In this document: in pieces, positions 1 through 64,000 of the stretch
Position numbering within the stretch: position 1 is the stretch's first letter
Layout of the letters: every line of letters begins with the position of its first letter
From: Corynebacterium pseudogenitalium
GTDB lineage: Bacteria > Actinomycetota > Actinomycetes > Mycobacteriales > Mycobacteriaceae
Direction: 5' to 3'
Assembly: GCF_024453815.1 (NCBI RefSeq)
Contig: NZ_CP072934.1
Span: 1,550,001-1,614,000, forward strand
DNA length: 64,000 bases
Translations under genes and position numbers: made by a program
Notes under the pieces: generated by a model
Databases searched by the model: none
Told to the model about the DNA's origin: nothing
Seen by the model: the letters and a program-made list of their open reading frames with translations, nothing else

Positions 1-624
1 CACGCCGATTGATGGCGGGGCAATCTTTGCAAGATGCGCGATGTGCCCAATGCCCCTCGCGGACATCTCCGCCACCAAAAACGCCGTCTCCTGTGTGCAG
101 CGCAGCACCGTGTACGGGTGACCAATCTCGTTATTAAAGGATCCCGGAGGAGCCACGGTCTCGCCTTTGTGGCGAAGCACCGCAGCGATCAGGTCTTTCG
201 TCGAGGTCTTCCCCGCCGAACCGGTCACGCCGACAATTGTGAGTCCGTGTTCGCGAACTAGGCGGCGAGCCACGTGCGCTGCGAGCTTCGAAAGGCCCGC
301 GACAACACCGAGTGCACTGCCCGTTGGGTCGCTCGCAGCCAAGTCAGAGTTGTCATCTGGCCGAATCTCGGCGCACGGAACGATCACCGCAGGAGCACCC
401 ACGTCGCGCGTGGTTATGGCGGCTACCGCGCCCTGCTCCAATGCCGTGCCGACGAAGTCGTGTCCATCAACCCTCGCGCCTTTCAGCGCAAGGAAAAGGT
501 CGCCCTCAGACACCTTCCGCGAATCAAACTCGACGCCACCCGATACTTTCGCCTCGGGGTCCGCCTCCTTCGACAGCGTTCCCCCGACGATCTCGGCGAT
601 CTCACCCAACGAACATGCAATCAT
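1..624 (-). CDS. murF: UDP-N-acetylmuramoyl-tripeptide--D-alanyl-D-alanine ligase MurF (3' part outside window)
   Basis: MurF adds D-Ala-D-Ala to UDP-MurNAc-tripeptide in the cytoplasm, the last step of making the soluble murein precursor. Only the N-terminal 208 codons are in the window; the gene runs off the left edge. Reading the minus strand from ATG 624 gives a Mur-ligase N-terminal domain (start MIACSLGEIAEIVGG) and then the ATP-binding P-loop GVTGSAGKTSTKD at about residues 130-142, followed by the conserved SFNNEIG stretch. It starts 9 bp after the murE stop, so it belongs to the murE/ftsI transcription unit. Identification is based on the P-loop, the SFNNEIG motif and the position after murE. 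Confidence 0.93.
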   Translation of the reverse strand, partial: MIACSLGEIAEIVGGTLSKEADPEAKVSGGVEFDSRKVSEGDLFLALKGARVDGHDFVGTALEQGAVAAITTRDVGAPAVIVPCAEIRPDDNSDLAASDPTGSALGVVAGLSKLAAHVARRLVREHGLTIVGVTGSAGKTSTKDLIAAVLRHKGETVAPPGSFNNEIGHPYTVLRCTQETAFLVAEMSARGIGHIAHLAKIAPPSIGV

Positions 625-633
625 TATCTACTG

Positions 634-2160
634 TTACCTCGCGAAAGTTTCTAGGGCGCGACGCATCTCTTCCCGATCATCGAAGTGGTGCGTCGTAGTG
701 CCAACAATCTGGCCGACTTCATGCCCCTTGCCAACGACAATGACCGCATCTCCCGGCTGTGCCCACTGCACCAGAGCGTCAATCGCCGCAGCGCGGTCGC
801 CGATTTCACGCACCTCCGGGTGGTGGGGAGCATCCGCGAGTTCCAATGCACCACGCAGCACCTCCGCGCGGATCGATGCTGGGTCCTCTGTACGCGGGTT
901 ATCATCAGTCACCACCACAAAGTCAGCACGCTGCGCAGATTCGCGGCCCATGATGACGCGTTTCGACGCATCCCTGTCCCCGCCGGCGCCAACAGCAATG
1001 CCGACGCGCCCAGCCACTTGCTTTCGGAGCGTATCCAGCACGGCTGCGATGGCCGCAGGCTTATGCGCGTAGTCCACGACTGCAACAAACGGTTGCCCGC
1101 AGTCGATGCGTTCCATACGTCCAGGGACCTGCGCTTTTGATAGGCCCTTCATGAATGCATCTACATCAACGTCGGCGGTGTACGCCATAGCGGTTGCCAA
1201 GGCAGCGTTAGCCACGTTGAACGCGCCCGGCATTTGCAGCGTCAACGTGTGAGTCGAAGTGGGCGTCGATAAGGAAATCTCTTGCGCGCCAGTCTTGTCT
1301 GCGGACAGCTGCTTCGCGCTCACGTCGACCCCAACCTGGCCGTGGGTGCCAACGCGAACCGGGTGCTGTGCCCGGTCAGCCATGCGCTCGCCCCACTCGT
1401 CATCGACGCAAACTACCGCGCGTTTCGCGGCACTGCGCGACGTCGGGTCAAAGAAGAGCGCCTTCGCCTCAAAGTACTCCTCCATTGTTTTATGGAAGTC
1501 CAGGTGATCCTGGCTCAGGTTTGTAAACCCAGCGACATCGAAAGACGTGCCACTCACCCTGCCAAGCATGAGCGCGTGGGAAGAAACCTCCATCACTACG
1601 TGCGTCACTCCAGCCTGCAGCATGCGGCGGAACAGAGCCTGCAGCGTCGGGGCTTCCGGGGTAGTCAGGGACGTTGGAACGTACTCGCCGAGAATCTTCG
1701 TGCCGGTGGTGCCAATCAGACCTACCTTCGCTCCTGCTGCCTCAAGCCCCTTCTCCAGCATGTACGTCACGGTAGTCTTGCCAGACGTGCCGGTAACCCC
1801 GAGCAGCGTCATGTGCTCGGATGGGTGACCATACACCTCGGCTGACACATCGCCGAGAACTTCGCGAACGTCTTCGACGACCAGCACCGGCCGCGTTTCC
1901 CCTTGGCCCTCGAGGATCTTCGCGCCTGCATTGTCAGTAAAGATGGCGCCCGCTGGGCACTGCTTTGCAAACGTTGCACCATGCACGCGGGTGCCGGGCA
2001 AAGCTGCGAACAGTCCGCCTGGGGCAATCTTCGACGAATCGAGTGCAATCTCTTCAATGTGCAGCGGCTGATCTGGGGCGTTGTGGAGCGTCCCACCAGA
2101 CAGCGCTGCGAGCGCCTCCAGGGTAGGCGAGTTCGGTGTTGTCTGCGTCATGTCATTCAT
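634..2160 (-). CDS. murE: UDP-N-acetylmuramoyl-tripeptide synthetase MurE, meso-DAP adding
   Basis: MurE ligates the third stem-peptide residue to UDP-MurNAc-L-Ala-D-Glu. The 508-residue protein has the Mur ligase ATP loop GTSGKTT at residues 124-130 and the substrate-specificity motif DNPR (in TDDNPRTED, about residue 420), which in this family marks use of meso-diaminopimelate rather than lysine, as expected for corynebacteria. Length matches actinobacterial MurE. It lies 12 bp downstream of ftsI and 9 bp upstream of murF, all on the minus strand, so the genes are probably co-transcribed from promoters in the mraZ-ftsL region. Start ATG 2160 is kept; a second in-frame ATG lies three codons later. 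Confidence 0.96.
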   Translation of the reverse strand: MNDMTQTTPNSPTLEALAALSGGTLHNAPDQPLHIEEIALDSSKIAPGGLFAALPGTRVHGATFAKQCPAGAIFTDNAGAKILEGQGETRPVLVVEDVREVLGDVSAEVYGHPSEHMTLLGVTGTSGKTTVTYMLEKGLEAAGAKVGLIGTTGTKILGEYVPTSLTTPEAPTLQALFRRMLQAGVTHVVMEVSSHALMLGRVSGTSFDVAGFTNLSQDHLDFHKTMEEYFEAKALFFDPTSRSAAKRAVVCVDDEWGERMADRAQHPVRVGTHGQVGVDVSAKQLSADKTGAQEISLSTPTSTHTLTLQMPGAFNVANAALATAMAYTADVDVDAFMKGLSKAQVPGRMERIDCGQPFVAVVDYAHKPAAIAAVLDTLRKQVAGRVGIAVGAGGDRDASKRVIMGRESAQRADFVVVTDDNPRTEDPASIRAEVLRGALELADAPHHPEVREIGDRAAAIDALVQWAQPGDAVIVVGKGHEVGQIVGTTTHHFDDREEMRRALETFAR

Positions 2161-2172
2161 TGTGAAACTTCC

Positions 2173-4161
2173 CTACTGGGCTTGCAAAACGTACTGGTCC
2201 GCTTCTGGGCTAGGCGGCAAGTTCTCCCTATTGATCAGCCAGCTGGCGATTTCAGTAAACACCGGACCTGCCGACTGTCCACCGGCTCCGCCTTCTCGTG
2301 TACCTCGCTGCGGCTCATCAAGCATGACGGCCACGACAAATCGCGGATCGTTCGCAGGCGCGATGCCAGCAAACGTAATCCAGAACTGGTTTTGCGAGTA
2401 GGCGCCAGTCTCAGGATTCACCTTTTGCGCGGTACCAGTCTTGCCCGAAAGCTGATAGCCAGGAAGTTGGCTGTTCTGGGCGGTACCGTTGTTGATCCCT
2501 GCCGGGTCGTTTTGGAACGTGGACCGGAACATGTCCACGACTGTGCGTGCCGTCGCCTCCGACACCACACGATGCCGCTCAGGTTCGGGCTGTTCCAGCG
2601 GTGTGCCCTCTGCACTTTCAATGCTGCGGATAATGCGAGGCGTAATCCGCTCGCCACCGTTGGCAAGCGTTTGGTAGACGCTGGCCATCTGAAGCGCTGT
2701 CCAGCTCATTCCCTGCCCAATTGGTAGGTTCGCAAACGTTCCTCCGGACCACTGCTCTAGCACTGGCAACAGACCGGCGGACTCGTTGGGCAGCTCAATG
2801 CCGGTTGTGTTTCCGATTCCGAAGCGCTGCAGGTAATCCCAATAGCGCTCCTCGCCCAGCTTCTGCGCAATCTGCAAGGTGCCCACATTCGAGGACTTCC
2901 CGAAGATGCCCGCTGTGGTGTACGGCATCACGCCATGCTCCCACGCGTCGCGCACAGTAATACCAGCCATGTCGATAGAGCCCGGCACTTGGTGTACTTC
3001 TTCCGGAGTAGTCACCTTCTCCTCAATTGCCGCAGTCGCTGCGATAATCTTCGCCACGGAACCCGGCTCAAACGGGTGCGAGATCGCGTTATTGCTGAAG
3101 TCCTTCCCTTCGCGCAGCTGGCGCTCGATGTCCCCGTTCGGGTCAATAGTGGAGGTATTCGCCATTGCTAGCACTTCACCACTGCGGGCATCGAGCACTA
3201 CTGCCTCGGCGTCCTTTGCCAACGAGTTCCGTTTCGCATTCTCCAGAGTCTGCTGCACAAACGACTGCAGGTCCAGGTCGATCGTCAAGGTGATCTTCGC
3301 GCCATCCACCGCGGGTACAACGTCGCGCAGCGTACCGGGGATGGACTGCCCGTCGTTCGACACGTCCTCTGTCTTGCGCCCGTTGATCCCGGTGAGCACC
3401 GCATCACTCGATGCTTCAAGCCCAAACTGTCCCTGCCCGTCCATCGACACCTTGCCGAGGATGTTTTCAGCAATCGCCCCGTTCGGGTACTGCCGGATGT
3501 CCTGGTGGTCCGAGGCCACGCCGTGGAACTCAGCAGCAATGTTCGACGCCACATCAGGGTCCACGTTCCGGACAAGCACTTCGTAGTTCGAATCCGCGTG
3601 CAGCTTCTCGAGGATATCGCGCGCGTCGACCTTGCCCACACTACGCATATCGTCATTGTCTCGTCGCCTATCGACGTCCTCTTCGCCCATTGCCTCGCCA
3701 ATCATGACGGGAATTTCGTTGGCCATCGTGCGCAGAATATCCTCGACTCTCGCGTCAACCATGGCTCGCGTCGCGTCATCGTCGAGATTCGGAACGTCTT
3801 CATTGAGCATGACCTGCTCACGCAGTTCCTTACGAAGCGTCACCGGCGACACAGTCAACGACCGCGCCTGCATCGTGTACGCAAGGTGGTTACCTTCGCG
3901 GTCCACGATCTCACCGCGCCGCGCGGGGTCAGTGTAAATCCTGGCGCGCTGCGACTGCGCCTGCTCGCGCAGCTGTGGGCCCCACACCACCTGCACAAGA
4001 AACAGCCTGCCGACCAAAAATACGCTGACTACAAGAAACAGAATTACTGCCCATTGGGACCGCTGGTGCAACACACTTCGCCGTGTCTTAGGCGCTTGAG
4101 GTGCTTGCAGGGCACGAGGCCGAGCAGTTCGTTTTCTCCGGTCCGGGTGCGATTCGACCAC
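2173..4161 (-). CDS. ftsI: septal peptidoglycan transpeptidase (class B PBP, FtsI/PBP3)
   Basis: FtsI cross-links septal murein as part of the divisome with FtsW, FtsL and FtsQ. The 662-residue protein has a short basic cytoplasmic tail, one transmembrane helix at about residues 33-57, a PBP dimerisation domain and a transpeptidase domain. The catalytic motifs are visible: SVAK (about 365, nucleophile Ser), SSN (about 420) and KTGTAQ (about 572). Start is a GTG at 4161 with a weak upstream purine stretch, so the first few residues are uncertain. It follows ftsL by 63 bp and precedes murE by 12 bp. No missing catalytic residue was seen. Confidence 0.95.
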   Translation of the reverse strand: MVESHPDRRKRTARPRALQAPQAPKTRRSVLHQRSQWAVILFLVVSVFLVGRLFLVQVVWGPQLREQAQSQRARIYTDPARRGEIVDREGNHLAYTMQARSLTVSPVTLRKELREQVMLNEDVPNLDDDATRAMVDARVEDILRTMANEIPVMIGEAMGEEDVDRRRDNDDMRSVGKVDARDILEKLHADSNYEVLVRNVDPDVASNIAAEFHGVASDHQDIRQYPNGAIAENILGKVSMDGQGQFGLEASSDAVLTGINGRKTEDVSNDGQSIPGTLRDVVPAVDGAKITLTIDLDLQSFVQQTLENAKRNSLAKDAEAVVLDARSGEVLAMANTSTIDPNGDIERQLREGKDFSNNAISHPFEPGSVAKIIAATAAIEEKVTTPEEVHQVPGSIDMAGITVRDAWEHGVMPYTTAGIFGKSSNVGTLQIAQKLGEERYWDYLQRFGIGNTTGIELPNESAGLLPVLEQWSGGTFANLPIGQGMSWTALQMASVYQTLANGGERITPRIIRSIESAEGTPLEQPEPERHRVVSEATARTVVDMFRSTFQNDPAGINNGTAQNSQLPGYQLSGKTGTAQKVNPETGAYSQNQFWITFAGIAPANDPRFVVAVMLDEPQRGTREGGAGGQSAGPVFTEIASWLINRENLPPSPEADQYVLQAQ

Positions 4162-4224
4162 TGCCCTATTTTCACCTCACTCAATTGCATTCAACAGGTA
4201 AGAAACGATTCGTGCCCTTAGAGC

Positions 4225-4932
4225 TTAGAGCGTAGGTGGGACATTCGGCGCATACGGCGCCACGTTGTCCAAACGAGAAGTGCTGCCAAGCACATTATTG
4301 CCAGGAAGCTGCGTCAAAGAATCACCGATTTCGCGGGTTGCTTGCTGGTCACTCGACGCGCGCCCAGATCGTGCGTGAGACTCATTGACGTCCACCACAC
4401 CGACAGTTGCGTTCGGATCGAACGGGCGCTGCTCATGCACACTGCCATCTTCATGCACCGCAACGATTCCTGGAGCCGATGGAACCAACAGGCCTGCGTC
4501 ACCTGCACGTTGTGCAATCTCTGCGGATGATTTGCGGTCCTCAAGGTCGCGGGTCAGCGATTCGACACGGTTGGTCAGCTCTCGCTCCTGCGCCTGAAGG
4601 CGCTGAATGGTAAACGTTTGCGTCGTCGACAAAGCGCTGAGCCCCATCGCAGCAACAACCCCGAATACCAGCAGTACCACCGTCACTGTGAACGTCAGCG
4701 ACAACTGTTTCTTAGCGACGGCCGGCTGCGCAATCCTCCTGCCGCGGTAGGACACAATCTGCTTCGACCCCAACCGCCCGTGAGTACGCGGGTGTGGGAC
4801 GTGTGGCCGAATTCCAGGATTGAGCAGCCGAGTGTTCGCGCTACGCTGCTGACCGGAGCGCCGCGTCTGCGGGCGCGCCTGATCACCGCGCGTCAGCGTC
4901 ATGTTCGATCCGCTGTGCTCTCGTGCTGCCAT
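4225..4932 (-). CDS. ftsL: FtsL-like cell division membrane protein
   Basis: The 235-residue protein has a long basic, disordered N-terminus (residues 1-75), one transmembrane helix at about 77-101 and an external coiled coil at about 104-150, then a low-complexity tail. This is the bitopic FtsL/DivIC layout, and its position between rsmH and ftsI is where corynebacterial FtsL is encoded. FtsL-type proteins scaffold FtsI/FtsW activation at the septum. Sequence conservation in this family is weak, so the call rests on topology and position. Start ATG 4932 has AAGGA upstream. The gene begins 14 bp after the rsmH stop and is probably in the mraZ-led operon. Confidence 0.85.
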   Translation of the reverse strand: MAAREHSGSNMTLTRGDQARPQTRRSGQQRSANTRLLNPGIRPHVPHPRTHGRLGSKQIVSYRGRRIAQPAVAKKQLSLTFTVTVVLLVFGVVAAMGLSALSTTQTFTIQRLQAQERELTNRVESLTRDLEDRKSSAEIAQRAGDAGLLVPSAPGIVAVHEDGSVHEQRPFDPNATVGVVDVNESHARSGRASSDQQATREIGDSLTQLPGNNVLGSTSRLDNVAPYAPNVPPTL

Positions 4933-4946
4933 GATTGATCAGTTCC

Positions 4947-5960
4947 TTAGTTGCCTTGTGCTAGTTTCTCGACACCACGTACCCGTACGGACGCCGCTCT
5001 AGGGTTATGGTCAATTTCAGTTTTCGACGCCTTCTCCGACCCATTTGTGATAGATCGAAACAGCGGCTGCGTACCGGGTAAGTCCATCGGGAGCCCCGGT
5101 GGGGTTTTCGACTCCGTGAGTTCCCGAAACGCCGCCTTGACGATTTTGTCTTCCAGCGATTGATAGCTCATGAAGACCGCACGGCCACCAACTCCTAGGA
5201 GGTCAGTAATGACGGGGAGAACTTGCTCGACCGCTTCGAGCTCGCGGTTCACTTCGACTCGCAGCGCCTGAAACGTTCGCTTTGCCGGGTGCCCGCCCGA
5301 CCTACGTGTGGCTGCCGGAATCGTGTCGTACAGCAGCTCCACCAGACGCGCACTCGTTGTGAATGGCTCCTGTTCACGCTGCTGAACAATCGCCCGAGCA
5401 ATCTTTCCCGCAAAACGCTCGTCTCCGTACGTCTTCAAAATGCGTGCCAAGTCACCGTGCGAGTAGGTATTCAGCACGTCAGCTGCAGTGAGCGATTGCG
5501 TCGTATCCATCCGCATATCTAGCGGGGCATCAATCTTGTACGCGAAACCGCGTTCTTCCTGATCGAGCTGCATCGAAGAAACGCCAAGGTCAAACAGCGC
5601 CCCGGCAACTCCATTTTCGCGGACGATGCCGAAAGGCACCCGCTCGTCAGAAGCCGCAACTTCGCCAATTGCGTCAAAACGGGCTTGCACCGGAACAAAA
5701 CGGTCGCCGAATGGAGCCAGTCGCTGCGTTGCCGCAGCTAACGCGTTTGGGTCTCGGTCGATTCCAATAACGTACGCGTTTGGAAATGTAGAAAGAAAGT
5801 ACTCAGTGTGGCCGCCTGCCCCGAGGGTGCCGTCGACAATCACTGCGCGATCGCCGAATTGCTCAACTGCTGGTGCGAGCAATTCCGCCATCCGGTTACG
5901 CATCACGGGAACGTGGCCACGGTTTGCCACCGGATCAAAGTCCATCGCGGCTTCTACCAT
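4947..5960 (-). CDS. rsmH: 16S rRNA (cytosine1402-N4)-methyltransferase RsmH (MraW)
   Basis: RsmH methylates N4 of C1402 in 16S rRNA using S-adenosylmethionine. The sequence has the N-terminal HVPVM motif, the SAM loop [11 protein letters not shown], and the family block [10 protein letters not shown] followed by [15 protein letters not shown]. The reading frame is open back to ATG 6011, but AAGGGAG lies 11 nt before ATG 5960 and a 337-residue product fits the usual family size, so 5960 is preferred. The gene lies between mraZ and ftsL on the minus strand, the standard dcw order. Confidence 0.95.
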
Positions 5961-6036
5961 TGTCGGGCACACTCCCTTCACTGCGTTGTTCTGAAAATTA
6001 CCTACACCCATGTTTGGGGAGCGTATAGAGCCCTAC

Positions 6037-6090
6037 CCCGGGCGGCTGCTCTGATGTCGGGGAAGTACACCAGAACGCTTCACGCCCGGG
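6037..6090 (-). repeat. inverted repeat in the mraZ-rsmH spacer
   Basis: Perfect 8-bp arms CCCGGGCG (6037-6044) and CGCCCGGG (6083-6090) flank a 38-bp loop in the 187-bp spacer between rsmH and mraZ. In mraZ-rsmH mRNA this could form a GC-rich stem. There is no T-run, so it is not an obvious intrinsic terminator. A processing or attenuation role is only inference. Confidence 0.4.
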
Positions 6091-6147
6091 ATAGAGTCCG
6101 TACACGCTCTCCGTCAGTAGTCGATGTCCACTGTCAGGTAGTCAGCC

Positions 6148-6582
6148 TTACAGCAGACCGGAGAGTATGTCGTCGTCATCCGCCGCCGAGAAGGCGGCTT
6201 CAGTCTCTTCTTGATATTGAGCCCAGGATTGTGCATCCCAGATCTCGAGAAAATCTACAGAACCGATAACCACGCACTCCTTGGAAAGGTTTGCGTATTC
6301 CCGGTGCGACGCCGACAACGTGATACGACCAGAACCGTCAAGCGTTTGCTCATCCGCACTGGCAGCCAGATTACGAATGAACGCTCGAGCCTTCGGGTTC
6401 GTACGGGATGCTGCAGCAGCCTTTTTGGCTCGCGCTGCGAACTCCGCACGGGGGTAGACCGCCAAAGAGTGATCTTGCCCCTTGGTCACCATCAGCCCGT
6501 CCGCGAGGTCCTCTCGGAACTTCGCAGGCAGCGTCAAGCGTCCTTTGTCATCAAGCTTGGGAGTGTAGGTTCCCAGAAACAT
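6148..6582 (-). CDS. mraZ: transcriptional regulator MraZ
   Basis: MraZ is a ring-forming DNA-binding protein with two AbrB-like SpoVT domains that controls its own dcw cluster by binding short G-rich repeats. The 144-residue product starts [19 protein letters not shown] and has the second-domain [13 protein letters not shown] motif. An ATG four codons upstream (6594) is in frame, but GGAAGGTGGG sits 7 nt before ATG 6582 and the family begins at MFLG, so 6582 is chosen. It is the first gene of the cell division cluster here. The upstream 100-350 bp carry repeated GTGGG boxes that are likely its own operator. In C. glutamicum, MraZ is reported to influence ftsL expression. Confidence 0.96.
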
Positions 6583-6689
6583 CGGGCGACCCACCTTCCT
6601 CTACGCCGTCAGACACGTGATGTATGTAGTTTTCTCTGCTTCGTGCGACAAAGGTGTGTAGTCAGCACACCACCGCGCCTTCCGCTACG

Positions 6690-6715
6690 CCCCACTTTAA
6701 CCCACTGTGCCCCAC
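6690..6715 (-). promoter_or_regulatory. putative MraZ operator: three GTGGG boxes at 10-bp spacing
   Basis: On the minus strand, reading toward mraZ, three GTGGG boxes lie at exactly 10-bp intervals (CCCAC on the plus strand at 6691, 6701 and 6711), about 110-130 bp before the mraZ start. MraZ in E. coli binds tandem TGGG-type repeats with about one helical turn spacing, so this is the expected operator architecture. It was seen directly; MraZ binding is inferred. Confidence 0.7.
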
Positions 6716-6833
6716 AAATGCCACACCACACACAAAAAAGATTACCGACTTCAACATAACCGCAGGTCAACAAGTAAGAAAACGGTGGGGCTCCCTCCCC
6801 CTTTCGCGCTTCACAATAGCCACAATCACCCCA

Positions 6834-6845
6834 CTAGTCGACTAG
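6834..6845. repeat. 12-bp perfect palindrome CTAGTCGACTAG
   Basis: A perfect palindrome lies midway between the two GTGGG clusters in the roughly 400-bp gap between mraZ and the DUF3040 gene. It could be an operator half-site pair for a dimeric regulator. No specific factor can be assigned. Single CCCAC boxes lie beside it at 6830 and 6861. Confidence 0.4.
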
Positions 6846-6889
6846 ATACGCAAAGAAATACCCACAAAAGTCCATCTCCGCATACATGT

Positions 6890-6924
6890 GTGGGCAAAAG
6901 TGGAGACTGTGGGTGAAAGTGGGG
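6890..6924 (+). promoter_or_regulatory. second GTGGG box cluster, opposite orientation
   Basis: On the plus strand, GTGGG, GTGGA, GTGGG and GTGGGG start at 6890, 6900, 6909 and 6919, close to 10-bp spacing. They point away from mraZ, toward the 3' end of the DUF3040 gene. With the minus-strand cluster at 6690-6715 they make an inverted arrangement about 200 bp apart. Apart from these boxes, the palindrome and a terminator, nothing else was recognised between 6583 and 6981. Confidence 0.55.
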
Positions 6925-6941
6925 CGTTTCGCCCAGGCAAT

Positions 6942-6967
6942 AAAAACGCCCCCAGTAAAGGGGGCGT
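6942..6967 (-). terminator. rho-independent terminator of the DUF3040 gene
   Basis: Minus strand: an 8-bp stem ACGCCCCC/GGGGGCGT with a 6-nt loop, followed by TTTTTATT, just 15 bp after the DUF3040 stop codon. Confidence 0.85.
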
Positions 6968-6981
6968 GGTCCTTTTTAGGA

Positions 6982-7377
6982 TTAAGGCCGATCCTCGAAC
7001 CGGCGTTTAAAGTTCTGCTCCATCGAGCTCACTCGAGGAGACTTCGGCTGGTTCCGGGAAACATTCCGCAACTGCGATACAGATGGGCCATGCGCTGGGG
7101 TGCGCAACGCCATGATTCCACCAGCCATCATGACGCCGAACCCGATAACGCTAATGATTACTGTCCAAATGGAAAGCGAGGCAAGCGCAACACCGCCGAG
7201 CAACAACACCACTCCAAGCACCATTAACGCAACGCTGCGCATCGTAATCCGGCCTGTGGACGAAGGAGCCGCATAGTCGGCGTTTCGGCCGACGCTTTGC
7301 ACAAATGAAGGGTCATCTGCCATGAGTGACTGCTCAATTGCGCGGAGTGCTTGCTGCTCCTGTTCAGAAAGTGACAC
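6982..7377 (-). CDS. DUF3040 domain membrane protein
   Basis: A small actinobacterial membrane protein of unknown function. The N-terminus reads (V)SLSEQEQQALRAIEQSL, the DUF3040 signature, followed by two hydrophobic helices at about residues 47-66 and 69-90 of the 131-residue form and a basic C-terminal tail. The frame is open to 7428, but the family begins at SLSEQEQ and GGGAGTAGAGCA precedes GTG 7377, so that start is chosen. A clear terminator follows. DUF3040 genes commonly lie next to mraZ in Corynebacterium and Mycobacterium; no function is assigned. Confidence 0.88.
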   Translation of the reverse strand: MSLSEQEQQALRAIEQSLMADDPSFVQSVGRNADYAAPSSTGRITMRSVALMVLGVVLLLGGVALASLSIWTVIISVIGFGVMMAGGIMALRTPAHGPSVSQLRNVSRNQPKSPRVSSMEQNFKRRFEDRP

Positions 7378-7473
7378 TGCTCTACTCCCAAGCTCCAAAG
7401 CGGACGTTGCTATCCATACAACGGCCATCCTAGCGCCTTTGTTCCCCGGGAGACGAGGGCAAGATTGCCCAGG

Positions 7474-7908
7474 CTAAGCCGCAACACCATTTCCGGCAGG
7501 AAGTGCCTCGAGGTAGAACTGTTCCGCCTGCTCAAGCAACTGCGCAACCCTGTCAGCTGGCGGCATATGCTCAATCCCCGAGGCAACGCGGCCGCGTTCC
7601 CGCGAGAACGACTCAAACACATTCGCCCACCGTTCACCACCCTTCCCCGTGAGTGCAAGCTTCTTCCACGCGCTACTTGGCAGCCGCTTTCGCTTCTGAA
7701 TTACCGGACTATCGGAACACACCGCACCCGCAGTCCGCAGCGCTGCACGGTAGGCATATTCCATAGCCTCGTCGTACGCCCCCTCCTCAAATCGCTCATA
7801 GGCATACGTGAGGCAACCATCGGCGGTTTCAAGAAACTGGTCACGCTTCGATTGACGGACGCGAGCACCGTAAACTTCGTTCGTTGTCGCAGAGATAACG
7901 CTGTTCAT
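7474..7908 (-). CDS. SAV_6107-type HEPN domain protein
   Basis: The 144-residue all-alpha protein has the pattern of the SAV_6107 HEPN family: an N-terminal helix region, then EEGAYDEAMEYAYRAALRTAGAV, then the tail EQAEQFYLEALPAG. HEPN domains are often RNase or nucleotidyltransferase-partner modules, but this branch is usually single and of unknown function. The catalytic RxxxxH motif of toxic HEPN RNases is not evident. It is divergent from the downstream acetyltransferase, sharing a 129-bp promoter region, and conserved in this place in corynebacteria. Confidence 0.75.
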   Translation of the reverse strand: MNSVISATTNEVYGARVRQSKRDQFLETADGCLTYAYERFEEGAYDEAMEYAYRAALRTAGAVCSDSPVIQKRKRLPSSAWKKLALTGKGGERWANVFESFSRERGRVASGIEHMPPADRVAQLLEQAEQFYLEALPAGNGVAA

Positions 7909-8037
7909 GTTGATTTCTCCTTCATTTCCCTTTCACATTTGAGATGAATATAGAAAATGGGTCCGACAAACCCCCCAGAACTTCGCTCATTTGTTCGAAT
8001 ATGGCGAAACTTCCCGGACTCATGGTTCGATAAAGGC

Positions 8038-8610
8038 ATGAAGACCGAAATCCGCCGACTCACATCGGCCGAGTACCTTCTTGCAACGCCTGCACTCGTC
8101 GACCTCTATATAGCAGCCATGGACTACCCGGTCAATGTTCGGGCACAACGCATCTCCTCCTGGCGCCAAGAGGCTCTCTCCCCAGGCTTCACTGCAATCG
8201 CGGCAGTTGCTGACGACACGATCATCGGCATTGCATACGGAATGTTGGGACAGCGTGAACGATGGTGGGATCAGCAGCTCAGGCGGGCGCTTGCCATGCA
8301 AGGGGGGCCGTCGAAAAGCGAAAAGGAGTTACTCCAAAGCTACTTTGAGGTCGCTGAAATCCATGTGCTCCCTAGCTATCAAGGGAGAGGTATCGGCGCG
8401 AGGTTGCTCCGGGAGCTCCTGCGCCTTGCGCCGGCAAAATTTGCTCTACTGTCTACCCCTGAGGTCGAGCACGAGGACAACGGTGCGTTCAAGCTCTACC
8501 GCAAATTTGGGTTCTCCGACGTCGCACGTAACTACCTCTACCCCGCTGATCCGCGGCCATTTGCGATTCTTGGGCGATCGCTGCCACTCAGCGCCTCACC
8601 AATGTTGTAG
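8038..8610 (+). CDS. GNAT family N-acetyltransferase
   Basis: The 190-residue protein carries the GNAT acetyl-CoA loop in VLPSYQGRGIGARLL (about residues 115-129) after a beta strand and before a helix, and ends with the LYRKFGF motif typical of the last GNAT strand/helix. The acceptor substrate cannot be told. The frame is open to 7957, but ATG 8038 gives the proper domain start (MKTEIRRLTSAEY). Divergent from the HEPN gene. Confidence 0.85.
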   Translation: MKTEIRRLTSAEYLLATPALVDLYIAAMDYPVNVRAQRISSWRQEALSPGFTAIAAVADDTIIGIAYGMLGQRERWWDQQLRRALAMQGGPSKSEKELLQSYFEVAEIHVLPSYQGRGIGARLLRELLRLAPAKFALLSTPEVEHEDNGAFKLYRKFGFSDVARNYLYPADPRPFAILGRSLPLSASPML

Positions 8611-8639
8611 GTTTGTCGTGGTAACTCGGTAGTCTCTAG

Positions 8640-9779
8640 GTGCATACGTCTACGACAGATTCTGGAATGGAGCACAACGTGTCTGAAGTATCCTCACAAG
8701 GGCCAACGCTCGAGGCCATCCCCGCGCTTGTTGAGGAGCAACTTCGCGTGTTCTTCGACGGCCAGGAATCGGTAGTCGCGGAAATTGGTGCCCCGGTGGA
8801 GGACGCAGTCTCTTACCTGCGCAAGTTTGTCCTCGGTGGAGGCAAGCGGATACGGCCACTCTACGGTTGGGCTGGCTTCATCGGCGCAGGAGGGCTTGAC
8901 CACAGCCAGGAGAACCCCGACGCAGTGCTGCGCGCAGTGAGCTCGCTCGAGTTCATTCAGGCATGTGCGCTCATCCACGACGACATTATCGACGCCTCCG
9001 ACACCCGGCGCGGCAACCCAACAGTGCACCGCGCGGTTGAGGCTACGCACCGCAACGAAGGCTACCGTGGTGACGCCGCTTCGTTCGGCGAGCACTCGGC
9101 CATTTTGATTGGCGATCTTGCGCTGGTGTGGGCAGAAGACATGTGGCGATACTCGGGGCTCACGAATGATGCCCTCGACCGCGCGGCGAAGCCGTGGGTG
9201 GGGATGCGCACTGAGGTGATCGGCGGCCAGCTGCTGGACATCATGTTAGAGGCTAAGGGCAGCGAATCTGTTGAGCTCGCAGACAAGGTGAATCGGTACA
9301 AGACCGCTGCGTACACGATTGAACGGCCGCTCCACCTTGGCGCCGCGATTGCCGGCGCACCGGATGCAACGATCGCCGCGTTCCGTGGTTACGGACGTGA
9401 TATTGGCATTGCGTACCAGCTCCGCGACGACATCCTTGGGGTCTTCGGCGAACCTGAGGTGACCGGCAAGCCTGCTGGCGACGATATCCGTGAGGGCAAG
9501 CGCACCGTCTTGTTCGCCACTGCGCTGGCAAACTTGGACGCGTCCGATCCTGCCGCAGCGCAACGCCTTCGCGACGGGATTGGCGTCGCAGCATCGCCCG
9601 AGGAGCTTTCCGAACTCGCAGAGCTTATTCAAGAAAGTGGCGCCGTCGAGGCAGTAGAGGCGCGCATCGACCGCCTCACTGAATCAGGCCTGCAGCACCT
9701 TTCGGACGCAGGGATTGATGATGCAGTTGCGCAGTTCATGCGTGACTTAGCTATCAAAGCCACGGCTAGGCGTATGTAG
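8640..9779 (+). CDS. idsA: polyprenyl diphosphate synthase (geranylgeranyl/farnesyl diphosphate synthase IdsA)
   Basis: A trans-prenyltransferase that elongates allylic diphosphates with IPP to make C15/C20 precursors for menaquinone, decaprenyl phosphate and carotenoids. Motifs: GGGKRIRPL near residue 70, first Asp-rich motif DDIID in LIHDDIIDASDTRRGNP, and second Asp-rich motif DDILG in YQLRDDILGVFG. The protein resembles C. glutamicum IdsA over its whole length. The start is GTG 8640; ATG 8667 is an alternative because the first 9-20 residues are not conserved. The next gene, mptB, starts 2 bp after the stop, so they are likely co-transcribed and coupled, joining prenyl carrier supply to the polyprenyl-phosphomannose-dependent transferase. 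Confidence 0.93.
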   Translation: MHTSTTDSGMEHNVSEVSSQGPTLEAIPALVEEQLRVFFDGQESVVAEIGAPVEDAVSYLRKFVLGGGKRIRPLYGWAGFIGAGGLDHSQENPDAVLRAVSSLEFIQACALIHDDIIDASDTRRGNPTVHRAVEATHRNEGYRGDAASFGEHSAILIGDLALVWAEDMWRYSGLTNDALDRAAKPWVGMRTEVIGGQLLDIMLEAKGSESVELADKVNRYKTAAYTIERPLHLGAAIAGAPDATIAAFRGYGRDIGIAYQLRDDILGVFGEPEVTGKPAGDDIREGKRTVLFATALANLDASDPAAAQRLRDGIGVAASPEELSELAELIQESGAVEAVEARIDRLTESGLQHLSDAGIDDAVAQFMRDLAIKATARRM

Positions 9780-9781
9780 CA

Positions 9782-11254
9782 ATGAAGTCTCTTTCGCCGA
9801 CACGACTAGGGCTGCTGGCAAGTATCTTGGTGGCCCTTGGCTCCTTTGGGGCCGGCGCCACCCGCAACCGTGGCGGCGTGATGCGTATGTTGGGTGTCGA
9901 CAATCTGACGTACGGGCACGGGCGTGCGCTCATGGACATCACGATGAGCGTCGGCATCGTTTTGTTGTTGCTTGCCTGGCTGTGGCTGTGGCGTACGCGT
10001 CCCACCTTCGATACGGTACGGCGCACCACCTGGCTGTGGACCGCACCACTCGCTCTGAGCGCACCGATGCTCTCGCGCGACGTGTACTCCTATCTGATGC
10101 AAGGCGCCATGCTTCGCGACGGCTTCGACCCATACTCAGAAGGTGCGGCCGTCAACCCCGGCCCGCTGCTGTGGGAAGTCTCGCACGACTGGCGCAACAC
10201 CACCACCCCGTACGGTCCGCTGCACCTGGGGTTAGGCAAGCTGATCACACTGGTAACTGGCGATAGTGTAGGCGCCGGCATCGTTGCATATCGGCTCCTA
10301 GCGCTGGCGGGTTTCGCGCTGATTATCATCACGGTCCCGAAAATTGCGCAGCAGCTCGGCGGCGACAGTGCATTTGCGCTCTGGATTGGAGCGACGAACC
10401 CCTTGATGCTGCTGCATATGGTTGGCGGCATGCACAACGAGGCCGTGATGGTGGGGCTCGTCAGCGTCGGCATCGTGTGGGCACTACGCCGCCCAGCAAC
10501 CTTCGCCACTTTTAGTGGCGCCATCGCTGTGGTGGCTGTTGCGGTCTCGCTCAAGGCCACGGCTGCCGTGGCGATGCCTTTCATCGTGTGGCTGATGGTT
10601 GCCCATTTCGCGGGTGCATCAGCATCTGTGCTTAAGAAGTGCGGCGTGTTCATCCTTGCCACGGCTTGGTCTATCGCGCTGACAGGCGGGGTGCTTTATG
10701 TTGTCACCGCGGCGTCTGGCGCGTCGTGGGGCTGGCTGGCCGAGATCTCCGGCAACTCGAAGGTGATCAACCCGTTGGCAGGGCCCACGCTGGTCACCGA
10801 GATACTCACTCCCGGGTTCCAGCTTTTCGACGACCACTTCTACTACAACAGCCTGCTCGTTGTCGTGCGCGCGGCCGCTTCCATCCTGATGTTGGTGGCG
10901 TTAGCCGTTGTGTGGTGGTGGTTCCGCCCGAAACCGGGTGCAGCGAACGACGTGCGCGCTGTCCAGGGCACGACCGCCGCGTACGTCGCCGCGTTCATCA
11001 CGAATGCGGTCACGCTCCCCTGGTACTACGCGTCGATTTTGGCACTCGTGGGAACTTTCCGGGCACCGCGGTGGGTGCAACAGGTCGCCGTGGGTGCGAG
11101 CGTGATCATCGTGCTGGCGTTTACAGGCGGCGGTAACCACCGCTTTTACGATGCCTGGTTCCTCGTCGCGGCACCGTTCGTGGCCTTTGCTGCAGTGCTT
11201 GCGGTGTGGCCGTTTAAGCAGGCTAAAACGCCATCGCCTGTGCTCGGCGAATAA
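9782..11254 (+). CDS. mptB: polyprenol-phosphomannose-dependent alpha-1,6-mannosyltransferase MptB
   Basis: A 490-residue polytopic GT-C fold membrane protein with about 12-13 hydrophobic helices. An acidic/aromatic loop after the second helix (SRDVYSYLMQG, about residue 100) fits the family's catalytic Asp region. MptB-type enzymes start the alpha-1,6-mannan backbone of lipomannan/lipoarabinomannan using C50-P-mannose. The assignment comes from overall similarity to corynebacterial MptB and its place right after idsA. The 3' end overlaps the convergent regulator gene by 32 bp. Confidence 0.88.
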   Translation: MKSLSPTRLGLLASILVALGSFGAGATRNRGGVMRMLGVDNLTYGHGRALMDITMSVGIVLLLLAWLWLWRTRPTFDTVRRTTWLWTAPLALSAPMLSRDVYSYLMQGAMLRDGFDPYSEGAAVNPGPLLWEVSHDWRNTTTPYGPLHLGLGKLITLVTGDSVGAGIVAYRLLALAGFALIIITVPKIAQQLGGDSAFALWIGATNPLMLLHMVGGMHNEAVMVGLVSVGIVWALRRPATFATFSGAIAVVAVAVSLKATAAVAMPFIVWLMVAHFAGASASVLKKCGVFILATAWSIALTGGVLYVVTAASGASWGWLAEISGNSKVINPLAGPTLVTEILTPGFQLFDDHFYYNSLLVVVRAAASILMLVALAVVWWWFRPKPGAANDVRAVQGTTAAYVAAFITNAVTLPWYYASILALVGTFRAPRWVQQVAVGASVIIVLAFTGGGNHRFYDAWFLVAAPFVAFAAVLAVWPFKQAKTPSPVLGE

Positions 11255-11585
11255 CTTCGCGGGCACCATGGCCGTGCAGCGCGTCGATTGGACGGCCGCT
11301 CAGTGATTCATCGGGGGTGAATAGGTACTGGAGCGACTCTTCGGGGGAAAAGCCGCCGTCCGCAAGCACGGTGATTGCACCGCTGATGAACTTTGACATT
11401 TCGCCGTCCGCCAGCAGGAGCGCAGGAATGTAATTCACGCCGTCCTTGCGGTAAACGAGGAGCTTGTCGGCGTGAACATAGTCGTGGATTTTTGTGACTG
11501 GAACGCCGAGTGTTTCCGCAACTTCGGGAAAGGTCAGCAGTTCATCGTGTTCGAGCAAAGAATCAATAGTCTGTTGAGCACTCAC
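11223..11585 (-). CDS. Rv2175c-type winged-helix DNA-binding protein
   Basis: This roughly 120-residue protein has an N-terminal helix-turn-helix (LLTFPEVAETLGVPVTKIHDYV) followed by the conserved Rv2175c C-terminal domain (ALHGHGAREVIRRAQAMAF). In Mycobacterium tuberculosis, Rv2175c is phosphorylated by the neighbouring kinase PknL, which lowers its DNA binding. Here it is likewise divergent from pknL with only 48 bp between starts. The frame extends to 11612, but GTG 11585 (VSAQQTID) fits the family start. It is probably co-regulated with pknL through the shared intergenic region. Confidence 0.85.
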   Translation of the reverse strand: MSAQQTIDSLLEHDELLTFPEVAETLGVPVTKIHDYVHADKLLVYRKDGVNYIPALLLADGEMSKFISGAITVLADGGFSPEESLQYLFTPDESLSGRPIDALHGHGAREVIRRAQAMAF

Positions 11586-11633
11586 GACCGACAGTTTACG
11601 CGTCGAGAGCACGTTTGGGCCATACTGGAGCGC

Positions 11634-12836
11634 ATGGCACAGCTCGCAGTTGGAGACACGCTGGACAACCGGTACATCATCGATCGCCCCATCGCACGCG
11701 GTGGCATGGCGACGGTATACCGCTGCGTCGATACGCGTTTAGGCCGTGAAGTTGCCGCCAAGGTGATGCACGAGTCCTATGTGCATGACAGCGTGTTTCG
11801 TGAGAGGTTTCGTCGAGAAGCTCGGGCGATGGCCCAGCTTTCCCACCCCAACCTGGTCAACGTGTACGACTTCGCTGCCCAAGGCGAACCCACGAACCAA
11901 GTATTTTTAATCATGGAGCTCATCACCGGTGGAACACTGCGTGAGCTGCTCGCCGAGCGCGGTCCCATGCCGCCGCACGCCGCCGCCGAGGTAATGCGGG
12001 CTGTGCTCACTGGCCTCGCGGTCGCGCACCAAAAAGGAATGGTGCACCGCGATATCAAACCGGACAATATCCTGATTAACAGCGATCACAGTGTCAAGCT
12101 TGCGGACTTCGGCCTTGTGCGTGCGGTCTCAGACATCACGCATTCCACCGGCCAGATCGTAGGTACGGTCGCCTACCTCTCCCCCGAGCAAGTGGACGGT
12201 TCACCAATCACGCAGGCCTCCGACGTCTATTCCGCAGGCATCGTGCTCTTTGAGCTACTCACCGGCCAGCAGCCCTTCAACGGCGATACCCCCATCGCGC
12301 ACGCCTTCGCACGGCTACATGATGTGGTGCCCGCGCCCAGCTCTCGGATCGGAGGCGTACCAAAGCTTTTCGACGAACTCGTGGCCACCGCCACCGCGAC
12401 CGACCCCCACGACCGCTTCCATGACGCATCGGAGTTCCTCGCTGCGCTCAACGACGTAGCGGACGCGCTTGAGCTACCACCCTACGCGGTACCCGTACCA
12501 AGGCATTCCGCAGCGAATCGTGCCGCAGCTCACCCCACGCAGTTTCGCCTCCGGCCGAATTCAACAGATGATTCCCCGAGAACACGTGTGGATGCGCCGA
12601 CAGTCCAGCCCCCGGCGCCTGCACCGCCACCACCACAGGTGCCAGCCCCGGCTCCACCGCAAGCCCCGCTTTCCCCGGCGCGACCTCGCAAGCCGGTGAG
12701 CAACCGCTCGGGAATCGGCCTGGCAGTTTTCCTAGTGTTCAGCGCAATCTGCACAGGCTTGGTTGCGGTGGGCGGCTGGTGGCTCGGGTCCGGCATGTAC
12801 GGCGAGATTCCGCAGATCCTCCTACCGATGCCCTAA
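11634..12836 (+). CDS. pknL: serine/threonine protein kinase PknL (short form, no PASTA domains)
   Basis: A Hanks-type kinase: glycine loop ARGGMATVY (21-29), ATP Lys43 (AAKVM), catalytic HRDIKPDN (138-145, Asp140) and DFG at 158-160. A Pro-rich linker (about 310-345) leads to one transmembrane helix near 358-380 and only about 20 further residues. As I recall, C. glutamicum PknL is longer and carries extracellular PASTA repeats, while the M. tuberculosis protein (about 400 aa) lacks them; this one has the mycobacterial-type architecture. ATG 11634 has GGAG 3 nt upstream and gives the proper domain start. Divergent from its likely substrate, the Rv2175c-type regulator. Confidence 0.92.
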   Translation: MAQLAVGDTLDNRYIIDRPIARGGMATVYRCVDTRLGREVAAKVMHESYVHDSVFRERFRREARAMAQLSHPNLVNVYDFAAQGEPTNQVFLIMELITGGTLRELLAERGPMPPHAAAEVMRAVLTGLAVAHQKGMVHRDIKPDNILINSDHSVKLADFGLVRAVSDITHSTGQIVGTVAYLSPEQVDGSPITQASDVYSAGIVLFELLTGQQPFNGDTPIAHAFARLHDVVPAPSSRIGGVPKLFDELVATATATDPHDRFHDASEFLAALNDVADALELPPYAVPVPRHSAANRAAAHPTQFRLRPNSTDDSPRTRVDAPTVQPPAPAPPPPQVPAPAPPQAPLSPARPRKPVSNRSGIGLAVFLVFSAICTGLVAVGGWWLGSGMYGEIPQILLPMP

Positions 12837-12858
12837 GGCGCCACCGCCGCGCGCAATC

Positions 12859-14256
<1,398 letters not shown>

Positions 14257-14333
14257 TTAGCACGAAGCTGCGACGAATACCACAACTTTGCGGCGCGAAT
14301 ACCTGCACAGACTCAAAGTGTGAAACGCGCGTC

Positions 14334-14846
14334 TCACGATCTAGACGCGCGGCCAAGCCGGTCAAGCGGCAAATATTCCGCGCATACGCGGTACTTCTTC
14401 AGGTTATGGCGCGCATCTACCAATGCATCGTGGTTCCCGCGCGGCACCTGTGGCAGCCTCGGCCGCCCCGCCATTTCCCAGTACTGCTTCAGCTCACGAG
14501 TAAAGCGCGGAAGGTTCTTCGGCAACCCGGTCATGTCACCCCACAGCTGCGCCAGCACAACGTGATCGTACGCCCCCACCCATGCCCAAAGCTCCGGGGC
14601 AGAGCGGGGCGTCGTCAAGAAATCGTAGACCTCGCTGCGGATCTGCTCCCGCGACTTCCATGCGGGGTGACCCGCACCGGGCAGTTTATCCAAGACATTG
14701 TCGCGCACCCACTGGTTCGCACGCGTGGCGTCAAACTCATTGGACACCGCGTAGTATTCACGGCCGTCCTCCGCGACGATGCCGATGGAGACTAGCTCAA
14801 TGGTCGAGCCGTCTTCGATGAACTCTGTGTCGTAAAAGTAACGCAC
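14334..14846 (-). CDS. Rv2179c-type 3'-5' exoribonuclease (DEDD fold)
   Basis: The 170-residue protein starts RYFYDTEFIEDG, with the DxE pair of DEDD exonucleases, has a middle Asp in GAYDHVVLAQL and ends with NHDALVDARHNL, supplying the last acidic/His positions. This matches the actinobacterial Rv2179c family, described as a 3' exoribonuclease acting on RNA with 3' overhangs. Start GTG 14846 overlaps the stop of the upstream small membrane gene by one base (TAGTG), implying translational coupling. Confidence 0.88.
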   Translation of the reverse strand: MRYFYDTEFIEDGSTIELVSIGIVAEDGREYYAVSNEFDATRANQWVRDNVLDKLPGAGHPAWKSREQIRSEVYDFLTTPRSAPELWAWVGAYDHVVLAQLWGDMTGLPKNLPRFTRELKQYWEMAGRPRLPQVPRGNHDALVDARHNLKKYRVCAEYLPLDRLGRASRS

Positions 14847-15022
14847 TAGTTCGCCTCACCCTCCGGGCCCTCAGGTTTGCGTGGCCAAAACATCACCGCT
14901 GCAACGAACAGTACGAGTAGCGGCGAAATCACATTCCTGGCTATCTCAAGATCACTCGTGACGAGATACGCTCCCACCGCGCAGCACACGAGCACAATAC
15001 GAGTAACGAGGTCCCGGTCCAT
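14846..15022 (-). CDS. small membrane protein, 58 residues
   Basis: ATG 15022 opens a 58-codon frame on the minus strand with two predicted membrane segments (about residues 8-22 and 30-47) and a short acidic/basic tail ending EGPEGEAN. Its stop overlaps the GTG of the exoribonuclease by one base, and it lies 13 bp after the acyltransferase stop, so it sits inside a compact operon. I do not recognise a family. The tight coupling and clean hydrophobic profile are the reasons to call it a gene. Confidence 0.65.
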   Translation of the reverse strand: MDRDLVTRIVLVCCAVGAYLVTSDLEIARNVISPLLVLFVAAVMFWPRKPEGPEGEAN

Positions 15023-15035
15023 CAAACGTCCTTAC

Positions 15036-15776
15036 TTAATCCTCTTCGGGCTCGGCGCCCTCAGGGTAGCGCCCCGTCTCTTCCAGATGCTTTTTGACGT
15101 CCGAAGCATACACATCCACGTACGGGTACCCGGACAACGCAGACATCTTGTGCATCACGAAGTCCGTAAACGGACGCATCACCTCCCGCGAGTGCGGATC
15201 AAATCCGTGCTCCGTCGCCCAAGCGTGCGGGTCAATAGGTTCGCTGAGCTTGATGCGGACCTTCGCCGGGCGCGGAAGTACCGACCCGATCGGGTTCGCC
15301 TCGCGGGTGCCAATCATGGCCACCAAGATCACCGGCGCTCCCGTGTCCATCGCGACACGAGCCATACCGGTGCGCCCCTTGTAGATGCGACCATCCGGTG
15401 AACGCGTGCCTTCCGGGTAGATACCGAACACGTCGTTGCGATCAACAATCACCTCGCGCGCAGCCTGCTGCAGGTTCGCGCCCGCATTCGAATCACCGCG
15501 ATGCACAGGGATCTGACCAACAGCGGTAAAGAAAAACCGCTTGAACCTGCCCCTCAAGCCAGGTTGCGTAAAGTACTCGCTCTTCGCCGGAAACGTGATT
15601 TGCCGACGCAGCATCAGCGGCAGATAGAACGAATCCATCACCGCTTGGTGGTTCGAGACAAGAATGACGCCGCCTTCGTCCGGCACATGCTCCGCGCCTT
15701 CAATCGTGGGACGGTTCCACACGAGCAGCGCTGGACCTAGCAACGCCTTAAACGCCGAATACCACTTGTTATGCAC
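15036..15776 (-). CDS. 1-acyl-sn-glycerol-3-phosphate acyltransferase (PlsC-like, Rv2182c family)
   Basis: A 246-residue lysophospholipid acyltransferase with the catalytic HX4D motif in SNHQAVMDSF (about residues 42-51) and the glycerol-phosphate binding block YPEGTRSPDG (about 139-148). It transfers acyl chains in phospholipid (or PIM) synthesis at the membrane. The GTG start at 15776 overlaps the end of glk by 8 bp, so it is in an operon with glk and pimB. The exact acceptor lipid cannot be inferred. Confidence 0.9.
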   Translation of the reverse strand: MHNKWYSAFKALLGPALLVWNRPTIEGAEHVPDEGGVILVSNHQAVMDSFYLPLMLRRQITFPAKSEYFTQPGLRGRFKRFFFTAVGQIPVHRGDSNAGANLQQAAREVIVDRNDVFGIYPEGTRSPDGRIYKGRTGMARVAMDTGAPVILVAMIGTREANPIGSVLPRPAKVRIKLSEPIDPHAWATEHGFDPHSREVMRPFTDFVMHKMSALSGYPYVDVYASDVKKHLEETGRYPEGAEPEED

Positions 15777-16740
15777 GCTGTCTCCCTGCTAGATCCTCAC
15801 GAGCCAAGTCTGCGACACCGATCATACCTGCCTGCGGGCCCAGCTCTGCGCATAGAATCTCCGGAACAGGACGGTACCCGGAGCCAACCATGTTACGACG
15901 CAACGAATCCTTGGCATCTTCCATAAAGAGGTCTGCGTCGGCGCTCACGCCACCGCCAAGAACCACCAGGCCCGGATCCATAACGTCAGCCACAATCGAC
16001 AGGCCACGGCCCAACCACTCGGCAAAACTGGCAAGCGCCTTCACGCCAAGCTCATCGCCCTCGCGTGCAGCCTCCATCACGTCATGGCCCGTCGCCCGCT
16101 TATCGACGACCTTCCGGTACAAACCGCACTTCTTAAAACCGCCGTGCGCTGCGACCTCCAAAGCACAGTCCACCAACGACGTGCCCGAGGCGTACCGCTC
16201 CAAGCAGCCCTGCTTACCGCAGGAACACACGCGCCCATCTGGCACAACAGTCAAGTGCCCGAACTCGGGGGCAGTGCCGAACGATCCGCGGTAAATCTTG
16301 CCATCAATCATCAGCGTTGCGCCGATACCGGTACCGACGGCAAAGAACACCCAGATATCCGCATCCTTTGCTGCGCCAAATCGGTATTCACCCCAGGCTG
16401 CCGCGTTCGCGTCGTGCTCAAGGCGGACCGGTAGCCCCAGAGCCTCCTCAAGCTGCGCCCGAACCGGCTGGTCGTTGCGCCACGGCAAATGCGGGGCGAA
16501 CCGCACGATCTCGCAGTCCGGGTCAAGAAAGCCGGCGATAGCCAAGCCGACAGCATCAACCACGTACTCCCGCTGCAGCTGCCGCACCATATCGACGATG
16601 CCGTCGATAAGCTCATCACCAGTCTGCGGAGTACCAGTAGATATCGATGCAACGATGCGCCCAGAGTCATCAACCACTGCTGCGCGAGTATTCGTCCCGC
16701 CGATATCAAAACCGACAGTCAGCTTGGATTCAGTAGACAT
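15769..16740 (-). CDS. glk: ROK-family glucokinase
   Basis: Phosphorylates cytoplasmic glucose to glucose 6-phosphate with ATP. The 323-residue protein has the N-terminal phosphate loop DIGGTNTRAAVVD, the sugar-binding block EHDANAAAWGE, and the ROK zinc motif CSCGKQGCLE. Corynebacterial Glk is a ROK protein at this position, between pimB and the plsC-like gene. It overlaps the acyltransferase by 8 bp and lies 11 bp after pimB. Confidence 0.93.
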   Translation of the reverse strand: MSTESKLTVGFDIGGTNTRAAVVDDSGRIVASISTGTPQTGDELIDGIVDMVRQLQREYVVDAVGLAIAGFLDPDCEIVRFAPHLPWRNDQPVRAQLEEALGLPVRLEHDANAAAWGEYRFGAAKDADIWVFFAVGTGIGATLMIDGKIYRGSFGTAPEFGHLTVVPDGRVCSCGKQGCLERYASGTSLVDCALEVAAHGGFKKCGLYRKVVDKRATGHDVMEAAREGDELGVKALASFAEWLGRGLSIVADVMDPGLVVLGGGVSADADLFMEDAKDSLRRNMVGSGYRPVPEILCAELGPQAGMIGVADLAREDLAGRQRA

Positions 16741-16751
16741 ACATGACCATG

Positions 16752-17897
16752 CTAGTCGCCGAGAGCCTGAGAAAATAATAATTTCTCACACCGCTCCCCC
16801 AACACCTGCCACGAAAACTCCCGCTGCACATGGCGTCGCCCGGCCTCCCCCATCGATTCCCGCAGCAGGGGATCACGCAGCAGACGCACCAACGCCGCGA
16901 CAAGTGCATCATCATTCTTATCGACGACCACTCCGCTGTGGTCCGTCACCGTTTCCGGCGCACCGCCCGAATCACCAGCGACCACCGGCACCTCACACGC
17001 CTGGGCCTCGAGAAACACAATCCCGAGACCCTCAACGTCGAGGCCTCCGCCGCGGGTACGAACCGGCATCGCGAACACGTCTGCAGCCGCAACGATTCGA
17101 CACAGGTCATCGTCGCTGACCCGCCCGGTGAACCTGACACCGTCGACGCCCTCCGCCATCGCGTGAAGCCGACGGGCATACGGCCCCTCCCCAACAATCA
17201 CCAATTGTGCACCCGGCACCTGCTCGCGCACCCTAGGCAGGACGCGGATCAACCGGTCTTGCCCTTTGCGTTTCACCAGACGCGACGCACACACAATCAG
17301 CGGAGACTCCGCGCCGATTCGGAACGAAGCTCTGGTCTCCAACTTCTCCTGCTGCGTTGCGGGCGCGTAGCGGGACGTCGATACGCCTGAGGGAAGCGCA
17401 ACGAACTGAGGATTCGGACCAAATGCATCCTTGAATCGCCCCAGTGTGTACTCCGAAATGTACGTGATTACATCGGCACTACCGCCAATCGTTCGCAGCA
17501 GTCGACGACCAACGCGAAACATTGACCACCCGACCTCATGGCCATGCGTCGTCGCCACAACCCGCGAAGCACCCGCACGCTTCGCAGCACCCCCCATCGC
17601 TCCAAGAGGAGCTGCAGCACCAAACCACACCGTATCGACGTGCTGCTGCCTGATAATTCGCTGCATCATCCTCCGGACAGCAGGAGTAGGCAACATTACT
17701 GGAAAGGGCCAGCGAATAATCGTGTACGGCTGTTCCGCATCCCAAGCGAGAGCAGCCGCCTTATCCTGCATCGAGGCAAACACAATGATGCTCTGCGCCC
17801 CCCGACGGTGAACGACTTCCTGCACATAGTCCCGCAAGTACGACTGAATCCCACCGACAGTCGGTGGGAAATCATTCGTCACCAATAAAACAGTCAT
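16752..17897 (-). CDS. pimB: GDP-mannose-dependent phosphatidylinositol monomannoside mannosyltransferase PimB
   Basis: A GT4-family, GT-B fold glycosyltransferase of 381 residues that adds the second mannose in PIM2 synthesis at the inner membrane face. Visible features: N-terminal LLVTNDFPPTVGGIQSYL, sugar-donor part VIVGEGPYARRL, and the E(x7)E-type segment in EGLGIVFLEAQACEVPVV. Position upstream of glk and downstream of the NlpC/P60 genes matches corynebacterial pimB'. Substrate assignment rests on synteny as well as sequence, since related GT4 enzymes look similar. Confidence 0.88.
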   Translation of the reverse strand: MTVLLVTNDFPPTVGGIQSYLRDYVQEVVHRRGAQSIIVFASMQDKAAALAWDAEQPYTIIRWPFPVMLPTPAVRRMMQRIIRQQHVDTVWFGAAAPLGAMGGAAKRAGASRVVATTHGHEVGWSMFRVGRRLLRTIGGSADVITYISEYTLGRFKDAFGPNPQFVALPSGVSTSRYAPATQQEKLETRASFRIGAESPLIVCASRLVKRKGQDRLIRVLPRVREQVPGAQLVIVGEGPYARRLHAMAEGVDGVRFTGRVSDDDLCRIVAAADVFAMPVRTRGGGLDVEGLGIVFLEAQACEVPVVAGDSGGAPETVTDHSGVVVDKNDDALVAALVRLLRDPLLRESMGEAGRRHVQREFSWQVLGERCEKLLFSQALGD

Positions 17898-17902
17898 GGT
17901 GC

Positions 17903-18949
17903 CTAATAACGGACAGCGCCCTGGACCGGCATCGAATTCAACGGGACAACCTGAACCGGAATACCGTAGTCAGAGGCATGCACAACCATGCCGTCGCCGA
18001 TATACATGCCAACGTGCGTCACTCCCGGGTAATAACCGACAATGTCACCTGGCTGCAGGTCCCCCATGCTCACCGGCATGCCACCAGCAAGCTGAGCCTG
18101 CGAGGTACGCGGGATCGCCTTACCGTTCTGCCCGTAAGCCCACACCATGAGCCCAGAGCAGTCGAACGCCGACGGCCCCGTCGCGCCCCAGCCATAAGGC
18201 TTGCCAACCTGCGCGAGCGCGGCACCGACAACCCCATCCCCCACCGGAGGCAACGAGCCAGCATCAACGGGGTGCAGACGTCCCTCCCACAACGAACGCG
18301 CCTCCGGCGACAAATTATCGACGCGCGCCTCAATCTCCTCAATCTGTCCCTGCAGCGCCTCGCGCTCACGCTCGAGCTTCGAACGCTTTGAATCAAGGTC
18401 ATTGCGGAGATACTGCGCTTCCGCAAGGGCTACGTTTGCAGCATTCGCCTTCGTTGCCGCGTCCTGGGCAGCGCCTTCGTACTCGCGGAGCACACTTTGC
18501 TGCTTGCGGGACAGCGAATCCAGGTACGCAGCACGGTCAATAGCAGTCTGGGGACTACCAGAGTCCAGCGTTGTAAGGATCACATCGGCCTGGACGTTGC
18601 GGTACCGGGACGCAGCGAGGCGGTCTACTTCCCTTTGGAGATCATCACGAGCGATTGTCGCAGCTTGGACTTGGGTACGTGCATCCGCCACCTCAGACTG
18701 CAGGCGCTCAAGTTCCTCCGACTTCGCGGCAATATCATCCTCGACGCCCTTGAGCTCTTCTACCTTTGCGGTGACCTCATGCGAAAGCTCATCAACCTGA
18801 TGAATCAGTTCCTCGACATCATCCGCTACTGCGGACGGAGCAGCAACGCTACTGCCCACAACGACAGAGAGCGATGCACCCAGCGCCACGCGCTTCCCCC
18901 AGGAACGCCCATTTGCAACATGACGCGCATGTAAAGAGTGTTTAGCCAC
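17903..18949 (-). CDS. secreted NlpC/P60 peptidoglycan endopeptidase with coiled-coil domain (RipC-like)
   Basis: Residues 1-42 form a signal peptide ending near AVADD. Residues 43-220 are a long coiled coil (heptad-rich, repeated EEL/ELE patterns), and the last 115 residues are an NlpC/P60 domain with catalytic Cys in FDCSGLM and His in THVGMYIG. Enzymes of this type cut D-iGlu-mDAP links during daughter-cell separation, and the coiled coil is the domain through which FtsEX-type partners act on such proteins. It lies 6 bp before pimB. The start is GTG 18949 with AAGGGG upstream, which is buried in a predicted hairpin. A second NlpC/P60 gene lies immediately upstream. Confidence 0.9.
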   Translation of the reverse strand: MAKHSLHARHVANGRSWGKRVALGASLSVVVGSSVAAPSAVADDVEELIHQVDELSHEVTAKVEELKGVEDDIAAKSEELERLQSEVADARTQVQAATIARDDLQREVDRLAASRYRNVQADVILTTLDSGSPQTAIDRAAYLDSLSRKQQSVLREYEGAAQDAATKANAANVALAEAQYLRNDLDSKRSKLEREREALQGQIEEIEARVDNLSPEARSLWEGRLHPVDAGSLPPVGDGVVGAALAQVGKPYGWGATGPSAFDCSGLMVWAYGQNGKAIPRTSQAQLAGGMPVSMGDLQPGDIVGYYPGVTHVGMYIGDGMVVHASDYGIPVQVVPLNSMPVQGAVRY

Positions 18950-18952
18950 TTA

Positions 18953-19004
18953 AAGCCCCTTCGCTGGCAAGAAAAACTATCACCAATATAGCGAGAGGGG
19001 CTTA
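18953..19004 (-). promoter_or_regulatory. 5' UTR hairpin that pairs the ribosome-binding site of the RipC-like gene
   Basis: On the minus strand, AAGCCCCTCTCGCT pairs, with one bulge, to AGCGAAGGGGCTT about 25 nt downstream. The second arm contains the only good Shine-Dalgarno (AAGGGG) just before GTG 18949. There is no adequate T-run, so a translation-control hairpin is more likely than a terminator. Confidence 0.5.
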
Positions 19005-19074
19005 AAGTTACAATCTTGTAATTCTTCTGCCGACCCCCACCACAATCGTTTGGATCGGCCGATAAATACCGTGC

Positions 19075-19818
19075 TTAGAAGCGCACAGCGGAGTGCACTG
19101 GCATCATGTGCAGCGGACGCTCAGCGACCGGTGCGTTGGTGTTCAGTGCATCAATGATGGTGCCGTTGCCGGTGTAGATACCAACGTGGGAAGCGCCACC
19201 GTAGTAAGCCACGATGTCACCAGGCTGAAGCTGATCAAGCGGAACCGGAGTACCCGCAGCCGCCTGCGCCTGCGAGGTACGAGGGATGGACTTACCAGCC
19301 TGCGCATATACCCAGGAGGTGAAACCGGAGCAGTCGAACACGTTCGGGCCCGCAGCGCCGTATACGTATGCAGCACCAATCTTTGTACGTGCAATATCGA
19401 CCAGGCGCTGACCTGCGGAGACCTGCGGCGTTGGAGCAACTGCCGGCGCAGCAACGTTTGCGGAGTATGCCTTCGCGACTGGCGCCTTGAACTGAGCCTC
19501 GACGTTTGCCAGCCATGCACCAAACGAAGGTACGTTGTTGACGCCAGGAACCGCTCGAACCTGCGCAATTGCCGTAGGGACATCAGCATTGGACTTCTGA
19601 CCTGCCAGGGATGGGATCCAAGCCTCGATGCCAGGAATCGCAGCGATGCCCGGCACGTTCTCAATACCTGGGACCTGAACAGCTACCGGCGAGTTCGGGA
19701 CGCGAACCTCAGCCGCCTCTGCAGAGATTGGCGAGAGCAGCGAGGCACCTGCAGCTGCTGCGGTCACTACCGCGACGTTACGTGCAGTGCTGTGTGCCTG
19801 ACGACGGTGCTTAGCCAT
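19075..19818 (-). CDS. secreted NlpC/P60 endopeptidase controlled by a c-di-AMP riboswitch
   Basis: This 247-residue protein has a signal peptide (residues 1-36, cleavage near AEAAE), a low-complexity Pro/Ala/Ile-rich linker with repeated VPGIxxxPGI units (about 45-75), and a C-terminal NlpC/P60 domain with Cys in FDCSGF and His in ASHVGIYTG. It is a probable cell-wall hydrolase lacking the coiled coil of its neighbour, so perhaps regulated mainly at expression level. A ydaO-type riboswitch precedes it. ATG 19818 has GGAG 10 nt upstream. Confidence 0.9.
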   Translation of the reverse strand: MAKHRRQAHSTARNVAVVTAAAAGASLLSPISAEAAEVRVPNSPVAVQVPGIENVPGIAAIPGIEAWIPSLAGQKSNADVPTAIAQVRAVPGVNNVPSFGAWLANVEAQFKAPVAKAYSANVAAPAVAPTPQVSAGQRLVDIARTKIGAAYVYGAAGPNVFDCSGFTSWVYAQAGKSIPRTSQAQAAAGTPVPLDQLQPGDIVAYYGGASHVGIYTGNGTIIDALNTNAPVAERPLHMMPVHSAVRF

Positions 19819-19842
19819 AATTGTAAAACTCCATATCTTCTC

Positions 19843-19992
19843 TTTTGCCGACCGAGTTAGCTGACGGGTTGGGCTAGAGAACCAGCCTTACGACTTCCAC
19901 GGAAAACTCCGCTCTCGTTCGCATTCACCCCAGAGAGAAAATCCTGCTTGGGTCCCCGGCTTCCTGAAGCCACTAAGGCTCAGGGAATTAGG
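19843..19992 (-). ncRNA. c-di-AMP riboswitch (ydaO/yuaA leader)
   Basis: The minus-strand leader of the NlpC/P60 gene contains the conserved ydaO landmarks in order: GGCTTCAGGAAGCC, GGGGACCC, GGGGTGAATGCGAACG, then CCCGTCAGCTAAC followed by CGGTCGGC. In this class c-di-AMP binding usually switches cell-wall hydrolase or potassium transporter genes off, in line with the downstream hydrolase. The ends are approximate. No clear terminator was seen between the aptamer and the ATG. Confidence 0.88.
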
Positions 19993-20465
19993 CGCTATAT
20001 GTACTTACTGTTTGCTTTCAACGGCTGTTGCTGCAATGTCTCGATTAGGTTACGAAACGGAAACATCTTTGTCCAACGACACGGCCGTTATCGTTCCGTT
20101 ATTTTTCCTCTCCCCCATTTCGCGCGAATGTTCCTGAGAACTGCAAGCCGAGCGCCACAATGTGCCCAACCAGACAAATGACCCCCTACCTGCTCTTTTG
20201 CCAACCTTCCCCACCTGTGCCCAGAGCGCCAATTTGGTAAGAATGCACTAAATCACTCTTATGTGACATTACTCACTTCTACTGTATAACGCTTCCATAA
20301 CGCTTCGAAATGGCTCCAAATTCCTCCGACTTCAGACGTGAAGCGGTGAGCCATTGCGGCGCGTTGATACCGCGGGCCGTAGCAGAACGAAGCCAGAAGT
20401 GGGCTCGTGTCATAGCACGGGCGAGATAAAGGTGCTGGGTTCCAAAAGTGGACCGACCGGACATA
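19993..20465. other. intergenic stretch without recognised genes
   Basis: Between the riboswitch and the qcrB terminator. Open frames here are short, overlapping and without family motifs or ribosome sites. The promoter for the riboswitch transcript must lie in this stretch, but no confident -35/-10 pair could be chosen. Confidence 0.5.
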
Positions 20466-20511
20466 CAAAAACGCCCTGGCCAGCTGTACTCTCGTACAAC
20501 CAACCAGGGCG
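20466..20511 (-). terminator. terminator after qcrB
   Basis: Minus strand: stem CGCCCTGG/CCAGGGCG around an internal small GTAC/GTAC stem, followed by TTTTTG. It lies 29 bp after the qcrB stop. Confidence 0.75.
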
Positions 20512-20539
20512 CCTTGAGCGACCGCTAGTGTGTTAGAGC

Positions 20540-22159
20540 CTATTCAGAAGCATTGCGGTCATCGAGGTGTTTGGTTTCCTCGAGCTTGCGCAACGTCTCG
20601 ATCTCCTCATGATGGTTCTCGCGCTGCTCGTCCCGGACGCGCTCGGAAACGCCAAGCTCAGCAGGCTTGAATTTACCGATGGTCTCGGAGTCAGCGAAGC
20701 CGAGCTGGTTGAGTCGCTTCGGAACCGGAGCACCAGCGTAATCGAGTGGCACTGGGTGTCCATGCTCGTCGACTGGGCCAAGCGGCTGGTGGATCTCCAC
20801 AAACGCACCGTTAGGCAGCTTCTTGATGATGCCCGTTTCGATACCGTGCTCCAGAACCTCACGGTCGGAACGCTGCAAACCAACACAAATACGGTAGGTC
20901 AGCCAGTATGCGAACGGCGGCAAGACAATGAGACCGATGCGACCGAACCAGGTCATCGCATTCAGCGAGATCTGGAAGAAGTGAGCAACGTGGTCGTTGC
21001 CACCGGAAACGGTCAGCAACAGGAAGAACACGAGTGCCATCACACCGAGGCCGGTACGCACTGGAACGTCACGTGGGCGCTGCAGCAGGTTGTGGTGCGC
21101 CGTGTCACCGGTCACCTTCGCTTCGATGAACGGGTAGCTGATCAGCAGGACGACCATGACGCCACACATGAGGGCAACCCAGAAGGCACCCGGAATGGTG
21201 TATGGGCCGAGGTAGAGCTCCCACGCTGGCATGACACGAGCTGCGCCGTCAGTCCACAGCATGTAAACGTCAGGCTGCGAACCGGCGGAGACCTGCGACG
21301 GGTTGTATGGGCCGATGTTCCAAATGCCGTTGATGGTGGTCAGACCAGCCATAGCAGCGAGGACACCGAAGACAACCATCATGAAGCCGATCGCCTTGAC
21401 TGCGAAGACCGGCATAATGCGGATGCCAACAACGTTGTTCTCCGTACGGCCGGGGCCTGGGAACTGGGTATGCTTCTGGAACCAGACGAGCAGCAGGTGC
21501 GCTGCGATCAGAGCCAGGATCACGCCCGGGAGGATCAGAACGTGCAGGATGTAGAAGCGGTCCAGCATCAGGTCAGACGGGAAGTCGCCGCCGAAGATTG
21601 CCCAGTGCATCCAGGTACCGATGATCGGGATACCAACAATAATGGCAGACATAATACGGAGGCCAACACCAGAGAGCAGGTCGTCTGGCAGGGAGTAACC
21701 CATGAAGCCTTCGGCCATGCCGATGAGAATCAGGGTAACGCCGATGACCCAGTTAGCCTCACGTGGGCGGCGGAACGCACCGGTGAAGAAGATACGCATC
21801 ATGTGGGCGAACATCGCCATCATGAACATCAGCGCAGCCCAGTGGTGCATCTGACGAACGAACAGGCCACCGCGGACCTCGAATGAAATATTCAGAGCCG
21901 TGGCGTACGCGCGTGACATTTCCACGCCGTTGAGCGGTAGGTACCCGCCGTCGTAGATCACCTTCGTAATGGAAGGGTCAAAGAACAGCGCGAGGTAAAT
22001 ACCTGTCAGCAGCAAGATAATGAAGCTGTACAGCGCCATCTCACCGAGCATGAAAGACCAGTGGCTCGGGAAGACCTTATTCAACTGTGGCCGGAGGAAA
22101 CCGGCTACCGTGTACCGCGAATCAACGTTGTCCGCGGCTTGTGCAAGTTTAGTACTCAT
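20540..22159 (-). CDS. qcrB: cytochrome bc1 complex cytochrome b subunit QcrB
   Basis: Membrane subunit of the menaquinol:cytochrome c oxidoreductase, carrying hemes bL and bH and both quinol sites. The 539-residue protein has about 8-9 transmembrane helices. Heme-ligand His residues are in [20 protein letters not shown] and in the later [20 protein letters not shown] helix, and a Q-site loop is present. The C-terminal extension of about 120 residues is typical of actinobacterial QcrB. The start codon overlaps the end of qcrA by one base. It is the last gene of ctaE-qcrCAB. Confidence 0.97.
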
Positions 22160-23379
22160 TAGGATTTACGCTCCCAGAATGCCGGGCCGACGGGCTCGAT
22201 GAAGTTTCCGTTGGCGATGAGGTAACCGTCTTCGTCAACAGTCACAGGAAGCTGAGGCAGAGCACGGGCAGCCGGTCCGAAGATCGGTTTGCCGTACTGC
22301 AGTGCGTCGAACTGCGACTGGTGGCACGGACAAAGGATGCGGTTCGTCTGCGCTTCGTAAAGCGAGGTCGGGCAACCAATGTGCGTACAAATCTTGGAGT
22401 ATGCGTAGTAATCCCCGTAGTGGAAATCTTCCTGACCTTCACGCTCAACGACGCGGCGTGCGTCCTCAGAGCGAAGGCGGATCAGCATAACTGCGTTACG
22501 AGGGCCATGCAGCGAGTGCATGTGGTGTTCGTATACGTCGCGCTCTGGGTCGTAAATGTCACCATCGTTGACATCCTCCGGGTAGAGCGGGAATACCGTC
22601 TCCATGGAAGCAGCAGCGAGGTCTTCTGGACGCATACGCACCAGGCGGGAAACACCTGCCGTGGAGTAGTGCGAGCCAGCTACGCCTTCGTGCAGCTCGG
22701 CGATCGCGCCAGTGTCGCGACCGAGGTAAACCTTGACGCCCTTCTCCTGCATGGTCCACCCGTGTGTCCAAAGCGTGCCATCACCTAAGTAGTTAAGGTC
22801 GTGGCGCTTCTTCCACGGGTTTTTGATCATGCCACCGAGGGGTGCAACGACCATGAGGCCGGCGAGAACACCAGCGGTGCCAAGCAGACCCTTCATTGCC
22901 TTACGACGACCAAGGGTGGAAGTCTCCCAGGCATCATTCAGCAGAGCGGTCGTCGTGCGACGGTCCAATTCGGAAGAACGGCCGTCGTGACGACGCTGTA
23001 CGGAGATCTCCTCAGGGATGAACTTCTTCACGTACTGGACAATCGCGATACCCAGGGCGGCAAAACCGACACCAGAAGTAAGGCCGAGCAGTGGCGTGTA
23101 AAGCGTGTAAACCCAAAGTCCTTCATCGCCGTGGAAGCGTGGCTCCCATGGCCAGAAGAGGTAGACACCGAGGAACGCGATTCCGCAGAGCACCGAAATA
23201 ATCAACCAAATGTTGATTCCGAGTTCGGAAGACTTCTCGCGTGGGTCGCCATCAACTGGGAACCGCTCCTTGCGGTACGCAACGGTGACGTCGTCGAGTT
23301 CCGTGCCCAGAGCAGCGAGCTCCGCGTTATTCATGCGGTCCAAATCTTGGGATGTGTAGTTCTTGTTTACTTCACTCAT
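22159..23379 (-). CDS. qcrA: cytochrome bc1 complex Rieske iron-sulfur subunit QcrA
   Basis: Three N-terminal transmembrane helices (about residues 60-80, 90-115 and 165-185), typical of actinobacterial QcrA, are followed by a Rieske domain with both cluster motifs, CTHIGC and CPCH. It passes electrons from menaquinol to the diheme cytochrome QcrC. The frame is open to 23436, but ATG 23379 overlaps the qcrC stop in an ATGA arrangement and gives about 406 residues, the usual size, so it is preferred. Confidence 0.96.
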
Positions 23380-24224
23380 GAGCGCGATCCAATCCAGATA
23401 GCTGCGGCAGCAACGAGCGTTACGCCGATCATCCACATAGCCATACCTTCAGAAACTGGGCCAAGGCCACCAAGGGCGTAACCGCCAGGGCTTGGGGTTT
23501 CCTTCGAGGACTTAATAAACGCAATGATGTCGCGCTTCTCGTCGGCGCTGAGCTGGCGGTCCGAGAACTTTGGCATGTTCTGCGGGCCAGTCAGCATCGC
23601 CTGGTAGATCTCCTGCTCATTCGCTGGGTCCAACTCCGGCGCATACTTACCAGAAGACAGTGCGCCACCGCGGCCGGTGAAGTTGTGGCAAGACGCGCAG
23701 TTCAAGCGGAAGAGCTCGCCGCCACGTGCGACGTCGCCAGCCTGAATCTGGCCATCGTAGTTCTTACCGCGAAGCTCTTCCTTCGCGAGTGATCCGTCTG
23801 GGTTGTACACCAGCTCCGGTCCCCCACCGTTGGCAGCAACATAGGCAGCCAGTGCCAGTGCTTGAGACTCGGTGTAACGAGGACGCTTGCGTTCAGCCTG
23901 AGCGTCATTCGACATCATCGGCATACGTCCGGAGTTGACCTGGAAGTACACAGCACCTTCGCCGGTGCCGATCAGGGACGGGCCGCGGCCTTCAACACCC
24001 TGGAGGTTTGCGCCATGGCAAGTGATGCAAGCGACGTCGTAAATGTCCTTGCCTTCTTGAATCATTGCCTGGTCATCTTTTTGCGCAGTAGCGACCTGCG
24101 CGTTCGGGGCAAGCGCCGATGCGAGGAAACCCGCACCCGTGAGGCCGAGCGTCAAGGCTGCTGCACCAGCAAAGGTGCGCTGCGCCTTGCGCCGACTGCG
24201 CTTTTTCTTAGGTGATTTTTCCAT
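23376..24224 (-). CDS. qcrC: diheme cytochrome c subunit QcrC
   Basis: The membrane-anchored diheme cytochrome c that takes the place of a soluble cytochrome c and links the bc1 complex to the aa3 oxidase. It has an N-terminal signal/anchor (about residues 18-40), two CxxCH heme sites (CITCH near 62, CASCH near 176) with distal Met candidates, and a C-terminal membrane helix. Length 282. ATGA overlap with qcrA implies translational coupling. Confidence 0.96.
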
Positions 24225-24304
24225 CTTGTTCCCTTTGAGCGTCAGTGTCTAATACAGATAAATGGCCTTCCGTCATTTCGACGGCGACTCTACGTATCAG
24301 ATAC

Positions 24305-24925
24305 CTATTGAACGATATACAGAGTAATGAAGACGCCGACCCAAATTACGTCAACAAAGTGCCAGTAGTAAGAGGTCACCATTGCTGCAGTAGCTTGTGC
24401 CGGAGTGAACTTCGACTTAGATACGCGGAGCAGCACAACCACGAAGGCAATGATGCCGGCGGTCACGTGCGCCATGTGGAAGCCAGTGATGATGAAGAAC
24501 ACTGACCCGAAGACACTCGCCTGAATGGTCACGCCGTGCATGATCATTTCTCCCCACTCGAAAGCCACGAGTCCGAGGAAGACAACGCCAAGCGCGATAG
24601 TTACCGTGAACCATTTGCGGAGCCCAAAAACGTCACCCCTTTCTGCTGCAAATACGCCGAACTGAGAAGTCACGGAAGAAGACACGAGCACGATCGTGAT
24701 GATCAAGCCGAACATCACGTTCAGGTGTGCCGTCTGGTTATCCCAGTCGCCTGCGGTCATACCGTTTGCACGCGAGGTGAAATACATCGCGAACAAACCG
24801 GCAAAGAACATCAACTCTTGGGCGAGGAACGCGATCGTGCCAACGCTGACCATGTTTGGTCGGTTCAGCGCCGGGACACGATTCTGCGGTGTCGCCATAC
24901 CTTGGTTAGAAATTGCGGTCGTCAC
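24305..24925 (-). CDS. ctaE: cytochrome c oxidase subunit III CtaE
   Basis: A five-helix core subunit of the aa3 oxidase (family segments ALNRPNMVSVGTIAFL and SYYWHFVDVIWVGVF). The first gene of ctaE-qcrCAB, as in other corynebacteria. The open frame reaches 24961, where AGGAG directly abuts an ATG and would better serve a TTG at 24955. GTG 24925 gives an N-terminus (TTAISNQGMATPQ) that aligns with the known protein and about 206 residues. The start is therefore uncertain by up to 12 codons. Confidence 0.93.
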   Translation of the reverse strand: MTTAISNQGMATPQNRVPALNRPNMVSVGTIAFLAQELMFFAGLFAMYFTSRANGMTAGDWDNQTAHLNVMFGLIITIVLVSSSVTSQFGVFAAERGDVFGLRKWFTVTIALGVVFLGLVAFEWGEMIMHGVTIQASVFGSVFFIITGFHMAHVTAGIIAFVVVLLRVSKSKFTPAQATAAMVTSYYWHFVDVIWVGVFITLYIVQ

Positions 24926-25302
24926 GCATGTGATTATCCCCTGTTTTCGGGTCAAAGTCATCTCCTTTCACCCACAAACTTTTCGGCAGATTTCGCGCTA
25001 ACCTGCCTTTTCTGGCCTAATAGCGCTCGAAGGAAATAACTTTCTGCAATACCGGGAACTTTTCTAGCCACTCATCCGACTACATCAATGCAGGTCACAA
25101 CTTTCTCGACTTCATTCAGCTCACTTTCGGCTGATTTTTAGGCAATCCAGGATTCTTTTTCATCGATTCTTTGCGGTGTTTCAAAAGTTCCCAATAGTGA
25201 TGGGACTCACATTCCACCGCTGCCGTTTCCGCCTGCAGACCTACTTTCGTATGACCCCCAAGTGTTACGAATGAGTTCAACCGAAAGGATGAAAATAGCA
25301 AG
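24926..25302. other. intergenic region upstream of ctaE
   Basis: This approximately 380-bp stretch should contain the ctaE-qcrCAB promoter. It is AT-richer than its surroundings. One 61-codon frame on the minus strand (25116-25301) has no family features or ribosome site and is not called. No confident promoter elements were chosen. Confidence 0.45.
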
Positions 25303-25335
25303 CAAAAATCCCCTTCAGCCTTAGCTGAAGGGGAT
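25303..25335 (-). terminator. terminator after ctaF
   Basis: Minus strand: a perfect 12-bp stem ATCCCCTTCAGC/GCTGAAGGGGAT with a 4-nt loop, followed by TTTTTGC, about 45 bp after the ctaF stop. Confidence 0.9.
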
Positions 25336-25380
25336 CAGTTTTCGCCGACACCTCCCGAAGGCGGGGAGGTCAGCGAATCT

Positions 25381-25812
25381 TTAGTGCTTCTCGCGCGGGA
25401 TACCGTACTGCAGATTCAGCTGCGTAGTGGTCCACACGAGGAATACTGCGCCAAACACGACGAGCCACAGCTGCCAGAATGCAATTCCGAGTCCGAGGAA
25501 CATAACCGCACCAGACATTGCGAACGGCCAGATGGAGCTTGGCGAGAAGAAGCCGAGCACGCCTGCGCCATCTTCAACCTCTGCCTCTTCCCAGTCTTCC
25601 GGAACAACGTCCATGCGACGCTCGGTGATGTCGAGGTAGACAGCGAGCATGAAGCAGAGCGCAGTAGCGAGAACCAAGCCAACGCCACCGACCCATTCGA
25701 GCCCGTAGAGGTAAGCATCTTCACCAATCCACGCTGTGCTGATCATGTAGAAGACTGCCATCAGCGCCAGGAAGGTACCGATTGCGTAGAAAACTTTTGA
25801 ACCAGTTGCCAT
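25381..25812 (-). CDS. ctaF: cytochrome c oxidase subunit IV CtaF (actinobacterial type)
   Basis: A 143-residue membrane protein with four hydrophobic helices (about 8-28, 35-57, 92-108 and 112-133) and the family segment MDVVPEDWEEAEVEDGAG. CtaF is the small actinobacteria-specific fourth subunit of the aa3 oxidase. It follows ctaC by 17 bp on the same strand and ends before a strong terminator, so ctaC-ctaF is a two-gene operon. Confidence 0.94.
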   Translation of the reverse strand: MATGSKVFYAIGTFLALMAVFYMISTAWIGEDAYLYGLEWVGGVGLVLATALCFMLAVYLDITERRMDVVPEDWEEAEVEDGAGVLGFFSPSSIWPFAMSGAVMFLGLGIAFWQLWLVVFGAVFLVWTTTQLNLQYGIPREKH

Positions 25813-25829
25813 TTCTCTGCCTTCTCTTT

Positions 25830-26924
25830 CTATACCGTCGCGTTAGGGTCGTTGGTGTTGTTGCCGTCGCGGGTGCCGTGGCGGTCAGACACGAACGGAC
25901 GTGTGGAGGTGGCGTACGGCGCTTCGCCGATGGATGCGAGCGCATCGGAGTTTGGCGCCTCAGGGTTGTCAATACGGAACTGAATGTACTGAGCAAACTT
26001 TTCTGGGGTCACGGCACGAACCTCGAAGTTCATCATCGAGTGGTAAGTACCGCACATCTCGGCACAGCGACCAACGAATGCGCCAGTCTTATCGATCTTC
26101 TCAATCTGGAATGCACGCTGCTGCTGGTTCACCTCTGGGTGAGCGTAGGTATCACGCTTGAAGAGGAATTCAGGAACCCAGAATGCGTGGTTCACGTCAC
26201 CGGATGCGAGACGGAACTCAATCGCACGATCGGTTGGCAGGACGAGCACCGGAACCTCTTCGGTGGTTCCGAGAGTCTCAATCTCATTGAAATTGAGGTA
26301 CGAGAGGTCACCGGTAGAAGTGCCGTGGATTGGGTTCGGGTTCTTAATATTCTCGTCGTCGTACTTCGTTGCCTCAGCCTTGGCCTGACGCTCGGTGTCA
26401 ACACCGTCATATGCCTGACCGTTCGAGGTGAACTCACCGTCAACGTTTGCGTAGCCAAACTTCCAGTTCCACTGGTATGCGGTTACGTCAACCGTCACTT
26501 TCGGGTCCTTGCCGAGGGCTGTAGTCTTCGTCTGCGCCTGGACGGTGAAGAAGAAGAGCACCATAACAATGACGATCGGAATGATCGTCAGTACAAGTTC
26601 CAGCGGCACGTTGTACTGGAGCTGCTTCGGAAACTCAGACTTGCCGCGCTTCTCCTGACTCTTCGCGTTCCACTTGAAAATCGCGGTGAGGAACAAGCCC
26701 CACATGATGATGCCGATAATCCATGCTGCAACCCAGGTCCATACCCAGAAGTTGTACATCTGCTCGCCCTCAGGGGTAACAGGATCTGGCCAACCCATAT
26801 CCAGCACCTTCGAGAGCGCCTCTGGCGGTGCAACCTCACAGCCCGTCAGCGCGAGACCGCCCAGCAGGAGCGATCCGGCAACTGCGATTTTCTTCGCGAA
26901 GTTGCGGTCCTTTACCTTTTCCAC
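25830..26924 (-). CDS. ctaC: cytochrome c oxidase subunit II CtaC (lipoprotein)
   Basis: Carries the CuA centre that accepts electrons from QcrC. Visible: a lipoprotein signal ending LALTGC (Cys29), two transmembrane helices (about 52-75 and 100-122), a cupredoxin domain with YQWNWKF, and the CuA motif CAEMCGTYHSMM. An insertion of charged residues between strands (about 150-200) is typical of actinobacterial CtaC. The frame reaches 26987 but GGAAGG lies 9 nt before GTG 26924, and the lipobox position fits that start. Confidence 0.95.
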   Translation of the reverse strand: MEKVKDRNFAKKIAVAGSLLLGGLALTGCEVAPPEALSKVLDMGWPDPVTPEGEQMYNFWVWTWVAAWIIGIIMWGLFLTAIFKWNAKSQEKRGKSEFPKQLQYNVPLELVLTIIPIVIVMVLFFFTVQAQTKTTALGKDPKVTVDVTAYQWNWKFGYANVDGEFTSNGQAYDGVDTERQAKAEATKYDDENIKNPNPIHGTSTGDLSYLNFNEIETLGTTEEVPVLVLPTDRAIEFRLASGDVNHAFWVPEFLFKRDTYAHPEVNQQQRAFQIEKIDKTGAFVGRCAEMCGTYHSMMNFEVRAVTPEKFAQYIQFRIDNPEAPNSDALASIGEAPYATSTRPFVSDRHGTRDGNNTNDPNATV

Positions 26925-27360
26925 GTGTGTCTGCCTTCCTGTCCACACTCGCTGTTTACGGCAGGACGCACAAACAGGTGCGCCCAAGCATTGTTACTCC
27001 GTCAGAATAGTGGATAGGGCGCATCGCCTCTGAATTCTTTTGATTTTGAGTCGAGGTAAGCATTCGTGGTCAGCTGACATCTTTTACCGTGTATGCAAAA
27101 GCCGTGCACTCAACGGGTTTTGCATAAAACGGTACAAACGTCCTGGTAAGAGCTTTATTTTTCACTCAAATTGCTCAACCATAAGTTGGCCCCCTTTTGG
27201 GGACCGAATAAAGGATGAAGAATTTCCGCATTTTGGCGCTGGTTTCGTTGGTTCGCGCATCTCCTACAGAAAACCCTATTGTTGATTGGAAGAAATGCTT
27301 CGTGGCCCAGCACTCCGCACGGCTGCGTACACCTTATATATAGGAGAGGTTTTCAAGTCT
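26925..27360. other. divergent promoter region between ctaC and ltsA
   Basis: This 436-bp region separates the two divergent genes and must hold both promoters. It contains a long inverted repeat (27092-27126, listed separately) and a smaller one around GGCCCCCTTTTGGGGACC near 27188-27205. No coding frame with support was found. Confidence 0.5.
27092..27126. repeat. 35-bp inverted repeat between ctaC and ltsA
   Basis: Outer 9-bp arms TATGCAAAA and TTTTGCATA are perfect; inside, CCGT and ACGG continue the stem around a 7-nt loop. No T-run follows on either strand, so it is not a plain terminator. It could be an operator or an mRNA leader hairpin. Confidence 0.55.
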
Positions 27361-29283
27361 ATGTGTGGCCTGTTGGCTCTACTCACCACAAACAGCAATG
27401 CCGCAAGCTTCGTGGAAGCCGCGGAACGTGCGTTGCCCTGCATGTATCACCGTGGCCCTGATGCCGCCGGCACCTGGAACGACGACCACGCCGTTTTTGG
27501 TTTCAACCGCCTTGCCATTATCGATCTCGAGCATTCTCACCAACCCCTACGCTGGGGCCCGAAGGAGAATCCGGAGCGCTACGCGCTGACGTTCAACGGC
27601 GAGATTTATAACTACATCGAGCTTCGCGAGGAACTGCAGGAGGCAGGCTACGATTTCAATACCTCGGGGGACGGCGAGCCAATCGTTGTTGGCTTCCACC
27701 ACTGGGGAGAGAGGGTTGTCGAACACCTGCGAGGCATGTTCGCGTTTGTCATTTGGGACACCGAGACACAGCGTATGTTCGCGGCACGTGATCAATTCGG
27801 CATTAAGCCCTTGTTTTACGCTACTACCCCAGTGGGCACTGTGTTCGCTTCCGAGAAAAAGTCCATCCTAGAAATGGCTCCAGAGCTGGAGATTGGTCTC
27901 GACCTAGATCGGCGAGCTATCGAGCACTACGTTGACCTGCAGTATGTTCCCGAACCAGAAACGTTGCACGAGAGCATTCGACGCGTGGAGTCTGGCTGCA
28001 CGGTGTCACTGACGCCTGGCGGTGAAGTCAAATCGGAGCGCTACTTCAAACCACACTTCAAACCACAGCAAGTCCCACAAGGTCAAGAACAGAAGCTTTA
28101 CGACAGGATCGCTCAGGCGCTCGAAGACTCCGTCGAGAAGCATATGCGTGCGGACGTCACCGTCGGTTCTTTCCTCTCCGGCGGCATTGATTCGACAGCG
28201 ATTGCGGCCCTGGCGAAGAGGCACAATCCAAACTTGCTGACGTTTACCACCGGCTTCGAGCGCGAGGGCTACTCCGAGGTAGACGTGGCTGCGGAGTCCG
28301 CTGAGGCGATTGGTGTTGAGCACATCGTGAAGATTGTCTCGCCTGAAGAGTACGCGGACGCGGTGCCGAAGATCATGTGGTACCTCGATGATCCGGTCGC
28401 GGACCCTTCGCTTGTCCCGCTGTTCTTCGTCGCACAGGAGGCCCGCAAGCACGTCAAGGTGGTGCTCTCGGGTGAGGGTGCCGACGAGCTGTTCGGTGGG
28501 TACACCATCTATAAGGAACCGCTGTCGCTCGCGCCGTTCGAGAAGTTGCCGACGCCTCTTCTACGGGGACTGAACAGGCTAAGCCGTGTGCTGCCGGAAG
28601 GCATGAAGGGCAAGAGCTTACTCGAACGCGGTACGACCCCAATGGAGGACCGTTACTACGGTAACGCTCGTTCCTTTAACTTCGAGCAACTACAGCGTGT
28701 GCTGCCGTGGGCGAAGCATGAGTGGGACCACCGCGAGGTCACCGCGCCGATTTACGCCACATCGACAGAGATGGATCCAGTTGCCCGGATGCAAAACTTG
28801 GACCTGTTTACCTGGATGCGCGGCGATATCTTGGTCAAGGCGGACAAGATGAACATGGCGAACTCGCTGGAGTTGCGCGTGCCGTTCCTGGATAAAGAGG
28901 TCTTTGAAGTCGCGCAGACGATCCCGTACGACCAGAAGATCGCGCACGGCACCACCAAGTACGCGTTGCGTAAGGCGATGGAGCAGATCGTTCCGCCGCA
29001 TGTTCTCCACCGCAAGAAGCTGGGATTCCCTGTTCCGATGCGCCACTGGCTGGCCGGCGATGAGCTCTTTGGTTGGGCGCAGGACACGATCCGTGATTCG
29101 CAGACCGACCATATCTTCGCCAAGGACCAGGTGCTGGAGATGCTCAAGGAGCACCGTGACGGTGTTTCCGATCATTCGCGTCGCCTTTGGACGGTGCTTG
29201 CGTTTATGATCTGGCACGGCATTTTTGTCGAGCATCGCATTGATCCGGGCATCGAGCACAAGGAATACCCGGTTCAGCTTTAA
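27361..29283 (+). CDS. ltsA: LtsA, glutamine-dependent amidotransferase of the asparagine synthetase (AsnB) family
   Basis: In corynebacteria LtsA amidates diaminopimelate residues of peptidoglycan precursors, and mutants are lysozyme and temperature sensitive. The N-terminal class II glutaminase domain begins MCGLLALL with nucleophile Cys2, and has RLAIIDL and FNGEIYNY. The C-terminal synthetase domain has the PP-loop SGGIDS and LSGEGADELFGGY. The frame is open to 27286, but Cys must follow the start, which fixes ATG 27361; AGGAGAGG lies upstream. The product has 640 residues, the family size. It is followed 13 bp later by a secreted peptidase gene. Confidence 0.95.
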   Translation: MCGLLALLTTNSNAASFVEAAERALPCMYHRGPDAAGTWNDDHAVFGFNRLAIIDLEHSHQPLRWGPKENPERYALTFNGEIYNYIELREELQEAGYDFNTSGDGEPIVVGFHHWGERVVEHLRGMFAFVIWDTETQRMFAARDQFGIKPLFYATTPVGTVFASEKKSILEMAPELEIGLDLDRRAIEHYVDLQYVPEPETLHESIRRVESGCTVSLTPGGEVKSERYFKPHFKPQQVPQGQEQKLYDRIAQALEDSVEKHMRADVTVGSFLSGGIDSTAIAALAKRHNPNLLTFTTGFEREGYSEVDVAAESAEAIGVEHIVKIVSPEEYADAVPKIMWYLDDPVADPSLVPLFFVAQEARKHVKVVLSGEGADELFGGYTIYKEPLSLAPFEKLPTPLLRGLNRLSRVLPEGMKGKSLLERGTTPMEDRYYGNARSFNFEQLQRVLPWAKHEWDHREVTAPIYATSTEMDPVARMQNLDLFTWMRGDILVKADKMNMANSLELRVPFLDKEVFEVAQTIPYDQKIAHGTTKYALRKAMEQIVPPHVLHRKKLGFPVPMRHWLAGDELFGWAQDTIRDSQTDHIFAKDQVLEMLKEHRDGVSDHSRRLWTVLAFMIWHGIFVEHRIDPGIEHKEYPVQL

Positions 29284-29296
29284 GGAGGACCTGCTC

Positions 29297-30289
29297 ATGT
29301 GGACCAAGAAACGAGTACTGACCACCATCGTTGCGATGCTCAGCGCGTTACTGCTTGCAGTTGGCGCCGTGGCGTTCGTCTACGGTCCGACGCTCACCGC
29401 GATGCTGACGGGCACCGCTCGTTTCGCGGGGACACAGACGCCGAAGCGGTATAGCGCGACGGTGCTCGCGCTCGCCGAGCAGGGCATCTACGCCGACTCG
29501 ACAGAGTTCGAGGAGGCGAAGGCCCGCGCAAAGGAGGCCGCAAAGCAGGCTGATACGCTTCACGACGTTTACCCCGCCCTCGAGGACGCAGTCAAAGCTG
29601 CTGGCGGGAAGCACTCCCGTCTGATTGAACCTGGTAACCCTAACCTCGGCTGGACTATGGAAGAGAAGTCGGAAGCCGCAGTCAGCGTCGAGGGCCGCGT
29701 TGCGGTGGCAACCGTGCCTGGCGTCGATCAGCACGATGATGTGCAGGGCTACGCAGACACGCTCGCAACAGGTCTGGCTTCCGCACGTGATGCCGGGGCA
29801 TGCGGGGCGGTCGTTGACCTGCGTGGCAACGACGGAGGCGACATGGGTCCAATGGTCTCAGGCCTCTCCTCACTGTTGCCGGATGGCGCGGTGCTCGAAT
29901 TCGTCTCTCGGACGAACACTACCCAGGTCACGGTTGAGGGGAACTCGGTGACCGGCGGCGGCACCCCGATCACGACTTCTGGCGGGAAGTGGGATGCGCC
30001 GGTGGCGGTCTTAGTCGATGGCGACACTGCTTCGTCGGGCGAGGCCACGATGCTGTCGTTCCGGGGGCTCGAGCACTCCCGCAGTTTCGGGTCCCCTACT
30101 GCGGGCTACGCGTCGGCAAACATGGTGTACGACTTCCCGGACGGCAGCCTGCTGATGCTGACTATCGCGAAGGACAAGGCACGCACTGGCGAGGAGTTCG
30201 CCGAAGATCCGGTGCAGCCCGACGTCGAAACCGATGTGCCGTTCGAGGAGGCCAAGCAGTGGCTCGACACCGAGTACGGCTGTAAATAG
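29297..30289 (+). CDS. S41 family (tail-specific type) peptidase, membrane anchored
   Basis: A 330-residue protein with one N-terminal membrane anchor (about residues 7-33), then an S41 peptidase fold with VVDLRGNDGGDMGPM and nucleophile Ser in DTASSGEA. The Lys of the classical CtpA Ser-Lys dyad is not where expected (GSPTAGYAS carries Tyr), which places it in the non-CtpA S41 branch. AAGGAGG lies 7 nt before ATG 29297. It is 13 bp from ltsA, so probably co-expressed; a cell-envelope role is inferred from that context. The substrate is unknown. Confidence 0.85.
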   Translation: MWTKKRVLTTIVAMLSALLLAVGAVAFVYGPTLTAMLTGTARFAGTQTPKRYSATVLALAEQGIYADSTEFEEAKARAKEAAKQADTLHDVYPALEDAVKAAGGKHSRLIEPGNPNLGWTMEEKSEAAVSVEGRVAVATVPGVDQHDDVQGYADTLATGLASARDAGACGAVVDLRGNDGGDMGPMVSGLSSLLPDGAVLEFVSRTNTTQVTVEGNSVTGGGTPITTSGGKWDAPVAVLVDGDTASSGEATMLSFRGLEHSRSFGSPTAGYASANMVYDFPDGSLLMLTIAKDKARTGEEFAEDPVQPDVETDVPFEEAKQWLDTEYGCK

Positions 30290-30303
30290 TCCGCGCAGAC
30301 GAA

Positions 30304-30345
30304 ACACCCCGCGCTCCCCTCAATCATGAGGTGGGCGCGGGGTGT
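30304..30345. terminator. stem-loop between the S41 peptidase and the Fe-S carrier gene
   Basis: A perfect 11-bp stem ACACCCCGCGC/GCGCGGGGTGT with an inner CCTCA/TGAGG stem lies between two convergent genes. T-runs are short on both sides, so it is a probable bidirectional terminator of moderate strength. Confidence 0.65.
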
Positions 30346-30365
30346 TGGCGTCGAAAAGCTACTGC

Positions 30366-30710
30366 TTAGTTGAAGCTATCGCCGCACGCGCAGGCCGAGC
30401 CAGCGTTCGGGTTATCGATGGTGAAGCCCTGCTGCTCGATGGTGTCAGCGAAATCGATCGTTGCACCGGTGAGGTACGGCACGCTCATCTTGTCCACGAC
30501 GAGGCGCACACCCCCGACAACGTCAGCCTTGTCGCCGTCGAGCTCGCGGTCGTCAAAGTACAGCTGGTAGCGCAGGCCAGCGCAGCCACCTGGCTGAACA
30601 GCAATGCGAAGCGAAAGGTCGTCGCGGCCTTCCTGGTCGAGCAGAGCCTTCGCCTTTGCAGCCGCTGCTTCAGTAAGGGTCACGCCCGTGGCAGAGGTAG
30701 GTGCAGTCAT
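30366..30710 (-). CDS. erpA: A-type iron-sulfur cluster carrier/insertion protein (HesB/ErpA family)
   Basis: A 114-residue HesB/IscA fold protein with the three conserved cluster cysteines: one in GGCAGLRY (about residue 43) and two in the C-terminal SACACGDSF. It delivers Fe-S clusters to target proteins, which here could include LipA and the Rieske subunit. GGAG lies 5 nt before ATG 30710, which is preferred over the longer frame to 30740. The symbol is by family; the precise A-type subclass is not certain. Confidence 0.9.
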   Translation of the reverse strand: MTAPTSATGVTLTEAAAAKAKALLDQEGRDDLSLRIAVQPGGCAGLRYQLYFDDRELDGDKADVVGGVRLVVDKMSVPYLTGATIDFADTIEQQGFTIDNPNAGSACACGDSFN

Positions 30711-30860
30711 TCTTTCTCCTTGCTTAGCGAATATCTTCACGCAAGATGCGTGCTTCGGAGTGTGGCACTAGCGTACTCGCATCACACCGTCATCGTCTAC
30801 AGCGTATGGGAGCGGGCGCTTATTCCCCACTTTCGGGGACGGCCTTGTAGCCTGTATAGC

Positions 30861-31568
30861 GTGAAACTTCCTTGGCAGAAATCTGATGAGGCTCCAGCCG
30901 CCGCTGCTGCCGCAGCGAATCGAGCGGAGACTCCCGAAACCGACGCGGAACCCGCGAAAAAGTACCCGAAGGGCTACACCCCTCCAAAGGGGCGGCCGAC
31001 GCCGAAGCGCATCGATCAGGAGATCAAGCGCGGCGTAGTGCGCGACCCCAACGCGACGACTCCTGCTCAGCAGTACCAGAAGAACAAAGAGTTAAAGAAG
31101 TCGATGTCGAAGGAGGAGTGGAAAGCCTATAAGAAGCAGCAGCGCGAAGAGGCGAAGAAGCACAACCGTGAGGTCCAAGCCAAGATGGACGCCGGCGACG
31201 AGCGCTACCTCATGGACCGCGACCGTGGCGAAACCCGCCGCTTCGTCCGCGACTGGGTGGATTCTCGCCGCTTCATGAACAACTACGCGATGCCTCTGGC
31301 GATCCTGCTGTTCCTCATCCTCTTTATCGGTTCTTGGTACCCCGAGATTGCCGGAGCCATCGCCATTTTGCCGATGGTGTTTATCGTGCTGATTCTTGGT
31401 GAGGCATTCCTGATCGGCAAGCGTGCGAACAACGCTGTGCGCGCGAAGTTCCCGGGCACTGCAGATACCGGTTTCGGTCTTGGTATGTACGCGTTTTCGC
31501 GCGCGTCGCAGCCGCGGAAGTGGCGCTCGCCGAAGCCACAGGTGCGCATCGGCGAGACCGTGAACTAA
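30861..31568 (+). CDS. DUF3043 domain membrane protein
   Basis: A 235-residue protein with an Ala-rich N-terminus, a long highly basic stretch (KGYTPPKGRPTPKR, then RDWVDSRRFMNNYAMP) and two hydrophobic helices (about 147-165 and 170-190). This is the actinobacterial DUF3043 family, of unknown function, regularly found beside the HesB-like gene. GTG 30861 gives the typical KLPWQKS start; the longer open frame upstream is not conserved. Confidence 0.85.
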   Translation: MKLPWQKSDEAPAAAAAAANRAETPETDAEPAKKYPKGYTPPKGRPTPKRIDQEIKRGVVRDPNATTPAQQYQKNKELKKSMSKEEWKAYKKQQREEAKKHNREVQAKMDAGDERYLMDRDRGETRRFVRDWVDSRRFMNNYAMPLAILLFLILFIGSWYPEIAGAIAILPMVFIVLILGEAFLIGKRANNAVRAKFPGTADTGFGLGMYAFSRASQPRKWRSPKPQVRIGETVN

Positions 31569-31586
31569 ACGGACAAAGGACGTTTC

Positions 31587-32585
31587 ATGGCTGTTGCATT
31601 CGACCCGATTGAGCATCCAAGCGAAACCCTGCGCCGCGAGCTTGCCCGCGAACTACTGCGCAGCCCGGAGGGGCGCGGTCTCGGTCGCGTGGGAACGATT
31701 GCGGAATGGACTGCCTCGGTGCAAAACCGTACGCGCCCGGTTGCGTTCCGTCAGCCGCAGTGCGTGCTTGTCGCCGGTAACCACGGTGTTGCAGCACGCG
31801 GTATTTCCGCGCAGCCGCACGACGCCGCCTGGACCGCTGTAAAGCAGATTGCGGCAGGTAGCGGTGTCGCTCGCGTTGCTGCGGAAGCCGCGGGCGCGTC
31901 GATTATTCAGATTAATGACTACTTAACGCTGCCGACAGGCGCGATAGACCGGCAAGCCGCCATGACGCCCGAGGCGTTCGAGCAGGCAGTCGCGCACGGT
32001 GCTCGCGTCGTTGACCAGGGCGTAGACAGTGGAGTTGACCTGTTCATTCCTGGAGACATTGGCGTCGGCAATTCGACGGTCGCCGCCGCCGTCTATGGCG
32101 CGCTGTCGCGCACCGAGCCGGTCAAGGTCATCGGGCGCGGCTCGGGCATCGACGACAACGTCTGGAAGGTGAAAGTTGCGGCAATTCGGGACGCCATGTT
32201 CCGGGTGCGCACCTTTAGTGACGACGTCCCCCGCGTCCTTGCCGAGCTTTCGGGGCCAGATTTCGCGTTCCTTGTCGGTATGTTCGCGCAGGCCGCGGTT
32301 CGTCGAACCCCCGTACTTTTCGACGGCCTCTACGCCACCGTCGCCGCCTACGCCGCCGAGCGCCTCGCACCCGGCACGAAGCGGTGGATCATGGCGGGCC
32401 AGCTCAGTCCGGAGCCCGCCCAGATGCTGGCGCTCCAGGCCCTCGATATCATTCCGGTGCTGGCACTGGACTTGTCGCTCAACCAGGGAGTGGGCGCGCT
32501 CGCAGCGCTGCCGCAAATCAACCTGGCTTCTGAGCTCGTTACTACAGTGCTCGGGCCGGAGGCCCCAGAGGGCGCCCCGGCCTGA
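31587..32585 (+). CDS. cobT: CobT-like nicotinate-nucleotide--dimethylbenzimidazole phosphoribosyltransferase, probably inactive
   Basis: CobT makes alpha-ribazole phosphate for the lower ligand of cobalamin. The 332-residue protein aligns to CobT along its length, but the key positions differ. The C-terminal L-G-E-G-[ST]-G-A motif that carries the catalytic Glu (Glu317 in Salmonella) reads LNQGVGA, with Gln at about residue 300. The G-E-[LM]-G-[IM]-x-N-T-T motif reads GDIGVGNST (Glu to Asp), and A-D-H-G-V-x-x-E-G reads GNHGVAARG. cobU and cobS, usual neighbours in corynebacteria, are absent here. It is either a pseudoenzyme or has a changed activity. It ends 7 bp from the convergent ilvE. 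Confidence 0.8.
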   Translation: MAVAFDPIEHPSETLRRELARELLRSPEGRGLGRVGTIAEWTASVQNRTRPVAFRQPQCVLVAGNHGVAARGISAQPHDAAWTAVKQIAAGSGVARVAAEAAGASIIQINDYLTLPTGAIDRQAAMTPEAFEQAVAHGARVVDQGVDSGVDLFIPGDIGVGNSTVAAAVYGALSRTEPVKVIGRGSGIDDNVWKVKVAAIRDAMFRVRTFSDDVPRVLAELSGPDFAFLVGMFAQAAVRRTPVLFDGLYATVAAYAAERLAPGTKRWIMAGQLSPEPAQMLALQALDIIPVLALDLSLNQGVGALAALPQINLASELVTTVLGPEAPEGAPA

Positions 32586-32592
32586 GATCCCT

Positions 32593-33708
32593 CTAGTTCT
32601 CGGCTGGGACGAGCGTGTGGTTCCAGCCGTGGACGTCTTCGACCGAGCCGTCCTGGATACCGCGCAGGCGCTCGCGCAGCTGCATGGTGATGGTGCCGGC
32701 CTCATTGTTGTTTACGGTGAACTCACCGTGGCGGCTCAGCACGCGCCCGACCGGAGTGATCACCGCTGCGGTACCGCATGCAAGCGTCTCACTGATGGTG
32801 CCGTTTTCAGCGCCCTTGTGCCACTGCTCCACCGTGATCTTGCGCTCCTCGGTGCTGTAGCCGAGGTCTTCCGCAACCTGCAGCAGCGATTTGCGGGTGA
32901 TGCCCGCCAGGAGGGAACCGGACAGTGCTGGGGTGATCAACTTCGCGTCCTTCCCGCTGCCCTCGACGAACATGAGGTTCATGCCGCCCATCTCTTCGAT
33001 GTACTTGCGCTCAATGGCGTCGAGCCAGACAACCTGGTCGCAGCCCTTTTCTTCTGCCTCGGCCTGCGCGAGCAGGGAACCCGCGTAGTTGCCAGCGAAC
33101 TTGGCGTCACCGGTGCCGCCGGGCGCCGCGCGGACGTATTCCTCGGAGATCCACACGCTGACGGGCTTGACGCCGCCGGAGAAGTAGGCGCCAGCTGGGG
33201 ATGCAATGAGGTAATAGGTGTAGGTGCTCGAGGGCTTCACCCCGAGCGTCTTCTCGGTGCCAATCATAAATGGACGCAGGTACAGCGCCGCTTCCCCACC
33301 AGCTTCGGGGACCCAGTCCTTATCAATCGTCACCAGCTGCTGCAGCGACTCGATGAACAGATCCTCCGGCAACTCAGGCATTGCCAGGCGATGCGCGGAA
33401 TGGGCAAAACGCGTCGCATTCTGCTCGGGGCGGAACGTCGTGATCGAGCCGTCGTGGTGACGGTATGCCTTCAGGCCTTCGAAGATCGCCTGCCCGTAGT
33501 GGAAGACGTTGGTCGCCGGGTCCAGCGAGATCGGCCCGTACGGGCGGACCTGCGCGTTATGCCAACCGTTGGCCTCGTCCCAGTCGATGGAGACCATGTG
33601 GTCAGTAAACTCTTGCCCGAAGGCTGGGTTTGCGAGCACTGCATTGCGCTCTTCGTCAGTTGCCTTGTTCGGATTCGGGATAATTTCAAATGGTGTGCCT
33701 TGAGTCAT
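32593..33708 (-). CDS. ilvE: branched-chain amino acid aminotransferase IlvE
   Basis: A PLP-dependent fold-type IV aminotransferase acting on Leu, Ile and Val and their keto acids. The 371-residue protein contains the N-terminal [15 protein letters not shown] motif, Lys in [13 protein letters not shown] (PLP Schiff base), and [11 protein letters not shown] followed by [10 protein letters not shown]. The frame reaches 33774, but ATG 33708 (MTQGTPFEI) matches the family start. Convergent with cobT-like and divergent from pepA. Confidence 0.95.
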
Positions 33709-33855
33709 GCAGACCACCCTACTCCCCGATTCCACTCTTTGGAACCGGAATTCCATATTTTCTTCCACGCACAAATAGCTTGCCCCGCGCCACGCGTCCC
33801 TTATTCCAGGTACCCTTGGCGATGTTCAATAATCTTAAGAAAGGCGCATGTACTC

Positions 33856-35346
33856 ATGACTTTTTCGGTTCCTGAATCGCTGCTCCCGGTCCGGGGCGAC
33901 TCCGTCTCCCTCAACTTTTCGACGTCCGCTCCGAGCGACACCGCTGCCCTCTTGCTACCCGTGACCTCGGATGACTCGAAGGTTGAAGTCCCAGTGACCT
34001 CACTGGCACCGAAGGGTGCACTCGAGGCGCTGGAGACAGTCGGCGCGAAGGGCACCGCCGGCGAGATCACCCGCGTGGTCGTTGATGGGAAGTTGGTCAT
34101 CGCCTTTGGCCTGGGCAACGCCGATGAGATTGATGACGAGACTGTCCGTCGCGCTGTCGGTTCCCTGGCTCGCACACTGTATGGCACGGAGTCTGCGGTG
34201 ATCTCGACTGAGTTCGGCGTCGCCCCCGTCGTGGAGGGCCTGCTGCTCGGCGCGTACAAGTACAAAGGCTTCAAGGCCCCGTGCCAGTGCGGCTGCGACG
34301 GCGAGCACGGGCTTACCGACGTCACCGTTGTAGGCAAGGACGACGAAAAGGAAGCATTCGACCAGGCAGTGATTCTCGCCGAGTCGGTCATGCTGGCGCG
34401 CGATCTTGTGAACACGCCGTCGAACCACCTCTACCCTGCCGTGTATGCGGAGCTCATCGAGAACGTCGGCAAGCAGGTTGGACTCGAGGTCGATGTGTTC
34501 GACGAAAAGCAGCTTGAGGAGCAGGGCTTCGGCGGCATCCTCGCGGTCGGCAAAGGCTCCGCCCGCGCACCTCGCTTAGTGCACCTGAAGTGGACGCCTT
34601 CCGCGTCGAAGTCCTCTGTCGCGTTGGTTGGCAAGGGCATCACCTTCGATACCGGCGGCATCTCCCTCAAGCCGGGTGCAAAGATGGAGGACATGATTTC
34701 CGACATGGGCGGCTCTGCTGCTCAGTTCGGCGCAATTGTTGCAGCTGCCCGCCTCAACCTGGATGTTGCGGTCGACGCCTGGCTGCCACTCGCGGAGAAC
34801 ATGCCATCCGGCACTGCCACCCGCCCAGGCGACGTGATTCGCCACTACGGCGGCATCACCAGCGAGGTACTCAACACCGATGCTGAAGGCCGCCTCGTGC
34901 TGGCAGACGCGATTGCACGCGCGGCTGAAGATAACCCTGACTTCATGATTGAGACGTCCACGCTGACCGGCGCTCAGCTCGTCGCCCTCGGCAACCGCAC
35001 TGCCGGCGTCATGGGCTCTGATGAGTTCCGCGACCGCGTCGCTGCGCTGGGCCGCGAGGTTGGCGAGCAGGCCTGGGCGATGCCACTGCTGGAGGAACAG
35101 GAAGAAGAGCTGAAGTCCCCCGTCGCCGATATCCGCAACGTCCACAATGCCCGTACCGGCGGCATGCTGTTCGCTGGCCTGTACCTGTCTCGCTTCGTCG
35201 GCGAGGACACCGAGTGGGTGCACATCGACGTCGCCGGCCCGGCGTGGAACGGTGGCTCGCCACGCGGCTACACGCCGAAGCGCGCGACCGGCGCCCCGCT
35301 GCGCACGATCGTTGCAACGCTTCGCAGCATTGCTGAAGCCAACTAG
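33856..35346 (+). CDS. pepA: leucyl aminopeptidase (M17, PepA)
   Basis: A cytosolic dizinc/manganese aminopeptidase of 496 residues. The C-terminal M17 domain shows VGKGITFDTGGISLKP (metal ligands Lys and Asp) and the signature NTDAEGRL. The N-terminal domain is the usual diverged one. ATG 33856 follows AAAGGCGC at a reasonable distance; the very long upstream frame passes through cobT and ilvE in other frames and is not coding. Confidence 0.96.
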   Translation: MTFSVPESLLPVRGDSVSLNFSTSAPSDTAALLLPVTSDDSKVEVPVTSLAPKGALEALETVGAKGTAGEITRVVVDGKLVIAFGLGNADEIDDETVRRAVGSLARTLYGTESAVISTEFGVAPVVEGLLLGAYKYKGFKAPCQCGCDGEHGLTDVTVVGKDDEKEAFDQAVILAESVMLARDLVNTPSNHLYPAVYAELIENVGKQVGLEVDVFDEKQLEEQGFGGILAVGKGSARAPRLVHLKWTPSASKSSVALVGKGITFDTGGISLKPGAKMEDMISDMGGSAAQFGAIVAAARLNLDVAVDAWLPLAENMPSGTATRPGDVIRHYGGITSEVLNTDAEGRLVLADAIARAAEDNPDFMIETSTLTGAQLVALGNRTAGVMGSDEFRDRVAALGREVGEQAWAMPLLEEQEEELKSPVADIRNVHNARTGGMLFAGLYLSRFVGEDTEWVHIDVAGPAWNGGSPRGYTPKRATGAPLRTIVATLRSIAEAN

Positions 35347-35355
35347 TCCCCGGAT

Positions 35356-35760
35356 TTAGGAAAAGGGATGTTCGCCGCGCTCAAACTTGGCGCGGCGTTC
35401 TTTCTGTTCCGCTCGCTTCCGCAGGATGCGTTCTTGCTCCATCTTGCGACGCATCCGGTCCGGGTACCCGGTCTCTTCGACGTCATAAAGAGATATATTC
35501 AGCAGCGTAGCGACGGCGTCGATACCTTTGGGACCTCCGATGCGCCGGCGGGTGTAGTTGCCCTCTTCATCGACAAGCACGACGGACATCTCGTTGACCA
35601 TCGTTTCCGGCTCAACAAACCCCTCAACGAAGGCACGCTGCGCAACCCATTCCTGGAGGTAGGCAGCGTCTTCCGGCCGGATGGTTTCGCCGGGCGCGCG
35701 TGGGGGTTTGAAGGTGGTCTGCTTCTTCCGCTTGCCGAACAGGTTAAACACTTCTCTCAT
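35356..35760 (-). CDS. conserved corynebacterial hypothetical protein, charged
   Basis: About 134 residues, beginning MREVFNLFGKRKKQ with a basic N-terminus, a central domain (EMSVVLVDEEGNYTRRRIGGPKGIDAVATLL) and a very basic C-terminal helix full of Arg, Lys and Glu (RRKMEQERILRKRAEQKERR). No family name is recognised. It lies between pepA and the E2 gene, as an unnamed gene does in C. glutamicum. The frame is open to 35811; no start has a strong ribosome site, so the N-terminus is uncertain. The charged C-terminal helix suggests nucleic acid or ribosome contact, which is inference only. Confidence 0.65.
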   Translation of the reverse strand: MREVFNLFGKRKKQTTFKPPRAPGETIRPEDAAYLQEWVAQRAFVEGFVEPETMVNEMSVVLVDEEGNYTRRRIGGPKGIDAVATLLNISLYDVEETGYPDRMRRKMEQERILRKRAEQKERRAKFERGEHPFS

Positions 35761-35907
35761 CATACGGATATTTCTCGACGCCCCAATTCTGCGTTTGGTG
35801 GCCTTCAACAAATTAGTTGCCCCCGAAAGGCACGAAAGTCTTCGGTGACAGGTACGCTATTGACCTGTATAGCTTCTACGAAAATGTATCTGCGAGGAGA
35901 CTAAATT

Positions 35908-37941
35908 ATGGCGCACTCTGTCGAGATGCCTGAGCTGGGCGAATCCGTCACGGAAGGCACTATCACCACCTGGCTGAAGGAAGTCGGCGACAAGGTAGAG
36001 GTCGACGAACCATTGCTGGAGGTTTCCACCGATAAGGTCGACACGGAGATTCCTTCCCCTGTCGCCGGTGTAATCCTCGAGATTAAGGCCGAGGAAGACG
36101 ACACCGTTGATGTCGGTGACGTGATTGTGATTATCGGCGAAGAAGGCGAAGCCCCGGCATCGGACTCGGCAAAGGACGAGGAGCCTCAGGAAGAAGAGGA
36201 GCCAAAGAAAGCTCCGGAGGAAGAGAAGGCTGACAAGCCTTCCTCCGGCAACGCCACCGACGTCTCCATGCCTGAGCTTGGCGAATCCGTCACCGAAGGC
36301 ACCATCACCACCTGGCTGAAGGAAGTCGGCGACACCGTCGAGGTCGACGAGCCACTGCTCGAGGTCTCCACCGACAAGGTCGATACCGAGATTCCTTCCC
36401 CTGTCGCAGGCACCCTCGTAGAGATCCTCGCTGAGGAAGACGACACCGTCGAGGTCGGCGAAGTCATCGCCCGCATCGGCGACGCTGACGCCAAGCCAGC
36501 TGAAAAGGAAGCTCCAAAGGCCGAAGAGCCAAAGGAAGAAAAGAAGGAAGCTCCGGAGGAAGAGAAGGCTGACAAGCCAGCCTCCGGCGACGCTACCGAC
36601 GTCTCCATGCCTGAGCTCGGCGAATCCGTCACCGAAGGCACCATCACCACCTGGCTGAAGGAAGTCGGCGACACCGTCGAGGTCGACGAGCCACTGCTCG
36701 AGGTCTCCACCGACAAGGTCGATACCGAGATTCCTTCCCCTGTCGCAGGCACCCTCGTAGAGATCCTCGCTGAGGAAGACGACACCGTCGAGGTCGGCGA
36801 AGTCATCGCCCGCATCGGCGACGCTGACGCCAAGCCAGCTGAAAAGGAAGCTCCAAAGGCCGAAGAGACAAAGGAAGAACCCAAGGAAGAAAAGAAGGAA
36901 GCCCCGAAGGCTGAAGAGCCTAAGGAGGAGAAGCCGAAGGACGAGAAGCCTGCATCGCAGGCTTCGACCAAGGTGAACAAGTCCGACGGTTCCCTCCCGT
37001 ACGTCACCCCGCTCGTGCGCAAGCTGGCAGAAAAGCACGGCGTTGATCTTTCCACGGTCGAGGGCACTGGCGTTGGTGGCCGAATCCGCAAGCAGGACGT
37101 GATCGCTGCGGCGAAGGGTGGATCCGACGACAAGACCGAGGCATCGGCTCCGAAGTCCGAGGAAAAGAAAGGCGCACGCTCCAACTGGTCCACCAAGTCC
37201 GTGGATCCGGAGAAGCAGTCGCTGATCGGCACCACCCAGAAGGTCAATCGCATCCGCGAGATCACCGCTGCGAAGATGGTCGAGTCGCTGCAGACCACGG
37301 CTCAGCTCACGCACGTTCAGGAAGTCGATGTCACCCGCATCGCAGAGCTGCGCAAGCGCGTGAAGCCGGAGTTCATCAAGAAGCACGACGCCAACATCAC
37401 CTACCTCGCGTTCTTCATCAAGGCGACGGCCGAGGCCCTGGTCTCCCACCCGAACGTCAACGCGTCCTACGATGCGGAGAAGAAGGAGATCACCTACCAC
37501 GAGGACGTCAATATTGGTGTCGCAGTGGATACGCCACAGGGCCTGCTCGTGCCGGTGATCAAGCGTGCACAGGACCTGAACCTGGCGCAGATCGCGCAAG
37601 CTATCAACGACCTGGCGACCCGCGCACGCAACAAGAAGCTGCGCCCGGACGACCTGTCTGGTGCAACGTTCACGGTGACCAACATCGGTTCCGAAGGTGC
37701 ACTGCTGGATACGCCGGTGCTCACCCCGCCACAGGCAGGCATCCTGGGTACCGCGGCGATTGAGAAGCGCCCGGTCATCGTTACAGAGGAAGGTAGCGAC
37801 TCCATCGCGATCCGCCAGATGTGCTACCTGCCATTCACCTACGATCACCAGCTGATCGACGGCGCAGATGCAGGCCGCTTCGTCACCACGATCAAGGACC
37901 GCATCGAAACCGGCGACTTTGAAGACGACCTAGACCTCTAA
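35908..37941 (+). CDS. aceF: 2-oxoacid dehydrogenase E2 (dihydrolipoyl acyltransferase) with three lipoyl domains
   Basis: E2 core of the pyruvate dehydrogenase/2-oxoglutarate dehydrogenase supercomplex; in corynebacteria one E2 (AceF) serves both, and databases often label it SucB. The 677-residue protein has three lipoyl domains (about residues 2-77, 118-193 and 231-306), each with the lipoyl-Lys motif [13 protein letters not shown]. These are joined by Pro/Ala/Glu/Lys linkers, followed by an E3-binding domain (about 365-405) and a catalytic domain ending in [13 protein letters not shown] (catalytic His about 647). Lipoyl domains 2 and 3 are almost identical at DNA level. GGAG lies upstream of ATG 35908. 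Lipoate genes lipB-lipA follow after gcvPTH. Confidence 0.95.
36259..36865 (+). repeat. tandem near-identical 339-bp units encoding lipoyl domains 2 and 3
   Basis: The stretch from 36259 to about 36525 recurs at 36598 to about 36864 with a single base difference noticed (GAGCTT versus GAGCTC). The repeat period is 339 bp, 113 codons. The first lipoyl domain is clearly more diverged in third positions. This points to recent duplication or ongoing gene conversion. Confidence 0.9.
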
Positions 37942-37964
37942 AACAGGTCAAGATGAGGAATCTT

Positions 37965-38010
37965 AGCGGTGGCCCCAATGCCAATACGGTGTTGGGGCCA
38001 CCGCTGTTTT
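37965..38010 (+). terminator. terminator after the E2 gene
   Basis: A perfect 14-bp stem AGCGGTGGCCCCAA/TTGGGGCCACCGCT with a 13-nt loop, followed by GTTTT, 23 bp after the E2 stop. Confidence 0.9.
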
Positions 38011-38032
38011 CACCTCTGCATATTTTCAGCTG

Positions 38033-38055
38033 ACTGGCCGACCCAGGCCAGTTTT
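38033..38055 (+). terminator. second stem-loop with T-run before gcvP
   Basis: A perfect 7-bp stem ACTGGCC/GGCCAGT with a 6-nt loop, followed directly by TTTTG. It lies 22 bp after the first terminator and about 50 bp before gcvP. It may be a backup terminator or a leader attenuator if the gcv promoter is upstream of it. A possible -10, TAGACT, lies at 38062-38067. Confidence 0.6.
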
Positions 38056-38107
38056 GCCCCGTAGACTATTCACGACATCAGGTTCAGAACTACCAAAGGA
38101 GTAGATC

Positions 38108-40966
38108 TTGGATTACATCACCCGCCATATCGGTCCGGACACGCAGGAAACGGAGGCGATGCTCGCGAAAGTCGGCTACGACTCACTCGAGGCGCTGACC
38201 ACTGCCGCGATCCCCGCCGATCTGCTACTTCAAGGGCCACTCAACCTTCCCGCCCCGCTCACGGAATACCAGGCGCAGGATCGGTTGCGGGAGTTGGCGT
38301 CGAAAAATGAGGTGCTCAAGGCGTTCTACGGCCAGGGGTACTCGTCGACGTTGACGCCGCCGGTAATTCGGCGCGGTGTGGTCGAGGATGCTGGGTGGTA
38401 CACAGCGTATACGCCGTATCAGCCTGAGATTTCGCAGGGTCGTCTTGAGGCACTGCTGAACTTCCAAACTATGGTGCAGGACCTGACCGGCCTGGACATT
38501 GCGAACGCTTCCCTGCTGGATGAGGCTTCGGCGGCTGCGGAGGCTGTCGGCTTGATGGCTCGCGCAGTGCGCAAGGGTCGGACGGTGCTGCTGGATGCGC
38601 GCCTGCACCCGCAGGTGTTGCGGGTCGCGTCGGAGCGTGCTCGCACGCTTGACCTCGAGGTGGAGGTCGTTGACCTGCGTGAGGGGGTCGTGGGAGAGGG
38701 CCTCGTGGGTGCCATCGTGGCCTACCCCGGCACCGAGGGCGACGTGGTTGATCCTCGCGTGGTGGTCGAGGCGGTGCACGAGCGCGGGGGCTTGGTCGCG
38801 GTGGATGCGGATATTCTTGCGCTGACGCTGCTGGAGTCCCCTGGTGAGCTTGGCGCGGATATCGCGATCGGGTCCACGCAGCGCTTCGGCGTTCCGCTGT
38901 TCTACGGTGGCCCGCACGCCGCGTACATGGCGGTCAAGGAGAAGATGAAGCGCCAGCTGCCGGGCCGCCTGGTGGGTGTGTCGAAGGACGCGGAGGGCAC
39001 TCCTGCCTACCGCCTGGCCCTGCAGACCCGTGAGCAGCATATTCGTCGCGAGCGCGCGACCTCCAACATCTGTACCGCGCAGGCGTTGCTCGCGGTGACA
39101 GCGTCGATGTACGCCGTGTACCACGGCCCACGCGGTCTTGAGGCTATCGCTGCTCAGGTGCATGACTGGGCGGCGCGCTTCGCCAAGTCCCTGCGTGACG
39201 CGGGTATCGAGGTCAAGCACGACGCGTTCTTCGACACGGTGGCCGTCGTCGTGGACAGCTCCGAGGCAGTGTGCGAGCGCTTGGCGGATGCCGGTTACCT
39301 GGTGCGCCCGATTGACGCGACCACGGTGGGTGTCTCCTTCGGTGAGGACACGTCGGAGGACGACCTCGCGGCGCTGCTCGCTGGCTTCGGTGTCGACACG
39401 GTTGCTCACGAGGCGCCGTCCGCGCTGCCCGAGGCGCTGCGCCGCACAACGGAGTTCATGACGCACCCCAATTTCAACTCGGTGCATTCTGAGACGCAGA
39501 TGATGCGCTACATCCGCAAGCTCGGCGACAAGGACCTCGCGCTGGATCGCACGATGATCCCGCTGGGTTCCTGCACGATGAAGCTGAACCCGACCGCGGG
39601 CCTAGAGACCATCACGTGGCCAGCATTCGCGAACGTGCACCCGTACACACCGGATCGCTTCACGGCTGGTTGGAGGGAGCTTATCGACGAGCTCCGCGCC
39701 TGGCTTGTCGAAATCACCGGATACGCCGAGGTATCTATGCAGCCAAACTCGGGTGCGACGGGCGAGCTGGCTGGCCTGTTGGCGATTCGCCGCTACCACG
39801 TTTCCCGTGGTGACCATGGCCGTGACATCTGCTTGATCCCGGCGTCGGCGCACGGTACGAACGCTGCGTCGGCGACGCTGGCGAACCTTCGGGTGGTCGT
39901 CGTAAAGACTGCGGAGGATGGCTCGATCGACCTGGCTGACTTGGATGCGAAGCTTGAGCAGCACGGCGAGCACGTCGCAGCGATTATGGTCACCTACCCG
40001 TCCACGCACGGTGTGTATGAGGACACGGTGCAGGCCGTCGCGGAGAAGGTGCATGCGGTGGGCGGTCAGGTCTACATCGATGGCGCGAACATGAACGCGC
40101 TGACTGGGCTTGCGCGCCCGGGTGACTTTGGTGGCGACGTATCGCACCTGAACCTGCATAAGACGTTTACGATTCCGCACGGCGGTGGCGGCCCGGGCGT
40201 TGGCCCGATTGGTGTGGCGGAGCACCTGATTCCGTTCCTGCCGACGGACCCGAACGTCGACCCAACGCATGCGGCCTTCCCTGCCCCAGTTGGCGAGGGC
40301 GTGCCGGTTGCCGCGGCGAAGTTCGGCTCGGCGGGCGTGCTGCAGATCGCGTGGTCTTACATCGCGATGAGTGGTGCGGAGGGGTTGGCGTCCGCAACTG
40401 CGCATGCGGTGCTGGCGGCGAACTACGTGGCTCACGAGCTGCACGATTCCTTCCCGGTGCTCTACACCGGCGAGCATGGGCTGGTGGGCCACGAGTGCAT
40501 CCTTGACCTGCGCGAGCTGACGGACCGCTCGGGCGTGACCGCGGCGGATGTGGCGAAGCGCCTGGTGGACTACGGTTTCCACGCCCCTACCCTGGCGTTC
40601 CCGGTGGCGGGCACGCTGATGGTGGAGCCGACCGAGTCCGAGGATCTGGACGAGCTGGATCGCTTCATCGAGGCGATGCGTTCCATCCGCACGGAGATCC
40701 AGGAGATCATCGACGGCAAGGTATCCTACGAGGCCTCCGTCCTGCACCATGCGCCGTTTACCGCGCACAGCGTCGCTAGCACTGCGTGGGACTACGAGTT
40801 TTCCCGCGAGCAGGCCGCCTACCCGGTAGAGCGCTTGGTGCGCGAGAAGTACTTCCCGCCTGTGCGCCGCATTGATGAGGCGTACGGCGACCGCAACCTG
40901 GTGTGCTCCTGCCCGCCGCCGGAGGCGTTTGATATTTCTGAGAGTTCAGCGAGTGCGGAAAAGTAA
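38108..40966 (+). CDS. gcvP: glycine decarboxylase GcvP (P-protein)
   Basis: A PLP enzyme that decarboxylates glycine and loads the aminomethyl group onto lipoyl-GcvH. The 952-residue single-chain form (fused alpha/beta halves) has the PLP Lys in SHLNLHKTFTIPHGGGGPG (about residue 690) and the N-terminal-half block RVYTAYTPYQPEISQGRLE. The start is TTG at 38108 with AAAGGAG 7 nt upstream; no ATG near it fits. Followed by gcvT and gcvH. C. glutamicum, as I recall, lacks these genes, so this is an addition to the E2-lipB interval. Confidence 0.95.
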   Translation: MDYITRHIGPDTQETEAMLAKVGYDSLEALTTAAIPADLLLQGPLNLPAPLTEYQAQDRLRELASKNEVLKAFYGQGYSSTLTPPVIRRGVVEDAGWYTAYTPYQPEISQGRLEALLNFQTMVQDLTGLDIANASLLDEASAAAEAVGLMARAVRKGRTVLLDARLHPQVLRVASERARTLDLEVEVVDLREGVVGEGLVGAIVAYPGTEGDVVDPRVVVEAVHERGGLVAVDADILALTLLESPGELGADIAIGSTQRFGVPLFYGGPHAAYMAVKEKMKRQLPGRLVGVSKDAEGTPAYRLALQTREQHIRRERATSNICTAQALLAVTASMYAVYHGPRGLEAIAAQVHDWAARFAKSLRDAGIEVKHDAFFDTVAVVVDSSEAVCERLADAGYLVRPIDATTVGVSFGEDTSEDDLAALLAGFGVDTVAHEAPSALPEALRRTTEFMTHPNFNSVHSETQMMRYIRKLGDKDLALDRTMIPLGSCTMKLNPTAGLETITWPAFANVHPYTPDRFTAGWRELIDELRAWLVEITGYAEVSMQPNSGATGELAGLLAIRRYHVSRGDHGRDICLIPASAHGTNAASATLANLRVVVVKTAEDGSIDLADLDAKLEQHGEHVAAIMVTYPSTHGVYEDTVQAVAEKVHAVGGQVYIDGANMNALTGLARPGDFGGDVSHLNLHKTFTIPHGGGGPGVGPIGVAEHLIPFLPTDPNVDPTHAAFPAPVGEGVPVAAAKFGSAGVLQIAWSYIAMSGAEGLASATAHAVLAANYVAHELHDSFPVLYTGEHGLVGHECILDLRELTDRSGVTAADVAKRLVDYGFHAPTLAFPVAGTLMVEPTESEDLDELDRFIEAMRSIRTEIQEIIDGKVSYEASVLHHAPFTAHSVASTAWDYEFSREQAAYPVERLVREKYFPPVRRIDEAYGDRNLVCSCPPPEAFDISESSASAEK

Positions 40967-40978
40967 GGAGTGATTGTG

Positions 40979-42046
40979 ATGGCTGAGACCCCTTTGTTTG
41001 CAGCGCATGAGGAGCTTGGTGCTTCCTTTACGGACTTCGGTGGCTGGAACATGCCGCTGAAGTATGACAACGAGCTTGCGGAGCACCGTGCGGTGCGGGA
41101 GCGCGTCGGCATCTTTGATCTCTCCCACATGGGCGAGATTGATGTACGCGGCCCCCAGGCTGCGGAGTTTTTGGACTACACGTTGATTTCCACGCTGTCT
41201 ACGTTGCGTGTTGGCAAGGCGAAGTACTCGATGATCGTGGCCGAAGATGGCGGCATCATCGACGATTTGATCTCCTACCGCCTCGCAGACGATCACTTCC
41301 TGGTCGTGCCGAACGCTGGCAACACGCCCGCGGTGTGGGAGGCATTCCAAAAGCGCGCAACGAACTTCGATGTAGAGCTGACGAACCGTAGCGCGGACGT
41401 CGCGCTTGTTGCGGTGCAGGGCCCTGATTCCTTATCGACGATCGCTTCGCACCTCGACGGCGACGCCGGCGCCTTGGCGTACTACTCGGCGGCACCGATG
41501 CGCTTCGGTGACTGCGACGTCTTGGTCGCCCGAACCGGCTACACCGGCGAGGACGGCTTCGAGCTCTACTGCGACCGCGAGGGCGTTCGCGCGATCTGGG
41601 ACGCGCTCGCACCGAACGCGACGCCGTGCGGCCTGGCTGCGCGCGACTCCCTGCGGCTCGAGGCGTCGATGCCGCTGTACGGCCACGAGCTTTCCCGCGA
41701 GATCACCCCGGTCGAGGCCGGGATGGGCCGCGCGTTTGCGAAGAAAGAGGCGGACTTCGTGGGCAAGGACGCGCTTGTCAGCCGCGAGCCCTCGGTGGTT
41801 ATTGCCGGCCTGTCGTCGGAGCAGCGTCGCGCCGCTCGCGAGGGTGCCGAGATCTACCTGGGCGATACGCGCATCGGCGTCGTCACCTCCGGGCAGCCTT
41901 CGCCCACGCTGCAGCGTCCGGTGGCGCTCGCGCACATCGACCCAGCGCACGCCGAGGTTGGCACGGATGTGGAAATTGATATCCGTGGGCGCCGCTATCC
42001 GTTTACTATTGTGGACACACCGTTCTATTCCCGAAAGGACAAGTAA
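40979..42046 (+). CDS. gcvT: aminomethyltransferase GcvT (T-protein)
   Basis: Transfers the methylene group from aminomethyl-GcvH to tetrahydrofolate, releasing ammonia. The 355-residue protein carries the folate-binding residues in DLSHMGEIDVRG and in the segment ARTGYTGEDGFELY, and ends with the family barrel. AAGGAG at 40965-40970 sits 8 nt before ATG 40979; in-frame GTG codons at 40970 and 40976 are possible alternatives. It lies 12 bp after gcvP and 2 bp before gcvH, a tight operon. Confidence 0.95.
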   Translation: MAETPLFAAHEELGASFTDFGGWNMPLKYDNELAEHRAVRERVGIFDLSHMGEIDVRGPQAAEFLDYTLISTLSTLRVGKAKYSMIVAEDGGIIDDLISYRLADDHFLVVPNAGNTPAVWEAFQKRATNFDVELTNRSADVALVAVQGPDSLSTIASHLDGDAGALAYYSAAPMRFGDCDVLVARTGYTGEDGFELYCDREGVRAIWDALAPNATPCGLAARDSLRLEASMPLYGHELSREITPVEAGMGRAFAKKEADFVGKDALVSREPSVVIAGLSSEQRRAAREGAEIYLGDTRIGVVTSGQPSPTLQRPVALAHIDPAHAEVGTDVEIDIRGRRYPFTIVDTPFYSRKDK

Positions 42047-42048
42047 TC

Positions 42049-42441
42049 ATGTCTTTGAACCCTGATTTTTACTACTCGGAGGACCACGAGTGGATCAACG
42101 CTCGCCCTGAGGATGCTGCTGGCACCAAGGTGCGCGTAGGCATCACGAACGTTGCGGCGGATCGCCTCGGCGAGGTCGTGTTCGCTGAGCTGCCGCAGGT
42201 CGGCGACCAGGTCACGGCGGGTGAAACCTGTGGCGAGGTCGAGTCGACGAAGTCGGTGTCTGACCTGTACGCACCGGTGACTGGCACGGTGACCGCGGTC
42301 AACGAGGACATTGATGGCGCCTACGAGGCCATCAACGAGGACCCGTTCGGTGCTGGCTGGCTCTTCGAGGTTGAGGTCGAGGAGGTTGGTCCGCTGATGA
42401 CGGCGGACGAGTACGCTGCCGCTAACGGTGTCGAAAACTAG
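42049..42441 (+). CDS. gcvH: glycine cleavage system H protein GcvH
   Basis: A 130-residue lipoyl carrier that shuttles the aminomethyl group between P, T and L proteins. The lipoylated Lys lies in VESTKSVSDLYAPVTG (about residue 67). It starts 2 bp after gcvT and is followed within 20 bp by lipB, whose product octanoylates this very protein, and then lipA. Confidence 0.96.
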   Translation: MSLNPDFYYSEDHEWINARPEDAAGTKVRVGITNVAADRLGEVVFAELPQVGDQVTAGETCGEVESTKSVSDLYAPVTGTVTAVNEDIDGAYEAINEDPFGAGWLFEVEVEEVGPLMTADEYAAANGVEN

Positions 42442-42459
42442 CGACTATCGTTGGCAGGC

Positions 42460-43260
42460 ATGACAGCTCCACGCGATCCGTTCTTCCCTGCCGACAAATC
42501 CATTCGGGCCTCAGCCGCGCCTATTGATGTGCGCGAGCTGGGGCTCGTTGATTATGAGGAAGCCTGGCACCTCCAGGCTGAGCTGGCCAAGCAGCGTGCG
42601 TCGGACGAGATCCCGGACACGGTGTTGGTGCTGCAGCACCCCTCGGTGTTTACCGCGGGCAAGCGAACCCAGCCGGAGGACTTGCCGGATCCGTCGTACC
42701 CGGTCTCGGTCGTGGACGTTGATCGCGGAGGACGCATCACGTGGCACGGCGAGGGCCAGCTTGTCCTCTACCCCATCATCAAACTTGCCCAACCGGTAGA
42801 CGTCGTGGACTACGTGCGCCGCCTGGAGGAGGCGATCATCGAGACGGTGCGCAAGGCGGGGGTACATGCCGCCGGGCGTATCGACGGCCGCTCCGGCGTC
42901 TGGGTGCCAAAAACCGTCGACGCGGCGGATAGCTCGGCGTCGCACCGCGATAGGAAGATCGCGGCGCTGGGTATCCGCATCACCCGCGGAGTGACCATGC
43001 ATGGGCTCGCGCTGAACTGCGACAACACCTTGGAGCACTACGGCCACATCGTTGCGTGCGGCATCGACGACGCCGACGTGACCACGATGAGCCTGGAGCT
43101 CGGCCGCGACGTCACACCTGAGGAGATGACCGCTCCGCTGCTCGACGCCCTCAAGCGCGCCCTTGCAGGCGAGCTCGTGGTGGCCGACCACAGCTTTGGT
43201 TCGGCACCGGATCCGACGAAGGGGCTCAAACGTCGAGATGTAAGGCGAGCCTCCCATTAA
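42460..43260 (+). CDS. lipB: octanoyl-[ACP]:protein N-octanoyltransferase LipB
   Basis: Moves octanoate from acyl carrier protein to lipoyl domains (GcvH, E2). Motifs: [18 protein letters not shown], Lys in [10 protein letters not shown] and the catalytic Cys in [11 protein letters not shown]. Length about 266 residues. The frame also has a TTG at 42451, but ATG 42460 (MTAPRD) is chosen. Its place directly after gcvH and before lipA links lipoate synthesis to its acceptors. Confidence 0.94.
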
Positions 43261-43299
43261 ACCTCGACTTTGGAGGGGCTGTCCGTTACGGTGGACGGC

Positions 43300-44346
43300 G
43301 TGACTATTGCACCAGAAGGACGCAAACTACTTCGCGTAGAAAAACGCAACGCCCAGACCCCTATCGAGTCGAAACCGCGTTGGATCCGCAACGCGGTCAA
43401 GATCGGCCCTGAGTACGAGGACATGAAAAAGAAGGTGAAGGGCGCGTCCCTTCACACCGTGTGCCAGGAGGCCGGCTGCCCCAACATTCACGAGTGCTGG
43501 GAGTCGCGCGAGGCGACATTCCTGATCGGTGGCGCGAACTGCTCTCGTCGCTGTGACTTCTGCCAGATCAACTCGGCGAAGCCCGAGCCGCTCGACGTCA
43601 ACGAGCCACAGCGTGTGGCGGAGTCAGTTCGCGAGATGAACCTGAACTACTCCACCATCACCGGTGTGACCCGCGACGACCTCGAGGATGAGGGCGCGTG
43701 GCTGTATGCGGAGGTTGTGCGCAAGATTCACGAGCTCAACCCGCATACTGGCGTCGAAAATCTCACCCCGGACTTTTCCGGCAAGCCGGATCTGCTCCAG
43801 GAGGTCTTTGAAGCTCGTCCGGAGGTCTTCGCGCACAACGTGGAGACGGTCCCGCGCATCTTTAAGCGCATCCGCCCGGCGTTCCGCTACGACCGCTCTC
43901 TGGACGTCATCCGCCAGGCGCGCGACTTCGGTTTGATCACCAAGTCCAACCTGATCCTGGGCATGGGTGAGACCCAGGAAGAGGTCTTGCAGGCGCTGCA
44001 AGACCTTGTTGACGCCGGCACCGACATCATCACGATCACCCAGTACCTGCGCCCCGGCCCGATGTACCACCCGATCGACCGTTGGGTAAAGCCCGAAGAG
44101 TTCATCGAGTACCGCGACGCGGCCTACGAGATGGGCTTCGGCGCCGTCATGTCGGGTCCACTGGTGCGCTCCTCATACCGCGCGGGCAAGCTCTACGTCG
44201 AGGCGATGGAGCACCGCGGCCTGGAGTTGCCGGAAAACCTGCGCCACCTGGCGGAAACCTCGAAGGGCGACACTGCCCAGGAAGCCTCGACGCTCCTGGA
44301 GAAGTACGGTGCTTCGAAGGATCACCCGGTAGCAACACGTTCCTAA
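43300..44346 (+). CDS. lipA: lipoyl synthase LipA (radical SAM)
   Basis: Inserts two sulfurs into octanoyl-lipoyl domains using two 4Fe-4S clusters. The auxiliary cluster cysteines are in [12 protein letters not shown] (about 50-61) and the radical SAM CxxxCxxC is CSRRCDFC (81-88). The C-terminal Ser needed by the auxiliary cluster appears in SGPLVRSSY. Upstream in-frame codons to 43270 are open, but GTG 43300 ([16 protein letters not shown]) aligns with known corynebacterial LipA. Confidence 0.95.
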
Positions 44347-44397
44347 CCCGCTTTGGCCACTTTGGTCCGGCCATGTTCGTGACATAGAGTTGACGGC

Positions 44398-45186
44398 ATG
44401 GCTCAGTCGAAGGATAAGGCAGCCCTGAAGGCTGCGAAGAAGCAGGAGCGCGCCGCGAAGCGCGCAAAGGGAAAGCAGACACGTAGCCAGATTTGGCAGG
44501 CGTTTCAGATTCAGCGCAAGCGGGATAAGAAGCTCATCCCGATTATGCTGGCCTGCCTGCTTGGCATGGGTCTGCTTTTCTTCTTGATCGGCCTCATTTG
44601 GGGCGGCCAGTGGTACATGCTGGCGCTCGGTTTGGCATTCGGTACCGTGCTGGCGATGTGGATGTTCACCCGCCGCTTGGAGCGCTCGATGTACGACGAG
44701 GTCGGTGACACCCCGGGCGTTGCTGGTTGGACGTTGGAGAACCTGCGCAACACCATCGGCATGGTGTGGATCACCAAGACCGGCGTGCAGGCCAACACCC
44801 ATATGGATACCGTGCACCGCGTGATTGGCCTACCAGGCGTCATCCTGGTCGGTGAGGGCAACGAGAACCGCCTGCGCACCCTGATGAAGAAGGAGTCCCG
44901 CCGCGTGGACCGCCTACTGGCAGGCGTGCCGATCCACGAGGTGTACGTGGGCGAAGGCGAAGGCCAGGTTGCAGTACGTGACCTGCAGAAGCACTTGATG
45001 AAGCTGCCACGCCACTACCGCAAGGATGACGTCTACTCCATGAGCGCGAAGCTCGAGGCCATGGACGCTCGTACGCAGCCTGGCCAGATGCCTGGTCTGC
45101 CTGGCGGCCCGCTGCCGAAGCAGGCCCAGAACATGGCGGGTATGAACCGCCGTATGCGCCGAATGCAGCAGCGTCAAGGCAAGTAA
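44398..45186 (+). CDS. DUF4191 domain membrane protein
   Basis: 262 residues: a very basic N-terminus (KAAKKQERAAKRAKGKQ), two transmembrane helices (about 50-70 and 75-95), then a soluble domain ending with a Met/Arg/Gln-rich tail (MNRRMRRMQQRQGK). This is the actinobacterial DUF4191 family, always found after lipA in corynebacteria and mycobacteria. The function is unknown. It starts 51 bp after lipA and ends 2 bp before the ThrE-like gene. Confidence 0.88.
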   Translation: MAQSKDKAALKAAKKQERAAKRAKGKQTRSQIWQAFQIQRKRDKKLIPIMLACLLGMGLLFFLIGLIWGGQWYMLALGLAFGTVLAMWMFTRRLERSMYDEVGDTPGVAGWTLENLRNTIGMVWITKTGVQANTHMDTVHRVIGLPGVILVGEGNENRLRTLMKKESRRVDRLLAGVPIHEVYVGEGEGQVAVRDLQKHLMKLPRHYRKDDVYSMSAKLEAMDARTQPGQMPGLPGGPLPKQAQNMAGMNRRMRRMQQRQGK

Positions 45187-45188
45187 GT

Positions 45189-46454
45189 ATGTCTTCCTTC
45201 GACATGGGCGTCGAGGCCAGCACCGCGCTGCGCCTCGGCGCTCTTTTGTTGTCCGCGGGTGCTCCCGGCTACCGCGTCACACGGGCCGTGAAGCGTTGTG
45301 CCCGCGCGATGCACTTCGACGACGCCGACGTGGTCGTCGGCTTCGACACGATCACGTGCACTGTCCACCGCGGTGATAATTTCCGCACGCTCGTGGCTGA
45401 TCTTCCGCTGCCAGGGGTGAACGCGTCGCGCATCGAGGCGCTCGAGAATCTGACCAAGCACGAGATGCACCGCTACACCACCGCGGAAGAAATCAACGCC
45501 GCCATCGACGAGATTGAGGCAATCCCTACCCCTCGTTGGGGTCCGCTGACCTCCAGCTGCGCGGCTGGCCTTGCATGTGGCGGCTTCGCGGTGCTGAACC
45601 ACTTTTCCTACTTCACCGCGCTGCTCGTGATTATTGCGGCTGGTGTGGGCCAGTACGTGCGGCTGCGCTTGGCGCGTCAACACCTCCTGCAGTTGGGTGT
45701 GGTAATGGCTGCGGCGCTCGTCTCGACGCTGCTGTTCTTGGCGCTCGCGTGGGCGCTTCCCCACTCCGACTTTGAGCTCTCCGCGGGCTTCGTCCCCGCT
45801 ATTTTGTACCTGGTGCCGGGCTTTCCCCTGTTCGTTTCTTTGATGGATCTCTCCCGCTTCGACTTCACCTCGGGGCTGCCGAGGCTCTTCTTCGCGCTCG
45901 AAGTGGTCCTCACCATGATGCTGACGGTTGCGGTCATCGCGATGGTCACCGATGCGCCCGCCCCCAGTACGGTCAGCGCAACCCCGGATCCTGCGTTTTA
46001 CGGGGCTGCGGCGCTCGCCAGCTTCGTCTCCGTGGGTGGGTTCGCCATTTTGTTTAATGCCTCACGCAGGATGACACTTTTGGCAGCCACGCTCGGCACT
46101 GTCGCCAATGTGTTGCGTCTCATGCTTGTCGACGCCCACGTGGAATACTTCCTCGCCTGCCTGCTGGGGACCCTTGTGATCGGCATTCTTGGGTCCTGGC
46201 TGGGCCAGCACTTTCGGGTGCCGCGCACCACGGTGACCATCCCCGCAGCCGTGGTCATGATCCCCGGCCCCACCATTTACGCGGCGCTGCACCAGATCAC
46301 GAACGGCAATATCTCCGCGGCAATCGACTCGACTACCGCCGTCGTGCTCACGGTATTGTTCCTCTCTGGAGGCCTGACGGTGGCCCGTCTGCTCACTGAC
46401 AAGAACTGGGCGTTCCAGCGCACCGTGGAATTCCGCCCGTTGGAGGAACCCTAG
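45189..46454 (+). CDS. threonine/serine exporter (ThrE/DUF1212) family protein
   Basis: A 421-residue protein with a soluble N-terminal domain (ALRLGALLLSAGAPGYRVTRAVKRCA) followed by about ten hydrophobic helices, the fused ThrE/YjjP-YjjB arrangement. In C. glutamicum ThrE exports threonine and serine; whether this protein has the same substrate is not known. It is closely linked to the DUF4191 gene, and its end overlaps the convergent RDD gene by 4 bp. Confidence 0.85.
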   Translation: MSSFDMGVEASTALRLGALLLSAGAPGYRVTRAVKRCARAMHFDDADVVVGFDTITCTVHRGDNFRTLVADLPLPGVNASRIEALENLTKHEMHRYTTAEEINAAIDEIEAIPTPRWGPLTSSCAAGLACGGFAVLNHFSYFTALLVIIAAGVGQYVRLRLARQHLLQLGVVMAAALVSTLLFLALAWALPHSDFELSAGFVPAILYLVPGFPLFVSLMDLSRFDFTSGLPRLFFALEVVLTMMLTVAVIAMVTDAPAPSTVSATPDPAFYGAAALASFVSVGGFAILFNASRRMTLLAATLGTVANVLRLMLVDAHVEYFLACLLGTLVIGILGSWLGQHFRVPRTTVTIPAAVVMIPGPTIYAALHQITNGNISAAIDSTTAVVLTVLFLSGGLTVARLLTDKNWAFQRTVEFRPLEEP

Positions 46455-46927
46455 CTGCGGATCACGGTCGTGTTGGTCGCACGATCGTGCATGCCGCGGC
46501 CGTCGGCGTCGACAAGCGCTGCGGGCAGAATGAACGCAGTGAGCAGCGTGCGCACTGCCGCGCGCCACAGCCCGACGGGCTCTTCCGCGTCGACGCGGGC
46601 CACCCCCATCCCGAGGATCGCCATGCCCGGCGTGCGTGCAAATAGCCAACCGCAAATGATGCCCAACACGATCCACAACAGATACGTCAACGTCGACGTG
46701 CCACCGAAAACGGTGGTGTTGGCATGAATGATCGCTGCAGCCGCCCAGGCAATTGCCCAGTCGATCGCGACGCCTCCCATGCGTCGCGCCACCGACGCCT
46801 GCGCGCCCGCGCCCTCCTTCGGCAGCCCAAGAAACTGCCCCGGGTAGTCAGGGATCGCATCATCGCCTTTGAACTGGCCGGGAAGCTCCGGGCCGTCGAG
46901 CCATCGTTTTCCTTGGGGTGCAGACAT
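46451..46927 (-). CDS. RDD family membrane protein
   Basis: A 158-residue RDD protein: VARRMGGVAIDWAIAWAAAAI carries the Arg and Asp residues of the family in the first of about three membrane helices. The N-terminal 45 residues are polar with PGQFLGLPKEGAG. It is divergent from glnA, as in other corynebacteria. No function is established; some RDD proteins act as ion antiporters. Confidence 0.87.
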   Translation of the reverse strand: MSAPQGKRWLDGPELPGQFKGDDAIPDYPGQFLGLPKEGAGAQASVARRMGGVAIDWAIAWAAAAIIHANTTVFGGTSTLTYLLWIVLGIICGWLFARTPGMAILGMGVARVDAEEPVGLWRAAVRTLLTAFILPAALVDADGRGMHDRATNTTVIRS

Positions 46928-46961
46928 GCGACATAGCCTATCCTCTTTTCCCGAAAAGCTG

Positions 46962-46989
46962 TTACAGAGCGGGAGCTACACGCTAGAAT
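46962..46989 (+). promoter_or_regulatory. putative glnA promoter
   Basis: TTACAG (46962-46967) and TAGAAT (46984-46989) with a 16-bp spacer, about 40 bp before the glnA GTG. The elements resemble the SigA consensus of corynebacteria. No clear AmtR operator could be recognised by eye. Confidence 0.45.
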
Positions 46990-47028
46990 TGTGCGAAGTT
47001 CCCAACGCCGTCCGAAGGAGAAAAGGTC

Positions 47029-48465
47029 GTGTCTTTCGAAACTATCGAAGACGTAAAGAAGTTCATTCAGGACGAGAACGTGGAGTTTGTCGACGTCCGG
47101 TTTACCGACGTCCCCGGCATCGAGCACCACTTCTCTATCCCTGCCTCCATGTTTGACGAAACCGTCATGGAAGAAGGCCTCGCCTTCGACGGCTCATCGA
47201 TTCGTGGCTTTACCACCATCGAAGAGTCCGACATGACGCTCATGCCGGATCTCGCCACCGCGAAGCTGGACCAGTTCCGCGCAGCGAAGACCCTGAACGT
47301 GAAGTTCTTCGTCAACGACCCATTCACCCTCGAAGCGTTCTCCCGCGACCCGCGCAACGTTGCGCGCAAGGCGGAGCAGTACCTGGCTTCCACCGGCATC
47401 GCCGATACCTGTAGCTTTGGCGCCGAGGCCGAGTTCTACCTCTTCGACTCCATCCGATACGAGGTCGAAGGCCACCGCGCGTTCTACGAGATTGACGCCG
47501 AAGAAGGCTGGTGGAATCGTGGCAAGGAAACAGATGCAGTCGGCGGCCCGAACCTTGGCTACCACAACCGCGTCAAGGGCGGCTACTTCCCCGTCCCACC
47601 ACACGACAAGACCGTCGACGTGCGCGACGCCATGGTCAAGAACCTGCGCGAATCCGGCTTCGAAATCGAACGCTTCCACCGCGAGGTAGGCAACGGCGGC
47701 CAGCAGGAGATCAACTACCGCTTCAACACCCTGCTGCACGCGGCTGACGACCTGCAGGACTTCAAATACATCGTCAAGAACACCGCCACCCAGTACGGCA
47801 AGACGGCCACCTTTATGCCGAAGCCCCTGGCCGGTGACAACGGTTCCGGAATGCACGCCCACCAGTCCCTCTGGAAGGACGGCAAGCCACTGTTCTACGA
47901 CGAGAACGGCTACGGCGGGCTCTCCAACATCGCCCGCTGGTACATCGGCGGCATCCTTGAGCACGCCGGCGCTGTCCTTGCGTTTACCAACCCGACGCTG
48001 AACTCCTACCACCGCCTGGTGCCAGGTTTCGAGGCCCCAATCAACCTGGTGTACTCCCAGCGCAACCGCTCTGCCGCGATCCGCATCCCGATCACTGGCA
48101 CCAACCCGAAGGCGAAGCGCATCGAGTTCCGCGCACCGGACCCATCAGGCAACCCGTACCTCGGCTTCGCTGCCATGATGATGGCAGGCCTCGACGGTGT
48201 GAAGAATCGCATCGAGCCACACGCTCCGGTGGACAAGGACCTCTACGAGCTGCCACCGGAGGAAGCCAAGGACATCCCGCAGGCGCCGACTTCGCTCGAG
48301 GCGTCGCTCCAGGCGCTGCAGGACGACTACGAATTCCTCACCGAAGGCGACGTCTTCACCGAAGACCTCATCGACACGTACGTGAAGCTGAAGTACGACA
48401 GTGAGATCACCCCGGCACGCCTGCGCCCGACGCCGCTGGAGTTTGAGCTGTACTTTGACTGCTAG
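47029..48465 (+). CDS. glnA: glutamine synthetase type I GlnA
   Basis: Forms glutamine from glutamate, ammonia and ATP as a dodecamer; the main ammonium-assimilating enzyme. The 478-residue protein has FDGSSIRGF, the ATP-binding segment [11 protein letters not shown], and the adenylylation site Tyr in [10 protein letters not shown] (about residue 406), so it is probably controlled by GlnE. GAAGGAG lies upstream of GTG 47029. It is followed by a strong hairpin, then the accessory region. Confidence 0.97.
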
Positions 48466-48480
48466 ATTCTGAGGGACTTT

Positions 48481-48518
48481 TGCGTAACTGACCTGGTGTT
48501 ATTTGCGAAACTGACCCG
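48481..48518 (+). repeat. two direct repeats TGCG(T/A)AACTGACC at the left edge of the accessory region
   Basis: TGCGTAACTGACCTG at 48481 and TGCGAAACTGACCCG at 48504, 23 bp apart, lie 16 bp after the glnA stop. They could be recombinase/transposase binding sites or an old insertion sequence end. A partial match, ATAACTGACCT, occurs at 52962-52972 on the far side of the recombinase block. Confidence 0.5.
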
Positions 48519-48524
48519 AAAACC

Positions 48525-48562
48525 AAAACCCCCGGTATCCAACACGGAAACCGGGGGTTTTC
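48525..48562. terminator. terminator between glnA and the transposase-like gene
   Basis: A perfect 11-bp stem AAAACCCCCGG/CCGGGGGTTTT with a 15-nt loop and T/A runs on both sides. It can terminate glnA and also the convergent accessory operon. Confidence 0.88.
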
Positions 48563-48663
48563 TTGTGTTCTGGCCGTGGAAACGGGGAGGTTTTTGGGAC
48601 GAACCGGGCTGTTTTCAGTACCTAGCCAGCACTTCGAGACCGTGGCCTTAGTGGGCGACGGTC

Positions 48664-50436
48664 TTAGGCAACTTCTCGGCCTGGATTCGGCGGCGCGTTA
48701 GGTCCGGCAATGGAGATAAAGTCCACTGCCTGTTTCTTCCACGGTTTGCCACCGCCCGGATTTGTCGGTGGCGGTGTGACAAGCCCGTCACGAAGCCGCT
48801 TGAGGTAGTTGATGTAAAGACGAACGTTCGACGCCACCACCGCCAGCACAGTACGCAGCGCCACGCCTGTAAAACCACGCATGGCCTTCTTGGTTCTATC
48901 CCCTGTGCCAAGGTGCGACTCGCCCTTGATAAACGCGTTCGCCGCCTCATTCCTTGCACGGTAGACCTTGTACAGTGCCCTCCAATCCTCGGTATACGCG
49001 GCAGGTCCTTGCTGGTGGTACTTGTTAAAGCGCGTGGCGTCGGGGTCGTTGACACCTACGGAGACAGACTTTTGACGGCACACATCACCGCATGACTTTT
49101 GGCTTGGTACCTGGCGTACCGACAGTGGTAGCGCCGGGTTTCCGGCAGCACCTTTTCGTGCCGCGTTCTTTTTCGCCTGCTCGTCGTTTTTACGCAGCGG
49201 GCACGCCACCTTGCCAGATAATGCGGGACACGAAAACCGCACGGTGCCGTCTTTTTCGGCTTCCTTAATGTCGAGTTGCAACCGCTTGCGCTGCTCTAGT
49301 GCTTGCGCAAACTGTTCCTCTGTAATGTGTCCTTTATCGAACTCGCCTTTTGGGTCGAGTAGGTCCTTGCGCTTGGCAATCGCCGGGCAATACCCAGTGC
49401 CGTCCACCAGTGTCACGCCACGATATGCAGCGGACACACCCTTGGTCTCCGCCCTGTTTGGTACTTCACCGACCAATTTCCAGCCCTTCTCCCGCATAGG
49501 AATCTGGTAATGCTCGGCCTTCGACAGCGGGTAATACGCCATGTCGGTGACTGCATAGCGCCGGGGCAGGTTCGTCCTTTCCAAATGGGCCAGCGCCACA
49601 CGAGCGTTGTAGCCCGGCTTGTAGCCCGGCCTATCCAACGACAGACCGACCACAGGCGCTGGCAGGGATTTGCCGAACTCCCCACCGACAGCAACAACGG
49701 CGGTGGCCTCAAACGCCCAGGCAGACTTCTTGATGTTCTCAACACCGCTAACACCATCGCCCTTGTGGTCGCCATTGCGGATATACCACCCTGCTTCCGG
49801 CGTAGACGGTTCACGGCGAGAACGAGCGGTGCGCCCGTAGCCGGTGACTTCAATTGGTGTGCCGTCAATGGCAATATCCCCGTCCCAGCCGTCAAACATG
49901 TTCTCGTTGAGCACCTTCGCACTCGCCAGTGCCAGCATGGACATGAAAATCGAGGTACGTGCGTGGCGCGACGCCACAAACTCGGGGTCCCGGCTGGCCT
50001 CAAGTTCGGCGTATTCTTCCTTGCTCAACCGGCGCCAGTGTGGTGTTTCCGGGAACGGGTCAATCACGTCGCGCACGCGGTATCGCAGGGTCCGCCAGAG
50101 CCGGTCGTACCACGTGGTCGCAGTGCGAGAGTCCCACTTGCGCAGGTCAATGTCGAGGGCATTCCACGCCTTGCCGTCGAGACGGTAGCGCAGAATCTCG
50201 GAGGACTCGCGGACGAACATCGGTTTACCCAGCAGTGCCGGGAGAATGAACAGAATCAACGCGGCGCGCACCGGAATGTGCGCGGGTCGGCCACCCAGGC
50301 CACGCCCGGCGCGGTCCGCGCTATCCCATTCGGCTAGTTGCTCAACCACACCGGAGGTGTCCACCACGTCGGTTGCAATTTTCAGCATATCGAGCGAAAT
50401 GGTGCCCTCGTAGGTTGCCGGGTTGTGCGTTGTCAT
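48664..50436 (-). CDS. DDE-transposase-like protein with cysteine-rich insertion
   Basis: About 590 residues. Candidate catalytic acids are Asp in AIDGTPIEV (about residue 191), Asp in VTDMAYYP (about 298) and Glu in RARNEAANAF (about 497), the last followed by a helix running into KKAMRGFTGVALRTVLAVVASNVR, as in many DDE transposases. Between the second Asp and the Glu is an insertion with paired Cys (CPALSGKVACPL and CGDVC) that could bind zinc. The family was not recognised by name. GGGAGG precedes ATG 50436, making it better than the upstream GTG. The gene is 48 bp after recombinase gene 1 and ends the operon. Confidence 0.65.
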   Translation of the reverse strand: MTTHNPATYEGTISLDMLKIATDVVDTSGVVEQLAEWDSADRAGRGLGGRPAHIPVRAALILFILPALLGKPMFVRESSEILRYRLDGKAWNALDIDLRKWDSRTATTWYDRLWRTLRYRVRDVIDPFPETPHWRRLSKEEYAELEASRDPEFVASRHARTSIFMSMLALASAKVLNENMFDGWDGDIAIDGTPIEVTGYGRTARSRREPSTPEAGWYIRNGDHKGDGVSGVENIKKSAWAFEATAVVAVGGEFGKSLPAPVVGLSLDRPGYKPGYNARVALAHLERTNLPRRYAVTDMAYYPLSKAEHYQIPMREKGWKLVGEVPNRAETKGVSAAYRGVTLVDGTGYCPAIAKRKDLLDPKGEFDKGHITEEQFAQALEQRKRLQLDIKEAEKDGTVRFSCPALSGKVACPLRKNDEQAKKNAARKGAAGNPALPLSVRQVPSQKSCGDVCRQKSVSVGVNDPDATRFNKYHQQGPAAYTEDWRALYKVYRARNEAANAFIKGESHLGTGDRTKKAMRGFTGVALRTVLAVVASNVRLYINYLKRLRDGLVTPPPTNPGGGKPWKKQAVDFISIAGPNAPPNPGREVA

Positions 50437-50484
50437 GGTGTTCACCTCCCTCGGTTGTGTGGTTCGTCCCTGGTCTGTGTTCGG

Positions 50485-51447
50485 TTATTCGGCGATGTGG
50501 AGGCTTGGGTACGGCGTTCGCCGCAGCAGCGCACGCGCCTGCTCGGCTGGCACCTCGGCGGTGTGGTACCACCGCGCGTAGTGCTGTAGGTCCGTCAGTC
50601 CCGCTGCCTGGCAGACCACGGCCTCGGGCACGTTGTGGTGGAGGTGGCCGACAATCCACGTTGTGCGCAGCCGCCGCGTATCCAGTGCCACCGCGTGCGG
50701 TTTGCCAATACGGCCAAGAATCGCGGCCACGGACTCCGTGGTGGCGTGCGCGCGGTTCGGCCAGAGCACCAGACCGTGCACGCCGACGTTGCCCGCCGCG
50801 TCGCGCACGACCTGTTCCCACTCGGCTAACACCGGTACCTCACGCGGCGCGGTGTCGCGGTAGCCGTGGGCGGTGATGGTGACACCGCCGTCGCTGTGGA
50901 CGGTGACGTCGCGCCCGCACAGCCGTGCCATTTCACCGGCGCGAAGCCCGGCACCCAGGCCGAGTGCGAGCGTGAGCGTGGCACCGGCGCGCTGGTAGTC
51001 AGTGGACAACCCCTGTGCCCATTGAGCCAGGAAGTGCTGTTCCTGCTCGGTATAGGGCGCGTCTGGTGCTTTGTAGCCGTACTTGGTGGTGCGGTCGTCA
51101 AACGGCCAGTTCGGGTTGAGTTCGCGGCCCAGTCGGTACAGCAGGGACCGGCGCACGCCCTTGGCCCTGTCGGTCAATCCGGTCTGCGAGACGACGTATT
51201 CCACCACCAGCGGGTCGAACACGTCCGCGTAGGTCAGTTCCCCACCGACCTGGTTGAGTGTCACGTGTGCTGCCTGTGCCACCGCCAGCATGGTTAATCG
51301 CAGCGTGGCCCGGTCCGGTTCGGTTGGTATCACGTGTTCGAGGGTCACGGACTGCGTGAAGTCGCGGACCTGTACCCAGTCGTCCTTGTTCATCGAGCGC
51401 GGTGTGTAGTGCAGCGCCGCGTCGCGTAGTTCGTCCCTAGTTCCCAT
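50485..51447 (-). CDS. tyrosine recombinase-like protein, catalytic residues largely present
   Basis: 320 residues, with the C-terminal half resembling a tyrosine recombinase. Arg I is in GLGAGLRAGE (Arg169), Arg II in TRRLRTTW (Arg261) with Arg in place of the first His of the H-x-L-R box, and a likely nucleophile Tyr294 in ARWYH after the AGLTDLQ turn, where the family normally has LGHS. So it may still be active. The frame is open further upstream to 51765, overlapping the next gene, but GGGGAG 8 nt before ATG 51447 gives the sensible start. It is second in the operon. Confidence 0.7.
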   Translation of the reverse strand: MGTRDELRDAALHYTPRSMNKDDWVQVRDFTQSVTLEHVIPTEPDRATLRLTMLAVAQAAHVTLNQVGGELTYADVFDPLVVEYVVSQTGLTDRAKGVRRSLLYRLGRELNPNWPFDDRTTKYGYKAPDAPYTEQEQHFLAQWAQGLSTDYQRAGATLTLALGLGAGLRAGEMARLCGRDVTVHSDGGVTITAHGYRDTAPREVPVLAEWEQVVRDAAGNVGVHGLVLWPNRAHATTESVAAILGRIGKPHAVALDTRRLRTTWIVGHLHHNVPEAVVCQAAGLTDLQHYARWYHTAEVPAEQARALLRRTPYPSLHIAE

Positions 51448-51473
51448 GTTGGTCACTCCCCTTGCCCTGCAAC

Positions 51474-51489
51474 GTTTCTTAAAAGAAAC
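51474..51489. repeat. 16-bp inverted repeat GTTTCTT-AA-AAGAAAC between the two recombinase genes
   Basis: Perfect 7-bp arms around a 2-bp centre in the 110-bp gap between the recombinase genes. The sequence is AT-rich in an otherwise GC-rich block. It could be an operator for an HTH protein or a core recombination site. Another repeat of identical geometry lies at 52933. Confidence 0.5.
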
Positions 51490-51557
51490 ACTACGCGGCA
51501 ACCCCGACGCCGGACGACCTACTCGAACACCGATTAGAACATGCCTGCTCAACGGGG

Positions 51558-52535
51558 TCACTTGCCAACCTCCCCTGTGTCGGAGACCACGCGAAGGTGC
51601 CCATAACCGGGCCGCGTGTGGCCCTCCAACGGCGGGACGACAATGCCGGAGTAGTCGGCGTCGAATCGCAAGGCCACAATCGCGGCCCGGCAAATCTGCG
51701 CGTAGTTCGAGCGCGGTTCCAACTCGGCAACCTCCACCCCATCGCGCAACTGCATGACCACCCACGTGTCAATGAGCCTTGTCGGTTTCAGGTCGAACCC
51801 GAGTGGCTGCATGTTCGTAAATGGAAACGCCTGGCTGGCACCATTGACCCCACGCTCGTACAGACTCGCCACGGCCGCACGTGCTTCGGGACGAACCGGG
51901 ACCTGCTCGCCGTCCACGCGCACGAACTCGCCGTGCGGGTCGAGGTCGCTGGTCCTAAGTGCTCTACGCTGCGAGGTCCGCAAGCCCGCGCCGATGGTCA
52001 GTGCCACCGCAAACGTGGCCCGCTCGCGGCTCTGTATCGTCGGTGCGACTTCCAACCAGTCACAGACCTTGCGCAACTCGTCAGGCGAAAGCGGCCGCGA
52101 CTCTGGCACCGTCTTGTGGACCTGAAACGGGCGTGTTCGCGGCAATTCCGACAACTCGCGTGCTGCCATGCGCGGGTCCGGCGATGTCCACGCCCAACAC
52201 AACCGAAGCAGGGAGCGCTCGTGCCGCGACGCTGGGTGTTCTCGCACTTGTTCGGCCACCCACCAGTCCACGAGGTCGTGGCCAAACAGGTCGTGTACGT
52301 CGCCCTCATTGACACTGCCCCAGACCTGCTTCACGCTGGTCAAATAGCGCGCAAGCAAACCACCGACGGTTTGCAACCGCTTGCGGGTATCAATCCCCCG
52401 TACGGGTCCGTCATGCCCGAAGGCCACACCACACAGCAGCACGTGCTGTATCACCTCGGCCACATCATCGGTGACCCTGTTGCGCCGTGGCCGGTAACGA
52501 CGGGCCTGTTGTTCCAGGGTTCCTAGTTCTGACAT
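51558..52535 (-). CDS. degenerate tyrosine recombinase-like protein
   Basis: 325 residues, paralogous in fold to its neighbour. The catalytic domain starts at PLSPDELRKV (about 148), with GAGLRTSQRRAL carrying Arg I (about 186). The box II equivalent reads TRLIDTWVV, with Ile where Arg II is expected, and no Tyr lies at the expected nucleophile position, so it is probably catalytically dead. It may serve as a partner subunit or directionality factor for the active-looking recombinase. First gene of the minus-strand operon, divergent from a small HTH gene 57 bp away. Confidence 0.65.
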   Translation of the reverse strand: MSELGTLEQQARRYRPRRNRVTDDVAEVIQHVLLCGVAFGHDGPVRGIDTRKRLQTVGGLLARYLTSVKQVWGSVNEGDVHDLFGHDLVDWWVAEQVREHPASRHERSLLRLCWAWTSPDPRMAARELSELPRTRPFQVHKTVPESRPLSPDELRKVCDWLEVAPTIQSRERATFAVALTIGAGLRTSQRRALRTSDLDPHGEFVRVDGEQVPVRPEARAAVASLYERGVNGASQAFPFTNMQPLGFDLKPTRLIDTWVVMQLRDGVEVAELEPRSNYAQICRAAIVALRFDADYSGIVVPPLEGHTRPGYGHLRVVSDTGEVGK

Positions 52536-52592
52536 ACTCGCACCCGATTCGGCGTGTTGGCAGTCGTTTTCGTGTCCCCCGAGGCATAATCA

Positions 52593-52895
52593 GTGGCCGT
52601 GCCAGAGTCACCGAAGTCACCCCGCGCCCTGTACCCGGCGTGGCCGCATGACGAGCACGTGACCAACCCCGCCCACGAGGTCGTACAGCGCTTTGCCCGC
52701 GCTGTGGAACGGCTGACACTACAGACCTCGACAAATGATGTGGCACGCAAGTGCAACGTGCCGGTAGCCACCGTATCGAGCGTGGTGCGCGGCGCTGCGT
52801 GGCCGAGCACGCTCACGCTTGCCAAGTTGGAGCACGGCACCGGCCACCACCTGTGGCGGGTTCGGGAGAAGAAACTTCGCATACCCCCACAGTGA
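52593..52895 (+). CDS. small HTH protein, first of two paralogues
   Basis: 100 residues. N-terminal motif RALYPAWPHD, then helices, and a helix-turn-helix TNDVARKCNVPVATVSSVVRG, then WPSTLTLAKLEHGTGHHLW. The same layout recurs in the gene at 53480. Divergent from the recombinase operon with 57 bp between starts, so it is a good candidate for its repressor. Start GTG 52593; GTG 52599 is an alternative. Confidence 0.65.
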   Translation: MAVPESPKSPRALYPAWPHDEHVTNPAHEVVQRFARAVERLTLQTSTNDVARKCNVPVATVSSVVRGAAWPSTLTLAKLEHGTGHHLWRVREKKLRIPPQ

Positions 52896-52932
52896 CCGCC
52901 GAGCCGCGAGATAACTAGCACACACGACCACC

Positions 52933-52948
52933 TTCCGGCGAGCCGGAA
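52933..52948. repeat. 16-bp inverted repeat TTCCGGC-GA-GCCGGAA
   Basis: Perfect 7-bp arms around a 2-bp centre, 38 bp after the HTH gene stop and upstream of the VOC gene. There is no T-run. It has the same geometry as the repeat at 51474 but a different sequence. Confidence 0.45.
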
Positions 52949-53016
52949 AGCATTGTGCTACATAACTGACCTATCCTGGGTTTCACCCACGGCCCCGACA
53001 CTCAAATAAGGAAAAC

Positions 53017-53376
53017 ATGAACCGCGAAACCGTCTTTATCATCTACGCATCAGACATAGACACCTCCGTCGGTTTCTATAGCGACCTACTCGAACTAAAG
53101 ACCGACTTCGTCTCTCCGCGTTATGTGACGTTCTCATTGGGCGATGGTGTGTCGCTCGCGTTGTGGACCGGCAACGCAGACGCCCTGGAGGGAGCGGTAG
53201 GACGCACATCGGAAGTGTGCATGAACGTTCCGGCCGCCCAGGTATCCTCCGTGTTCGAGCGATGGAAAGAGCAGGGAGTCACCATTGTCCGCGAACCGTA
53301 CGAGGAAGTTTTCGGTACTACATTCGTAGCGACCGACCCGGACGGCAATCTCCTCCGAGTAGCACCAATCGACTAG
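53017..53376 (+). CDS. VOC (glyoxalase/bleomycin-resistance fold) family protein
   Basis: 119 residues with two beta-alpha-beta-beta-beta halves: start MNRETVFIIYASDIDTSVGF, and end DPDGNLLRVAPI, the usual last strand with the DPDGN turn. Metal-binding or antibiotic-binding members share this fold; a substrate cannot be inferred. AAGGAAAAC precedes ATG 53017, and a terminator follows. It sits between the two HTH paralogues and its composition is less GC-biased than theirs. Confidence 0.82.
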   Translation: MNRETVFIIYASDIDTSVGFYSDLLELKTDFVSPRYVTFSLGDGVSLALWTGNADALEGAVGRTSEVCMNVPAAQVSSVFERWKEQGVTIVREPYEEVFGTTFVATDPDGNLLRVAPID

Positions 53377-53385
53377 AGCAACGCA

Positions 53386-53412
53386 GCCCCGCCCAACGCA
53401 GCGGGGTTTTCT
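53386..53412 (+). terminator. terminator after the VOC gene
   Basis: Stem GCCCCGC/GCGGGG with an 8-nt loop, followed by TTTTCT. Confidence 0.8.
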
Positions 53413-53479
53413 CTTGCCCACAGCCACGCCACAACCGCCACCCCGTTTCTTTCGGGACACGAGCGGTAGTGTTGGGGAC

Positions 53480-53845
53480 ATGACGGAAACCAAGCCAACT
53501 CACGGGCGCGCGGCACGGCAAAAACCACGCGCGCTGTACCCCGCATGGCCCGAGGACCCCGCCGCCATTGGTGCGCACGCGCTGGTGCAGGTGTTCGTGC
53601 GCAACCTGGCCGCGTACGTGAACGAACAAGCAGGCCACGGCGTATCACAGGCCGAACTGGCTCGCCGCGCCGACGTAGCCAAAGCCACCTTGAGCAAGGT
53701 ACTACGCGGCGAAGTGTGGCCCGATTCTGTCACCGTCGCCCGCTTCGAGCACCTGGCTGGCCGACGGCTGTGGAACGGGCCGATTTCCGTCACGTCCCCC
53801 GAACTGTCCTCCCCCGCCCGCTCCGGCGACACCGATACCGACTAA
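53480..53845 (+). CDS. small HTH protein, second paralogue, heading the restriction-modification operon
   Basis: 121 residues from ATG 53480. It shares RALYPAWPED with the gene at 52593 and has a clear HTH, VSQAELARRADVAKATLSKVLRGEVWP, then TVARFEHLAGRRLW and a polar tail. It ends 15 bp before mod and is likely in the same transcript, so it may act as a controller of the restriction genes. The start lacks a good ribosome site; a leaderless message is possible. The frame is open to 53414. Confidence 0.68.
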   Translation: MTETKPTHGRAARQKPRALYPAWPEDPAAIGAHALVQVFVRNLAAYVNEQAGHGVSQAELARRADVAKATLSKVLRGEVWPDSVTVARFEHLAGRRLWNGPISVTSPELSSPARSGDTDTD

Positions 53846-53860
53846 GCGAGAACAACCACA

Positions 53861-56143
53861 ATGTCACGACTCAACGACCTGATTACGCAGGCCAAGAAGG
53901 AAAACCCGCGCCTTGGCGCTGCCCTAGAGCAAGAGTTCCACGCGCGGACCTCGCGCACCTTTGGGCTGGTGTTTGAGCAGTACCTACCCGAAGAAGTCGA
54001 GTTACCGGGCCGGCCAGTGCGACGCGGCGACAACGTGCATGTACTCCCGCCGCGCGGGACGGGCGACAAGCCGGACCCACGCATTTGGCGCGTTGCCGGT
54101 ATCACCCGCACCGACGACGAACGTGTTGCCCGCCTGGTCGAAGCCCACCCGGAGGTGGACGAGCAGCCGGAGACGCAGGACGCTGTGCCAGTTGTGGACC
54201 TGGTTGTCACCGCCGAACACGACGATGTGATTTACCCCGGCCTGGTGCAGACCGGCGAGGTTATTGGCAGTGAGGACTCCGGCGCGCCGTTCCACAGCGT
54301 GATTAACGCGGAGAACTACCACGCGCTGAAAATGCTGACCTACACGCACTACCACTCCATCGACTGCATTTACATTGACCCGCCGTACAACACCGGGAAA
54401 GACGACTGGATTTACAGTGACCGGTACGTTGACGCAGACGACGTATTCAGGCACTCCAAGTGGCTCGCGTTCATGGAGCGGCGACTGCGGGTGGCACGGA
54501 ACCTACTTAGCCCGACCGGAATCATCATCGTGGCTATTGGAAACGAGCAGCAACACCGTCTGCGAATGTTGATGGACGATGTGTTTGGGGAGTCGAACTT
54601 CATCTCCAACGTCACTTGGAACGGTGGGCGGAAGAACGATTCCCGGTTCGTCTCCAATGGCGAGGACTACATGCTCATTTACGCCAACGACAAGACTGCG
54701 TGGATTAAAGAGGGCGTGAAAGTCAAGGACGCTCCCGACGTGAGCAGTCTTGAAACAGCAGCGGATATTGCGGCCAATGGTGCCCGCTGGCGCGCCCCGA
54801 AAGAGGGATACGAGGCCGTGCTTGAGAAGGGCGCCGAGGTCTGGCGCGAGGCACGCCTTACTGCGGTTGAGCAACAGTTCGGCTCCGATAGCACCGAGTT
54901 CTCACGCCTAGCGAGCGCGGGAGACGACACCGACTTCGACACTATGTATGCGTCGATTAACGAGGCGTTGCCCGCCGACGACCAGAAGCAACTGTTTCGA
55001 CGCGCGGAACTGGACGGAGAACAGCGTATGCGTGCGTTCTACCGGCAGTTCCCCACTGACGACCGCATACGAAAGACGTTCGGAAGGTACAACTATTTCC
55101 TGCCCGACGGAACCCTTTGCTGCGATTCCGATATTTCGTGGCCTAAATCTGGCGGTCCCCGATACGACGTGTACCACCCAGATACAGGAGGTGCCGTCCC
55201 CATTCCCGACCTTGGCTGGCGTTTCCCCACCCCGGAGCGTATGCGGGAAGTCATTAACGCGGGACAGGTTATCTTCCGTAAAGACCACAGCAGGCCGATT
55301 AGGTTGAAGAACCCTTTGGAACGTTCCAGCGGAATCGTCCCAATGTCCACGTTTGACCGGCAGCGAACGCACGGCTCGCGGCACCTGCACTGGAACAACA
55401 AGGGCGAGGTGCGCGGTGTGTTCGCGGAGAACCGTTTTCCCAACCCGAAGGACGTCACTGTGCTTGCGGATTGGATTGAGGTCTGTACCCCGAAAGACGG
55501 CGTGGTCTTGGACTTCTTCGGCGGCTCCGGTTCCACACTGGAAGCCGTCATGTTGATAAACGAGCGGTCGCACTCTAAGCGCAGCGCGATTGTGGTGACG
55601 AACAACGAGGTAGGAAGTAAGAAGGCTGCGGCGCTGTCCAAGCAAGGTATTCGCAAGGGCGACCCCGAGTGGGAGCAGTGGGGCGTTTGCGAGTACGTGA
55701 CGAAACCACGTATCAGGACCGTGGTGACCGGCAAGCGCGAGGACGGAAGCCAGTTTTCCGACGGCTTCGACGCCAACGCGCGGTTCTTCACGCTGACCTA
55801 CGAGCCGCCGACGCGCGTGCGGCACAACCGCGCGTTCAAAGAGATTGCGCCGATGTTGTGGCTGCGTGCGGGCCAGACTGGTCGGATTATCGACCAGATA
55901 CCGCAGCGGGGCTGGGACCTCACCGACGCTTACGGTGTGATTGAGAACGTGGCTGCGTCGGCGGAGTTCGTCGCCGCTGTGCAGCAGCGAGAAACGGTGC
56001 GCGTGGTCTATATCGTGACCAATGACGACCTAGTATTCGAGTCTATGGCGCGCGAACTGGCGGGCACCGGAGCAGAACTGGTTCGTCTTTACTCGACCTA
56101 TCTCAACAACTTCGCTTTCCAGCAGACACGGGAGAACCACTAA
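53861..56143 (+). CDS. mod: type III restriction-modification system, DNA adenine methyltransferase (Mod)
   Basis: 760 residues. Methyltransferase motif IV DPPYNTGKDDW (about 173-183) precedes the SAM motif I DFFGGSGSTLEAV (about 551-563), the beta-class order typical of type III Mod. The segment between is the target-recognition part. The N-terminal 120 residues (VRRGDNVHVLPPRGTG, DLVVTAEHDDVIYPGLV) are shared with other Mod proteins. The product methylates N6 of adenine on one strand of an asymmetric site that cannot be deduced. The stop overlaps the res ATG by one base (TAATG), giving coupled expression. Confidence 0.9.
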   Translation: MSRLNDLITQAKKENPRLGAALEQEFHARTSRTFGLVFEQYLPEEVELPGRPVRRGDNVHVLPPRGTGDKPDPRIWRVAGITRTDDERVARLVEAHPEVDEQPETQDAVPVVDLVVTAEHDDVIYPGLVQTGEVIGSEDSGAPFHSVINAENYHALKMLTYTHYHSIDCIYIDPPYNTGKDDWIYSDRYVDADDVFRHSKWLAFMERRLRVARNLLSPTGIIIVAIGNEQQHRLRMLMDDVFGESNFISNVTWNGGRKNDSRFVSNGEDYMLIYANDKTAWIKEGVKVKDAPDVSSLETAADIAANGARWRAPKEGYEAVLEKGAEVWREARLTAVEQQFGSDSTEFSRLASAGDDTDFDTMYASINEALPADDQKQLFRRAELDGEQRMRAFYRQFPTDDRIRKTFGRYNYFLPDGTLCCDSDISWPKSGGPRYDVYHPDTGGAVPIPDLGWRFPTPERMREVINAGQVIFRKDHSRPIRLKNPLERSSGIVPMSTFDRQRTHGSRHLHWNNKGEVRGVFAENRFPNPKDVTVLADWIEVCTPKDGVVLDFFGGSGSTLEAVMLINERSHSKRSAIVVTNNEVGSKKAAALSKQGIRKGDPEWEQWGVCEYVTKPRIRTVVTGKREDGSQFSDGFDANARFFTLTYEPPTRVRHNRAFKEIAPMLWLRAGQTGRIIDQIPQRGWDLTDAYGVIENVAASAEFVAAVQQRETVRVVYIVTNDDLVFESMARELAGTGAELVRLYSTYLNNFAFQQTRENH

Positions 56144-58743
56144 TGAAGTACACGCTCATGCCGTACCAGGAAACGGCGTCCGACACCATTATGGAGCGCC
56201 TTGACGAGGTGGCCGAGTCACGCGACAAAGGCCGCCCCGCCGTGTTCGCACTGTCTGCCCCGACGGGCGCCGGCAAGACCGTGATTGCGACCAGCGTGTT
56301 CGAGCGCATTTTGATTCCCAGCGACGACCGCGTGGAAGACGAAAACGCCGTCATTTTGTGGCTCTCCGACAACCCGGACTTGAACGAGCAGTCGCGCTAC
56401 CGTATCGAAACCGCGTCGAGTGACCTTGCCACGCGAACGGTGACGTTGGACAGTAGTTTCAACCTACCCACCTTCGAGCGCGGGTGCATTTACTTTTTGA
56501 ACACGCAGAAGTTGGGCAAGGGAACCAAACTCACCGGCGGCCGCAGGGATACACAGGACCCGCTGTTTGCGCGCGGGGATACCACGCAGGTGACGTTCTG
56601 GGACACGCTGCGCAATACGATTCATTCGGACCAGCACAACCTGATTCTGGTCGTCGATGAAGCCCACCGCGGCGCGGGTAAGCAGCGCAAAGACAAGGCC
56701 ACGATTCTACGCCGTCTGATTGAAGGCCACACCCCAGACGGCCACGCGGAGCCGGTGCCACCGATTCCGACGGTGGTGGGTATTTCGGCAACCCCCGGCG
56801 CATTCAAGACGATGATTGGCGGCATGTCGGGCAGTCGCCTGGTGCTCGACGACGTGGAGGTGCCGGTGGCCGACGTGCAGGAGTCCGGCCTGATTAAAGA
56901 CATTGTCGAGTTACGTATCCCAGGCGAAGAAGGCAAGTCGTTTGACGGTGTGTTCGTCCAGGACGCAGCGCGTATCCTGGCTGAAACCACGGCCCGGTGG
57001 GACGCTTACCACGAGGACCAGGGCGGCGACGGCGAGCGCGTCGTACCGCTCATGGTCGTGCAGATGAAGGACAAGGCCACGGACGAGGACATGTACCAGG
57101 CCATTTCCGCTATCCGTAAAGGCTGGCCGCAGATTCCGCACGACTGTTTTGCCAACGTCTACGGCGAGCACGACAACATCATGGCCGGCGATACGCTAGT
57201 GCCCTACATCGAACCGCAGCGCGTGCAGGAACGCACCGAGATTCGCGTCCTGTTCGCCAAGACCGCTATCTCGACCGGCTGGGACTGCCCACGCGCCGAA
57301 GTCATGGTGTCGTACCGCACGGCACGCGATGAAGCCCACATCACGCAGGTCATTGGACGCATGGTGCGCTCCCCGCTCGCGCGCCGTATTGAGGGCAACG
57401 ACCTGTTGAACTCGGTGCTGTGTGTCCTGCCGCAGTTTGACCGCCCGGCGGCCGAGGACGCGGTGAAGAGAATCAACCAGGGCAAGCAGGACGATACAGG
57501 CGACGGTGGCGATGTGCCTGTGGTCGATATTGTGATTGACACCGAGACGCTTACTCCCGTGGAAAACGAGAAGGTCTGGGACGCCTTTTGTGCGCTGCCA
57601 CGCATGGTTGCACCAACGCGCTCGGATAAGCCCATTTCCATGCTGCTCAACTTAGGCATTGAGTTGCAGCGCGACGGGCTTATGGAAAACGGCATGAAAC
57701 AGGCCGAGGACGAACTTATCGCCATTGTCAACGGCTACCTCACCCGCTACGAAAAACAGGTTGCCGACAAGCGCGAAGACATTTTGAAAGTCCAAACCCA
57801 GCGCCTTGTGTTCAACTATGCGGACCGTGACCTGACAACGGACGAGTCGGGAGACGAACTGTACGCCGACCGGCGCGTGATTGAGGAGGCCTACCGCGCG
57901 GCAATTCCGGTGTTCACCCGCGCGCTGGCCGATATGTGGGTGGACGCACGCACTGACGAACTCGTGGACAAGGACCCGGACGCGGACGAGGAGGAATTAA
58001 TCGACGAGGCCCGGCTGCAACTGGCGGCACTGGCCGGTGTCGCGGGTATTGCGCAGTCGGTGTCGGACAACGCGGACGACGTGGCGGGTGACTGGCTTGA
58101 CACCTACAACGCCGAGTTGGCCGTGCTGCCAGATTCGCGCAAGGCCGCGTACCAGCCGCTGCGTGAAATGGCGATTCACCCAAGCCACGAGCCGTTGATC
58201 AAGCCCGCGAACCGGACGGTGCCACAAGGCACTGCGGACAAGGACAACAACCTGGTCCCGTTCACCCGTTACGTCGGCCACCTGCTTACCGCAAGCGACG
58301 GTACGGCCCCGTTCAACCTCAACGAGTGGGAGGCCCACGTCGTTTCCACCGAGTCCGGCCGCAGCGGTGCTGTTGGTTGGTACCGCAACCCGTCGCGCTC
58401 CAGTGCGGAGGCACTGACTGCGGTGTACCTCGACGACACTGCTAACCGGTGGCGCAACATGCAGCCGGACTTCATCTTCTTCCGCGAAGTGGGTGATACG
58501 GTTCGTCCCTCAATTATCGACCCGCACGGGCACCACTTAGGCGACGCGCTCGACAAACTGCGCGCACTGTCCAACTACGCAGCCGAGTTCGGTGACCAGT
58601 TCGTCCAGATTCTTGCGGTCTCCGGCAAGGACGTTGACTCGCTGCGGTCGGTGGACCTCAAGAACCCCGACGTTCGCGCGGTGATTGACAAGGCCGAGAC
58701 CGCCGCCGAGGTCTATGAGCGGGAAGGCCGTGCGTACAAGTAA
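56143..58743 (+). CDS. res: type III restriction system helicase/endonuclease subunit (Res), unusual nuclease motif
   Basis: 866 residues. Superfamily 2 helicase: Walker A TGAGKT (41-46), DEAH (172-175), SATPG (about 214) and motif VI QVIGRMVRSP (about 404-413). A C-terminal domain has PDF (about 774), then IIDPHGHHLGDALDK about 15 residues later, where PD-(D/E)xK nucleases usually show (D/E)xK; here it is Asp-Pro-His. It is therefore uncertain whether it cuts DNA like EcoP1I-type Res. It overlaps mod by one base. A terminator follows 116 bp after the stop. Confidence 0.86.
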   Translation: MKYTLMPYQETASDTIMERLDEVAESRDKGRPAVFALSAPTGAGKTVIATSVFERILIPSDDRVEDENAVILWLSDNPDLNEQSRYRIETASSDLATRTVTLDSSFNLPTFERGCIYFLNTQKLGKGTKLTGGRRDTQDPLFARGDTTQVTFWDTLRNTIHSDQHNLILVVDEAHRGAGKQRKDKATILRRLIEGHTPDGHAEPVPPIPTVVGISATPGAFKTMIGGMSGSRLVLDDVEVPVADVQESGLIKDIVELRIPGEEGKSFDGVFVQDAARILAETTARWDAYHEDQGGDGERVVPLMVVQMKDKATDEDMYQAISAIRKGWPQIPHDCFANVYGEHDNIMAGDTLVPYIEPQRVQERTEIRVLFAKTAISTGWDCPRAEVMVSYRTARDEAHITQVIGRMVRSPLARRIEGNDLLNSVLCVLPQFDRPAAEDAVKRINQGKQDDTGDGGDVPVVDIVIDTETLTPVENEKVWDAFCALPRMVAPTRSDKPISMLLNLGIELQRDGLMENGMKQAEDELIAIVNGYLTRYEKQVADKREDILKVQTQRLVFNYADRDLTTDESGDELYADRRVIEEAYRAAIPVFTRALADMWVDARTDELVDKDPDADEEELIDEARLQLAALAGVAGIAQSVSDNADDVAGDWLDTYNAELAVLPDSRKAAYQPLREMAIHPSHEPLIKPANRTVPQGTADKDNNLVPFTRYVGHLLTASDGTAPFNLNEWEAHVVSTESGRSGAVGWYRNPSRSSAEALTAVYLDDTANRWRNMQPDFIFFREVGDTVRPSIIDPHGHHLGDALDKLRALSNYAAEFGDQFVQILAVSGKDVDSLRSVDLKNPDVRAVIDKAETAAEVYEREGRAYK

Positions 58744-58858
58744 CGCGCGGGAAAACCGGGCGGGGTCCGGTGGGAACGGGTTGTGAACCAACGTCACAGC
58801 GGCTGACCACGCGGTTTCCCAAACGTTCCTCTGAGCCCAGGTTCGTCCTGGCCTCTTG

Positions 58859-58895
58859 CCCACGGTTTCCGTCACGGTTGCCGTGGGTTTTTCTT
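58859..58895 (+). terminator. terminator after res
   Basis: Stem CCCACGG/CCGTGGG with a 15-nt loop, followed by TTTTTCTTTG. Confidence 0.78.
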
Positions 58896-59242
58896 TGTCT
58901 TCTTCCTGTGCAGCGGACTTTTGCACCACATTCCCTCACGCGAAATCGGCGACCTGCGCATTTGCCGACGTCCCCTTCCCAAACCCAGGAATCTGGTGCG
59001 GGCCGCTTCGTGCCAGTGCCAAAAGACACAACACGTAACATCTAGCCCTTTTGTGACCTGCAGGAACGTGGAGGTCGAAATTCAAACTTGCGCCCCCTGT
59101 CACTACGCTTCAGGCCCGGACACCAAATTCCCCATTTCCCCCAGAAAGACTTGAGTATTTCCCCAGGTGGCCGAAGTCCGCGGACGGATTGTGGTGCACA
59201 GCTCACTCGCAAGAACCAGCGACATCCCCCGCTATACATACC
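58896..59242. other. intergenic stretch between the restriction operon and the ATPase gene
   Basis: No coding frame with support was seen. Several 60-90-codon frames overlap on both strands without motifs. The composition shifts toward C/A-rich sequence near the repeat array at 59243. Confidence 0.5.
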
Positions 59243-59290
59243 TCCACACAAACCACACATTTCCACACAAACCACACAACTCCACACAAG
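59243..59290 (+). repeat. three direct repeats at 19-bp period upstream of the ATPase gene
   Basis: TCCACACAAACCACACATT at 59243, TCCACACAAACCACACAAC at 59262 and TCCACACAAG at 59281, exactly 19 bp apart, ending 17 bp before the ATG. The spacing recalls iterons or a multi-site operator. TAATGT at 59297-59302 could be the -10 of a leaderless message. Confidence 0.75.
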
Positions 59291-59307
59291 AGCGCTAATG
59301 TGTAACT

Positions 59308-60462
59308 ATGACGACCACGCAAAACCCTTTCCGTGCTTCGCTTGGGACTAGCCCTCCACTCCTAGTCGGCCGCGACGAAGTAATCGATGACTTCAGACTC
59401 GGGCTTGAAGAAGGACCAGGTGCACACGAACGCATCTCACTCCTCGTTGGCGCACGAGGTATTGGAAAAACTGCCCTACTCAACGAGTTAGAAGACACCG
59501 CAATAGACACTGGGTGGCTAACGTTTTCCGAAACGGCGACTGAGGGGTTCGTCGATAAGTTGAGAGACCAGCTTACAGAGTTTCTCGAGAGCGATGCGCC
59601 GACCCGAACCTCTTTTCAAGTTGGTCCGAGTGCTTTGCGTCTCAAGCATGAGTTCGAACGGCCTGCTCAAAGGCCACGTTCACTCCGTACTCTACTCACG
59701 GAGGTCCTTGACACGCTCGCGAACCACAGCAGGTTTAACCGCTCTGCAAGTGGTGTCTTAATTACGGTCGATGAGCTTCATTTCGTACATCATGATGAAA
59801 TTGTTGAGTTCGCGACGGCTATTCAACACCTTGTTAGAGAAAACAGGGAAATCGCCGTCGTAATGGCAGGTATTCCAAGTTCGGTGAGACCTCTGCTTGC
59901 CAGTGACGAAGGGCGCAATCCAATCACTTTCTTAAGGCGTGCAAATCGCGTGGATCTCGGCCGACTCAGAGGTACAGAGGTCCGTGAGGGGCTCACAGTT
60001 CCCGTCCAACAGGCCGGACGCTCGTGGGACGAGGGAGCCCTTGTGTCAGCTGTCCAAGCTACTGGAGGTTATCCGTTCATGATCCAGTTGATTGGCAACT
60101 TCGCTTGGCGCTTTGAATCCTCTGACACAATTCAATTGGAGGCTACGGAGAAGGCGATTACTCGTGCACGGAAGAAACTCGGGCAACTTGTTCATGAACC
60201 AGCGCTCAACGATCTTTCTGCGGAGGATCGTAGGTTCCTTGCTGCAATGTCGCTCGATGATGGTGCCTCGAAAATCAGCGACGTCGCCAGCCGCCTCGAA
60301 GTGAGCGAACAACAAGCGTACAACTATCGACGCCGCCTTAGCGAAGCCGACTTAATCACTTACGACCGCGGCACCGCAGACTTCGCTCTCCCCTATCTGC
60401 GCGAGTACCTTCGCACCCATGTGGTCGCAGATATTCTTCGTCTGCCCGAGTTCGATGCCTAA
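59308..60462 (+). CDS. ATP-binding protein, AAA/STAND-like P-loop with C-terminal winged helix
   Basis: 384 residues. N-terminal LLVGRDEVIDDF, Walker A GARGIGKT (about 49-56) and Walker B LITVDELH (about 150-157), followed by sensor-like segments. The C-terminal 90 residues look like a winged helix (KISDVASRLEVSEQQAYNYRRRLSEADLI). This resembles Orc1/Cdc6-like stand-alone ATPases common in actinobacterial accessory regions; the function is unknown. Codon usage is less GC-rich at third positions than in the restriction genes. Three 19-bp repeats lie directly upstream and no ribosome site is evident. Confidence 0.72.
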   Translation: MTTTQNPFRASLGTSPPLLVGRDEVIDDFRLGLEEGPGAHERISLLVGARGIGKTALLNELEDTAIDTGWLTFSETATEGFVDKLRDQLTEFLESDAPTRTSFQVGPSALRLKHEFERPAQRPRSLRTLLTEVLDTLANHSRFNRSASGVLITVDELHFVHHDEIVEFATAIQHLVRENREIAVVMAGIPSSVRPLLASDEGRNPITFLRRANRVDLGRLRGTEVREGLTVPVQQAGRSWDEGALVSAVQATGGYPFMIQLIGNFAWRFESSDTIQLEATEKAITRARKKLGQLVHEPALNDLSAEDRRFLAAMSLDDGASKISDVASRLEVSEQQAYNYRRRLSEADLITYDRGTADFALPYLREYLRTHVVADILRLPEFDA

Positions 60463-60609
60463 TTACCGGGATCGCTTTGATTTCTTAGAACGAAGGCTTG
60501 TTATGTGAAGCTGTGTTCTCCGGCGCTCGGATACCCCCGAAATGCCTAAAACTCACGAGCTAATCACATTAGGATTACGTGCACGAATCCAACCTACGTT
60601 GTACTGCAA

Positions 60610-60792
60610 GTGGTGCTCAAAGAAAAGCTCATGGGCACTGCCTCCAGAAATCTTTCCGAACTCGAAGACGTCATCAACACCCAGTGCGCGAAAGGCTATC
60701 GCCTGCACACCATCACCACCACCTCATCTGGCAGTAAAGGACTGCTCGGAGGCGACCGCGTGCAGGCAACCCTGGTCTTTGAAAGCCTGTAG
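60610..60792 (+). CDS. DUF4177-like small protein, perhaps lacking its N-terminus
   Basis: 60 residues from GTG 60610, with the pattern LSELEDVINTQCAKGYRLHTITT then RVQATLVFESL, as in DUF4177 proteins. Family members usually begin about 10 residues earlier with a strand like xYVVLQVV, and that strand is present upstream in frame (codons for PTYVVLQ) but without a good start codon. The gene may start at CTG 60604 or be decayed. The function of the family is unknown. Confidence 0.45.
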   Translation: MVLKEKLMGTASRNLSELEDVINTQCAKGYRLHTITTTSSGSKGLLGGDRVQATLVFESL

Positions 60793-60918
60793 GTAAGCAC
60801 GCGTCGGGTACTCCCGTGACGCAGCGGTCCCTTGGATCGGGGTTATGGAGCAGGCTGCCTGACACTGCTTGGGTGGTTGCTGGGCGGACTTGTGTCGTGC
60901 ACGGCACTGCCATCGCCT

Positions 60919-61305
60919 ATGTTGGGACTGGTGGTGCTGAAAACACTTGACGAATTTCTAGCAACCGTTCCCGAAGGCGACAAGCGCGACCGGATGACCG
61001 ACGTCATCGACTGGGCGCACAGTAACTACCCAGATCTCGAGCTACAGATCAAATGGAGCCAGCCGATGTTTACGCTCGGCGACACGTATATCGTCGGGTC
61101 TTCGGTGGCGTCGAAACACATGGCCATCGCACCTGAGCAAGCAACGATCACGCATTTCCAGCCAGAGCTCGAAGCCCTGGGCGCAGACTTCACGAAGAAT
61201 ATCATCCGCCAGCCTTGGGGCTCCCCTTTCAACTTCGAGCTGCTCGGCGAGCTCGTTGACTACCAGATTGCCACCAAACGTGGCATGACCAGCTTCTGGA
61301 GGTAG
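60919..61305 (+). CDS. DUF1801 (YdhG-like) family protein
   Basis: 128 residues: KTLDEFLATVPEGDKRDRM at the start, then LELQIKWSQPMFTLGDTYIVG and SKHMAIAPEQ, the DUF1801 pattern. Some members (Bacillus FrataxinYdhG-type) are linked to iron handling, but no role is proven here. The start is uncertain among ATG 60919 and GTG codons at 60931/60934. No operon partners are evident. Confidence 0.72.
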   Translation: MLGLVVLKTLDEFLATVPEGDKRDRMTDVIDWAHSNYPDLELQIKWSQPMFTLGDTYIVGSSVASKHMAIAPEQATITHFQPELEALGADFTKNIIRQPWGSPFNFELLGELVDYQIATKRGMTSFWR

Positions 61306-61369
61306 CACATCTCAGGAAGGTCCACCGATCTCAGAACTACCGCAATGACCAACAATAACAGTCAACATG

Positions 61370-61453
61370 TTAGGGATTTGGTAAGTCGCACTTTAGTGAT
61401 TTGGTAGATTGCACTTTAGGGATTTGGTAAGTCGCACTTTAGGGATTTGGTGA
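61370..61453 (+). repeat. tandem repeat, 3.5 copies of a 23-bp unit
   Basis: Units TTAGGGATTTGGTAAGTCGCACT start at 61370, 61393, 61416 and 61439 with exact 23-bp period; the second unit has four substitutions and the last is truncated after TTAGGGATTTGGT. The array ends 4 bp before the GTG of the DUF4143 gene and so overlaps its promoter or leader. Confidence 0.9.
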
Positions 61454-61457
61454 AATA

Positions 61458-62642
61458 GTGTTCATTCCGAGGGAATTGGGACAGCATCTTGAGCAACTGG
61501 CTTCGTGGTTTCCGATCGTGAGCGTGACCGGACCACGGCAAAGCGGAAAATCGACGTTGATTCGTGAACAGTTCCCTGATTTCACCTATCTCAATCTCGA
61601 AGACCCAACGCTACGCGCGTTAGCCACCGAGGATCCCACGGGCTTTATCCATGATCGTGGCTCTGCCCTCATCATCAACGAGGCTCAATATGCGCCCGAG
61701 CTTTTCTCGGCCCTGCAGGTCATTTCGGACGAACGAGGCACACCTGGACAATACGTGCTCTCTGGCTCGCAGAACTTCCTCCTCATGGAGAAGATCTCGC
61801 AAAGTCTAGCCGGAAGAGTCGGCATCACCCACCTGCTTCCACTCTCTTTCCGGGAGGCACTCACCGCACGACCCGACATGAGCGCTGAAGATTTCATGGT
61901 TCACGGTGGGTATCCGCGCCTTTATCAAGTAGATATGCCACCGGAGATCTACTACCAGAACTACCTCCGCACATACGTCGAACGAGACGTCACACAGTTA
62001 CTCAATGCTCAGAACACGGACGCCTTCCAAATGATGATGAAACTGATGGCCCTTAATGCCGGCAACCTCATCAACTACACCGGACTGGCTCGCGAACTCG
62101 GCGTCGCGTTTGCGACCGTGAAGAACTGGGTAAGCATCCTGGAATCCAGCTTCATCGTGTTCACACTGCGTCCTTTTCACATCAATTCCCGTAAGACGCT
62201 GACGAAGACCCCTAAGTTGTACTTTTACGACACTGGACTGCTCTGCCACCTCCTCGGTATCCGCACAAAAATAGACCTCGTGAACTCCCCGGCTTTCGGC
62301 GCGGTGATGGAAAACCTCATCGTGGCAGAAACAGCCAAGTGCTACCACCACCAAGGGATAGCCCCTGACCTGTATTTCTATCGCGATGACAGCAAAGTTG
62401 AAGTAGACCTCCTTGACATGACGCACGAGCCACGCGCTGTTGAAATAAAGTCCTCCGCAACGTTTCGCTCGCGCCACGGGAGAAACCTCGCCACGGTTGG
62501 CAGCCAGTTGGACATTGAACCGACGCAGCGCTGGGTGGTCTACCGTGGCGAGCACGGCCAACAATTGGAAGAGTTCAAGGTGGTGCCCGTTGTCGAGTAC
62601 CTGCGTCAGGATTTCGCGAGTCCTTCAAACCGGGTACTCTGA
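61458..62642 (+). CDS. AAA_14/DUF4143 family ATPase
   Basis: 394 residues. It begins MFIPRELGQHLEQLASWFPIV, with Walker A GPRQSGKST (about 26-34), Walker-B-like ALIINEAQ in place of the usual DExQ, and LSGSQNFLL. The C-terminal DUF4143 part contains YFYDTGLLCHLLG and DLYFYRDDSKVEVDLLD with VEIKSSATF, which resembles a PD-(D/E)xK-like core (D then ExK). This is a widespread accessory ATPase whose role is unclear (toxin-like or defence-linked in some settings). The start is GTG 61458 inside the end of the tandem repeat region. Confidence 0.85.
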   Translation: MFIPRELGQHLEQLASWFPIVSVTGPRQSGKSTLIREQFPDFTYLNLEDPTLRALATEDPTGFIHDRGSALIINEAQYAPELFSALQVISDERGTPGQYVLSGSQNFLLMEKISQSLAGRVGITHLLPLSFREALTARPDMSAEDFMVHGGYPRLYQVDMPPEIYYQNYLRTYVERDVTQLLNAQNTDAFQMMMKLMALNAGNLINYTGLARELGVAFATVKNWVSILESSFIVFTLRPFHINSRKTLTKTPKLYFYDTGLLCHLLGIRTKIDLVNSPAFGAVMENLIVAETAKCYHHQGIAPDLYFYRDDSKVEVDLLDMTHEPRAVEIKSSATFRSRHGRNLATVGSQLDIEPTQRWVVYRGEHGQQLEEFKVVPVVEYLRQDFASPSNRVL

Positions 62643-62675
62643 CACGCGTACTAACTCTGGATGGTGGTGTAAGCA

Positions 62676-63521
62676 ATGCGCAAAGTCGTATCCACGCTCG
62701 TTGCGGTGGCGGTACTGTTCACAGCACCGCACGCGGCCGCGAACCCGCTCGCGGGCAGCTCACAGGCGTTCTCGCAGTCCAGTTCCCAGGCTGGTGAGGA
62801 GCTCCGCACGGCTATCTATCGGGCGCTGCCTCCGCAGGCGCGCAGCCATCCGTGGGCGCAGCAGCTTGCTCCGGCACCTGCGCCTAGCGCGCCGACGCCT
62901 GCACAGGATCAACCTGCGGACTGTTCCAACTGCGTGGCCGTCACGTTCGACGACGGTCCGGCTGCCTCCACGAATCAGGTGTTGGATATCCTTGCTCGCA
63001 AGCACGCCACGGCGTCGTTTTTCATGCTGGCGCCGAAGGTCCGCGCGAACCCGGGCGTCGTGAAGCGGATGCGGGCTGCCGGTCACACGGTAGCCAGCCA
63101 CACTGCCACGCACCGTGACTTGACGAGGCTTTCGCAGCCGGAGGTGCGTCGCGAAGTGGAGGAGGGCTCCCGCGCGATTGCTGATGCCACTGGTGCCTCC
63201 CCGCGGTTTGTCCGCCCGCCGTATGGGGCGCTCAACGCGACGGTGTCCGAGGCGGCGCGGGTGCAGGGTCAGGCGGTGGTCTTGTGGGACGTCGATACGC
63301 TGGATTGGAAGCACCGCGACCCGGCGCGGACGTGCAAGACTGCGGTTGACCAGGCACGGGCCGGGTCGATCGTGTTGATGCACGACATCCACCCGACGAC
63401 GGCCCAAGCCGTGGAGTGCGTGATCGACGGCCTGCGGGCGAAGGGGCTGCGGCCGGCGAGCCTGGATCAGATGGTGCCGCAGCCGGTGTCCGGTAAGACG
63501 TACACCATAAGGAATAGTTAG
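62676..63521 (+). CDS. secreted polysaccharide deacetylase (NodB domain, CE4)
   Basis: 281 residues. Signal peptide (1-22, ending HAAA), a Pro/Ala linker, and a NodB domain with all five motifs: TFDDGP, SHTATH, RPPYG, the W-containing VDTLDW and LMHDIHP. The enzyme removes N-acetyl groups from peptidoglycan or another wall glycan outside the cell. Asp and both His metal ligands are present. Its end overlaps the convergent esterase gene by 4 bp. Confidence 0.93.
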   Translation: MRKVVSTLVAVAVLFTAPHAAANPLAGSSQAFSQSSSQAGEELRTAIYRALPPQARSHPWAQQLAPAPAPSAPTPAQDQPADCSNCVAVTFDDGPAASTNQVLDILARKHATASFFMLAPKVRANPGVVKRMRAAGHTVASHTATHRDLTRLSQPEVRREVEEGSRAIADATGASPRFVRPPYGALNATVSEAARVQGQAVVLWDVDTLDWKHRDPARTCKTAVDQARAGSIVLMHDIHPTTAQAVECVIDGLRAKGLRPASLDQMVPQPVSGKTYTIRNS

Positions 63522-64000
63522 CTCGCCTGCATCCGGGCGACCATGTCGTGGGCGATCCACGACTCTACTGACTCGCCGTCGATGGTCCACGCGGGGTGGT
63601 CGCCGCCCTCGAAGTAGGACAGGTGGTGGGGCATCATGTTCATCACGTGCGGGATGAGGTCAATCAGTGGCATCGGGATCTGAGGAACGCCTAGCCCGGC
63701 GGCCATCGGCAGCAGTTCCTGCGCGGCCACGTGGAGCAGCACGCCCAACCCGGTGATGTCTTCTCCCGAAAACGGCGGTGTCTCCCCCGCATATTCCTGT
63801 ACTACATGAGACACGGCAGCTAACTCCCACGCCAGTGCAAGCAGCGTAGCAATCGGGTTGTGCCCGAAGTCCTTGAAGCCACGCCCGGCAAGTTTGTGCA
63901 GCGGGGCTGCGGCGGGCTGGGCGAGGCGCACGCCGACGCGCTGCGCCAACCCGTCGTGCTGCGTGGCGCAGGCGAGGTCGTTGCTGTGGCAAAACGTGAG
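63518..64000 (-). CDS. cutinase-like alpha/beta hydrolase, C-terminal part (gene continues beyond window)
   Basis: The minus-strand frame is open through the right edge; about 160 residues are seen. Reading from the edge it begins LTFCHSNDLACATQHDG, which resembles the Asp-loop region of cutinase-family serine esterases (F-C-x-x-x-D-x-x-C), and later has PHHLSYFEGG with a likely catalytic His. The nucleophile Ser lies outside the window. Secreted corynebacterial members act on lipids or mycolate esters, so a cell-envelope role is likely. Confidence 0.65.
   Translation of the reverse strand, partial: LTFCHSNDLACATQHDGLAQRVGVRLAQPAAAPLHKLAGRGFKDFGHNPIATLLALAWELAAVSHVVQEYAGETPPFSGEDITGLGVLLHVAAQELLPMAAGLGVPQIPMPLIDLIPHVMNMMPHHLSYFEGGDHPAWTIDGESVESWIAHDMVARMQAS

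Follow-up and report, generated by a model that had tools for sequence, protein, structure and literature searches.

All coordinates below are positions in the window, the whole 64,000-nt stretch of DNA that was analysed. As described in the earlier note, the ORF list of the window contains three minus-strand ORFs, here called A, B and C, which lie head to tail beside a divergent HTH gene. The intergenic gaps are 110 bp (A to B) and 39 bp (B to C; 48 bp if C is counted from an inner ATG). The length of B is counted from its ATG; the mechanical ORF list begins at a GTG further upstream. The genes discussed are the following.

47029-48465, plus strand: glnA, a host gene lying outside the element, its 3′ end serving as attachment site (from the ORF and relatives)
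50445-48664, minus strand: gene C, 593 aa, putative transposase of DDE type; an insertion in it carries four cysteines (C353, C406, C415, C456)
51447-50485, minus strand: gene B, 320 aa, tyrosine-recombinase fold, probably catalytically inactive (AF2 model and active-site columns)
52535-51558, minus strand: gene A, 325 aa, a more degenerate paralogue of B (same iterative HMM family, and alignment)
52593-52895, plus strand: HTH gene 1, divergent, probable regulator (HTH_3 just below the cut-off)
53017-53376, plus strand: glyoxalase-like gene, cargo (Pfam Glyoxalase, 2.4e-9)
53414-53845, plus strand: HTH gene 2, paralogue of HTH gene 1 (Pfam HTH_3, 9.8e-6)
53861-56143, plus strand: mod, type III restriction-modification (R-M) methyltransferase, cargo (PADLOC MTase_III, 6.8e-152)
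56143-58743, plus strand: res, type III R-M restriction subunit, cargo (Pfam ResIII, 1.9e-11; PADLOC REase_III, 2.1e-8)

Fifty-two relatives' loci were mapped, 41 of them intact, that is, with a C of at least 550 aa. A tyrosine-recombinase-like (TR-like) ORF was present somewhere in the fetched stretch in 46 of the 52 loci (40 of the 41 intact ones), so the A-B-C arrangement is not due to chance. In the maps, inspected by eye, 39 of the 41 intact loci (all but L089 and L091) have the TR-like gene directly upstream of C and in its orientation, and many elements carry two TR subunits. HTH relatives also adjoin other TR-C units, and the protein of HTH gene 1 matches the copy of HTH gene 2 in L031, the single relative found in a scan of genome contigs, at 42%. 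A search of plasmids by megablast with the trio and of phages by tblastn with C gave no match. The proposal in the earlier note that the trio forms one unit was supported, and the search of other genomes that it recommended found the unit conserved; of the two outcomes named there as refuting the proposal, a trio not conserved elsewhere and a 590-residue protein lacking an RNase H-like fold, neither was obtained. Taken together, A, B and C are one conserved unit, the core of a mobile element.

The limits of this element were given by an empty site in a genome of the same species, G500, in which window positions 42515-48473 and 58830-60452 are joined with a 6-bp overlap. Comparison with a second species, G545, and with other elements makes a duplication of 5 bp the better reading of this overlap. 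The element is delimited as follows.

48473-58829, no strand assigned: whole transposon, 10,357 bp (empty site in G500)
48468-48472, no strand assigned: left target-site duplication (TSD) TCTGA, repeated at 58830-58834 (empty site in G500)
58830-58834, no strand assigned: right TSD TCTGA (empty site in G500)
48473-48516, plus strand: left end, terminal GGGACTTTTGCGTAAC followed by direct repeats TTTGCGtAACTGACC (48479-48493) and TTTGCGaAACTGACC (48502-48516)
58745-58829, minus strand: right end (inward reading GGAACGTTTGGGAAACC...), with its outer limit set by the empty site

The trio therefore lies in a transposing element, a possibility raised in the earlier note; the element reaches far past the coordinates given there and includes the type III R-M cargo. 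The two ends are imperfect inverted repeats. The direct repeats TTTGCGtAACTGACC and TTTGCGaAACTGACC of the left end are spaced 23 bp apart, and similar paired repeats were seen by eye in relatives' left ends; by itself, AACTGACC occurs in the window no less often than expected by chance. At the right end, 80 bp are common to the window and L031, although the preceding R-M genes differ. A motif search for right ends in 23 elements, partly circular since the motifs were derived from TSD hits, gave 15 good matches, 14 of them with a TSD. Both ends and 5-bp TSDs were thus found in 14 elements, and these ends are related to one another. In the other nine the right end was not found or had no TSD: G473 gave no match, and no right end with a TSD was assigned in G429, G441, G575, G424, G488, G007, G425 and G416 (the last two without extra upstream sequence). 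A second empty site was found for a copy at tRNA-Leu, whose joined flank is matched by G476 as 1-71 and 67-350 and by G359 continuously over 25-350 (84%). The hallmark of a DDE transposon, inverted terminal repeats with a target duplication of fixed length, is therefore present.

Restriction-modification defence genes are often the cargo of elements of this family. The type III R-M neighbours, and the fact that the relatives bear no joint name in public annotation (records naming C read "hypothetical protein"), would also fit unrelated genes gathered at a shared hot spot, a defence island holding separate remnants of an integrase and of an IS. This explanation is extremely improbable, as the TR-C order is conserved, common ends and TSDs bracket the whole unit, and the empty site contradicts it. 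The ORFs between the ends (C, B, A, the two HTH genes, the glyoxalase-like gene, mod and res) include neither TnsC nor TniQ, and a Tn7-like element was dropped on that ground. An AAA protein at 59308 lies outside the element and follows glnA in the empty-site genome.

The predicted fold of C is Tn5-like, with Tn5 as the best structural match, on a weak model (pLDDT 51.7) that gave no Foldseek match at E 0.001 or better. Together with the putative catalytic residues D194/D301/E500, this suggests that C is a transposase with a DDE/RNase H-like fold, in agreement with the earlier description of a DDE-type protein with a cysteine insertion. No Pfam or NCBIfam family scored above the cut-off for C, and a PDB sequence search gave nothing better than E 1.8. 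The profile DDE_Tnp_1, to which the IS4/Tn5-type transposases belong, was touched by two of 18 C-family members (best E 0.013). C resembles these transposases in its predicted RNase H-like fold; no significant Pfam or NCBIfam membership was found, and the cysteine insertion and the TR partner set it apart from them.

Iterative HMM searches placed A and B in one TR-like family. Neither reached the cut-off of any Pfam or NCBIfam family, and the matches to PHROG integrase profiles were at 6e-5 for B and 3e-4 for A. The AF2 model of B (pLDDT 81) matched Cre, XerH and Tn1549 Int, the alignment extending through the catalytic domain, so that both the core-binding and the catalytic domain folds are present. 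An active tyrosine recombinase has the site R, H, R, H/W, Y, and this site was not conserved across 35 aligned TR sequences. The arginines corresponding to R169 and R261 of B were kept in 33/35 and 34/35 sequences, respectively, whereas the HisII position was Arg in 33/35 and the HisIII position Leu in 28/35. The tyrosine column held Tyr in 11/35 and Phe in 22/35 (Tyr in 23/65 of a broader set). With both catalytic histidines missing and the tyrosine so seldom kept, the recombinase chemistry of the family has probably been lost. B of the window, described earlier as active-looking, has Arg258 at HisII and Leu284 at HisIII; it retains R169, R261 and Y290, and residual activity is therefore possible.

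B might accordingly be read as an active recombinase that, like TnpI or TnpS/TnpT of the Tn3 family, resolves the cointegrates formed when a DDE transposase acts replicatively, and its two arginines, tyrosine and fold match to active enzymes would suit this role. It is nevertheless improbable, given that the HisII, HisIII and tyrosine columns are not conserved as catalytic. C also differs from a Tn3-type transposase, which has about 1000 aa, in its length of 593 aa and in the lack of a match to Tn3 transposase profiles (Pfam, NCBIfam). The mixture of two active chemistries envisaged in the earlier note was dropped on the same active-site columns; since the recombinase-like proteins look dead across the family, a single DDE chemistry assisted by DNA-binding partners is the likelier arrangement.

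In the window, the element starts 7 bp past the glnA stop codon. Six glnA-linked copies were found, at offsets of 7, 7, 7, 7, 8 and 7 from the stop, with unrelated spacer sequences. All six lie in one genus and in the same orientation, as expected if a single ancestral insertion had been inherited vertically. However, between the window and G545, which share the insertion position, the core is 96.7% identical and glnA 81.8%, the right flanks are unmatched and the TSDs differ, indicating independent insertions at one position. Vertical inheritance, contradicted for this pair, was dropped; the same-species genome with an empty site and the related elements at the 3′ ends of other genes also make it very improbable.

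Such other sites are common among the relatives. A convergent tRNA or tmRNA gene lies less than 400 nt from C in 20/52 loci (18/41 intact), ending 3-11 bp ahead of the element, and the whole 916 kb of loci holds 32 such genes; in further loci scanned from the phylum, one lay beside C in 9/12. Among the 20 loci, the offset varied: it was 7-8 nt from the encoded CCA in nine, 8-11 nt from a tRNA end modelled without CCA in seven, and 3-4 nt from predicted tRNA ends in four from other genera. Two copies lie inside CRISPR arrays. Against a general role of tRNA sites, a distant clade (14 intact loci, L044-L049 and L110-L117) has the TR and C pair with no tRNA nearby, and Rfam searches of L033, L090, L045 and L110 gave one distant tRNA only and nothing explaining the L033 site. 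The offsets at glnA and tRNA genes show that insertion sites are chosen, at set positions after these genes. This main feature of the element had not been foreseen in the earlier note.

We infer that A and B make this choice, although C itself could read the target. The divergence of the TR proteins did not follow the target, which weighs against such a role: TR1 was most divergent in the glnA and Arg groups and TR2 in the Pro group, and TR2 was as similar between Arg and Leu elements as between two Arg subgroups. The comparison thus assigned target reading to neither TR1 nor TR2. Tyrosine-recombinase proteins normally bind paired repeats, and with repeats about 23 bp apart in left ends and two TR subunits in many elements, A and B could instead be architectural end binders that build the transpososome, C or a host factor picking the target. 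This is rather unlikely: by itself it leaves unexplained the set positions after tRNA and glnA, sites of the sort that integrases usually use.

We consider it probable that the element is a site-specific DDE transposon without TnsABC/TniQ, in which dead integrases A and B act as target selectors. To judge from its motifs and fold, C would bind the inverted ends, carry out all cutting and joining and leave the 5-bp duplications. A and/or B would recognize a conserved gene at its 3′ end (glnA in the window element, tRNA or tmRNA in relatives) and would place the strand transfer by C a few bases, typically 7-8, past it. Repression of the operon is the probable role of the divergent HTH gene, and the type III R-M cargo may help the element to persist. 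A broader reading is offered tentatively, at somewhat less than even chances: a large unannotated actinobacterial family in which integrases independently became chemistry-free, re-targetable and exchangeable guides for a stand-alone, TnsC-independent DDE transposase, reading tRNA and tmRNA, glnA in a single lineage, and perhaps also the repeat DNA of CRISPR arrays.

The overall logic would be that of Tn7 with a TnsD/TnsF-type selector, the machinery being unrelated. Tn7 with TnsD, which is not known to have a recombinase fold, likewise inserts downstream of a conserved gene and at a set distance from it; the gene and the proteins differ from those of the present element. Integrases and genomic islands use tRNA 3′ ends as sites, with identical cores and tyrosine chemistry, and are not known to leave such a TSD; an integrase-fold protein and tRNA 3′ ends recur here, together with DDE-type ends and TSDs. 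In the published description of the Tn7-like Tn6022, TnsF, an inactivated tyrosine recombinase with N-terminal zinc fingers and a truncated catalytic domain without a catalytic chamber, selects comM, and TnsA, B, C and TniQ are required (Faure et al., 2023; PMC10293859). By that description, Tn6022 and, on the reading proposed here, the present element are DDE transposons aimed at a conserved gene by a selector with an inactivated tyrosine-recombinase domain; here, however, there is one DDE protein, TnsC and TniQ are absent between the ends of the window element, sites lie after glnA or tRNA genes and not inside comM, the sequences of A and B have no cysteine clusters, and the TR fold is near full-length, B aligning through the catalytic domain. 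The Tsy transposon is described there as having active tyrosine recombinases, a circular intermediate and no detectable inverted repeats (PMC10293859). On this account it resembles the present element in its recombinase-fold selector, the role proposed here for A and B, and in its HTH gene, and differs from it in that inverted ends and 5-bp TSDs are present here.

In searches of openly available literature, covering a minority of subscription papers and no bioRxiv preprints, no paper apparently describing the element was found. The multi-protein machinery of Tn7 is the best-known case of DDE transposition that is directed to a gene and site-specific. If the proposed mechanism is true, it would be a second, simpler solution, a single DDE protein reaching exact sites with the help of one or two dead integrases, and its compactness would make it a candidate for use in programmable DNA insertion. 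C, publicly "hypothetical", is suggested to be a transposase, and the trio would drive a family of so far unannotated mobile elements that would help to explain the spread of type III R-M systems in Corynebacterium.

The earlier note had described a head-to-tail operon of two tyrosine-recombinase-like (TR) genes, A and B, and a DDE-transposase-like gene, C, and the trio was found where it had been placed, on the minus strand throughout:

52535-51558, minus strand, gene A (TR-like)
51447-50485, minus strand, gene B (TR-like)
50445-48664, minus strand, gene C (DDE-transposase-like)
52593-52895, HTH gene, divergent from the trio

Pfam and NCBIfam gave no family name for A, B or C, PHROG integrase profiles matched B and A weakly, and sequence searches (E 0.001) found no second copy of C or B in the window's own 2.39-Mb genome.

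Comparison of empty and filled sites, which had been suggested as a way to find the ends and the target-site duplication (TSD), yielded both. The same-species genome G500 has no C match and carries an empty site, in which the counterparts of window 42515-48473 (97.7% identical) and 58830-60452 (96.5%) are contiguous, overlapping by 6 bp. Comparison with G545, whose locus (L031) carries a near-identical transposon core, placed the element at 48473-58829 with a 5-bp TSD, TCTGA. Its left end lies 7 bp past the glnA stop codon, and within the element are genes A, B and C, a pair of HTH genes, a glyoxalase-like gene and a type III restriction-modification (R-M) pair. Both ends and matching 5-bp TSDs were obtained in 14 elements of 8.4-19.5 kb, with right-end motifs partly taken from TSD matches and a one-base boundary ambiguity in G407, G399 and G541; no right end with a TSD was obtained in 9 of the 23 elements tried. 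A left-end-like sequence was seen directly outside the right end of G444b. A second empty site backs a tRNA-Leu copy. In G586 (loci L131 and L100 joined), the outer TSD of the first element is followed immediately by another left end, the pattern that two uses of a single exact site would give.

The trio, which the note had suggested to be one functional unit, proved to be conserved beyond the window. Matches to C were found in 28 of 401 genomes sampled from the family, 60 of 242 genomes of the genus and, by profile, 18 of 396 genomes sampled from the phylum, the window's own genome being included in each count. Among 52 mapped loci, each picked by a C match and with a few genomes contributing two, a TR-like ORF was present in 46, and in 40 of the 41 intact loci (C of at least 550 aa). 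Locus maps counted by eye showed a TR gene directly upstream of C on the same strand in 39 of these 41, the exceptions being L089 and L091. In its simplest form the unit has a single TR gene, which often runs a few bases into the start of C. TR-like ORFs were present in 12 of the 19 new phylum loci, for which the stretch fetched reached just about 1.5 kb to either side. Streptomyces plasmid copies have the order HTH-TR-C, with TR and C annotated as 'hypothetical protein' and both matching the family profiles.

The results also showed that a tRNA or tmRNA gene, convergent with C and at most 400 nt from its stop, is present at 20 of the 52 loci and 18 of the 41 intact ones, against a background of 32 such genes in the whole 916 kb examined. 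The genes used include tRNA-Arg, -Leu, -Pro, -Ser, -Met and -Gln and tmRNA. The left end lies 7-8 nt past the encoded CCA in nine of the 20, 8-11 nt past the modelled tRNA end in seven whose models lack CCA, and, as putative ends, 3-4 nt past it in four from other genera (L039-L042). Among the 19 new phylum loci, 12 were scanned for tRNAs, and 9 of these likewise had a tRNA or tmRNA at the site. The other 23 of the 41 intact loci have no tRNA close by; of these, 14 form a distant clade (L044-L049, L110-L117), three lie at glnA (L086, L087, L089), one is in a CRISPR array (L090), two are at contig ends (L036, L103), and in L091 and L102 the tRNA is more distant, with other sequence between. The last, L033 (9641-10100), has no tRNA, glnA or Rfam RNA adjoining C; its left end is recognisable and the second catalytic Asp of its C is Glu. 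TR and C pairs with no tRNA nearby were noted throughout the distant clade, five loci of which share a neighbouring gene for a 493-aa lipoprotein-like protein. Separately, a hairpin-like repeat around GACATCGTTCCTACGGTGTC adjoins several tRNA sites (right flanks of G274, G476, G478 and G399) and occurs at G359's empty site; further copies lie elsewhere in three of four genomes scanned, and the window genome has none.

Six copies adjoin glnA (window, G545, G425, G431, G541 and G416), with left ends 7, 7, 7, 7, 8 and 7 bp, respectively, from its stop codon and spacers of differing sequence. The window and G545 cores share 96.7% DNA identity compared to 81.8% for glnA, their right flanks do not match and their TSDs differ; on the glnA side synteny is kept, but sequence identity is down to 73% across 758 bp upstream of the gene. 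Core and glnA identities, right flanks and TSDs show that the two members of this pair are independent insertions at one position rather than one inherited insertion.

Two relatives lie inside CRISPR arrays, with repeats on either side:

L090 2113-10591, G570 copy, in a CRISPR array of 61-bp period
L158 2226-7747, copy on a plasmid of Streptomyces sp. NBC_00057

Deleting the element and one 5-bp TSD exactly restored the 61-bp period in G570. In L158, whose array adjoins annotated cas6e, cas1e and cas2e genes, flanks read by hand gave the TSD TTGCA and a restored 32-bp spacer. With just two cases, which differ in how the element lies relative to the repeat, repeat targeting cannot be claimed.

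Ten of the 14 delimited elements carry type III mod- or res-like genes (in one, a partial mod alone); G444a, G274, G407 and G586 carry neither. The almost identical window and G545 cores carry different R-M pairs (window 53861-58743; L031 2023-6324), which suggests cargo exchange and that cargo can turn over quickly.

The simplest model is that the element follows a strategy like that of Tn7 with different components, in which C would carry out DDE chemistry at the element ends and an integrase-derived protein would mark the 3′ end of the target gene. Either A or B may read the target: of the two TR genes, TR1 varies more among glnA and Arg elements and TR2 among Pro elements. Alternatively, the role of A and B may be limited to binding the paired repeats within the ends. 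For target marking, an integrase-derived selector has a published precedent in TnsF of Tn6022, which depends on TniQ and TnsABC (PMC10293859), whereas the window element contains neither a TnsC nor a TniQ gene. In the literature covered, which takes in only a minority of subscription papers and no bioRxiv preprints, no paper appears to describe this transposon family. Because TnsF provides a clear conceptual precedent, albeit with different machinery, the family is, by analogy, best placed among selector-guided DDE transposons.
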